A stretch of DNA of 33,242 nt from Candidatus Eiseniibacteriota bacterium (GTDB lineage Bacteria; Eisenbacteria; RBG-16-71-46; SZUA-252), in NCBI GenBank assembly GCA_005893265.1, contig VBOX01000009.1:1-33242 (forward strand), written 5' to 3'. The notes beneath the pieces were generated by a model. That model did not search any database. It saw only the letters and a program-made list of their open reading frames with translations, and was not told the DNA's origin. Within the stretch, counting starts at the first letter, position 1. Each line of letters opens with the position of its first letter. The position numbers and the translations under genes are program-made. Shown here piece by piece: positions 1 to 33,242 of this stretch.

Positions 1-48
1 GGGCCCTCCTCCGACGACGCAGCACTTGACGGAAACCTTCTCTCCCAT
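1..48 (-). CDS. FAD-dependent oxidoreductase, N-terminal fragment (runs off window)
   Basis: Only the first 16 codons are inside the window. They read MGEKVSVKCCVVGGGP, the beginning of a Rossmann dinucleotide-binding fold with the GxGxxG-type motif just starting. The KCCVVGGGP form is typical of UbiH-like FAD-dependent monooxygenases and oxidoreductases. The ATG at 46-48 (complement) follows a GAGGAG ribosome site about six bases away, which supports this start. The membrane protein gene ending at 65 lies just upstream in the same orientation with a 16-base gap, so the two may share a transcript. The substrate cannot be judged from this fragment. Confidence 0.6.
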   Translation of the reverse strand, partial: MGEKVSVKCCVVGGGP

Positions 49-64
49 CTCGCGCTCCTCGACT

Positions 65-460
65 CTACCGCCCGGGGCGTCGCTTCAATCCGAGTCCGAG
101 GGCAAGTCCAGCCCACAACCCAACGAAGGTTCCGAAAAGCACCGTCTGGATTCCGGGGATCCGGCTCGGCGAATCGTGCTGAGAGTAAGTTATCAAGACC
201 ATAACGAGTGCCCCGAGCACTGATCCTCCGGCTCCCCAGGGCCAGAGTCGAGCTCCGGACGACGGTGCACGAGCGGCGCGTTTCTCAATCAATGCCTCCG
301 CCAATATCAGGCTCGTAGACCCGAGAAACGAGAACAAGACAAAGGCGATTGTGGTTCGCGCAGCTGGCGCGAGCGAACCGACTGCGACCGCACGCGCTAG
401 GTACCACGCGATAAACAGCCACGCTGCAGAGAAGAGCCCTGTTCGCAACATCCGTCCCAT
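65..460 (-). CDS. small integral membrane protein, unknown function
   Basis: This 131-residue protein has about four hydrophobic segments, near residues 7-28, 35-57, 76-94 and 106-126. A basic, polar loop (EKRAARAP) separates the second and third, and the protein ends in a basic tail (LKRRPGR). I do not recognise the family. The ATG is preceded by a strong GGGAGG site, which supports the start. It probably heads a short transcript leading into the oxidoreductase gene at the window edge. No catalytic motif is visible; a small permease or membrane-stability protein are guesses only. Confidence 0.6.
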   Translation of the reverse strand: MGRMLRTGLFSAAWLFIAWYLARAVAVGSLAPAARTTIAFVLFSFLGSTSLILAEALIEKRAARAPSSGARLWPWGAGGSVLGALVMVLITYSQHDSPSRIPGIQTVLFGTFVGLWAGLALGLGLKRRPGR

Positions 461-487
461 AGGACCTCCCTTTCAACCGCGCGACGC

Positions 488-600
488 TCAAATCGACGGC
501 GGCCTAATCCCCATGAGGCGCAGGTAGAGATTCAGCTGCGCCGGTGATGGATCTCATGCTCCTGCAGGAGAACCAGGATCCAGTCTCCTGGTTCAAATAG
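488..600 (-). pseudogene. DinB-family protein, frameshifted 3' remnant
   Basis: Two adjacent minus-strand frames read PGDWILVLLQEHEIHHRR and then QLNLYLRLMGIRPPSI followed by a stop at 488-490. Joined, they match the C-terminal end of DinB/YfiT-like four-helix metal-binding proteins, including the conserved HEIHHR...QL motif that carries a metal-ligand histidine. One missing base near 535-541 would restore a single frame (CGGCGC-CAG rather than CGGCGCAG). A stop codon in frame near 637 means that only about the last 40-50 codons are left, so the gene is also 5'-truncated. It could be a decayed gene or could reflect sequence error plus an earlier deletion. Confidence 0.55.
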
Positions 601-697
601 GGGGCGGCACAAGTATCCGGACGCATGAAATTAGCATAAGCGAGCTGTTATGTGCTCGGAGGAGAAACCCCTGAAGCGGCGACGCCTCTGCGGTGGG

Positions 698-1381
698 TTA
701 TCGAGGCGGGAAGTCGTCCTCTCGTCGCGGAACGCAGGTCACAACGACCTGACAGCCCGGCTCTGGCACAAACGTGCTATCGCTGCCGTCCTCACCTTGC
801 CAGGTGCCTTCGACGAGGCAGAAGAAGTTGAGGCAAAGGAACCCCGCATTCGATCCGTCCGCGCCGTCTGCCGTATAGCCGTAATGCTCCACCCATCCCG
901 CTGCGGTGAGCCTTCTCTGAATATCCATGAACGGGCAGGCGGTGTCCGTCACGACGAGGTGGAACGCCAAGGCGCGGGTCTCGGCTTTGGCATAGATGTA
1001 CTCGAACGTGACCGCCTCTTGGCTGACGTGGAATGCCGTATCGGCGTGACTGTAGGATCTCGACACGATCGCACCGATGCTATCGCGCGCCGCCGTGAGC
1101 GAGGCGTAGGCCGCGGTAGGCACGCCAGACATCAAGAGTGGACCCTCGGGTTCGGGCGTTGGCGCGGGCCCGGACGCGAATCCCCCGCCAGGCATGACGA
1201 GGATACGCACCGGCTGCTTCTGCGTAGCGGGTTGACGCAAGGTGTCGGGGATCGCCGGCTGTTCCGCGCCCGCAGTCCGGTCCGGCGCGGGGCCGCGCGC
1301 GGCGTCGGCTGGCTGCCGAGCGCACCCGGTGAGCACGACCAAGGCACCCCCGAGCAGGAACGTCGCGATCGAGCGATTCAC
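698..1381 (-). CDS. lipoprotein, cysteine-rich, unknown function
   Basis: The 227-residue product starts with MNRSIATFLLGGALVVLTGC, a signal peptide with a clear lipobox (LTGC, Cys20), so it should be lipidated and anchored in the envelope. A Pro/Ala-rich linker (about residues 21-80) precedes a folded part containing paired cysteines (ACPF, FLCLNFFC, GCQVVVTC) that could form disulfides outside the cytoplasm. The start codon is GTG at 1381 and no strong ribosome site is visible, so the start is set by the signal peptide. I do not recognise the family. It is divergent from the M23 peptidase gene, leaving about 165 bases for promoters. Confidence 0.7.
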   Translation of the reverse strand: MNRSIATFLLGGALVVLTGCARQPADAARGPAPDRTAGAEQPAIPDTLRQPATQKQPVRILVMPGGGFASGPAPTPEPEGPLLMSGVPTAAYASLTAARDSIGAIVSRSYSHADTAFHVSQEAVTFEYIYAKAETRALAFHLVVTDTACPFMDIQRRLTAAGWVEHYGYTADGADGSNAGFLCLNFFCLVEGTWQGEDGSDSTFVPEPGCQVVVTCVPRREDDFPPR

Positions 1382-1545
1382 GCTGAAGATATCGGCTCAC
1401 CGACGGGGAATCTTCACCTTGGCCGCGGCACGACAAATCAACATGGGAGCCCAAAATTCGCACAGGATCTGGGTGAAATTGGCCGAAAGAGAGTCTCTAG
1501 ACCGGAGCGGACCCCGGCAACGCCGGGAGCCGGGGAGGGACTCGC

Positions 1546-2910
1546 ATCGGAGCGAAGCGAAAGAGCGGCGGTCGCCGAAAACCGACGGGGCGCCGGAAAC
1601 CGCCGCGGCGTGGGAAACCATCGAGGCTAGGATCCTCACTCGTCGCGGCCTTCACTCTGGCCATCTTCGCTCTATCTCTGTCGGTAACCTTCCCGCCGGC
1701 TCCCCCATTCGTGCCGACAGAAGCACCGCACTTCGAGCACCTGACGTGGGCGCCGCCCCGGCGCACGGACACCCTGACCCCGGGAACGGCACTCTCCCAG
1801 GTTCTTGATTTCAGGGGATTCGACTCCGATCAGATCCGGGAGATCACCCACCTCCTTGGAGCCTACCGGAGCCCTCGTGCGCTTCGCCCGGGCACTACCC
1901 TGCTCTTCTCGGCAGGAGCAGATAGCGTTCCGGACCGGATCCGCCTTGAGCTGAATCCCGATTCCCTGCTGCATTTCGTTCGCTCCGATTCCCTCTGGAC
2001 GACGCGCATCGAGTCGGTCCCTTTCGTGATGGATACGGTGCGGATATCGGGCGCCATCGAGTCGAGCCTGTGGTCGGCTCACCTCAGCGGAGACCTGGAA
2101 CGGTTCGGGAAGAAAGACTTCGAGGAGCTGGTCTATGACCTCGCGGATATTTTCGCCTGGAAGGTGGACTTCACGCGGGACCTGAGGCGGGGCGATGGCC
2201 TGCGGGTGGCTCTCGAAAGAAAGGTGCGGCCCGACGGCTCCATTCGAAGCCGCCACTTCCTCGCGATCGAGCTTCGGAACGGCGACCGCGTGCTGCGGGC
2301 CATTCCTCAGCCGCGCCCCGGCGGACGCTTTGCATATTTCGACGAGGAGGGTCGTTCCCTTCGGGGAGCGTTCCTACGTTACCCGGTGCCCTATCGCATC
2401 ACCAGCCACTTCACGACTCGCCGGTTTCATCCCCTGCTCAAGCAGTGGCGGGCACACGAGGGGATAGACTACGGCGCCCCTGCCGGAGCGCCGGTGGAGG
2501 CTACCGCTTCCGGGGTCGTCACGCGAGCGGGATGGATGGGCGCGTATGGCCGGCTGGTCGAGCTTCGCCATCCCGGCGAGATTCGGACACGTTATGCGCA
2601 CCTGAGCTCCATCCCAGACGACGTTCAGCCCGGCACGCACGTGGACCAGGGGCAGATTATCGGCAGAGTCGGATCTTCCGGCCTCGCCACCGGCCCACAC
2701 CTGCATTATGAATTCCTGCTGAACGGGCGGCATCGTGATCCCCTCACGGTCGAACTTCCGAACGCTCCGTCGATCGACGCATCCCAGCTGGCGGAATTCC
2801 GCCGGGATCGTGACGATGCCCTTGCGCTGCTTTACGGCGTTCCCATTTCCGATGCCATCCGGGTCTCGCTCACGAACGGGTGGGTACGGAATACGACTCG
2901 GGGTCGCTAA
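1546..2910 (+). CDS. M23 (LytM) family metallopeptidase, membrane-anchored
   Basis: A peptidoglycan endopeptidase of the MepM/LytM type that would cleave cross-links in the periplasm. The C-terminal domain shows the family zinc motifs: HEGIDYG and, later, GPHLHYEF. The N-terminal half resembles the LysM/opacity-protein-like and Csd3-like regions of MepM relatives. The first canonical start is GTG at 1711, but the frame is open back to 1501. It encodes a very basic stretch (repeated RRKP) and then a hydrophobic segment (about 1636-1695: SSLVAAFTLAIFALSLSV), an ideal inside-positive anchor. No ATG, GTG or TTG exists there. An ATC at 1546 has a GGGGAGGG site six bases upstream, so I place the start there tentatively. 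If initiation is at 1711, the protein has no export signal. The enzyme class is secure; the start is not. Confidence 0.85.
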   Translation: MGAKRKSGGRRKPTGRRKPPRRGKPSRLGSSLVAAFTLAIFALSLSVTFPPAPPFVPTEAPHFEHLTWAPPRRTDTLTPGTALSQVLDFRGFDSDQIREITHLLGAYRSPRALRPGTTLLFSAGADSVPDRIRLELNPDSLLHFVRSDSLWTTRIESVPFVMDTVRISGAIESSLWSAHLSGDLERFGKKDFEELVYDLADIFAWKVDFTRDLRRGDGLRVALERKVRPDGSIRSRHFLAIELRNGDRVLRAIPQPRPGGRFAYFDEEGRSLRGAFLRYPVPYRITSHFTTRRFHPLLKQWRAHEGIDYGAPAGAPVEATASGVVTRAGWMGAYGRLVELRHPGEIRTRYAHLSSIPDDVQPGTHVDQGQIIGRVGSSGLATGPHLHYEFLLNGRHRDPLTVELPNAPSIDASQLAEFRRDRDDALALLYGVPISDAIRVSLTNGWVRNTTRGR

Positions 2911-2950
2911 ACCGTCCGCGGGTCATTGCCTGGGCCTCGCCCGGACGGTT
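2910..2950 (+). terminator. hairpin after the M23 peptidase gene
   Basis: A perfect 9-bp stem, AACCGTCCG paired with CGGACGGTT, surrounds a 23-base GC-rich loop and begins at the stop codon of the peptidase gene. There is no T-run after it, so it may be a processing or partial termination structure rather than a classic intrinsic terminator. Confidence 0.4.
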
Positions 2951-3045
2951 GCATTCCTACCCATGGTTGACCTCCTTCGAGGGTTTTCTGCTGTAGACAT
3001 CTGGCCCTTGTACTTCTGCGCCCTCACCGATACTTTCACCATCTA

Positions 3046-3531
3046 ATGCCTGGGAGAACTTCTACATCATCGTGGGGTCCTCTGCGGGGGCACTGACCGG
3101 ACTTCAATTCGATCGTGATCGTATTGATCGCCGAGGTTCGCCCACGGAGCAGTGGCGGCGAAATTTCGGCGTTCGGCACGCCAACGGTAGTCCACTTTTG
3201 CGCCGTCTTGCTCCTGGGCGCGATTCTGAGCGCACCATGGGGTGCACTTTCGAATGTGGCTCTTGCCCTCGGTGTCTGCGGCCTAACCGGCCTGAGCTAT
3301 TGCGGGATCGTGGTAAAGCGCGCGCGGGTTCAGAAGGGGTATGTACCAACGACGGAGGACTGGGTTTTTCATGCCGCCCTGCCGCTTCTTTCGTATGCGG
3401 GGCTATTGATCGCGGCTATCGCCTTCCAGCTCAGTCCCCAATCAGCACTCTTCGTGGTCGCTGCAGCAGCGCTCATGCTTTTGTTCATAGGAATCCACAA
3501 CGCATGGGACACCGTCACCTATATTGCCGTA
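3046..3531 (+). pseudogene. four-helix-type membrane protein gene, frameshifted and lacking its 3' end
   Basis: Three reading frames must be joined to give one protein. An ATG at 3046 is followed by WENFYIIVGSSAGALTGLQF in frame 3 (3051-3110) and then VIVLIAEVRPRSSGGEISAF onward in frame 1 from 3115. One base appears missing after 3048 and one extra base present near 3112 (TTCGATCGTG instead of TTCGTCGTG). The rest has several hydrophobic segments and ends GIHNAWDTVTYIAVG near 3533. That order and wording are familiar from conserved hypothetical membrane proteins of roughly 160-170 residues. After about 3531 the frame has no stop and runs antisense through the thioredoxin-reductase-like gene to 3900, so the native end is gone. 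Function is unknown. Confidence 0.6.
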
Positions 3532-5166
3532 GGCGGACGCAACGCGCTTCAGGTTGCCGCTCCGAACGTCACCGACCGCGAACACGCCGTGCAGGCTCGT
3601 CTCGAGCAGGTATGGCATCCGGGCAAGAGGCCAGTGAGCGGACGCCAGGTCTTCCTGCGTCAGGTCCGCCCCCGACTTGATGAAGCCCTTGCCGTCGAGC
3701 GCGACACACCCCTCGAGCCATCGCGTATTCGGCACGGCCCCCGCCATGATGAAAAGGTGTCGGATGTCGTGGGTCTGGACCTCGCCCGTGCGCGTGTCGC
3801 GCGACGTCACCTTCTCCAAGTGGCCGTTGCCCTGGAGGGCCACGGCTTCCGTGCAAAGGCGCAGGGCGATGGAAGGATGCCCCTCGATGCGCCGGATTAG
3901 GTACCGGGACATGCTCTTGGCCAAGTCATCCGACCGCACGAGCATGTGGACGCGTTTGGTGGCCCGCGCCAGGAATACTGCTGCCTGGCCCGCGGAGTTG
4001 CCGCCTCCCACGACGATCACTTCTTCGCCGCGGCAGAGCTGTGACTCCATGGGAGTCGCGCTGTAGTAAACGCCTGCGCCCTCGAACCGGGGCAAATTAT
4101 CGATCGCGAGCTTCCGGTACTCGGCTCCCGTCGCGATGATGATCGCCCGCGCCGGCAGCTGCTCGGCACCATCGATTCCCAGGGCATACGGCTTTCGCGC
4201 GCAGATCAGCCGGGTCGCGGCCCTCGCGACCATGACTTGAGCCCCGAACTTCTGCGCCTGGGCGTACGCGCGCGCGGCAAGATCGTTCCCTGAGATGCCG
4301 GTGGGAAAGCCCAGATAGTTTTCGATTTTCGAGCTCGAGCCTGCTTGGCCACCAGGGGCGCTCGACTCCACCACGAGGACGTCGAGCCCCTCCGATGCTC
4401 CGTAGACGGCCGCGGCGAGGCCGGACGGCCCTGCGCCCACGATCACGAGGTCGCGCGCTTTTGTTACATCGATCGCCTTGTTGAAGCCGAGACAATCCGC
4501 GATTTGCTGATTGGTCGGGTTGCGTAGGACCACCTGCCCGCGACAGATAAGAACTGGAACGTCCTCGACGGAAACCTTGAAGCGGTCGAGCAGCTCCTGG
4601 ACATCGGCGTCGCGATCGAGGTCGATCTCCGAGTAGGGATGATTGTTTCGTGTCAGGAACTCCCGGATCCGCAGGGTGCCGGCGCAATGATTGGACCCCA
4701 CGAGGACGGCATCACCGAGACCGCGAGCGATCAGCTCCACCCTGCGGAGAACGAATGCGCGCATCAGGATGTCGCTCAACTCGGAGTCTGTCTGAACGAT
4801 CGAAAGAAGATGCTCGCGATCGATCTCGGTCACTTCGCTCGGGACGACGGCACGGATACGAACGAACGCGGGCCGACCCGCTAGCGTGCCGACCTCACCG
4901 GTGAACTGGCCGGGGCCCAGTTCCTTGACGAAATCCTGGCTTCTGCCTGCAGGTCGAACGATCTCCAGGCGCCCCTCGGTGACGATGAAGACTCGAGGGT
5001 TTTGGTACCCGACGTCGAGAAGCACCTCGCCGCGATCGATGGACCGCTTACGGCCGTAGCCGCCGGCCCGGCTCAATTGCTCCGGAGTGAGCACGGGAAA
5101 CATGCGCTCGTCGGGGGGACGCGTAGCTGAGAGGGCTGAACCCGCCAAAGGGGTCGTCGTGGTCAT
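3442..5166 (-). CDS. cyclic-nucleotide-binding / glutaredoxin-like / thioredoxin-reductase-like flavoprotein
   Basis: A three-part cytosolic flavoprotein of about 574 residues. Residues about 25-140 form a cNMP-binding domain (phosphate cassette FTGEVGTLAGRPAFVRIRA). Residues 150-230 are a glutaredoxin-like segment with a single Cys. From 238 onward lies the FAD/NADPH oxidoreductase, with GAGPSG at 244-249, GGQAGSSSKIENYLGFP, and the NADPH motif GGGNSAGQA. The redox CxxC of true thioredoxin reductase is replaced by SATPMESQLC, so it is probably not a classical thioredoxin reductase. The ATG at 5166 is preferred to 5241 because the first 25 extra residues look non-domain. The C-terminus is abnormal: after GDVRSGNLKRVASA the last 34 or so residues are antisense to the membrane-protein gene and lack the usual FAD-contacting end. 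Confidence 0.85.
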   Translation of the reverse strand: MTTTTPLAGSALSATRPPDERMFPVLTPEQLSRAGGYGRKRSIDRGEVLLDVGYQNPRVFIVTEGRLEIVRPAGRSQDFVKELGPGQFTGEVGTLAGRPAFVRIRAVVPSEVTEIDREHLLSIVQTDSELSDILMRAFVLRRVELIARGLGDAVLVGSNHCAGTLRIREFLTRNNHPYSEIDLDRDADVQELLDRFKVSVEDVPVLICRGQVVLRNPTNQQIADCLGFNKAIDVTKARDLVIVGAGPSGLAAAVYGASEGLDVLVVESSAPGGQAGSSSKIENYLGFPTGISGNDLAARAYAQAQKFGAQVMVARAATRLICARKPYALGIDGAEQLPARAIIIATGAEYRKLAIDNLPRFEGAGVYYSATPMESQLCRGEEVIVVGGGNSAGQAAVFLARATKRVHMLVRSDDLAKSMSRYLIRRIEGHPSIALRLCTEAVALQGNGHLEKVTSRDTRTGEVQTHDIRHLFIMAGAVPNTRWLEGCVALDGKGFIKSGADLTQEDLASAHWPLARMPYLLETSLHGVFAVGDVRSGNLKRVASAYGNIGDGVPCVVDSYEQKHERCCSDHEEC

Positions 5167-5271
5167 CGCTAGGTACCGAGAATCGCCCCTTGCAGGTGCC
5201 GGGGGATGGACAAGCGTATCAAGCCATCGTCGACAAAGCATGTACCAAATTGATCGGGCGGAGGCGCCTTC

Positions 5272-5709
5272 CTAGTTCAGTCCCCCGGCCACGCGTTCCA
5301 GGCCCGCGACGATGTGAGGCCATCCGCCACCGGCACCCTCGTAGGCGAAAGAGTCCTCGGGCCGGAAGCCGGATTGCTCCATGCGTACGCGTGTACCGCC
5401 CGAAACAGGCGTAAGGGTCCAGGTAACGACGGTTTTCAGGCCATTGGCCGCCTCGTCGCCGGAATTGTTCCAGGTATAGGCAAGTCGTTCGTGGGGCTCG
5501 ATCGTCAGGACTTCGCAGTCGGTGACGCCGTTCCAGTGCGGCATGGGCTTGGAGCGGAAGTTGAACTTGTGCCCTACGACGGGCTTGAAGTCGTTCTTCA
5601 TCAGCCATTCCCCGATGAGCTGCGTCTCGGTAAGGGCTCGCCAGATTTTCTCCGGCGGATGCGGCATCAGGCGTTCGATCACAATCGATCGGGTCGCGAG
5701 TTCAGTCAT
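5272..5709 (-). CDS. SRPBCC (AHSA1-like) domain protein
   Basis: A 145-residue START-like/AHSA1 domain protein. It begins with the typical strand IVIERLMPHPPEKIWRALTE and the W-L/M pattern (LIGEWLM), and ends with the long amphipathic helix region (GGGWPHIVAGLERVAGG). Such proteins bind hydrophobic ligands in a helix-grip pocket. Members paired with ArsR regulators are very common, but their ligands are mostly unknown. Its ATG overlaps the stop of the upstream ArsR gene by four bases (ATGA), so the two are translationally coupled and should be controlled by that repressor. Confidence 0.88.
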   Translation of the reverse strand: MTELATRSIVIERLMPHPPEKIWRALTETQLIGEWLMKNDFKPVVGHKFNFRSKPMPHWNGVTDCEVLTIEPHERLAYTWNNSGDEAANGLKTVVTWTLTPVSGGTRVRMEQSGFRPEDSFAYEGAGGGWPHIVAGLERVAGGLN

Positions 5710-6029
5710 TTGTCCATCCTCTTGAGCAGGGTTTCCAGGAGATCGAACCGGTCGCGCCAGAAGGCGCCGTAGAGGCTCATCCAGTCGATCAAGGGGGCCA
5801 GACCTTGCGGCTTGGCGCTGTAGTGAACGGAGCGCCCCTCAGCCCGAGGACGAACCAAGCGGGCGCGTTTCAGCACCTTCAGGTGCTTGGATACCGCCGG
5901 CTGCGAGACGCCGGAGCAATCTGTCAGCTCGCGCACGGTCTGTTCCCCGTTGCGGATCAGGCGCTCGAAAATCGCCCGGCGGGTCGGGTCAGCGAGGGTC
6001 TTGAAGAGGTGGTCGGGTACCGGTGGCAC
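5706..6029 (-). CDS. ArsR-family winged-helix repressor
   Basis: A 107-residue winged-helix DNA-binding protein with the ArsR signature: FKTLADPTRRAIFERL, then the recognition helix SGVSQPAVSKHLKVLK, then a beta-wing (LVRPRAEGRSVHYS). No metal-binding cysteine motif of the ELCVCDL type is present; the single Cys sits in TDCSGVS, so it is of the SRPBCC-partner subgroup rather than a metal sensor. It probably represses its own operon through the palindrome just upstream. The start is GTG at 6029 with no ribosome site, in line with a leaderless transcript. Confidence 0.9.
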   Translation of the reverse strand: MPPVPDHLFKTLADPTRRAIFERLIRNGEQTVRELTDCSGVSQPAVSKHLKVLKRARLVRPRAEGRSVHYSAKPQGLAPLIDWMSLYGAFWRDRFDLLETLLKRMDK

Positions 6030-6035
6030 GGCAGA

Positions 6036-6065
6036 ACCATAACTCTGTGGTTATGGATTTGTCAA
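6036..6065 (-). promoter_or_regulatory. sigma-70-type promoter with ArsR operator palindrome
   Basis: On the minus strand TTGACA (6060-6065) and TATGGT (6036-6041) are 18 bp apart. Between and across them lies a perfect inverted repeat CCATAAC-N6-GTTATGG (6037-6056), well placed for a repressor to block polymerase. The -10 box ends six bases before the GTG start, so transcription should begin at or next to the start codon. Confidence 0.65.
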
Positions 6066-6126
6066 GACGAAATACCGCGGCATCAGCCCGATCCCGACTT
6101 GCCCAGAATCGCATCCGTGCGCGCGG

Positions 6127-7113
6127 TCAGTGCATGTAGTGCGCGTCCATCTGGCCCGCGCGAATCGCCACCTTGAGCCGGTTCTCCCGCGGCGGGATGG
6201 GGCAGTTGTAGTGATCCGAATAGGCACACGCCGGGTCGTAGCACATGTTGAAGTCCAGCACGTAGCGGCCGTCGGGTAGCGGCTTTGCGTCGAGGTAACG
6301 CCCCACGCTATAGGTCTGCTTGCCGGTGGTGGCGTCGGTGAAGAACAGCCCGAACTCCTTCTCCCCGACGCCAGGCTCGAGAAGGCGCGTCGCCTCGAGG
6401 CGACACGAGGTGCCCTTGATCTTGAAATCGAACCAGCCCACCCGGACGGCGCGCCTCCGATTGCCGCGCGTGGAGAGGATGATGGTCGTGTCGGGCTTCG
6501 GATTGTTCGTGAGCGCCGTGACGATGTGGTAGGAAAGGTCGGGCGTGAACCACCGCATGCCCTTGTAGAGCTTGAATCGGGGGCTCTGCGGATCGAACAC
6601 GATGATGGCTGGGAAGCGCTGATGCGAGAGCCGGAGCGAGAAGCGCCCCACCTTGATGCCGCTCCCCGCCAGCGTCGCCGAGGTCATCTCGACGTCCTTC
6701 ACCTTGAAGCGCGCCCCGGGATCGAGCGCCTCGACGCGGAACGAATCCCCCATGACGGTGACTCGCAAATGCCGGGGCTTGACGTCGGGGTCCTCGATGC
6801 GCACGTCGTTGCCGGGGGCACCACCTACCGTGAGGGAGGCGCGGTCCCCGAAGTCGCGACGCTGGATCGTGGCGAGGTAGGAGGTCGACGAGGTCTTCAG
6901 CCACTCGTCGGTCTCGGCGCGGTCCTTGGCGTAGGACTTGAGTAGCGTGTCGGCCTCGACCGCGCTCATGCCCGGAGGTACCTTCCCGCCCGCCCCCGTC
7001 GCATCGGAACCGCCGCCCGAAACGCCCGGGTGAGAGGCAAGCAGACCCGCCAGCAGAAGCACTACCAGTGGGAAGGCGCGAGACGCACGGCTCACGACAC
7101 TACGAGTGGTCAT
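6127..7113 (-). CDS. DUF1684 family secreted protein
   Basis: A 328-residue protein with an N-terminal signal peptide (SRAFPLVVLLLAGLLASHPGV). The body carries the DUF1684 hallmarks: early YAKDRAETDEWLK, a middle WFTPDLSYH, and the C-terminal DFNMCYDPACAYSDHYNCPIPPRENRLKVAIRAG, where the conserved NPYC/CxxPxxxN-like cysteine-proline block sits. Family function is unestablished. The ATG follows GGAGGAG, which supports the start. It stands alone between the ArsR operon and the divergent repeat protein. Confidence in the family is high; there is no basis for a reaction. Confidence 0.85.
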   Translation of the reverse strand: MTTRSVVSRASRAFPLVVLLLAGLLASHPGVSGGGSDATGAGGKVPPGMSAVEADTLLKSYAKDRAETDEWLKTSSTSYLATIQRRDFGDRASLTVGGAPGNDVRIEDPDVKPRHLRVTVMGDSFRVEALDPGARFKVKDVEMTSATLAGSGIKVGRFSLRLSHQRFPAIIVFDPQSPRFKLYKGMRWFTPDLSYHIVTALTNNPKPDTTIILSTRGNRRRAVRVGWFDFKIKGTSCRLEATRLLEPGVGEKEFGLFFTDATTGKQTYSVGRYLDAKPLPDGRYVLDFNMCYDPACAYSDHYNCPIPPRENRLKVAIRAGQMDAHYMH

Positions 7114-7308
7114 CCTGTCGCTCCTCCAACTCTAGAATGATGCCCGATTGATCCAACGCCCCGTCCGGGATGCAACAATGGAAGTTAGCACGTTTTCCTG
7201 GACTCCGCCTCGAAGCAACTGAGCCGTAGCCTTCGCAGAATTCGCCGTACTGCCGCCACATTTCCGCCACACACCGCGTGTACCTTCTGAGTGAGACAGG
7301 AGAGACCA

Positions 7309-9641
7309 ATGTCCACTCATACCCTTTCCGGGAGGCATTTCATGTCATCCCCGATGATTCACCGGATCGTCCGGCCGGGCGTAGCGAGCGTCCTTGCCGG
7401 GCTCGCAATGGCCGCATCGCTCGCGGTTGCCATCCCCGCTCGAGCCGCCGATCCCGGCTGGCCGCGCCAATTCGATTCCTCGAGCGGTTCGTTTGTGATC
7501 TACCAGCCACAGCCCGAGAGTCTTGACGGAGATGTGCTCACGGGGCGCGCGGCGTTCTCACTGCAGAAAAGCGGAGCCGCGAGCCCTACGTTCGGGGTGT
7601 TGTGGTTCACCGAGCAGATCGAGATCGACCGCGACAGCAGCGCGGTATCCGCGCGGAGCCTCGACGTCACAAAGGTAAGGTTGCCGGGGATCACACCGGT
7701 CGAGGCGAGCCGGTACGAGATGCTGGTCGAGACCCAGGCGACAGGATGGGATCTGTCAGGCTCGCTGGAGGAGCTGCAGGCCGGTCTGGCCGCACACTCG
7801 AGCCGATCGAGCGATCGAAACTCCAGCGAGTCGTGAATACGCCGTACGCCGTGGTCTTTGATCCCAGGAGCCGCTGCTACTATCTGAACGGCGCCAATCT
7901 CTGGTACCAGGCGAAGGATCCCCTGGGTACGTGGAGCAATATTTCCAGTCCGCCCGCCGCGATTCGGGAAGTCGTGCCGCCGGACACCTCAACGTACGAT
8001 CAGGTCGAGGGCCCGCCGCCGGAAGTGCTGACCGCGACCGTGCCCACGGAGCTGATCGCCACGGACGGCCCGCCGCGATACGCGCCCCTGGTCGGCGACG
8101 AGCTGCTCTACCTCGCCAACACCGAGAGCGACGTCGTCCTCGAGGTGAGTACACAGTACCTGTACGTCCTGATCTCGGGGCGGTGGTTCCGGGGTCCGTC
8201 GATGGACGGGCCTTGGACCTTTGTGCGCGGGGACAAATTACCCGCCAGCTTCAGGCAGGTGCCGCTCGACTCGCCCAAAGGCAACATCCTGGCGAGCGTC
8301 GCGGGCACGGATCAAGCCGAAGACGCGATCGCCGATTCCGAAATACCACAAACGAGCGCGATCCAGCGCAGTGACCAGGGCTTCGAGGTCACGTACGACG
8401 GGGACCCGGAATTCGTACCGATCGAGGGCACGGACCTCCAATACGCCGTGAACACCGACGCGGAAGTGATCCTTGCCGACGGTCGCTATTACGCGTGCGA
8501 TCAGGGAGTCTGGTACATCTCGGACGACCCCGAAGGACCCTGGAGCGTCAGTGATACGCGGCCCCTGGGCGTGGATGACATCCCACCGAGCTGCCCCGTG
8601 TACGACGTGCGCTACGTCTACATCTACGACTCCACGCCGGACGTGGTCTACGTGGGCTACCTACCGGGATACCTGGGCTGCTATCCCTACTACGGCACGG
8701 TCGTTTACGGCACCGGGTACCACTACGGTTCGTGGCGGAGCCGGCGCCATTACTATCCGCGCCGCTTCACCTGGGGCTTTCACGCGCGCTATAACCCCTG
8801 GCTGAGCCGGTGGAGCTTCGGCGCCAGCTACAGCAGCGGCTTCCTTCGGGTCGGCACCCGCTGGCGCTCTGGTTCCCAAGTCGCCCCGAGCAGCGCGCGA
8901 TCGAAGTGGTTTGGCCCCGGGGGCTACCGTCGCCCGCTGGTCGCCCAAGACATGACGCTCCTCCGGACTCGCCCGGGACGCACGCGGCCGCGCGTATCCG
9001 ACGGCTTGCCGGCGAACCTATACAGCCGCACGGAAAACGTCGCGCGTGTGGACCGGAGCGCAGATCGAATTCGCATACGGTCGATTGCACCTCGGATCAC
9101 CCGGCCGGCCCGGGTGCCCGACGACGTTTTCGCGGGCAAGGACGGAAAGGTGTACCGGCGTGAGCCGAAGGGAACATGGCAGGTGAGGTCGGGGGCGAAG
9201 TGGAAGCCGACGAACCTTCCAACTCCACCGCGCACCACTCCGTTTCCTGCGACTCCACCCCCGGGAGTTCAGGAAGAGGTGAGCCATCCTTCGGCGAGGC
9301 ACTCGCGGCCCGAGGTGAGTCCGCGGCGTAACGGTCCGGCGGTCGAGCACCGGGCGCCGCAGCGCGACAACCCGCCGGAGCGTCCCGCGCCTCCCGCGGA
9401 ACGACCCGCGCCTCCTGCGGAACGACCCACGCCTCCCTCCGAGCAGCCCACGCCGGGCGACCTGGAGAAGGAGTACCGCGCCCGCGAGCGATCCGACCAT
9501 GGAGACAACTCAGACGCCCCGCAAACCGAGCGTCCGGCACCCCGGGAGCTGGAGCCACAGAGCCCGAAAGAGCATGAATCCGAGAGGGAGCGGTCGCGGC
9601 AGGACTCGAGGGAGAATTCGAGACCGAACCGGAATCGCTAG
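7309..9641 (+). CDS. large secreted protein with three WY-type modules, split by a one-base frameshift
   Basis: The N-terminal frame (7309-7836) has a signal peptide (LAGLAMAASLAVAIPARA) and a conserved domain (SGSFVIYQPQPESLDGDVL). The remaining frame (about 7797-9641) holds three related modules of about 48 residues, at 7797-7943, 8079-8225 and 8412-8552. Each has PI/PL...NT...YY/YV...W(Y/F)...GPW. A Tyr/Gly-rich stretch (YVGYLPGYLGCYPYYGT) and a Pro-rich tail follow. Resembles proteins annotated loosely as carbohydrate-binding V/XII-like; that binding is not shown here. Frames meet at 7790-7797, where GCCGCACACTC lacks one base of a continuous reading. Module 1 lacks the YDG-x-P lead seen before module 3 and the DGPP before module 2, so a longer deletion of 3n+1 bases is also possible. 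Start: ATG after AGGAGAG. Confidence 0.7.
9378..9452 (+). repeat. coding tandem repeat, Pro-rich (ERPAPPAE unit)
   Basis: Three 24-base units encode ERPAPPAE, ERPAPPAE and ERPTPPSE in the C-terminal tail of the repeat protein. Such flexible proline-rich stretches often span peptidoglycan or act as linkers. Confidence 0.8.
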
Positions 9642-9688
9642 TGCTGTGGAGCGCGCGCGATGCGGGGCGGCGCGGCTCGCTGTTTGCC

Positions 9689-9925
9689 TTACGCCCCAAC
9701 GCCCGCGGGGGAGTGAACGACGTCCAGCTCGATCTGGCAGTCGCACGTACCACCGAGGCGCGCTAGCGCGTGCAAGGATCCCTCGACGTTGACGTCGGCC
9801 ATGCCGGCGAGCGCAGAGCGCGCCTGTTCCGTAGTCCCGAAGCAGAACCGTGCTCGGTTCAGTCTGGATGCGAATTCCAACCACCGTGGATGTCCCGGGA
9901 CGATGATCTCATCGCTGCTGCGCAT
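9689..9925 (-). CDS. small DUF2695-like protein
   Basis: A 78-residue soluble protein. Its C-terminal LARLGGTCDCQIELDVV resembles the GGYCDCE-x-L-x-NV ending of DUF2695 proteins. The central part (TTEQARSALAGMADVNVEGSLHALARL) is a likely helix leading into this CxC motif, which could bind a metal. The ATG is preceded by a good GGAGGG site. It lies convergent to the large repeat protein, 47 bases past its end. The family call rests on the CDC motif only, and no function is known. Confidence 0.55.
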   Translation of the reverse strand: MRSSDEIIVPGHPRWLEFASRLNRARFCFGTTEQARSALAGMADVNVEGSLHALARLGGTCDCQIELDVVHSPAGVGA

Positions 9926-10094
9926 TGGAGCCCTCCGCTTTGATGAACGTGTTCATGCCAGGAGTGATTCTCAACGGTTGAGAAGTTTGAGTTACAAAAG
10001 GTAGCAGGTGGTCACGGCGGAAGCATGTTACAAATGCGCCCGGTCGAGCCGTGCTGACGGTCAGCGCGCGTCTTTCGCAATGCATCCGTTCCCG

Positions 10095-10135
10095 CAAAAA
10101 GCACTACGCCCCAGAGAGGTGAACCCTCTGGGGCG
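10095..10135 (-). terminator. rho-independent terminator of the secreted-protein gene
   Basis: A perfect 10-bp stem CGCCCCAGAG/CTCTGGGGCG (10107-10116 with 10126-10135) has a 9-base loop. On the minus strand it is followed after a few bases by TTTTT (10096-10100). It sits 36 bases past the stop of the gene ending at 10171. Confidence 0.75.
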
Positions 10136-10170
10136 CAGCGTGCCTCCCGCCGGCGCTCGGGCGCCTGCGG

Positions 10171-10653
10171 TCAATCCTTGAGATAAAGCTGCATGGTGAT
10201 ATTCCCGCTGAACCTTCGCCCGTCTTGCAGGTTGCCTTCGACAGTTAGCGTAACCGTCTTCGGCGACCTGCCGTGCAGGTTGTCGAAGAGCGGGTGCATA
10301 TCGGTTTTCAGGAAGCAGAACTCAATATCCTGGATACCGTTGCCGTCGCTATCCCCCACCACCACCGGTTTTGTGCAATTGAGTGGGATCTGTGAGACGG
10401 ACCCGGTCCCTTGAGAGATAAGCACGACCGTGCACAGCGAGATATCGAGGACATTGAAATTACCGCCGATGGGCTCCACGTGCACGCACCACTGACCAGA
10501 TCCGGAAGCAAACCGAATGTCGTTGTGGGGAGCCCTCGTGAACAGCCGGGCAGAGAGCGTTTGGCTCTCGGCCCGGGTCGACCATCCGAGTAAGCCGCAC
10601 GTGGAAACGAGAAGGACCAGGAAAATCGTCTTCAAAGCCGCACGATTGCTCAT
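10171..10653 (-). CDS. secreted protein with a DxDxNG calcium-type loop, unknown function
   Basis: The start at 10653 (MSNRAALK) is chosen because GGAGGAA lies just upstream and a signal peptide follows (IFLVLLVSTCGLLGWSTRAES). The 160-residue product appears beta-rich. It carries GDSDGNGIQDIEF, which matches the D-x-D-x-N-G-x-x-D calcium loop seen in dockerin and thrombospondin-3-like repeats. A later section (VTLTVEGNLQDGRRFSGN) resembles the end of short secreted proteins found in the same kind of genome. Four cysteines remain after cleavage. I do not recognise a named family. A strong terminator follows. Confidence 0.65.
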   Translation of the reverse strand: MSNRAALKTIFLVLLVSTCGLLGWSTRAESQTLSARLFTRAPHNDIRFASGSGQWCVHVEPIGGNFNVLDISLCTVVLISQGTGSVSQIPLNCTKPVVVGDSDGNGIQDIEFCFLKTDMHPLFDNLHGRSPKTVTLTVEGNLQDGRRFSGNITMQLYLKD

Positions 10654-10833
10654 TGCTCGTTCCTCCTGAACGCGTGGAAAAACCAGGAATCTAGCCCGTA
10701 GCTCGGTACCCACGAGAACCGGCTGAGCTCACGGCCGGGGCTCCCCGACGAATCTCGGAGAACGACCAACATCGACGATACAATGAACCCGCGAAAGCGT
10801 GGAAGGGGTAATCCGGCGCGTCTCCGTACGGGC

Positions 10834-11136
10834 CTAAGCAGCGCCGCCCGAAAGCACGACGGAGTGGATGTTCCGATACGGAACGGCCCGGGTTTTCTTG
10901 GAGGAGTCGCGCCAGCGAAGCCTTGTCCCCGAGATCACACCTGAGATCCGGTCTCCGTTATGAAGCCATAGCTCGTCGGCTTTGGCGCCCGGTGTTCCGT
11001 TGAAATGAATCCACGCAATCGCTGAAGCCTTGACCCGCACCCTGCCTAGTGTTGAAGCAATGGTAATGGACTTATCGAGAAGGTCCCCGCTGAGGGATGA
11101 CCCGTCTCGTCCAATGAGAATATTCCGCATGCGCAT
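10834..11136 (-). CDS. small beta-repeat protein, unknown function
   Basis: A 100-residue protein made of two similar halves. Residues about 5-45 (ILIGRDGSSLSGDLLDKSITI...VKASAIAWIHF) match residues 56-96 (LWLHNGDRISGVISGTRLRW...VPYRNIHSVVL). Each half has a (D/N)G-x-x-(L/I)SG turn and ends in a hydrophobic strand, like the NGDRISG repeats of bacterial envelope proteins. No signal peptide is seen. The ATG follows a G-rich Shine-Dalgarno (AGGGGGG). Only 14 bases separate it from the upstream 207-residue protein gene, so the two are probably co-transcribed. Confidence 0.6.
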   Translation of the reverse strand: MRMRNILIGRDGSSLSGDLLDKSITIASTLGRVRVKASAIAWIHFNGTPGAKADELWLHNGDRISGVISGTRLRWRDSSKKTRAVPYRNIHSVVLSGGAA

Positions 11137-11150
11137 CTTGGCAGTCCCCC

Positions 11151-11774
11151 CTACTTTCGCGCGAAGGGCTCGAGCCGCGGTGGGCGTTTGCCGCGGCGCG
11201 TGGCGCCGGCGATGGGAACGTACTCGAGCTCCCTTCCCTCCAGGACACGACGAAGCATGAGCCCGCCACGGCTCATGTCGCCGCGTCCGACGAACTCGAC
11301 CGGAAAGCGGAGTCGCCCGTCGAGGTAGGTCTCGATGATGTCGACGTACTTCCCCGTCGCGATGCTGCCAAGCAGGATGACGATGTCATCGCCGGAGAGG
11401 AGCGACGCCAGCGCCGCGGAATCCCGCTCGAGCGGCTCGCGGAATCGTGAATTGTCGGGTGCGACGCCGACCTCGGCCATGGCACGCAGGTCGCCGAGCA
11501 TGACCATCACGTCCGGAGAGACCAGCCCGCGACCGGGGGTGATGACGAGCACCCCGTCAGGAGCGGTCCTATTTCTAGCGAAGGTTCGCCCGTAGGTCAG
11601 CTTGCCGCGGAAGTAGAGCCCGCTCAGGAAGGTGAATACCTCCCCGATCGGGGCACCGGACCCACGGAGTTGGATGGCCAGCGGTGACGTCGCGCTTTCT
11701 TGGAGCAGGATTTGCGCGCGCCTTCCCCCACAGTGAGCCGGAGAGAGCAGGAAGACGGTCTGGGGGGCTGTCAC
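11151..11774 (-). CDS. conserved hypothetical protein (about 207 residues)
   Basis: The sequence begins MTAPQTVFLLSPAHCGGRRAQILL and includes GEVFTFLSGLYFRGKLTYGRTFA and VLVITPGRGLVSPD. This combination is familiar from conserved bacterial hypothetical proteins without an assigned domain. No signal peptide or transmembrane segment is evident. A DDIVILLGSIATGKYVDIIETYL section looks like a Rossmann-type strand-loop-helix but has no recognised nucleotide-binding motif. It is the first gene of a probable pair with the beta-repeat protein downstream, and lies only 12 bases after the DUF1428 gene. Function unknown. Confidence 0.75.
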   Translation of the reverse strand: MTAPQTVFLLSPAHCGGRRAQILLQESATSPLAIQLRGSGAPIGEVFTFLSGLYFRGKLTYGRTFARNRTAPDGVLVITPGRGLVSPDVMVMLGDLRAMAEVGVAPDNSRFREPLERDSAALASLLSGDDIVILLGSIATGKYVDIIETYLDGRLRFPVEFVGRGDMSRGGLMLRRVLEGRELEYVPIAGATRRGKRPPRLEPFARK

Positions 11775-11786
11775 CGCCCAATACGC

Positions 11787-12146
11787 CTAGGCTTCGACCA
11801 GGACCTTGAATCCGCCGTAGACCATGCGCTTGGAGTCAAAGGGCATCGACTTCGGATCCACCATCTTCGCGAGCCGCGGGTCCTTCATCACCTTGGCGTT
11901 GACGCGATCGCGGTGCGCGCGCGACTTGAATACGATCCAGGAGAAAACGACCGTCTCGCCAGGCTTGGGCTTGACCATGCGCGGAAACGGCACGCCCCAC
12001 TTCACGTTGAGATCGTCCCCCGCGCATTCCCGGAACTCCAGGGCGCCGTGCTCCTTCCAGATCTTTCCCCCGATCCGCGCCATGCGGCGGTAGGCCTGCA
12101 GCTTTTTCTTCAGGACGGGCAGGACATATCCATCTACGTATCGCAT
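11787..12146 (-). CDS. DUF1428 family protein
   Basis: A 119-residue protein with the whole DUF1428 pattern: MRYVDGYVLPVLKKKLQAYR at the start, then the GALEFRECAGDD block, the FSWIVFKSRAHRDRVNAKVM block, and MPFDSKRMVYGGFKVLVE at the end. It is a ferredoxin-like alpha+beta fold of the dimeric alpha-beta barrel type, like E. coli YbaA. Its biochemical role is not known. The ATG follows GGAGAG. Genes immediately upstream (DUF2277) and downstream lie on the same strand with short gaps, suggesting one transcript of small housekeeping-type genes. Confidence 0.92.
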   Translation of the reverse strand: MRYVDGYVLPVLKKKLQAYRRMARIGGKIWKEHGALEFRECAGDDLNVKWGVPFPRMVKPKPGETVVFSWIVFKSRAHRDRVNAKVMKDPRLAKMVDPKSMPFDSKRMVYGGFKVLVEA

Positions 12147-12174
12147 GTGAGCTCTCCTTAGTTGGGCTGACCTC

Positions 12175-12447
12175 TCACGAGGTCCCGAACCTTTCCGCGG
12201 CTCTGGCGCGCGCGCGCTCCGCTTCCACCGCGCGGTCGCGCGGCTCGGCGTGGGTCACCAGCGAATCCAGCAGTTTCCGTGCGACCGCAGCCACGTCCTC
12301 AGCGGCGCGATGGAAGGCCGCTTCGTTGATCTTCGACGGCTTGGTGAAGCCCGAGATCTTTCTCACGAATTGGAGTGAGGCCGCCATGACCTCCTCGTCG
12401 GTAGCGGCAGGATCGAAGTTATACAGGGTCTTGATGTTCCGGCACAT
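12175..12447 (-). CDS. DUF2277 family protein
   Basis: A 90-residue protein beginning MCRNIKTLYNFDPAATDEEV and containing ASLQFVRKISGFTKPSKINEAAF. These are the diagnostic parts of DUF2277, a small helical family widespread in actinobacteria and other high-GC bacteria. Its role is unknown. It leads the minus-strand group DUF2277-DUF1428-hypothetical proteins and is divergent from the EVE-domain gene, with 142 bases between them for both promoters. Confidence 0.93.
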   Translation of the reverse strand: MCRNIKTLYNFDPAATDEEVMAASLQFVRKISGFTKPSKINEAAFHRAAEDVAAVARKLLDSLVTHAEPRDRAVEAERARARAAERFGTS

Positions 12448-12589
12448 AGCTTGTCTCCCAGTCCTGCGTTTCTCAAAGACAGCCGCCCCACAGCTTGCGC
12501 GAACAATCTAGCACCGCCGGGCATGCCCTACAACCCGGGCGCCTCAGCTTTTCATTGCGGGGCTTGAACGTTCTGGCTAACGTCTGCGC

Positions 12590-13009
12590 GTGGCCACCTT
12601 CCTCTTCAAGACCGAGCCGACGACGTATTCGTTCGCGGACCTGACCCGCGACAAGAGCACCGTGTGGGACGGGGTCTCCAACGCTCTGGCCCTGAAACAT
12701 CTGCGCACCGTCCGCAAGGGGGATACGGTCGCCATCTACCACACCGGCGACGAGAAACAGGTCGTCGGGCTCGCGATCGCGGACTCGGATCCCTTTCCGG
12801 ACCCAAAGCTCGGCGATCCAAAGCGCGCGGTCGTGCGCCTCAAGGCTGGCCGCGAATTCCCATTCCCGGTTCCCCTCGGCACGTTCAGGACCGACGCGGT
12901 ACTCAAGACCGCGGATCTCGTGAGACTCCCCCGTCTATCTGTCATGCCGCTCACCGCCGCTCAACATGACCGGTTGCTCGAGCGCGCGGGCCTCTCGGCC
13001 AAGCGCTGA
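12590..13009 (+). CDS. EVE domain-containing protein
   Basis: A 139-residue EVE-domain protein. It starts ATFLFKTEPTTYSFADL, followed by the W-x-GV-x-N segment (TVWDGVSNALALKHLRTVRKGD) and the YHTGDEKQVVGLA strand; these are hallmarks of the PUA-like EVE fold that binds modified bases. Stand-alone bacterial EVE proteins are thought to act on modified nucleic acids, but the target here is unknown. The start is GTG at 12590. It ends 54 bases from the convergent RND gene. Confidence 0.9.
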   Translation: MATFLFKTEPTTYSFADLTRDKSTVWDGVSNALALKHLRTVRKGDTVAIYHTGDEKQVVGLAIADSDPFPDPKLGDPKRAVVRLKAGREFPFPVPLGTFRTDAVLKTADLVRLPRLSVMPLTAAQHDRLLERAGLSAKR

Positions 13010-13063
13010 CGCGCACATAGGCGAGACGTTACCTCACCGCGGTCGGAACTGTGGCCAATCCGA

Positions 13064-16000
13064 TCACGGGGCAGTCACCGCCCCGACGACCGCCTGCAGC
13101 TCCGCCGCCTCACGTGCCACCGCCCGCTCGCGCGCGTGCGCCACGAGCATGTAGACCGACGGCACGACAAAGAGAGTGAAGGCCGTGCCGATGATCATGC
13201 CGCTGACGAGCGTGATGCCGATGCTGTTACGCGCCCCGGCTCCAGGGCCGCTCGCGAATACCAGCGGGAGATGCCCGAACACCGTGGCCGCGGTGGTCAT
13301 CAAGATTGGCCGCAACCGGGTCCCTGCGGCATCGATGATCGCCTGGAGCTTGTCCATCCCGGTCTCCCGCAGATGGTTCGCGAACTGAACGATGAGGATC
13401 CCGTTCTTCGCCACCAGCCCGACCAACGTGATGAGCCCCACCTGGCTATAGATGTTCATCGTCGTGAAGCCCAGGAACGAGAAGAGCAGGGCACCGCTGA
13501 TGGCCAGCGGAGCCGAGCCTGCGAGGATGACGAAGGGATCGCGGAAGCTCTCGAACTGAGCCGCGAGCACCAGGAAGATCAGGATCCCCGAAAGCAGGAA
13601 TATCCCGAGGAACCGGCTGCCCTCGGTCCGAAGCTGGCGCGACTCGCCCGCGTAATCGACCGTGAACCCCTGGGGAAGCATCCCCTTCGCCTCTTTTTCC
13701 AAGAATTGAAGCGCCTGATCCAGCGATACCCCCGGCGGAATGACACCCTGGATTCGCACGGCGTTGAGCTGTTGGAACCGCTTCAGCTCTCTGGGTTCCG
13801 TCGTGGTTTTCAAAGTCGCAAAGGTCGAGAGCGGCACAAGCTTCCCGCCGGTCCCCGTCACGTAGATGTCCTTCAGTTGGTCGGGAGTAAGGCGCTCGCT
13901 CCGCTTCACCTGCGGAATCACCTTGTAGCTGCGCCCCTGGATGCTGAAGCGATTGACGTAGTTTCCACCGAGAAGCGTCGAGAGGTCCTTTCCCGCTTCG
14001 CTCATCTCGACACCTTGGGAGCGCACCTTGTCGCGGTTGAATACGACCTTCGCTTGAGGCTGGTCATACTTGAGATCCGCGTCGGCGAACATGAACAGAC
14101 CGCTCGCGAATGCCTTCCCTACGAGCTGGTTGGCGACCTCGACGAGGCGTTCCGGCTCCGCCGTGGACGCGATGACGAAATCCACAGGGAAATCCCCGCC
14201 CCCAGGAAGCGCGGGCGGAATGATGGAGATGACGCGAATCCCCGGAATCTTCGAGAGGCTGCCGGAAGCTTCGTACTGGAGTTGCTGGGCCGTCTTCTTT
14301 CGCTCGCTCCAGGGCTTGGTCACCATGCCCCCGAAACCACCGGTCGGGAACACGAGCTGGAACGTGTTCTTGTACTCTGGGAACGAGCGGTAGACGCCCT
14401 CGACCTGCGTCGAGTAGAGCTTGGTCTGGTCGAGGGTGGAGTTCGGCGCCGCCTGGATAATCCCAAAAACGACGCTCTGATCCTCGTTGGGCGCCAGCTC
14501 GTGCTGGGAAAACATGTAGAAAGCAGGGATCAACGCCACGACGACCGCCCACACGACGTAGACGGCGGGCCGGTATTGGAGCGTCCCGGCCAGAGCCCGC
14601 TTGTATCCCTCGCGAATTCCGTCGAAGCGTCGATTGATCCACCCCGCGAAGCCGCGTTCGGTGTCTCCCGCGCGGAGCAGCTTCGATCCCATCATCGGCG
14701 AGAGCGTGAGCGCCACGACCCCGGAGACGATCACCGCCCCCGCCAGCGTGAACGCGAACTCGCGGAACAAGGATCCCGTCAACCCGCCCTGGATCGCGAC
14801 CGGCGTATAGACCGCCGCCAGCGTGAGCGTCATGGCGATGATCGGGCCGATCAGCTCGCGGGCCGCGTCGATCGCCGCGCGGAATGGACTGGCGCCGAGA
14901 CTCAAATGCCGCTCGACGTTTTCAACCATCACGATCGCGTCGTCGACCACGAGGCCCACCGAGAGCACGATGGCGAGCAGCGTGAGCAGATTGATGGTGA
15001 AGCCGGCCGCCATCATCAGGAAGACGGCGCCGATCAAGGAGATCGGAATCGCCACGACCGGGATGATGACCGCGCGCACGGAGCCGAGGAACAGGAAGAT
15101 GACGAGGATGACGATGAGGAGCGTCTCCGTGAGGGTCTTCAAGACCTCGTGGATGGCACTCTCGATGTACTCCGTCGAATCGTACGGGATGCCGGCCTTC
15201 ATCCCGACGGGGAGCTGCGCTCGGATGCCCGGCATCGCCTCGCGCACCCGCCGGATCACCTCCAGCGTATTGGCGGTCGGAAGCACCCAGACGCCCATGA
15301 ATACGGCGCCCTGCCCATCGAAGCGAACATCCTGTTCGTAGTTTTCGGCGCCCAGCGAGACGTCCGCGATATCGCCGAGGCGGACGACGACCCCCTTGTT
15401 CTCCTTGACGACCAGACGGCGGAACTCCTCGGGGGTCTTGAGATCGGTGTTGGCGACGAGGTTCACCGAAACCATCGAGCCCTTCGTCTGGCCCAACGTG
15501 GAGAGGTAGTTGTTATCGGCAAGCGCGTCGCGCACCTGGGACGGTGAAATGCCCATGGCCGCCATCTTCTCCGGCTTGAGCCAAACACGCATCGCGAAGG
15601 TGCGGCCGCCGAGGATTTCGGCTCGCTGCACGCCGTCGATCGAGCTCAACTTCGGCTGCACGACGCGTGTCAGGTAATCGGTGATCTGGTTCTGATCGAG
15701 GTCACTGGAGGAGAAGCCCAGGTACATCGCCGCGAACCGATTGTCCGCGGTCTCCAGCTCGATGACCGGCGCCTGCGCCTCCGGCGGCAGGTCGTTCCGC
15801 ACCTGCGCCACCTTCGCCTGGACCTGCGTGAGGGCAGCGTTCGTGTCGTAGTTGAGCTTCAAGTGAACGGTGATCGTGCTCAGGCCCTGGGCGCTGGATG
15901 ACTCGATGTAGTCGATTCCGTCAGCGCTCGCGATCACGCGCTCCAAGGGGGTCGTGATGAACCCGCGCACGAGATCGGCGTTGGCTCCGACGTACGCCGT

Positions 16001-16144
16001 CGTCACCGTGAGGATCGCGATGTCGCTGCGGGGGTACTGCCGCACGCTGAGCGAGCGGATCGATTGCAATCCGGCGATCAGGATGACCAGGCTGACGACC
16101 ATCGCCAGGACCGGCCGGCGGATGAAGAGATCGGTGAATTTCAT
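13064..16144 (-). CDS. RND (HAE1/AcrB-like) inner-membrane efflux permease
   Basis: A full-length RND permease of 1026 residues. It would form the inner-membrane trimer of a tripartite exporter driven by protons. It begins FTDLFIRRPVLAMVVSLVIL (TM1). TM4 carries the proton-relay pair in SVGLVVDDAIVMVENVERH, and TM10 carries the lysine in GLVAKNGILIVQFANH. Porter-domain features such as GGRTFAMRVWL are present. The drug/hydrophobe (HAE1) type is favoured over the metal (HME) type because the DDAIVMVEN form is present. Its ATG overlaps the stop of the adaptor gene by one base (TGATG), so the two are coupled. As the last gene of the Os1348-TolC-MFP-RND operon, it may export a peptide or lipid-like product rather than only drugs; the substrate is unknown. 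Confidence 0.93.
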   Translation of the reverse strand: MKFTDLFIRRPVLAMVVSLVILIAGLQSIRSLSVRQYPRSDIAILTVTTAYVGANADLVRGFITTPLERVIASADGIDYIESSSAQGLSTITVHLKLNYDTNAALTQVQAKVAQVRNDLPPEAQAPVIELETADNRFAAMYLGFSSSDLDQNQITDYLTRVVQPKLSSIDGVQRAEILGGRTFAMRVWLKPEKMAAMGISPSQVRDALADNNYLSTLGQTKGSMVSVNLVANTDLKTPEEFRRLVVKENKGVVVRLGDIADVSLGAENYEQDVRFDGQGAVFMGVWVLPTANTLEVIRRVREAMPGIRAQLPVGMKAGIPYDSTEYIESAIHEVLKTLTETLLIVILVIFLFLGSVRAVIIPVVAIPISLIGAVFLMMAAGFTINLLTLLAIVLSVGLVVDDAIVMVENVERHLSLGASPFRAAIDAARELIGPIIAMTLTLAAVYTPVAIQGGLTGSLFREFAFTLAGAVIVSGVVALTLSPMMGSKLLRAGDTERGFAGWINRRFDGIREGYKRALAGTLQYRPAVYVVWAVVVALIPAFYMFSQHELAPNEDQSVVFGIIQAAPNSTLDQTKLYSTQVEGVYRSFPEYKNTFQLVFPTGGFGGMVTKPWSERKKTAQQLQYEASGSLSKIPGIRVISIIPPALPGGGDFPVDFVIASTAEPERLVEVANQLVGKAFASGLFMFADADLKYDQPQAKVVFNRDKVRSQGVEMSEAGKDLSTLLGGNYVNRFSIQGRSYKVIPQVKRSERLTPDQLKDIYVTGTGGKLVPLSTFATLKTTTEPRELKRFQQLNAVRIQGVIPPGVSLDQALQFLEKEAKGMLPQGFTVDYAGESRQLRTEGSRFLGIFLLSGILIFLVLAAQFESFRDPFVILAGSAPLAISGALLFSFLGFTTMNIYSQVGLITLVGLVAKNGILIVQFANHLRETGMDKLQAIIDAAGTRLRPILMTTAATVFGHLPLVFASGPGAGARNSIGITLVSGMIIGTAFTLFVVPSVYMLVAHARERAVAREAAELQAVVGAVTAP

Positions 16145-17265
16145 CAGCTGTCCTCCGGCTTCGGCGCGGGGTCGTTGCCCGGCCGGATCGAATTGTTGAC
16201 GAAAACGGACGCGCCGTTCCGCAGCTTGAAGACGCCCGAGGTCACAACCTCTTCGCCCGACTTGAGGCCGGAGACGACGGCGACCTGATCGCCGCGGCTG
16301 CCGCCCAGCTTCACGAAGCGCTGCTCGACTCCGCGGTAGGTCTTGCCGTTCGGTCCCTTGAGGTCCCGCACGACGAAGATCGAGTTGCCGTAGGGTGCGT
16401 AGCTGACGGCTGTCGCCGGAAGCGCGATGACGGTGGCGCCCTTCCCGAGCCGCGCCTCCACTTCCACGAACATGCCGGGGCGCAGCCTGCCGGCGGGATT
16501 CCGGAATACCGCCTGGATCTGGACGTTGCGCGTCGCCTCGTCGACGACGGAGTTGATGGCCGTGACCTTGCCGGCGGCGATGACCGCGACGCTCTCGGCC
16601 GCCACGTTCACAGACCCACCTACCCTCAAATCGCCGAGCTCCTGTTGCGGCACCGAGAAGTTGACGTAGACCGGATCCAGCGACTGGAGTGGGACGACCG
16701 GATCGCCCGCGGTGAGGTACTGGCCGAGGTTGATCTGGCGGATGCCAAGCATCCCCGAGAACGGCGCCCGGATCTCCTTGCGCTCGATGGTGGCTTTGAT
16801 CTCACCCACCCGCGCCTCCGCCTGCTTCGCCTCGGCCGCGATCCGGTCGTACTCGGCCTGCGCGACGACCCCCTTTGCCAAGAGCTGCTCCGCCCGCTCG
16901 AAGTCCAGGCGCGTGAGGTCGCGTTGCGCCTCGGCGGCGGCCAGCTGGGCCCGCTCCTGGCTCACGTCGAGCCTCACCAGCACCTCGCCCACGTGGACCA
17001 TCCTGCCGGATTCGAAGGTGATCCCGCCGACGATACCGGGCAGGTCCGCGCTGACGGTGACGCCTTGAACCGCCGCCACCGTCCCGATGACGCTCGAGAC
17101 CGCGGGCCACTGCTCCTGGCTGGCGGCGATCGTCGTGACGGCCTCGGGAGGCGGCTGCCAGCCCCCCTGCGCCATCGCCGTACGGATCTGCTGGAATTTC
17201 ACAAAGCCCAGGCCGGCGACAAGCACGGCCATCGCGATGACCACGAAAATCATTCGCTTTCTCAT
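16144..17265 (-). CDS. RND periplasmic adaptor (membrane fusion protein)
   Basis: This protein bridges the permease and the TolC channel. The start at 17265 (MRKRMIFV) is chosen because GGAGGA lies at good distance, followed by a signal/anchor helix (VVIAMAVLVAGLGFV). The lipoyl half-motifs (VTVSADLPGIVGGITFESGRMVHVG and later APFSGMLGIRQINLGQYL) flank a coiled-coil hairpin (about residues 95-145: QLAAAEAQRDLTRLDFERAEQ and onward). Beta-barrel and membrane-proximal domains follow. Length (373 residues) is normal for the family. The gene lies 13 bases after the TolC gene and overlaps the permease gene, consistent with a single operon. Confidence 0.92.
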   Translation of the reverse strand: MRKRMIFVVIAMAVLVAGLGFVKFQQIRTAMAQGGWQPPPEAVTTIAASQEQWPAVSSVIGTVAAVQGVTVSADLPGIVGGITFESGRMVHVGEVLVRLDVSQERAQLAAAEAQRDLTRLDFERAEQLLAKGVVAQAEYDRIAAEAKQAEARVGEIKATIERKEIRAPFSGMLGIRQINLGQYLTAGDPVVPLQSLDPVYVNFSVPQQELGDLRVGGSVNVAAESVAVIAAGKVTAINSVVDEATRNVQIQAVFRNPAGRLRPGMFVEVEARLGKGATVIALPATAVSYAPYGNSIFVVRDLKGPNGKTYRGVEQRFVKLGGSRGDQVAVVSGLKSGEEVVTSGVFKLRNGASVFVNNSIRPGNDPAPKPEDS

Positions 17266-17278
17266 GAGTGGTTCCTCC

Positions 17279-18841
17279 TTATCGTCCTGTTCCATCGAAG
17301 TTGATACCGCGTTCCTCAATCAGCGATCCGGTTGCGCGCGCCATCTCGGTGCGTGCCGTCCGGTAGTCGGTAAGAGCCGAAATTTCGTCGAGCCGCGCGC
17401 GGGACAGGTCGTTCTGGCGCGTCAGCACCAGGAAGTTCGTCGAAAGCCCCGTGTCGTATCGATCGCGCTCGGCCGAAAGCTGGATCTCCGCCGCTTCGCG
17501 GCCCGACCGGGCCGCTTCGATCCTCTGGCCCGCCGTTTCCAAAGCCGCGGCGGCATCGAGAACCTCGGCGCGGATGGTCTTGCGGACGCGGACCAGATCC
17601 GTTTCGGACTGACGCTCGACGTGCCGCGCTACCGCGGCGTTTCCCCGAGCCGCGCGGTTTCCGATCGGGAGACCCAGCACCAGCGCCACACGCGCGGCGT
17701 CGAAATCCCCCCTGCCGAGCGACTCGAAGGACTTCCCGAAACTCCCGTCCAGCTCGGATGGGAGGGTCCCAGGCGAGCCTCCTGGATTGAGTGAACCCGC
17801 GATGCCGAATCGGTCATAGGAAACCACCGCATCCAGGCTCGGCCAGATTCCGTCGCGGGCGAACGCGGTCTCGGCGCGCCGCCGCTTCACCACCGCATCC
17901 GCGATCGCAAGCTCGGGCCGGGACGAGAGCGCGCGCTCCAATGACGCGGGCACGTCGACCGGTTGAACCTCGACCGTCGCGTCCTCGACCGGAGCGAGCT
18001 GTTCACTCCAAAGGGCGTCCCCCGCGCCGTCCAGGATCAGGAGCTTCAGGGTGTTCTCCGCGCGGGCCAGCGCCTCCCTCGAGGCGAGAAGCTCCCCGCG
18101 CCGCCGCTCCAGCTCCGCACGAGGTTGGGCAAGCTCGGTACGGGGTGCCGAGCCGGTCTCGACGCGGGTCTGCGTCTCCCCCAGCTGCTCCTCCGCAAGA
18201 TGCACCGCTTGCTGGCGCACCTCGATTTCCAGCCGGACCGCCACGAGCGTCCAGTAGGACCGCTCGACGGAGGCAACCGTCTCGGTGAGGGCGCGCCTGA
18301 GCGAGGCGGTAGCGCCTTCGCGGCCCGCCTTCGCGACGCGCACCGATAGCCGAGCCGCATCCGTGCCGCGGTTGCGCAGCAGGGGTTGCCGCAGCTCCAC
18401 ACCCACGCGCGTTCTGTACGCCGGCGACAGAAGGGTCAGGCCCTCATCGGTCTCGCGAGCGCCCCTCGCCCTGAGCGATAGCGCGCCGCCCGTGGGAAGG
18501 AGCTGTCGGACCGCCGCGCCGGCTTCGGACGATTTGAATTCAGGACCGATCTCGGCCGGCGACGTGCCTGTGAAGGAGGAGTTCAAGGGCTCCGTTGATT
18601 TCGACCACGCGCCGTCCAGCTCGACCAAGGGGTCGTATGCACCGCTCGCCGCGGTAACGGACGCTTTCGACGCGGCCAGCGACTCACGCTCGATCACCAA
18701 CCCCTCGTTCTTCTGGAGGGCGAGGCTGATCGCCTCGTTCAGGGTTAGACGATGCTCGGCGCCGAGCGCGATCCCCGCGGGCAAGGCCGCGGTCAGGGGA
18801 AGCGCCAGCGCGACGATTCGTTTCAGGGTCGCGATATTCAT
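17279..18841 (-). CDS. TolC-family outer-membrane channel protein
   Basis: A 520-residue outer-membrane efflux protein. It has a signal peptide (IVALALPLTAALPAGIALG), then two TolC-type repeats, each beginning with an N-terminal helix pattern (HRLTLNEAISLALQKN and VPASLERALSSRPELAIADA) and followed by long Ala/Glu/Arg-rich coiled coils. LRQPLLRNRGTDAARLSVRVA matches the first beta-strand/helix entry common to the family. The ATG overlaps the stop of the Os1348-like gene by four bases (ATGA), so its translation is coupled to that small gene. With the adaptor and permease downstream it completes a tripartite exporter. Confidence 0.92.
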   Translation of the reverse strand: MNIATLKRIVALALPLTAALPAGIALGAEHRLTLNEAISLALQKNEGLVIERESLAASKASVTAASGAYDPLVELDGAWSKSTEPLNSSFTGTSPAEIGPEFKSSEAGAAVRQLLPTGGALSLRARGARETDEGLTLLSPAYRTRVGVELRQPLLRNRGTDAARLSVRVAKAGREGATASLRRALTETVASVERSYWTLVAVRLEIEVRQQAVHLAEEQLGETQTRVETGSAPRTELAQPRAELERRRGELLASREALARAENTLKLLILDGAGDALWSEQLAPVEDATVEVQPVDVPASLERALSSRPELAIADAVVKRRRAETAFARDGIWPSLDAVVSYDRFGIAGSLNPGGSPGTLPSELDGSFGKSFESLGRGDFDAARVALVLGLPIGNRAARGNAAVARHVERQSETDLVRVRKTIRAEVLDAAAALETAGQRIEAARSGREAAEIQLSAERDRYDTGLSTNFLVLTRQNDLSRARLDEISALTDYRTARTEMARATGSLIEERGINFDGTGR

Positions 18842-19074
18842 GTGCCACCTCGTTGGAGATCGGTCTTCTGAAGACGCGCGTCGATCGCCTCGGCGAAGCG
18901 CGCGAGCTCTTGCGGATCCAGCGAGACCAAGGACCCCAGCTCACAAGGGGTCAGCTCCATCCCCCGCTCGGCCAGTTCCAACAGCGTTGCTTTCGGATTC
19001 GCGATGAACCGGCGACGGAGCGCCTCGTCCGTCGCCAGCACACCGATGATGCGTTCGACATAGAGTTGACTCAT
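18838..19074 (-). CDS. Os1348-like NHLP-clan small protein
   Basis: A 78-residue protein, MSQLYVERIIGVLATDEALR at the start, then FIANPKATLLELAERGMELT and a final DARLQK. The arrangement (N-terminal short helix, F-x-x-(D/N)P block, RG-(M/W)-ELT, then an L-D/N-P block and a DARLQK-type ending) resembles Os1348-family members of the nitrile-hydratase-leader (NHLP) clan, whose relatives serve as leader-type domains of ribosomal peptides. No clear double-Gly cleavage site or Cys/Ser/Thr-rich core is seen; the tail after DARLQK is only TDLQRGGT. A leader-like or carrier/regulatory role is therefore an inference. The start at 19074 follows AGGAGA; the predicted sigma-54 promoter leaves a 17-base leader. 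It is the first gene of the operon and is coupled to the TolC gene. Confidence 0.75.
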   Translation of the reverse strand: MSQLYVERIIGVLATDEALRRRFIANPKATLLELAERGMELTPCELGSLVSLDPQELARFAEAIDARLQKTDLQRGGT

Positions 19075-19098
19075 TTTGTTCTCCTCTCGCGGTGGACC

Positions 19099-19118
19099 TA
19101 TCTCAAGAGATGTGCCAA
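19099..19118 (-). promoter_or_regulatory. sigma-54-type promoter of the Os1348-like operon
   Basis: On the minus strand TTGGCAC, five bases, TTGAGATA. The -24 element is a perfect TTGGCAC. The -12 element is TTGAG where the standard form is TTGC(A/T); the same variant occurs in the twin site at 20124-20143. Predicted transcription begins about 12 bases downstream, leaving a 17-base leader with a ribosome site before the ATG at 19074. Confidence 0.7.
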
Positions 19119-19152
19119 GTCGACGCACGAGCGCGAGGGAGGCGCGACTGCA

Positions 19153-19170
19153 TTGCGCTCACGGGACTTG
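19153..19170. promoter_or_regulatory. putative activator-binding site (UAS), copy 1
   Basis: TTGCGCTCACGGGACTTG on the plus strand. It matches the copy at 20178-20195 at 16 of 18 positions and lies exactly 34 bp upstream of the -24 element, as in the twin promoter. Confidence 0.6.
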
Positions 19171-19312
19171 GCGTGCGAGAGGGACACAGGAGCGGGAGCA
19201 ACGGGGTTCGAACTACCTGTAGGGAAATCGACAGAACGTCGATCCATGCGCGGGCGCGATCGGCCTGCGTTGCAGCTCTTGTCGGACGGGGCCTGCGCGT
19301 GCTCGCCGGGTC

Positions 19313-19339
19313 GACGCCGGGCCCATGGGGCCCGGCGTC
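19313..19339 (-). terminator. 12-bp perfect hairpin after the beta-barrel gene
   Basis: GACGCCGGGCCC, a 3-base loop, GGGCCCGGCGTC. It lies 49 bases past the stop of the barrel gene. There is no T-run, so it is either a terminator of an unusual kind or a 3'-end stabilising hairpin. Confidence 0.5.
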
Positions 19340-19387
19340 TGGAGGGGGCGAATGGAGGGATTGGATGAAGCGGATTGTTGGAGGGAA

Positions 19388-20032
19388 CTAGAACTTGTAC
19401 GAAAGGCCGACCGTGCCGCGCTCCATCCAGATCTGATCCGCGCCACTGGCATCGGCTAGACCCGTTGCGCCATCCGAGGGGAACGCCACGAGCTCGCGAA
19501 GGTCCGCGCGCAGTGCCCACCGCTCGGTGATCCCGTAGGTCGTACCTGCTCCGAAGTTGATCGCGAACGCGGTTTGCGACTTGTCCAGCTGTGGCACGCG
19601 ATCCGCGTCGGTGTTGGACAGAAACGTTACCGCTCCGGCCCCGGCCACCAGATAGGGCGACCAGTTGCGGACCGGAAAGTCCGCTCTCAGGTTCGCCTGG
19701 TAGGCGAGGACGTCGGGTGTTTTCCGATCTTGGCTCGCACCGGATCCCACATCGATGCTCTGCTTGACCGGAATCATCCAGGTGAACTCTCCCTCGGCCG
19801 CCAGCCTCGGGGTCACGCGATACGTCACGGTCGCGACAGCGGGAATGTTGACGAAGCGATCCGGCAGCGCCGTGTCGTTCTTGTTCAGGGCCTGAATTCC
19901 ACCCATGAGCGAGACCTCCGTCCGTGACCCGAACGATTCTTGCGCCGCGGCGGTCGACGCCGCTCCCAGGATGAAGAGCGAGACGACTGCTGCTCCGATG
20001 GCGGCGCTCGTGCTCCTTCTACTGACCTTCAT
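19388..20032 (-). CDS. outer-membrane beta-barrel protein
   Basis: A 214-residue protein with a signal peptide (VVSLFILGAASTAAAQ) and repeated amphipathic beta strands. It ends with LSYKF, a C-terminal aromatic residue that serves as the BAM targeting signal. The size and pattern (EVSLMGGIQAL, YRVTPRLAAEGEFTW, SPYLVAGAGAVTF, NFGAGTTYGITERWALRADL) fit an eight-strand OmpA/OprF-N-like barrel. It has its own sigma-54-type promoter and upstream element matching those of the next operon, so it belongs to the same regulon. Its role may be structural or accessory to the exporter; this is inferred. Confidence 0.85.
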   Translation of the reverse strand: MKVSRRSTSAAIGAAVVSLFILGAASTAAAQESFGSRTEVSLMGGIQALNKNDTALPDRFVNIPAVATVTYRVTPRLAAEGEFTWMIPVKQSIDVGSGASQDRKTPDVLAYQANLRADFPVRNWSPYLVAGAGAVTFLSNTDADRVPQLDKSQTAFAINFGAGTTYGITERWALRADLRELVAFPSDGATGLADASGADQIWMERGTVGLSYKF

Positions 20033-20123
20033 GGCACTTCCTCCTCGTGATCGATCCGCGACGGCGCGGTGCTAGGCGCCGGGTGCGTCATGCATGCCGC
20101 CCATCGCTTCCTCTGGTCCCGTG

Positions 20124-20143
20124 TATCTCAAGCGGCGTGCCAA
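20124..20143 (-). promoter_or_regulatory. sigma-54-type promoter of the beta-barrel gene
   Basis: On the minus strand TTGGCAC, five bases, TTGAGATA, the same layout as at 19099-19118. Predicted transcription start is about 80 bases before the ATG at 20032. Confidence 0.68.
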
Positions 20144-20177
20144 CCGATCGAACGGGACGCGCAGCTGCCGATACTCT

Positions 20178-20195
20178 TTGCGCTCGCGGGAGTTG
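20178..20195. promoter_or_regulatory. putative activator-binding site (UAS), copy 2
   Basis: TTGCGCTCGCGGGAGTTG on the plus strand, 34 bp upstream of the -24 element, identical in spacing to copy 1. The core CTC-GCGG-GAG is a short inverted repeat. Confidence 0.6.
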
Positions 20196-20309
20196 TGTTG
20201 CCGGGGGGGAGATGGTGTGGGTCCGGCGGGATGTCGCGCCGGTTGTGGCGGGATCGACAAGCTGTCGGTTTCTCCGCAGGCGACCCGCGGAGCGTCGCTG
20301 CCGAGCCGG

Positions 20310-22385
20310 CTAGCTGACTCCGTACTTTTCGATGCGTGAGTAAAGCTGGGCGCGCGTGAGGCCCAAGAGGCGGGCGGCCCTGGACTTGTTGCCCTTGGCC
20401 TGGCTCAGAGCCTTCTCGACCATGCCGCGCTCCACGTCTTCGAGATTCATACCCTCGGAGGGAATCGGCGCCGCCGCTTTCGCCGAGCCGTTCGTCGCTT
20501 CGAAATGCGCCGCCCCGACGCTCGCCGCCATGGTGGGAAGGTGATCGCGGGTAATCAAACCCCCGTCGCAAAGGAGAATCGCGCGCTCGATCGCGTTCCG
20601 CAGCTCGCGCACGTTCCCCGGCCAGCGATAGGCGAGCAGCCATTCGCGTGCGTCCTTCGAGATCCCCGCGGCGGGCCGACCCATGGTCCTGCCCAGGTCC
20701 TCGAGAAACGCCTCGGCGAGAGGCAGAATATCCTCCGGTCGCTCGCGCAAGGGCGCGATGTGGATCTGGAACACATTGAGGCGATAGTACAAGTCCTCGC
20801 GAAACGTCTGCCGCGCGATGCTCGCCGCCAGGTCGCGGTTCGTGGCCGCGATGACGCGGACATCGGCCTTGAGCGTGCGCGTCCCGCCCAACCGTTGGAA
20901 CTCGCGCTGCTCGAGGACCCGGAGAAACTTCGCCTGGACCAGCGGGCTCATCTCGGCAATCTCGTCGAGGAACAGGGTTCCGCCCGCGGCCTGCTCCAGG
21001 CGGCCGATCTTGGTTGCGATCGCCCCGGTGAAGGCTCCCTTTTCGTGCCCGAACAGCTCCGACTCGAGGAGCTGCTCCGGCAGCGCCGCGCAGTTGATCG
21101 CGACGAAAGGACGACCCGACCGAGGCGAGCCTTGGTGGATGAGGCTTGAGATCACTTCCTTGCCGGTCCCCGATTCCCCCGTGATGAGCACCGTGGTTTC
21201 CGAAGCTGTCACTCGCTTGACCGAGAGCAGGCTCTGCTTCCAGGAGGGAGAGACCCCGATGATCCGGCCCCGTCCCCGGGACTCCAGCTCGCGGGCGAGC
21301 GTCTCGACGGTCGCCTCGAGCCTCTCTGCCCGCTCGCGCGCTTCCGCGGCGACGCGGGCCTCCTCGGCCAGCCGTTGGTGGGAAAGCATCAGGCCGACGC
21401 GGTCGGCGAGGCGGATGGCAACCTCCGTATCCTCCCAGCTGTAACGTGACGGCTCCCGGTGGAAAAAGCTGAGACCTCCCCTGACTTCCCCCGATAGCCA
21501 AACCGGGACCCGAAGCCAGGACCGCATCCCCGAGGAGATGATGAGGCGCTGGCGCTCCGTGTCGGGGGGGACTTCGGTGGGGATATCATGGATGATCTCG
21601 AAGTCGATCCGACGGTCCAGCTCACTCGCGGTGAGCACAACCGCTTCGGTCGGCGCCGGATTGTCGCTCTCGCCCGCGAGGGCCGAGATACGGATCGTTC
21701 GGGCGCGCATGTCCAGCTCGGTCAAGCAGGCCAAGTCATGCGGCAAGACTTGTTGCATCCCGTCGGAGAGCCGCTGGAAAACCTCGCGCACGTCGAGCGA
21801 CTCGGCGAGCGTGGAGAGGAGCGCCTCGATCCTGTCGAGCCGGTCCCTTCGACGGCGCTCGATGTCCCACAGCCGCCAGTGCTCGACGGCCGAGCCCAGC
21901 AAAGCTGCAATCGGCCGGAGAACGTCCTGATGCTCGTCCGTGAACGCGTGCGGACTGTACGCGGCCAGCCAGACGCCTCCTCGAAGGGTGTCCGTCGAGC
22001 GAAAAGGCTCCCACATCGCCGACCGCACTCCTCCCTCGAGCGCTTTCGCGTCGAAGAAGAAGCTCCGGTCGAACTCTATCAGCGCGTCTTCGATGCGAGG
22101 GTTCGGCCCCGACCGTGGACGCATGCGTGGGGACCACGACGTCAATGGGATCGGCTCGGTACACACAGGGCCCTGGCACGGGACGGTGCTCGCGTGGAGG
22201 ACCGCCCGGGCGTCGTCGATCAAGCGAACGACTCCCATGTTGTCGAACGGGATGACCCGGCGGACGGAGGTCGCGACCCGGTCGAAGACGTCCTGGAGCT
22301 CCAAGGTCTCCGAGGCGGTCTCGGCGATCTCCGAAAGGACGTCGGCCAAGAGCTGAGCATCAATGGACGGCGCGGCTACGTTCAT
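20310..22385 (-). CDS. sigma-54-dependent enhancer-binding protein with two GAF domains
   Basis: A 691-residue transcriptional activator. GAF domains span about residues 20-175 and 195-340. A coiled-coil linker (EARVAAEARERAERLEATVE) follows. The AAA+ domain has Walker A GESGTGKE (403-410), the sigma-54-contact loop GAFTGA (450-455) and Walker B GGTLFLDE (468-475), and a Fis-type helix-turn-helix (SRAARLLGLTRAQLYSRIEKYG) ends the protein. It would sense a small molecule through its GAF domains, bind upstream elements and hydrolyse ATP to open sigma-54 promoters. It has no receiver domain, so it is not a standard response regulator. It lies directly upstream of two sigma-54-type promoters in the window. 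The ATG at 22385 lies after a palindrome. Function class is certain; the ligand is unknown. Confidence 0.95.
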   Translation of the reverse strand: MNVAAPSIDAQLLADVLSEIAETASETLELQDVFDRVATSVRRVIPFDNMGVVRLIDDARAVLHASTVPCQGPVCTEPIPLTSWSPRMRPRSGPNPRIEDALIEFDRSFFFDAKALEGGVRSAMWEPFRSTDTLRGGVWLAAYSPHAFTDEHQDVLRPIAALLGSAVEHWRLWDIERRRRDRLDRIEALLSTLAESLDVREVFQRLSDGMQQVLPHDLACLTELDMRARTIRISALAGESDNPAPTEAVVLTASELDRRIDFEIIHDIPTEVPPDTERQRLIISSGMRSWLRVPVWLSGEVRGGLSFFHREPSRYSWEDTEVAIRLADRVGLMLSHQRLAEEARVAAEARERAERLEATVETLARELESRGRGRIIGVSPSWKQSLLSVKRVTASETTVLITGESGTGKEVISSLIHQGSPRSGRPFVAINCAALPEQLLESELFGHEKGAFTGAIATKIGRLEQAAGGTLFLDEIAEMSPLVQAKFLRVLEQREFQRLGGTRTLKADVRVIAATNRDLAASIARQTFREDLYYRLNVFQIHIAPLRERPEDILPLAEAFLEDLGRTMGRPAAGISKDAREWLLAYRWPGNVRELRNAIERAILLCDGGLITRDHLPTMAASVGAAHFEATNGSAKAAAPIPSEGMNLEDVERGMVEKALSQAKGNKSRAARLLGLTRAQLYSRIEKYGVS

Positions 22386-22435
22386 GGATTCCCGTTTGGA
22401 TGCGCGTTACAGCCTCTGGATCGAATCATTTCAAG

Positions 22436-22451
22436 TGTACGTGTTGGTACA
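22436..22451. promoter_or_regulatory. inverted repeat TGTAC-N6-GTACA upstream of the activator gene
   Basis: A perfect 5+5 palindrome with six bases between, about 50 bases before the activator ATG. It could be an operator for the activator's own promoter; the binding protein is unknown. Confidence 0.35.
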
Positions 22452-22527
22452 TTCTCGCATCAAGCCTCGGCGCTCTACCTACGCATCGAACGGGGCTCTA
22501 CGAATTCGACAGGCAGAACGAGGTATT

Positions 22528-23241
22528 TCAGTATCGATCGTGGTGGCGTACCCATGCCATCGAATGGGTCAAGCCGTCCTCGTCGCGGCCCTTCGGTGCT
22601 AAGTCGAGGTAATTGTACGCCCCGACCAATATGTCGAGCCCGCGCGCGTAGGCTGAGTACGTATGGAAGATGCCGCCCGTCGCGTCCCGGTAGAACACGC
22701 TGACGCCGGGCGCCTCCTCGCTGCCGAATTTCTGCATTTCGTAGTTGTAGTACACGTCCCCCTTCGCCATTTCGTCCTTCGTGAACGAAACGTGGTAATC
22801 GAAGTTGAAGTCGTTCCCGTTCGACGACACCCACTTGAAGCGCCAGCCCATGCGCTTCCGAAACGCTTCGATTTGGGACAGAGGTGCGCGTGAGACGGCC
22901 ATGAGGGTCACGTCGCGGTGGGAAAGGTGTACGACGCTCCCGTCGATATGATCGGACACGAACGAGCAGCTCGGGCACCCCTGCTCCCACCCCGGACCGA
23001 ACATGAAATGGTAGACGATCAGCTGACCGCGGCCATCGAAGAGCTCGGCGAGCGTCTTCTTGCCTTCCGGCCCGTCGAAGACGTACTCCTTCTCCACCCG
23101 CACCCAGGGCAGCTCGCGGCGCTGCCGGCTCAGCTCATCGCGGAGCCGGGTGAATTCCTTTTCCTTTTCCAAATGCCGCTTCCGCGCGGCGAGCCACTCA
23201 TCTCGGGTCACGACTTTCGGGCGCTCCATGGTCTTGGTCAC
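22528..23241 (-). CDS. DUF899 family thioredoxin-like protein
   Basis: A DUF899 protein of 237 residues. It includes MERPKVVTRDEWLAARKRHL near the start and a thioredoxin-like core with YHFMFGPGWEQGCPSCSF, where CPSC takes the place of the redox motif. The end (AYARGLDILVGAYNYLDLAPKGRDE) is also characteristic. Related proteins are often called dithiol-disulfide isomerase-like, but activity is not established. The start is GTG at 23241, supported by a GAGGAG site; it overlaps the stop of the preceding small gene by four bases (GTGA). It ends the ArsR-SRPBCC operon. Confidence 0.9.
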   Translation of the reverse strand: MTKTMERPKVVTRDEWLAARKRHLEKEKEFTRLRDELSRQRRELPWVRVEKEYVFDGPEGKKTLAELFDGRGQLIVYHFMFGPGWEQGCPSCSFVSDHIDGSVVHLSHRDVTLMAVSRAPLSQIEAFRKRMGWRFKWVSSNGNDFNFDYHVSFTKDEMAKGDVYYNYEMQKFGSEEAPGVSVFYRDATGGIFHTYSAYARGLDILVGAYNYLDLAPKGRDEDGLTHSMAWVRHHDRY

Positions 23242-23411
23242 GATGAGCTCCTCTTTTGATTTGGGTCTTCGACGATCTCCTTGGCGGTTCCCTTTGCACG
23301 AACGGCGGTTCCCTTTGGACGAACCTTCTTTGCGACAAAGACGGTCAGCCCGCCCGCCGATGTAACGCCGGCGACCGTCAGCGCCATGCTTGCGATGCAC
23401 GCAGGGCACAT
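23238..23411 (-). CDS. 57-residue membrane protein of the ArsR-SRPBCC-DUF899 operon
   Basis: MCPACIASMALTVAGVTSAGG begins with a CPAC motif followed by a hydrophobic segment (LTVAGVTSAGGLTVFVA), then a basic tail containing a repeated KGTA. Small CPAC proteins next to DUF899 and SRPBCC genes are commonly seen. It is probably membrane-inserted with the CxxC outside or at the surface. The reading is bounded by a ribosome site (GGAGAGG) upstream of 23411 and by a four-base overlap with the DUF899 gene. Function is unknown. Confidence 0.7.
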   Translation of the reverse strand: MCPACIASMALTVAGVTSAGGLTVFVAKKVRPKGTAVRAKGTAKEIVEDPNQKRSSS

Positions 23412-23445
23412 GGTCCTCTCCTCTCTTTGCGTTCGCTGGACTTCT

Positions 23446-23910
23446 TCATGACCTCTTCGGATCCGCCTTCTCCGCCGCCCTTCGGACGCAGTCGAGCATG
23501 TGCGCCCAGCCGGTTTGGACACCGGTCCGATGCTCCTCTGGGATCGGCCCCATCGCGCTGTGCTTGAAGGTGATGAGAGTTCCGCCGTCCACCGGAGCCA
23601 GACGGTACTGAACATTTGAAACCGCGGCGTTGGACATGAAGAGCGGCCCGGTGATCTCGAGCAGCGTGGGCCGCTTGATTGCCTGCACGTGTCCCCACAG
23701 ATGCCCGTTATCGTTTCCGAGGTCGCGGTACCAGCGTCCGCCGGGCCGGGCTTCGATCTTCATGGGCATTGGCTTCCCGTATTCAAACTCATTGTGCGGT
23801 CCGATCTGCTCGAGCAGCGCGGCAAACGTCGCGTCGAGCGAGGCGTTGACTCGGATCTCTTGGGTGATGCTCATTGTCAGGTCGTTGGCGGTCGATGCGG
23901 ACAGGACCAT
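23446..23910 (-). CDS. SRPBCC (AHSA1-like) domain protein
   Basis: A 154-residue helix-grip protein. It contains SITQEIRVNASLDATFAALL, GGRWYRDLGNDNGHLWGHV and the closing helix (TGVQTGWAHMLDCVRRAAEK). The chosen start (23910) follows AGGAGG; an upstream in-frame ATG at 23931 overlaps the ArsR stop. It is the second gene of the operon led by the ArsR gene. Its ligand is unknown; as with the 5.3 kb homologue, it is expected to be repressed by its ArsR partner. Confidence 0.85.
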   Translation of the reverse strand: MVLSASTANDLTMSITQEIRVNASLDATFAALLEQIGPHNEFEYGKPMPMKIEARPGGRWYRDLGNDNGHLWGHVQAIKRPTLLEITGPLFMSNAAVSNVQYRLAPVDGGTLITFKHSAMGPIPEEHRTGVQTGWAHMLDCVRRAAEKADPKRS

Positions 23911-23927
23911 GGCTTCCTCCTTTGATT

Positions 23928-24269
23928 TCATGCGCGTTTCGGTTCGGTGCGTTTCGATTCGGCGCGCTCCTTGATCCGACGAAGGTGTCGAGCCCAGAAG
24001 CGCTCGAACGAGCCGGACCATTCGTGCAGTGGTCTTATCGCCCCCGCGTTCGTGCGATACAGCTTCTGGCGGCCGTCACGACGGACCCGTACGAGATCGA
24101 CTTCCCGCAGCACCCGGAGATGCTTCGAGACCGACGGCTGGGCCAAACCGAGGGCCTCTACGACCTCCCCGACCGGACGCTCCTCCGTCGCCAGGAATTC
24201 GAGGATGGCCCGTCGGTGCGGCTCGGCGACCGCGTTGAAGACGTCGGAACTGGTGGGGGCCCGTGACAT
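23928..24269 (-). CDS. ArsR-family winged-helix repressor
   Basis: A 113-residue ArsR regulator. It shows VFNAVAEPHRRAILEFL, the recognition helix LGLAQPSVSKHLRVLREV, and the wing LVRVRRDGRQKLYRT. It has no cysteine, so metal sensing is unlikely. It should repress the operon ArsR-SRPBCC-CPAC-DUF899. The ATG follows a strong promoter without room for a ribosome site, indicating a leaderless transcript. It is a second, independent copy of the arrangement at 5.3-6.0 kb. Confidence 0.9.
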   Translation of the reverse strand: MSRAPTSSDVFNAVAEPHRRAILEFLATEERPVGEVVEALGLAQPSVSKHLRVLREVDLVRVRRDGRQKLYRTNAGAIRPLHEWSGSFERFWARHLRRIKERAESKRTEPKRA

Positions 24270-24275
24270 GACCTA

Positions 24276-24303
24276 ATCATATGCCAATATGGGAATATGT
24301 CAA
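24276..24303 (-). promoter_or_regulatory. strong sigma-70-type promoter with operator-like AT-rich repeats
   Basis: On the minus strand TTGACA (24298-24303), 16 bases, TATGAT (24276-24281). The spacer holds CATAT...ATATG inverted repeats around CCATATTGG. The -10 box ends six bases before the ArsR ATG, so the transcript should be leaderless. Confidence 0.65.
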
Positions 24304-24384
24304 CCGCGATTTTTCAGCGGCCGCTTGGCCGCTTCGCGCGTGGCGATTCTCGACGAGACCGCATTCATCCGTTACCTTGGCGGA

Positions 24385-24924
24385 ATGATGCAGGTTCCAG
24401 GAGTCAACGTCCTCGAGACGTCACGGCTGATCCTTCGCCGCTTCTCTCTCGACGATGCCGCCTTTGTTTTCGGGCTGGTGAACGACCCGGCATGGCTGGA
24501 GCACATCGGAGACCGCAAGGTGAGAACCCTCGAGGACGCCCGCGCCTATCTGCGCAGAGGAGCGCTCGCGATGTACGAGACGATGGGCTTCGGCATGTAC
24601 GTTGTGGCGCTCAAGCGGTCGGGGGAGCCCATCGGGACGTGCGGCTTAGTCAAGCGAGAGGGGCTTGACGATGTTGATATCGGGTTCGCCTTCCTTCCAC
24701 AGTATCGCGGCCAGGGGTTCGCTTTCGAGTCGGCCGCGGCCGTGCTCGGGCATGCGAGAGCGCTGGGTCTGAAACGGGTCGTCGCGATCGTTTCGGCCGC
24801 CAACCATCGCTCGATCCGGCTCCTCGAGAAGATCGGCCTCACGTTCGAGCGCATGGTGAAGCTCCCAGGCGAAGACGAGGAGATCCCGTTGTACGCCTAC
24901 CAGCGCGACGATGCTCAGCGGTAG
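24385..24924 (+). CDS. GNAT (RimJ/RimL-like) acetyltransferase
   Basis: A GNAT acetyltransferase of about 179 residues. It begins with the RimJ-like LETSRLILRRFSLDDAAFVF. Its acetyl-CoA pyrophosphate loop (motif A) is FLPQYRGQGFAFESAAAVL. The motif-B region AANHRSIRLLEKIGLTFERM supports the assignment. The start is ATG at 24385 or 24388; the longer frame from GTG 24289 overlaps the divergent ArsR promoter. It would acetylate an amine such as a ribosomal-protein N-terminus or small molecule; the acceptor cannot be predicted. Confidence 0.88.
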   Translation: MMQVPGVNVLETSRLILRRFSLDDAAFVFGLVNDPAWLEHIGDRKVRTLEDARAYLRRGALAMYETMGFGMYVVALKRSGEPIGTCGLVKREGLDDVDIGFAFLPQYRGQGFAFESAAAVLGHARALGLKRVVAIVSAANHRSIRLLEKIGLTFERMVKLPGEDEEIPLYAYQRDDAQR

Positions 24925-25112
24925 ATCTGCTTGATCCTCCCCCAGGTCGTGGTCTCGACAGCCGTGGGCGAACCCTCCGCGCTGGATACCGACGTCGTGT
25001 ACGTGAAGTCACCTGCGGCGCTGTTGCATGAGGTCGGCCGGACTCTCAACCGTGTTACTCACGGATGCATGGGGAAAATCTGCGTGGTGGAGCCCCGTCG
25101 GGGGAGGCAGGA

Positions 25113-25147
25113 GGCCCGGCGCGAGGCGGTTCGCCCCACGCCGGGCC
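25113..25147 (-). terminator. GC-rich hairpin after the ZU5-like lipoprotein gene
   Basis: GGCCCGGCG pairs with CGCCGGGCC, with an inner GGCG/CGCC stem. It lies 40 bases past the lipoprotein stop and has no T-run. It may also serve the convergent acetyltransferase gene. Confidence 0.45.
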
Positions 25148-25186
25148 CTAGGAAAGACACCGGTCGGAACTACCTTGTGCAAGCGA

Positions 25187-25753
25187 CTACCAGCCCGCCT
25201 TGCCTCCGGACTCGACGCGGTAGGTCGAAAAGTGCGAAAGCGGCGCCGTAACCGTGAGGCCGAGGAGGCTCACCGAGCAGCCCGGCACCGTCTCCCACTT
25301 CCCGGTTGTGGGGTTCAGGTAGCTGATGTAGGCCACGGCGAGCAGCGAGCGGTCCATGCGGCTCGCATTCGCGACCAGGAGAACCGGCAGAAGGAATCCG
25401 TTCGCCGTTGCCGGCGAGATGCTCAGGTTGACGACCGGTCGCGCGAGGTCGGGCTGCGTCACGGTAATCGTCGCGGTTCGCGTGAGCGCAAGCGGCGGGA
25501 CCACGATGGTGAAATCGCCCACCGAAACCGTGCCACCGAGGACGCCAATGACTTTGCTCTTCGTGTTCGTGCTTGTACTGGATCCCTCGAAGAGCCCAAG
25601 TACTTGGGCCGGCTGTCCGTCCGTGGTGACCACGCCCGATCCGGACTGGGTCGGCGCCAGCGGCTGCGTCGGCAGATTGGAGCAACCCGCCGCGGCAAGC
25701 AGAACGGTGAGGCTGAGCGCGAGACCTCGTGGGAATCGAATGCGACCGAGCAT
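25187..25753 (-). CDS. lipoprotein with a ZU5-like domain
   Basis: A 188-residue lipoprotein. The start at 25753 (MLGRIRFPRG) follows a GGAG site and gives a signal peptide with lipobox LAAAGC. The mature part has a low-complexity linker and then a ZU5-like domain: GGTVSVGDFTIVVPPLALTR and LNPTTGKWETVPGCSV, ending with LTVTAPLSHFSTYRV. ZU5-like folds in bacterial surface proteins are thought to bind partners or ligands. It lies at the envelope, and its role is unknown. Confidence 0.75.
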   Translation of the reverse strand: MLGRIRFPRGLALSLTVLLAAAGCSNLPTQPLAPTQSGSGVVTTDGQPAQVLGLFEGSSTSTNTKSKVIGVLGGTVSVGDFTIVVPPLALTRTATITVTQPDLARPVVNLSISPATANGFLLPVLLVANASRMDRSLLAVAYISYLNPTTGKWETVPGCSVSLLGLTVTAPLSHFSTYRVESGGKAGW

Positions 25754-26078
25754 GCTTTTCTTCTCCTTCTCTAGGATGTCCCCCGGGTGCCGACCGGAAC
25801 GCGTCGACGTGGACTGGGGCTGCTTCGCATCCTTCTCTAAGGCATCACCCATGCCCGGGCGTGCACCGATCCTCGTTGCTTCGTGCACGAGCCCCCGTCA
25901 GCAAATCCCCAGTGGCTCTTGCGCGTGGCCGGGTAAAGCCTTTCGAGGTCTCTCGTGCGGTTCGCATGGCTCCAGATCACCTTCCCCGACATCCAGTTGG
26001 GGCTGATGGCTGAGGTGTTGGGTGAAACCGCTCAATTGGGGGGGAAGTTTGGCGTCGGGCAAATAGGGTAGCGGCACA

Positions 26079-26106
26079 GGGCGGGGCGCCGATGCGACGC
26101 CCGCCC
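26079..26106 (-). terminator. hairpin after the anti-sigma gene
   Basis: GGGCGGG with CCCGCCC, a 14-base loop, 19 bases past the stop at 26125. No T-run follows. Confidence 0.4.
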
Positions 26107-26124
26107 GTCCGCGTTCGGCGAATT

Positions 26125-27044
26125 CTACTTTGCGGGCTCTACTCTGATCTTGCCGTTTTCGACGGCCACCAGGATGTCGATGCCGGCCTGTCTCAGCTGT
26201 GTGGTGATCGCGCTGGTCATGTCCGCATCGCTCATCGATTCGGAGTTCGGTATCTCGGCCTTCGCCGTCTTGCCGTTCGAGGTCACCTCCACGACGAGCG
26301 TGGTGGGGCCGCCGCTCGCTCTCTTCCTCTGGATCTTGACCGCGAAGCCCTCCCCTTCCACCGGCGCGCCGCCTTTCGTGAGGATCAGCTGAGGCAAGCC
26401 GGTCTCGGGCGGAGCGGTCGATGGGTCGCCCACGTTCTGCCGCTCGACCTTCAATTGGATGTCGCGACCTCCCCCGGGACGATCGGTGACCGATACCTGG
26501 GCATCGGACACGCCCGCCTCGGCGAGACGGCTCCGGATCTCCGACTCCAGCTCCGACGCCGCCTTCCCATCGACGCCGATCCGGATGATCTGGTCCCAGG
26601 CGTAGGCAGCCGCGGGATAACGGACATGGGCGAATTCGCGCGCAGGACAAACCGCGGCGCTCCGTCCCCGGCTAAAGCCTCGACCCTGACACCGCCTGAG
26701 CCCAGGAGACCTTGGAGATCCTGGGCGATTGCCTGAACCTGTTCCTTTCCATTCCCCGAGACTGTCAACGCGACATCGTTTCCCACAACCCGCTCATAGG
26801 AGACGGGCACCACGAGGGCGGCCACGACGACGAAAGCCCCGAGTGCGACTGCGGCAACCGCGGGACGAGTGCGAACCGAATGGATACCAGCCATGAGCTT
26901 CCTCCTGATGTTCCAAGGCCCCGGGCTCGATTCGAGCCCGCGCCGGCGAACCGTTTGAATTGTCGTGTCCAGGTCCGGCACGTTGCGGGCGCTGACCGCC
27001 CGCAGAGCCGCAAGATCCTGGTCCAGATGGGACTCATCATTCAT
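26125..27044 (-). CDS. membrane anti-sigma-factor-like protein, split by a one-base frameshift
   Basis: The N-terminal frame (MNDESHLDQDLAALRAVSA..., 27044 down to about 26640) has a cytoplasmic domain of about 60 residues, then a single transmembrane segment (AVAAVALGAFVVVAALVVPV). The other frame continues with AYAWDQIIRIGVDGKAASEL and then EIRSRLAEAGVSDAQVSV, through to the stop at 26125. One base missing in the CGCGCGAATTC region (about 26632-26645) would restore a single product of about 306 residues. The gene overlaps the end of the ECF sigma gene by eight bases; that arrangement and the single-pass layout identify it as the probable anti-sigma partner. Without a zinc motif it is not a classical ZAS-type; recognition by sequence is weak. 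Confidence 0.7.
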
Positions 27045-27642
27045 GGGATTTCCCCTTCGCCGGCCAGGCCATGGCCCCGGCCGTCAGCCGCTCGAGGTAC
27101 GGCGTGGATGCGTCACCAGCCCCGTCACGCAGGTAGAACCGCCGCAGTTTTTCCCGGCCGCGGGTCAGACGCGACTTCACAGCCGAGTGCGTGACGCCCT
27201 GCATTTCCGCGATCTCTTCCACCGAGAACCCTTCGATCTCGTGTAGCACGACCGCCTCGCGTTGCACTGGCTTGAGCCCCGCCAGTGCCCGAACCGCACG
27301 CTCGGCTCGCCGACGCTCTTCCTCCCACGACGCTCCGTCCTCGCCGACGGGCTCCCTGTCGCGACCGAATGCCTCCTCGATCGGCACCGACACGCGACGG
27401 AATCGCCTCAGACGGGAGCGATGCCTGGATAGGAGCGTGGCGAAAAACCATGACCGGAACCGGGACTCGTCGCGCAGGCCATCCAGCTTGTCGAACGCAC
27501 GCAGGACGGTGTCCTGATAGAGATCGTCGCCATCGTCGTTCGACCGGCACAATCGGCGCGCGGTAGCGGCCGCTTGCTTGTGGATCGGCGTGAGAAGCCT
27601 GATCAGTCTGCTCCAGCGAGCCGTGCCTGCGTGGGAGTCCAT
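27037..27642 (-). CDS. ECF-family sigma factor
   Basis: A 201-residue sigma factor of the extracytoplasmic-function type. Region 2 shows DDLYQDTVLRAFDKLDGLRD followed by SRFRSWFFATLLSRHRSRLR (-10 recognition). Region 4 shows LKPVQREAVVLHEIEGFSVE with EIAEMQGVTHSAVKSRLTRG (helix-turn-helix). The start at 27642 (MDSHAGTARW) is preferred because the upstream extension looks non-coding and contains the promoter. The downstream overlapping gene is the probable anti-sigma factor. It likely directs an envelope-stress or adaptive regulon, including itself. Confidence 0.9.
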   Translation of the reverse strand: MDSHAGTARWSRLIRLLTPIHKQAAATARRLCRSNDDGDDLYQDTVLRAFDKLDGLRDESRFRSWFFATLLSRHRSRLRRFRRVSVPIEEAFGRDREPVGEDGASWEEERRRAERAVRALAGLKPVQREAVVLHEIEGFSVEEIAEMQGVTHSAVKSRLTRGREKLRRFYLRDGAGDASTPYLERLTAGAMAWPAKGKSHE

Positions 27643-27683
27643 GTTCCGCTTTGACGCTCCTCCGTTCCCGGGTACCCACATAG

Positions 27684-27712
27684 GAGACGCCTGGGGGTAC
27701 CCCGGGGGTTGC
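27684..27712 (-). promoter_or_regulatory. probable ECF-type promoter of the sigma gene
   Basis: On the minus strand GCAACC (27707-27712), 17 bases, CGTCTC (27684-27689). The AAC motif at -35 and CGTC at -10 are typical of ECF promoters, and this one lies 42 bases before the sigma ATG, suggesting autoregulation. Confidence 0.55.
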
Positions 27713-27848
27713 AGAAATAAGAGCGGTCGACGAGGTAAAGCGACGAGGTGAACCGGCCAGTCTATCCCTTGCCCCACCGGCTCCTCAAGAACGCTACGCA
27801 AGCCGCCGATAAGCCGTCGGATAGCCCACTTTCTTGCGGAGGGTCGTC

Positions 27849-28754
27849 ATGAAGCTCGCAGCCTGCCCCAAGTGTCATGCCCAGTACGACGTCGCCGACG
27901 TGCTCGGCGAAACCGTGACGTGCCCGTGCGGCGCGACATTTCCCGCGACGGCGCCGGCCGCCGTCGATGCCGCGGTGACCCGATGCGCGGCTTGCGGCGC
28001 GCTCGTGGGAGACGAGGAGCGGATCTGCTCCTACTGTCAGGCCACCGTTACCCGTGAGCCCGCGCCGACCGGCCCCGTCTGCCCCGAGTGCTACGCCCGC
28101 AATCCCGAACGGGCGCTCCACTGCACGGCGTGCGGGGTCGCGTTCCTTCCGCAGCCTGTCCGCAAGACGGGGGAGCTCCTGGAATGTCCCATCTGCCCCG
28201 GAGTCCAGCTGGCGGCACGCAGCCTGGGTGGACTCTGGGTGGACGAATGCCCGATGTGCCTCGGCCTTTGGGCGCCGGGCGACGTCATGGACCGGCTCAT
28301 CGATCGCGTTCGAGAGCGACGCCGCCAGGAGGGCCCGCCTCCCTCGGACCATATACATCGCAACCGGCGCTCGCGCTGGCAGGCGCGGATCGCTTATCGG
28401 AAATGCCCCGTGTGCAGCGGGGCGATGCAACGCAAGAACTTCGCCGGCCACTCGGGCGTCGTCGTGGACTGGTGCGGCAGCCACGGCACCTGGCTCGACA
28501 CGCACGAGATGGAGGACATCGCGGCGTTCGTGCTCGAGGGAGGCCTCCAAAACACGCCTGCCGCATCCAGGGATGGGGATTGGTCCCTCCCCGCCGACCC
28601 CGCAAAGGCGGCGGCCGTTCTCGCCGCGGAGCAGCTTCTCGCGGAGGAGCGCTCGCGCTCCCGTGCGCGCGCCTTCCCGCTGGAAGATTGGGGCATCGAC
28701 TCGGGACGGGTCGTCAAGGGAATCGGTGACCTGTTCGCGAAAATCCTGAAATGA
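27849..28754 (+). CDS. multi-zinc-ribbon protein with zf-TFIIB domains
   Basis: A 301-residue protein with many CxxC knuckles: CPKC/CPCG near residues 6-30, CAAC/CSYC, CPEC/CTAC, CPIC, WVDECPMCLGLWAPGDVMD and, later, CPVC plus WCGSHGTWLDTHEMEDI. The last two blocks match zf-TFIIB modules. The protein lacks a signal peptide and should be cytoplasmic. The start at 27849 follows GGAGGG. It sits just before an SPFH-domain gene, and this pairing occurs in other bacteria where these proteins are thought to form a membrane-associated quality-control or bactofilin-like assembly; that role is not proven. Confidence 0.85.
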   Translation: MKLAACPKCHAQYDVADVLGETVTCPCGATFPATAPAAVDAAVTRCAACGALVGDEERICSYCQATVTREPAPTGPVCPECYARNPERALHCTACGVAFLPQPVRKTGELLECPICPGVQLAARSLGGLWVDECPMCLGLWAPGDVMDRLIDRVRERRRQEGPPPSDHIHRNRRSRWQARIAYRKCPVCSGAMQRKNFAGHSGVVVDWCGSHGTWLDTHEMEDIAAFVLEGGLQNTPAASRDGDWSLPADPAKAAAVLAAEQLLAEERSRSRARAFPLEDWGIDSGRVVKGIGDLFAKILK

Positions 28755-28815
28755 AAGGCCCACGGGGCGTCACGGGCAGCGATGCCTCTCGATGCACCCA
28801 CTCAAGGGGGAAACG

Positions 28816-29919
28816 ATGGGACTCGTGAGCAAGCTTCGCGGCGAGCTGGTCGACATCGTCGAATGGATCGATGACACAAGGAACACGCTCGTCCGGCGGT
28901 TTCCGCGATACCAGAACGAGATCAAGAACGGGGCGCGTCTTGTCGTGCGTCCGGGCCAGTCCGCAATCTTCGTCGATCAGGGGCGGGTGGCCGACGTGTT
29001 TCAACCGGGCACGTACGAGCTGATCACCAAGAACCTCCCCGCCTTGACCACGCTCCGCGGCTGGAAGCACGGATTCTCGAGCCCGTTCAAGGCCGAGGTC
29101 TATTTCGTCACGACCCGGCAGATCACCGAGCTCAAGTGGGGCACGCCGCACCCGGTGCTCTTGCGCGACCCCGAGTTCGGGCCGCTGCGCGTGCGGGCCT
29201 TCGGCACGTACACGCTCAGGGCTGCGAAGCCCGAGGCTCTGCTGTCCGAGTTGGTCGGGACCGACGGCTCATTCGAGGCGGACGAAATCGAGGTTCTCCT
29301 CCGCTCCATCGTCGCGTCCGAGTTCTCGAAGATGGTGGCCTCTACGGAAATCTCCGTCGTCGACCTCGCCTCAAACTACGCCCGGCTCTCGGAGGATCTG
29401 CGCCGCGCGGTCCTGGACCGGATCGACGACGCGTACGGCCTCGACCTCCCGCAGCTCTTCATCGTGAACATCTCCGTCCCGGAGCAGGTCGAGCGCGCAC
29501 TGGACGCCCGCTCGAGCATGGATGTGCTCGGCGATCTGAACCGCTATCAGCAATATCAGCTCGGCTCATCCATCCCGACGGCCGCCGCCAATCCCGCCGG
29601 CGGCCTCGCCGGAGCCGGAGTTGGGCTCGGAATGGGCATGTCGATCGCCGGGCTGGGCGCCGCGGGCGCCGCAAAACCTCCGCTTCCGCTGATCCCGCCC
29701 ACCCCGGACTCGGATCCTGCGATATGGCACGTCGCTTCAGGCGGTCGGACCTTCGGCCCGTACTCGGTCGCTCAGCTGGGCCTAGCCGTGTCGGCTGGGC
29801 AGCTCACCGGAGAGAGCTTTGTGTGGACGGCGGGAATGGAGGCCTGGGCACCGATCGGACGCGTGCCGCGATTGGCCGTACTCTTGGCGCCGCCGCCTCC
29901 TCCCCCGCCGGCGGCGTGA
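28816..29919 (+). CDS. SPFH-domain protein with C-terminal GYF_2 domain
   Basis: A 367-residue protein. Residues about 25-240 match the SPFH/YdjI-like (virion core-like) family: VVRPGQSAIFVDQGRVADVF and TYELITKNLPALTTLRGW, then VRAFGTYTLRAAKPEALLSE and PEQVERALDARSSMDVLGDL. A Gly/Ala-rich linker follows. The C-terminal section (IWHVASGGRTFGPYSVAQLG...VWTAGMEAWAPIGRV) is a GYF_2 (DUF4339) domain, and the end is a Pro tail. It lies 62 bases after the zinc-ribbon gene on the same strand. Family members are thought to oligomerise at membranes; no catalytic site is seen. Confidence 0.88.
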   Translation: MGLVSKLRGELVDIVEWIDDTRNTLVRRFPRYQNEIKNGARLVVRPGQSAIFVDQGRVADVFQPGTYELITKNLPALTTLRGWKHGFSSPFKAEVYFVTTRQITELKWGTPHPVLLRDPEFGPLRVRAFGTYTLRAAKPEALLSELVGTDGSFEADEIEVLLRSIVASEFSKMVASTEISVVDLASNYARLSEDLRRAVLDRIDDAYGLDLPQLFIVNISVPEQVERALDARSSMDVLGDLNRYQQYQLGSSIPTAAANPAGGLAGAGVGLGMGMSIAGLGAAGAAKPPLPLIPPTPDSDPAIWHVASGGRTFGPYSVAQLGLAVSAGQLTGESFVWTAGMEAWAPIGRVPRLAVLLAPPPPPPPAA

Positions 29920-29932
29920 ACGTTCGCCTCCT

Positions 29933-31753
29933 TCATCGCCCCATCAGGACGATCTTCGTCGTCACCACAGCTCCGGGGCTCTCCAGCCGCGCGAAGTAGA
30001 CGGCTGAAGGGAGCTTCGCGCCCTTGTCGTTCAAGCCGTCCCAATTCACGACGTGGGGGCCCGCGGCCAACGTCCCCTCGGTGAGGGTGCATACGCGCCT
30101 CCCCGCGACGTCGTAGAGCACGAGGCGCGTCCATCCCTCCATGGGAACGGCGAAGCGAATGGCCGCCCCCTCTATCACCGGATTGGGAGCCGCGGCAAGC
30201 AGGAGACGGGGCACACGCCCGTCCTCTGCAACCGCGGTCGGCGCCGCGGTCACCGCCCGGAACGCGTTCACCTTCACCCCGATTGGATGATCAAAAGCCA
30301 GGGCATCGCCGGTGTCGATCAGCTGCTGCGCCACCATCTGCGGCGTCAGGTAGGGATAGCGGGCGCGCACAAGAGCGCACACGCCGGCCGTCAGCGGGCA
30401 CGCGAAGGAGGTCCCGTCCCCATACATGTATGGGTTCACTCCGTCCCATCCAAAGAAGAAGATGTAGATCAGCTGGTCCAGGTCGGTGAACGTGTAGTTT
30501 TGGCAGATCGTGGACCACATGGAGCTTCCTGGTGCCGCGACGTCCACCCAGGGACCCCAATTCGAAAAGAAGGCCCGGGTATTGTCGAAATCGGTGGCGG
30601 CCACCGCGAGGACGTTGTTGCAGGCGGCCGGGTAGACGCGGACGCTATCGCTGTCGTTGCCCGCCGCCGCCACGCATAAGGCTCCCGAGTACGTGGCCAT
30701 GTCCACAAGGGCCTGGAAGAATTCCGGCACTCCCAGATCGCCGGGCCCGCCGAAGCTCATCGAGATCACGGATGCGCGCTCATCCACGGCGTAGGCGAAC
30801 GCCGCCGCGATGGCGCTGGACGTAAGGCCGCTGTCCGGACGCGAGACCTTGAGCGGCATGATGCGGGAGTTCCAGCCGGCTCCCGCGATGCCGTCCCCGT
30901 TGTCCGTGGCCGCCGCCGCGATGCCCGCGCACATGGTGCCGTGGAATCCGACATCGATGCCCGAGGCGTCCGGGGTGTACTCGGGCTTCGGATCGTTGTC
31001 CCCCGAGCCAAAGTCCCACCCTTCGAAGTCGTCGACCAAACCGTTGTGGTCGTCGTCGATACCGTTGCCCGGGATCTCGCCCGGGTTGTGCCAGATCCGG
31101 CTCGCGAGGTCGGGGTGGGACGTGTCCACACCGGTGTCCATGATCGCGATCACGACGGATGTGTCCCCGCGCTCGACGTCCCATGCGTACGGCAGGCCGA
31201 CGTCGGCGAAGCCGCCGTCGTCTACGTACCACTGGTAGAACAGGTATGGATCGTTGGGTTGCGTGAGCAGCAAATCGAAGCTGTAGTTGGGGCTCGCGGC
31301 GCGAAACGCACCGGTTGCCTGCAGCGTGCGGGCCGCTCCGACCGGGTCGAATCCGGGTCGGGCGCTGGTGAGGAGCCAGATCCTCTCGCGTCGTGCGGCA
31401 CCCCTGCCAGGTGTGGGCCCCAGGAGGCGCGATCGGTCCAGGCCGAGGCCAGCGAGGACACCGGCCGCGCGGCCATCGTGTGAGAGCAGGGCGCCACCGG
31501 GGCTCACGCCGAGGACACCTTCATCGGCGATGACCACGACTTCGCCCGGTGCGAACGGGAGATTCCGATGCGTGCGACGCGGTCCGACTCTCGACGCCCT
31601 TCCACCGGGTGAGGGCATGCGCGGCGGGACCGTGATCGATGCCCCGATGGGGAGCGGATCGCGCGCGGCGGCAAACGACATCGGTGCGATGAGCAGGGTG
31701 AACGCAAGGATCGGTAGAGCGGGACGGAACGATTTAGAGATTCGTTGAACCAC
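29933..31753 (-). CDS. secreted S8 (subtilisin-like) protease with FlgD-like C-terminal domain
   Basis: A 606-residue subtilase, starting at GTG 31753 (AGGGGG site six bases away) with a signal peptide (ALPILAFTLLIAPMSFAA). The catalytic triad is visible: Asp in AIMDTGVDTSHPDL (about residue 206), His in FHGTMCAGIAAA (271) and Ser in GDGTSFACPLTAG (449). The oxyanion Asn is in AAAGNDSDS. Between them, GNGIDDDHNGLVDDFEGWDFG looks like a calcium-binding insert. The final 80 or so residues (APNPVIEGAAIRFAVP... VLYDVAGRRVCTL...VYFARLES) form a FlgD-like Ig repeat, as found on T9SS-like or surface-exported proteins of FCB-type bacteria. It would degrade extracellular proteins. Confidence 0.93.
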   Translation of the reverse strand: MVQRISKSFRPALPILAFTLLIAPMSFAAARDPLPIGASITVPPRMPSPGGRASRVGPRRTHRNLPFAPGEVVVIADEGVLGVSPGGALLSHDGRAAGVLAGLGLDRSRLLGPTPGRGAARRERIWLLTSARPGFDPVGAARTLQATGAFRAASPNYSFDLLLTQPNDPYLFYQWYVDDGGFADVGLPYAWDVERGDTSVVIAIMDTGVDTSHPDLASRIWHNPGEIPGNGIDDDHNGLVDDFEGWDFGSGDNDPKPEYTPDASGIDVGFHGTMCAGIAAAATDNGDGIAGAGWNSRIMPLKVSRPDSGLTSSAIAAAFAYAVDERASVISMSFGGPGDLGVPEFFQALVDMATYSGALCVAAAGNDSDSVRVYPAACNNVLAVAATDFDNTRAFFSNWGPWVDVAAPGSSMWSTICQNYTFTDLDQLIYIFFFGWDGVNPYMYGDGTSFACPLTAGVCALVRARYPYLTPQMVAQQLIDTGDALAFDHPIGVKVNAFRAVTAAPTAVAEDGRVPRLLLAAAPNPVIEGAAIRFAVPMEGWTRLVLYDVAGRRVCTLTEGTLAAGPHVVNWDGLNDKGAKLPSAVYFARLESPGAVVTTKIVLMGR

Positions 31754-32068
31754 GGCTGGCCCCCTATACGTCTCCGGACGGCAGCCCGCCGCAGTGCGCG
31801 GGTGCGATCGAGGAGCTCGACGCTTCGAGCCGCTCTCGCAGCTGCGCCATCTAGGCCTCCCGAACTTCCAGAGTGATATGGTCTTGTAGCGGAACGCTCG
31901 CGGTCTGCGCGAGCCAAGCGCCGAGCAGGTGCGTTCTCCCACCATGTCCCAAATATCGGCGGGGATGAATCTTTACGGAGAAGATTATGGGTCAGGTAGG
32001 GCGTGCGATCTCAAGGCGGGTCCATGATGCGTTGGACGTGGTCCGATTCATCCAGCCGCGGATCGAGC
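31754..32068. other. non-coding gap upstream of the protease gene
   Basis: No convincing gene is seen. The minus frame stays open to 31945 but the extension is Arg-rich and not signal-like. A perfect 7-bp hairpin (GCTCGCG-N5-CGCGAGC) is at 31896-31914 and may be a leader or termination element. Confidence 0.4.
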
Positions 32069-33019
32069 TCACGTCCTCGTCGGCTGGGGAACACGGATCG
32101 GCGGCAGCGTCTCTTCGATGCGGCGCCGGCGCGGCTCAAGCCACGGAGGGAGCCTCAGCGCGGAGCCAAGCTGACCCGGCTTCTCATCAAGCGTGAACCC
32201 GGGCGGATCCGTAGCGATCTCAAAGAGCACGCCGCCGGGGTCCCGGAAATAGATCGAGTGGAAATACTGTCGATCCACGACCGGGGTGACATCGAGTCCC
32301 GTCTTTGCAATCTTCTCCCGCCATCCGAGCTGATCCTCTTCCGAAACGCTGCGGAACGCGATGTGATGCACCGTGCCCACCGCGACGACTCCGGGTTGAA
32401 TCTCGGGGGCGCACACGAGGTCGATGGCGGCTCCACGCTCTCGATGCCCACTGACGTGGCGGTAACGATTCCCTTCCTTGCCGCCGGCTTGAAATCCCAT
32501 GGTGGTCAGGAGCTCGGCGGTGCGCTCGAACCCGGCGACCGTGAGCGTGACGCCGTGAAACCCTCGAATCGCGTGGGCGGCGGGTATCGTCCCCTCCTGC
32601 CAGTACGACCAGCCGGCCACGCCTTCCTGCTCGACCAGCTCGAGCTTCAGTCCATCGGGGTCGTAGAAAGGAAGGACCCGCTCGCCGAACCGCTCCTCCA
32701 CGGAATCGAAGTCGACGGCTTGCCCCGCCAGGCGCTCCGTCCACCAGTCGAGGCTGCCCTGCGGCACCGCGAACGCGGTCGCCGTGGCCTGCCCGGTGCC
32801 GCGGCGACCTCGAGGAGCGCCGGGCCATGGGAAGAAGGTGAGGATCGTCCCCGGGCGCCCCACGTCGTCTCCGTAGTAGAGGTGGTACGTTCCCGGATCG
32901 TCGAAGTTGACGGTGCGTTTGACGAGGTTGAGTCCGAGCACGACGACATAGAAGTCGACGTTGGCCTGCGGGTCGCCGGCCAGGGCGGTGACATGGTGCA
33001 GCCCCTTGATCGGTTCCAT
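32069..33019 (-). CDS. VOC-family ring-cleaving (extradiol-type) dioxygenase
   Basis: A 316-residue two-domain VOC enzyme of the ring-cleaving dioxygenase family (YkcA/PcpA-like). It starts MEPIKGLHHVTALAGDPQANVDFY, and the second half has a matching unit (GFHGVTLTVAGFERTAELL). Metal ligands expected for the Fe(II)/Mn site are visible: HHVTA, then VGTVHHIAFRS, and the Glu of GGVLFEIATDPPGF. It would cleave a dihydroxylated aromatic ring with O2. The start at 33019 is supported by a GAGGG site eight bases away. It directly follows a Rieske oxygenase gene, so together they may hydroxylate and open an aromatic compound. Confidence 0.85.
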   Translation of the reverse strand: MEPIKGLHHVTALAGDPQANVDFYVVVLGLNLVKRTVNFDDPGTYHLYYGDDVGRPGTILTFFPWPGAPRGRRGTGQATATAFAVPQGSLDWWTERLAGQAVDFDSVEERFGERVLPFYDPDGLKLELVEQEGVAGWSYWQEGTIPAAHAIRGFHGVTLTVAGFERTAELLTTMGFQAGGKEGNRYRHVSGHRERGAAIDLVCAPEIQPGVVAVGTVHHIAFRSVSEEDQLGWREKIAKTGLDVTPVVDRQYFHSIYFRDPGGVLFEIATDPPGFTLDEKPGQLGSALRLPPWLEPRRRRIEETLPPIRVPQPTRT

Positions 33020-33054
33020 TGGCATCGCCCTCGGTTGAGACCTCGTGCGTCCGG

Positions 33055-33242
33055 CTAGCCGCGTCCCATGAGCCGGAGATACTCGCGGTCCCACGCGGCG
33101 GGAACGCTCTCACGTGGAGAGTACGGTCCGGGCTCGTACCGGCGGGATCCTATGCCGAGCTGGCTCCGCTCGACGATGTCCCAGTCCTGCCGGTTGGTCA
33201 GGTCCCAGAATTCGATCGCGTCCTTGATGTTGTTGGCCGTGT
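33055..33242 (-). CDS. aromatic ring-hydroxylating (Rieske) dioxygenase alpha subunit, C-terminal fragment
   Basis: The last 62 codons of a gene entering from the right edge. They read TANNIKDAIEFWDLTNRQDW at the start, then IVERSQLGIGSRRYEPGPYS and PRESVPAAWDREYLRLMGRG before the stop at 33055-33057. The W-x-x-x-N-x-(Q/E)D(W)-x-(I)-(V/C)E-x-(S)QLG pattern followed by R-x-Y-x-PGP(Y/L)S-x-(R)E is the closing section of Rieske non-heme iron oxygenase alpha subunits. The Rieske and iron-binding sites are outside the window. It is 35 bases upstream of the ring-cleaving dioxygenase gene on the same strand, indicating a shared operon. Confidence 0.72.
   Translation of the reverse strand, partial: TANNIKDAIEFWDLTNRQDWDIVERSQLGIGSRRYEPGPYSPRESVPAAWDREYLRLMGRG

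Follow-up and report, generated by a model that had tools for sequence, protein, structure and literature searches.

A putative two-promoter sigma-54 regulon with a dedicated activator and three phased promoter elements in a genome of the phylum Eisenbacteria

Gene content of the locus

The sequence analysed here (the window) is a 33,242-nucleotide stretch of contig VBOX01000009.1 (GenBank assembly GCA_005893265.1) from a soil bacterium belonging to Eisenbacteria, an uncultured phylum; its genome amounts to 2.48 Mb. The window was found to carry, on the minus strand at 20310..22385, a gene for a 691-aa sigma-54 activator (bEBP) with the domain order GAF-GAF-AAA+ (GAFTGA)-Fis-type HTH (Pfam Sigma54_activat 3.2e-70, GAF_2, HTH_8). 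Downstream of it, all on the same strand, lie genes for a 214-aa outer-membrane beta-barrel protein (19388..20032; Pfam OMP_b-brl 1.7e-14) that has orthologues in relatives, a 78-aa small protein of the Os1348 family (18838..19074), a TolC-type outer-membrane factor (17279..18841; Pfam OEP 7e-45), an RND periplasmic adaptor or MFP (16144..17319; NCBIfam RND_mfp 8e-72, exceeding its cut-off) and an RND inner-membrane pump of the AcrB/multidrug type (13064..16144; Pfam ACR_tran 1.2e-262). These Pfam and NCBIfam matches bear out the first-pass annotation of the sequence, which had named a barrel gene, an Os1348-TolC-MFP-RND operon and an adjacent sigma-54 activator gene. A hairpin with a 12-bp stem (19313..19339, minus strand) is located 3' of the barrel gene, the 46-nt stretch having a folding energy of -31.4 kcal/mol and a z of -4.2, and has counterparts at the matching place in the relatives G006, G039 and G008. 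As judged from its sequence, the hairpin is a probable terminator dividing the barrel unit from the Os1348 operon.

The 78-aa protein scores 64.3 bits against NCBIfam NF038399 (cut-off 40), which places it in the Os1348 family of the NHLP clan, and it is conserved end to end in 10 genomes. An NHLP RiPP precursor was considered and set aside, as the whole length is conserved rather than a leader followed by a variable core. In Pseudomonas sp. Os17 an Os1348-family small protein also occurs beside RND efflux genes (PMC7726476). The Os17 Os1348 cluster is GacA-controlled and continues with GNAT, HEXXH and SagB-type genes, and its pump genes are on the opposite strand, adjoining their own regulator gene EmhR (PMC7726476). 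Here, in contrast, the Os1348 gene is co-directional with the pump genes and preceded by a sigma-54-type promoter, and no modifying enzyme (YcaO, SagB or lanthipeptide type) was seen among the window ORFs scanned. A GNAT acetyltransferase gene is present in the window about 2 kb upstream of the activator gene (24289-24924, plus strand); although GNAT occurs in the Os17 cluster too, this gene is on the opposite strand and is probably unrelated to the Os1348 system.

Elsewhere in the window, a single protein (3442-5241, minus strand) combines a cyclic-nucleotide-binding domain, a weak glutaredoxin-like stretch and a pyridine nucleotide-disulphide oxidoreductase, a 679-aa open reading frame (7602-9641, plus strand) has no Pfam match, and an ECF-type sigma factor frame (27037-28763, minus strand) overlaps, at the upstream end, a 333-aa frame that likewise lacks one.

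The activator and the sigma-54 machinery

The motifs GESGTGKE and GAFTGA are invariant in the activator, and its HTH_8 match (3e-14) completes the features of a bEBP of the NtrC/NifA class. Its orthologues are 68-79% identical, with a well conserved HTH. The closest NCBIfam model is NifA (TIGR01817), and the closest PDB chain is also NifA; the HTH alone had no match in PDB. Identification of the activator as NifA itself was rejected, since its score of 379.4 bits is under the curated equivalog cut-off of 528.85. The sigma-54 gene rpoN, which the first-pass annotation had asked to be looked for, is encoded in the home genome (PF04552 at G000:C36:14592-15068, 1.5e-65). Two IHF-like proteins, which score best to the IHF beta/alpha models with both under cut-off, and one HU-like protein are encoded there as well.

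The -24/-12 promoters

Two minus-strand sites sharing TTGGCAC-N5-TTGAGATA had been proposed as paired promoters, and both proved correct base for base. One (19099..19118, TTGGCACATCTCTTGAGATA) precedes the Os1348-TolC-MFP-RND operon and the other (20124..20143, TTGGCACGCCGCTTGAGATA) precedes the barrel gene; each matches the pattern with 0 mismatches, no other site in the window does, and orthologous promoters could be aligned with both. Dinucleotide shuffles of the window gave a mean of 0.17 sites at ≤3 mismatches, and a genome-wide search at ≤2 mismatches returned four further sites, each with 2 mismatches. The pair is unique in the 2.48-Mb genome and not scattered at random, the outcome that the first-pass annotation had wished to see checked.

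The sigma-54 criterion applied was a GG at -24 and a TTGC-type -12 at the proper spacing (TGGCAC-N5-TTGC). Both window promoters read TTGGCAC-N5-TTGA, with correct spacing and the last base off consensus, so that the departure from TTGC at -12 noted earlier is indeed present in each. For comparison, 17 orthologous promoters from 10 genomes were assembled, together with one extra promoter in G001; all 17 retain the -24/-12 site, and 16 of them have TTGA at -12. TTGA was rejected as a mark of this regulon alone in the home genome, where other intergenic sigma-54-like sites use it too. Across relatives TTGA is enriched in the regulon (Fisher p about 0.0002 to 0.0015), and in those whose other sites mostly have TTGC the regulon keeps it (p about 0.0006 to 0.0015), comparisons that involve small counts and some sites that are perhaps not real promoters.

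The 18-bp element

Above each promoter lies an 18-bp element, CAAGTCCCGTGAGCGCAA at 19153..19170 for the Os1348 operon and CAACTCCCGCGAGCGCAA at 20178..20195 for the barrel gene (both minus strand). The two copies are identical at 16 of 18 positions, each is separated from its promoter by exactly 34 bp, as had been described, and in each a CAA begins 54 bp above the -24 GG (GG-54). A 16/18 match at equal offset was not reached in any of 20,000 shuffles, the maximum being 15, and the element has no other occurrence in the genome at 0-1 mismatches. The CAA core is found at GG-53/-54 in 15/17 promoters, compared with ≤7 in 5,000 rotations, and in 11/13 when the own genus is reduced to one genome per genus. 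The full 18-bp sequence is kept in the own genus and in some other genomes, and distant relatives keep the CAA core alone. The element is asymmetric; its CAA core is in place, and the TTR part of the E. coli IHF consensus (WATCARNNNNTTR) is absent. The CAA repeats 15 bp downstream of itself inside the element (GG-54 and GG-39), possibly as a direct repeat, the GG-39 copy occurring in 5/17 promoters.

A search for a CAA element common to all sigma-54-like promoters did not establish one; because the CAA lies at scattered distances at other sigma-54-like sites in these genomes, a general bending site was not shown. At one such site (L130, G000:C53:4907-4922) a conserved sigma-54-like promoter has TTGA at -12 and CAA at GG-57. 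It has counterparts in G006 (L156) and G003 (L157), and the small gene downstream, the product of which begins like MRNNWEG, is probably a further sigma-54-controlled gene of the lineage.

A conserved palindrome upstream of both promoters

Side-by-side reading of the orthologous promoters disclosed a third element, absent from the first-pass annotation, at 20243-20279 (barrel promoter) and 19217-19253 (Os1348 promoter), both on the minus strand. This palindrome, the putative upstream activator site (UAS), is more strongly conserved than the 18-bp element. Its consensus is ATCGACAG-N-CTGTCGAT, after which one more half-site completes the TGT-N10-ACA that NifA recognises (PMC6296734). At the barrel promoter the core dyad is ACCGACAG-C-TTGTCGAT (20253-20269), with a further half-site at 20243-20250 and a weak fourth at 20272-20279; at the Os1348 promoter it is ATCGACGT-T-CTGTCGAT (19227-19243), with the further half-site CCCTACAG at 19217-19224. 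Both window copies contain TGT-N10-ACA at enhancer distance. In relatives either ACA or GCA is found, and variant left triplets occur in G006_bar and G037_Os.

With a leave-one-genome-out matrix the best match fell at GG-125 to -128 in 15/17 promoters; the remaining two had theirs at GG-114 or -117. For 14 of those 15, both window sites among them, none of 400 shuffles was as good, the exception being G042_Os (7/400). Apart from these scans and G042, the UAS consensus was derived from the promoters later scored; moreover, the shuffles overstate independence because the promoters are related by descent, even if barrel and Os1348 promoters within one genome are otherwise dissimilar. In 15 promoters the right arm of the UAS begins 116-119 bp above the GG; in G039_Os, G001_p1 and G037_Os the distance is 105, 106 and 108 bp, shorter by 10-13 bp, or about one helical turn. 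In G042_Os the placement of this arm is a best fit inside a degenerate site. Matches to the CTGTCGAT half-site averaged 3.7, 6.1, 7.2, 5.4 and 1.8 of 8 over arms 1-5 against a background of 2.0, arms 2 and 3 being slightly lowered by a wrong registration of G039_Os. On these averages three arms are clear, and a weak fourth may be present. Searched alone, the palindrome exceeded its reversed control in 13/13 genomes whether the activator was present or absent, and was in this form uninformative.

Distribution among relatives

The module of activator, barrel, Os1348, TolC, MFP and RND genes recurs in Candidatus Eisenbacteria relatives, and every transcription unit compared carries the three phased elements, namely the -24/-12 site, the core of the 18-bp element and the palindrome. 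Relatives of the N-terminal half of the activator were detected in 9/47 genomes of the class, and close relatives of the Os1348-like protein in those 9 and in G042, with a weak match in G044 (E 5.6e-4). The UAS right arm together with the promoter was found in 8/9 activator genomes versus 4/38 others; the genome missed, G040, has the one-base variant TGTTGAT. The four matches in genomes lacking the activator are probably due to chance, because they have no clear left arm and their promoter sites lie inside open frames 231 to 808 codons long. Only two places in the home genome combine the UAS with the promoter, and these are the promoters of the window.

In G003 and G001 the activator gene is on a separate contig while the module, the UAS and both promoters stay together, so the UAS accompanies the targets and not the activator gene. 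G040 and G018, without a barrel gene upstream of Os1348, have one UAS-promoter each. In G042, an 80% complete assembly in which the activator was not found, the promoter and the CAA at GG-54 are kept and the UAS is degenerate. A third UAS-promoter pair is located in G001 directly upstream of the barrel promoter (L134, G001:C62, 219-337), with the UAS about one helical turn nearer and TAA replacing CAA at GG-53.

Interpretation of the three elements

What can be read directly from the genomes compared is that the elements exist, that they are conserved at fixed spacing and that they occur together with the activator. These findings suggest a two-promoter sigma-54 regulon in which one dedicated activator acts from the dyad and an IHF/HU-type protein bends the DNA at the 18-bp element, an arrangement that we regard as likely. 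A dedicated two-promoter regulon with an adjacent activator had been put forward in the first-pass annotation, and the presence of rpoN, the recurrence of the layout, the uniqueness of the sites and the tracking of the activator all argue for it. In the proposed mechanism, dimers of the GAF-GAF-AAA+-Fis protein would sit on the dyad, about 118 bp above each -24 GG, the three clear half-sites, possibly with a fourth, offering room for two adjacent dimers. The bending protein would occupy the 18-bp element, midway, and a DNA loop would bring the activated AAA+ ring to RNA polymerase-sigma-54 at -24/-12, from which transcription is predicted to start. A signal sensed by the GAF domains would turn on the barrel gene and the Os1348-TolC-MFP-RND operon together, as separate units split by the probable hairpin terminator.

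Known systems offer partial parallels. As at NifA-activated nif promoters, a -24/-12 site, an upstream TGT-N10-ACA and a midway element at the IHF position are combined, and the activator has GAF-AAA+-Fis domains as NifA does; the protein described here differs in its two GAF domains and in a score well under the NifA cut-off. The half-site is extended relative to the nif UAS (CTGTCGAT) and an extra arm is present, the -12 is TTGA and not TTGC, and the targets are an outer-membrane protein and an efflux operon; no nif genes were seen in the window. The geometry of activator site, midway element and sigma-54 site matches that of the Desulfovibrio vulgaris orp1 promoter (DVU2106), in which the activator site is at -131, a functional IHF site CATCACAAGCTCG with the core CACAAGCTC at -79, and the sigma-54 site at -13 (PMC3897727). 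Activator, targets and activator-site sequence are different in orp1, and IHF dependence, proven there, is for the present promoters an extrapolation.

The role of the 18-bp element is where other readings have to be weighed. The element stands at about -78, halfway from the dyad to the promoter, a position typical of IHF binding; with the orp1 IHF site at -79 and IHF-like proteins encoded in the genome, it is probably a DNA-bending site of the IHF type, a candidate assignment in which we have moderate confidence. With the dyad still taken as the activator site, the element could instead contact the alpha subunit of polymerase in an UP-like manner or be bound by a second dedicated regulator. 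Its fixed distance from the promoter, the unmatched TTR part of the IHF consensus and the scattered CAA distances at other sigma-54-like sites would fit such a role, but the position and the CAAGCTC-type core resemble the functional orp1 IHF site and IHF-like proteins are at hand, and we judge it unlikely. Somewhat more doubtful is that an undescribed dedicated factor, or a new promoter element, acts here with the activator at a fixed distance; if true, this would be a three-part sigma-54 switch and not the usual activator plus IHF.

Two further readings give the activator itself a contact at the 18-bp element, and both seem improbable. In the first, the dyad would be its strong site and the 18-bp element a secondary contact of the hexamer: the two hold a locked position with respect to one another as well as to the promoter, and the use of several sites is frequent among bEBPs (PMC6296734), but the element bears no likeness to the CTGTCGAT half-site. 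In the second, the activator would contact the element itself, at about -78, as the first-pass annotation had it, which would leave the upstream dyad to some other regulator. The element is the longest string common to the two window promoters and its position is fixed in 15/17; nonetheless it is asymmetric and reduced to the CAA core in distant relatives, whereas the dyad persists there, has NifA-type geometry at the usual enhancer distance and, with the promoter, follows activator presence across the class. That part of the earlier proposal is not supported, and the sequence comparison suggests the conserved dyad as the best candidate for the activator site. Finally, chance is refuted and a simple recent duplication of one promoter region is most improbable, for although two copies in one locus could stem from duplication, the bases between the elements differ, as had been pointed out, no shuffle (0/20,000) equalled the match and the three-element layout repeats at both promoters in several genomes; an ancient duplication is a possible origin that would leave the function unchanged.

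The preferred reading, an activator on the dyad with bending at the 18-bp element, would provide a testable assignment of activator, site and targets in Eisenbacteria, a phylum for which we know of no cultured model and which the literature searched nowhere mentions together with sigma-54. Looping that depends on the helix face would find natural evidence in the shifts of about one turn in the spacing of the UAS. One activator-dependent switch would govern both a small protein of the Os1348 type and an RND pump, which bears on the role of the Os1348 family.
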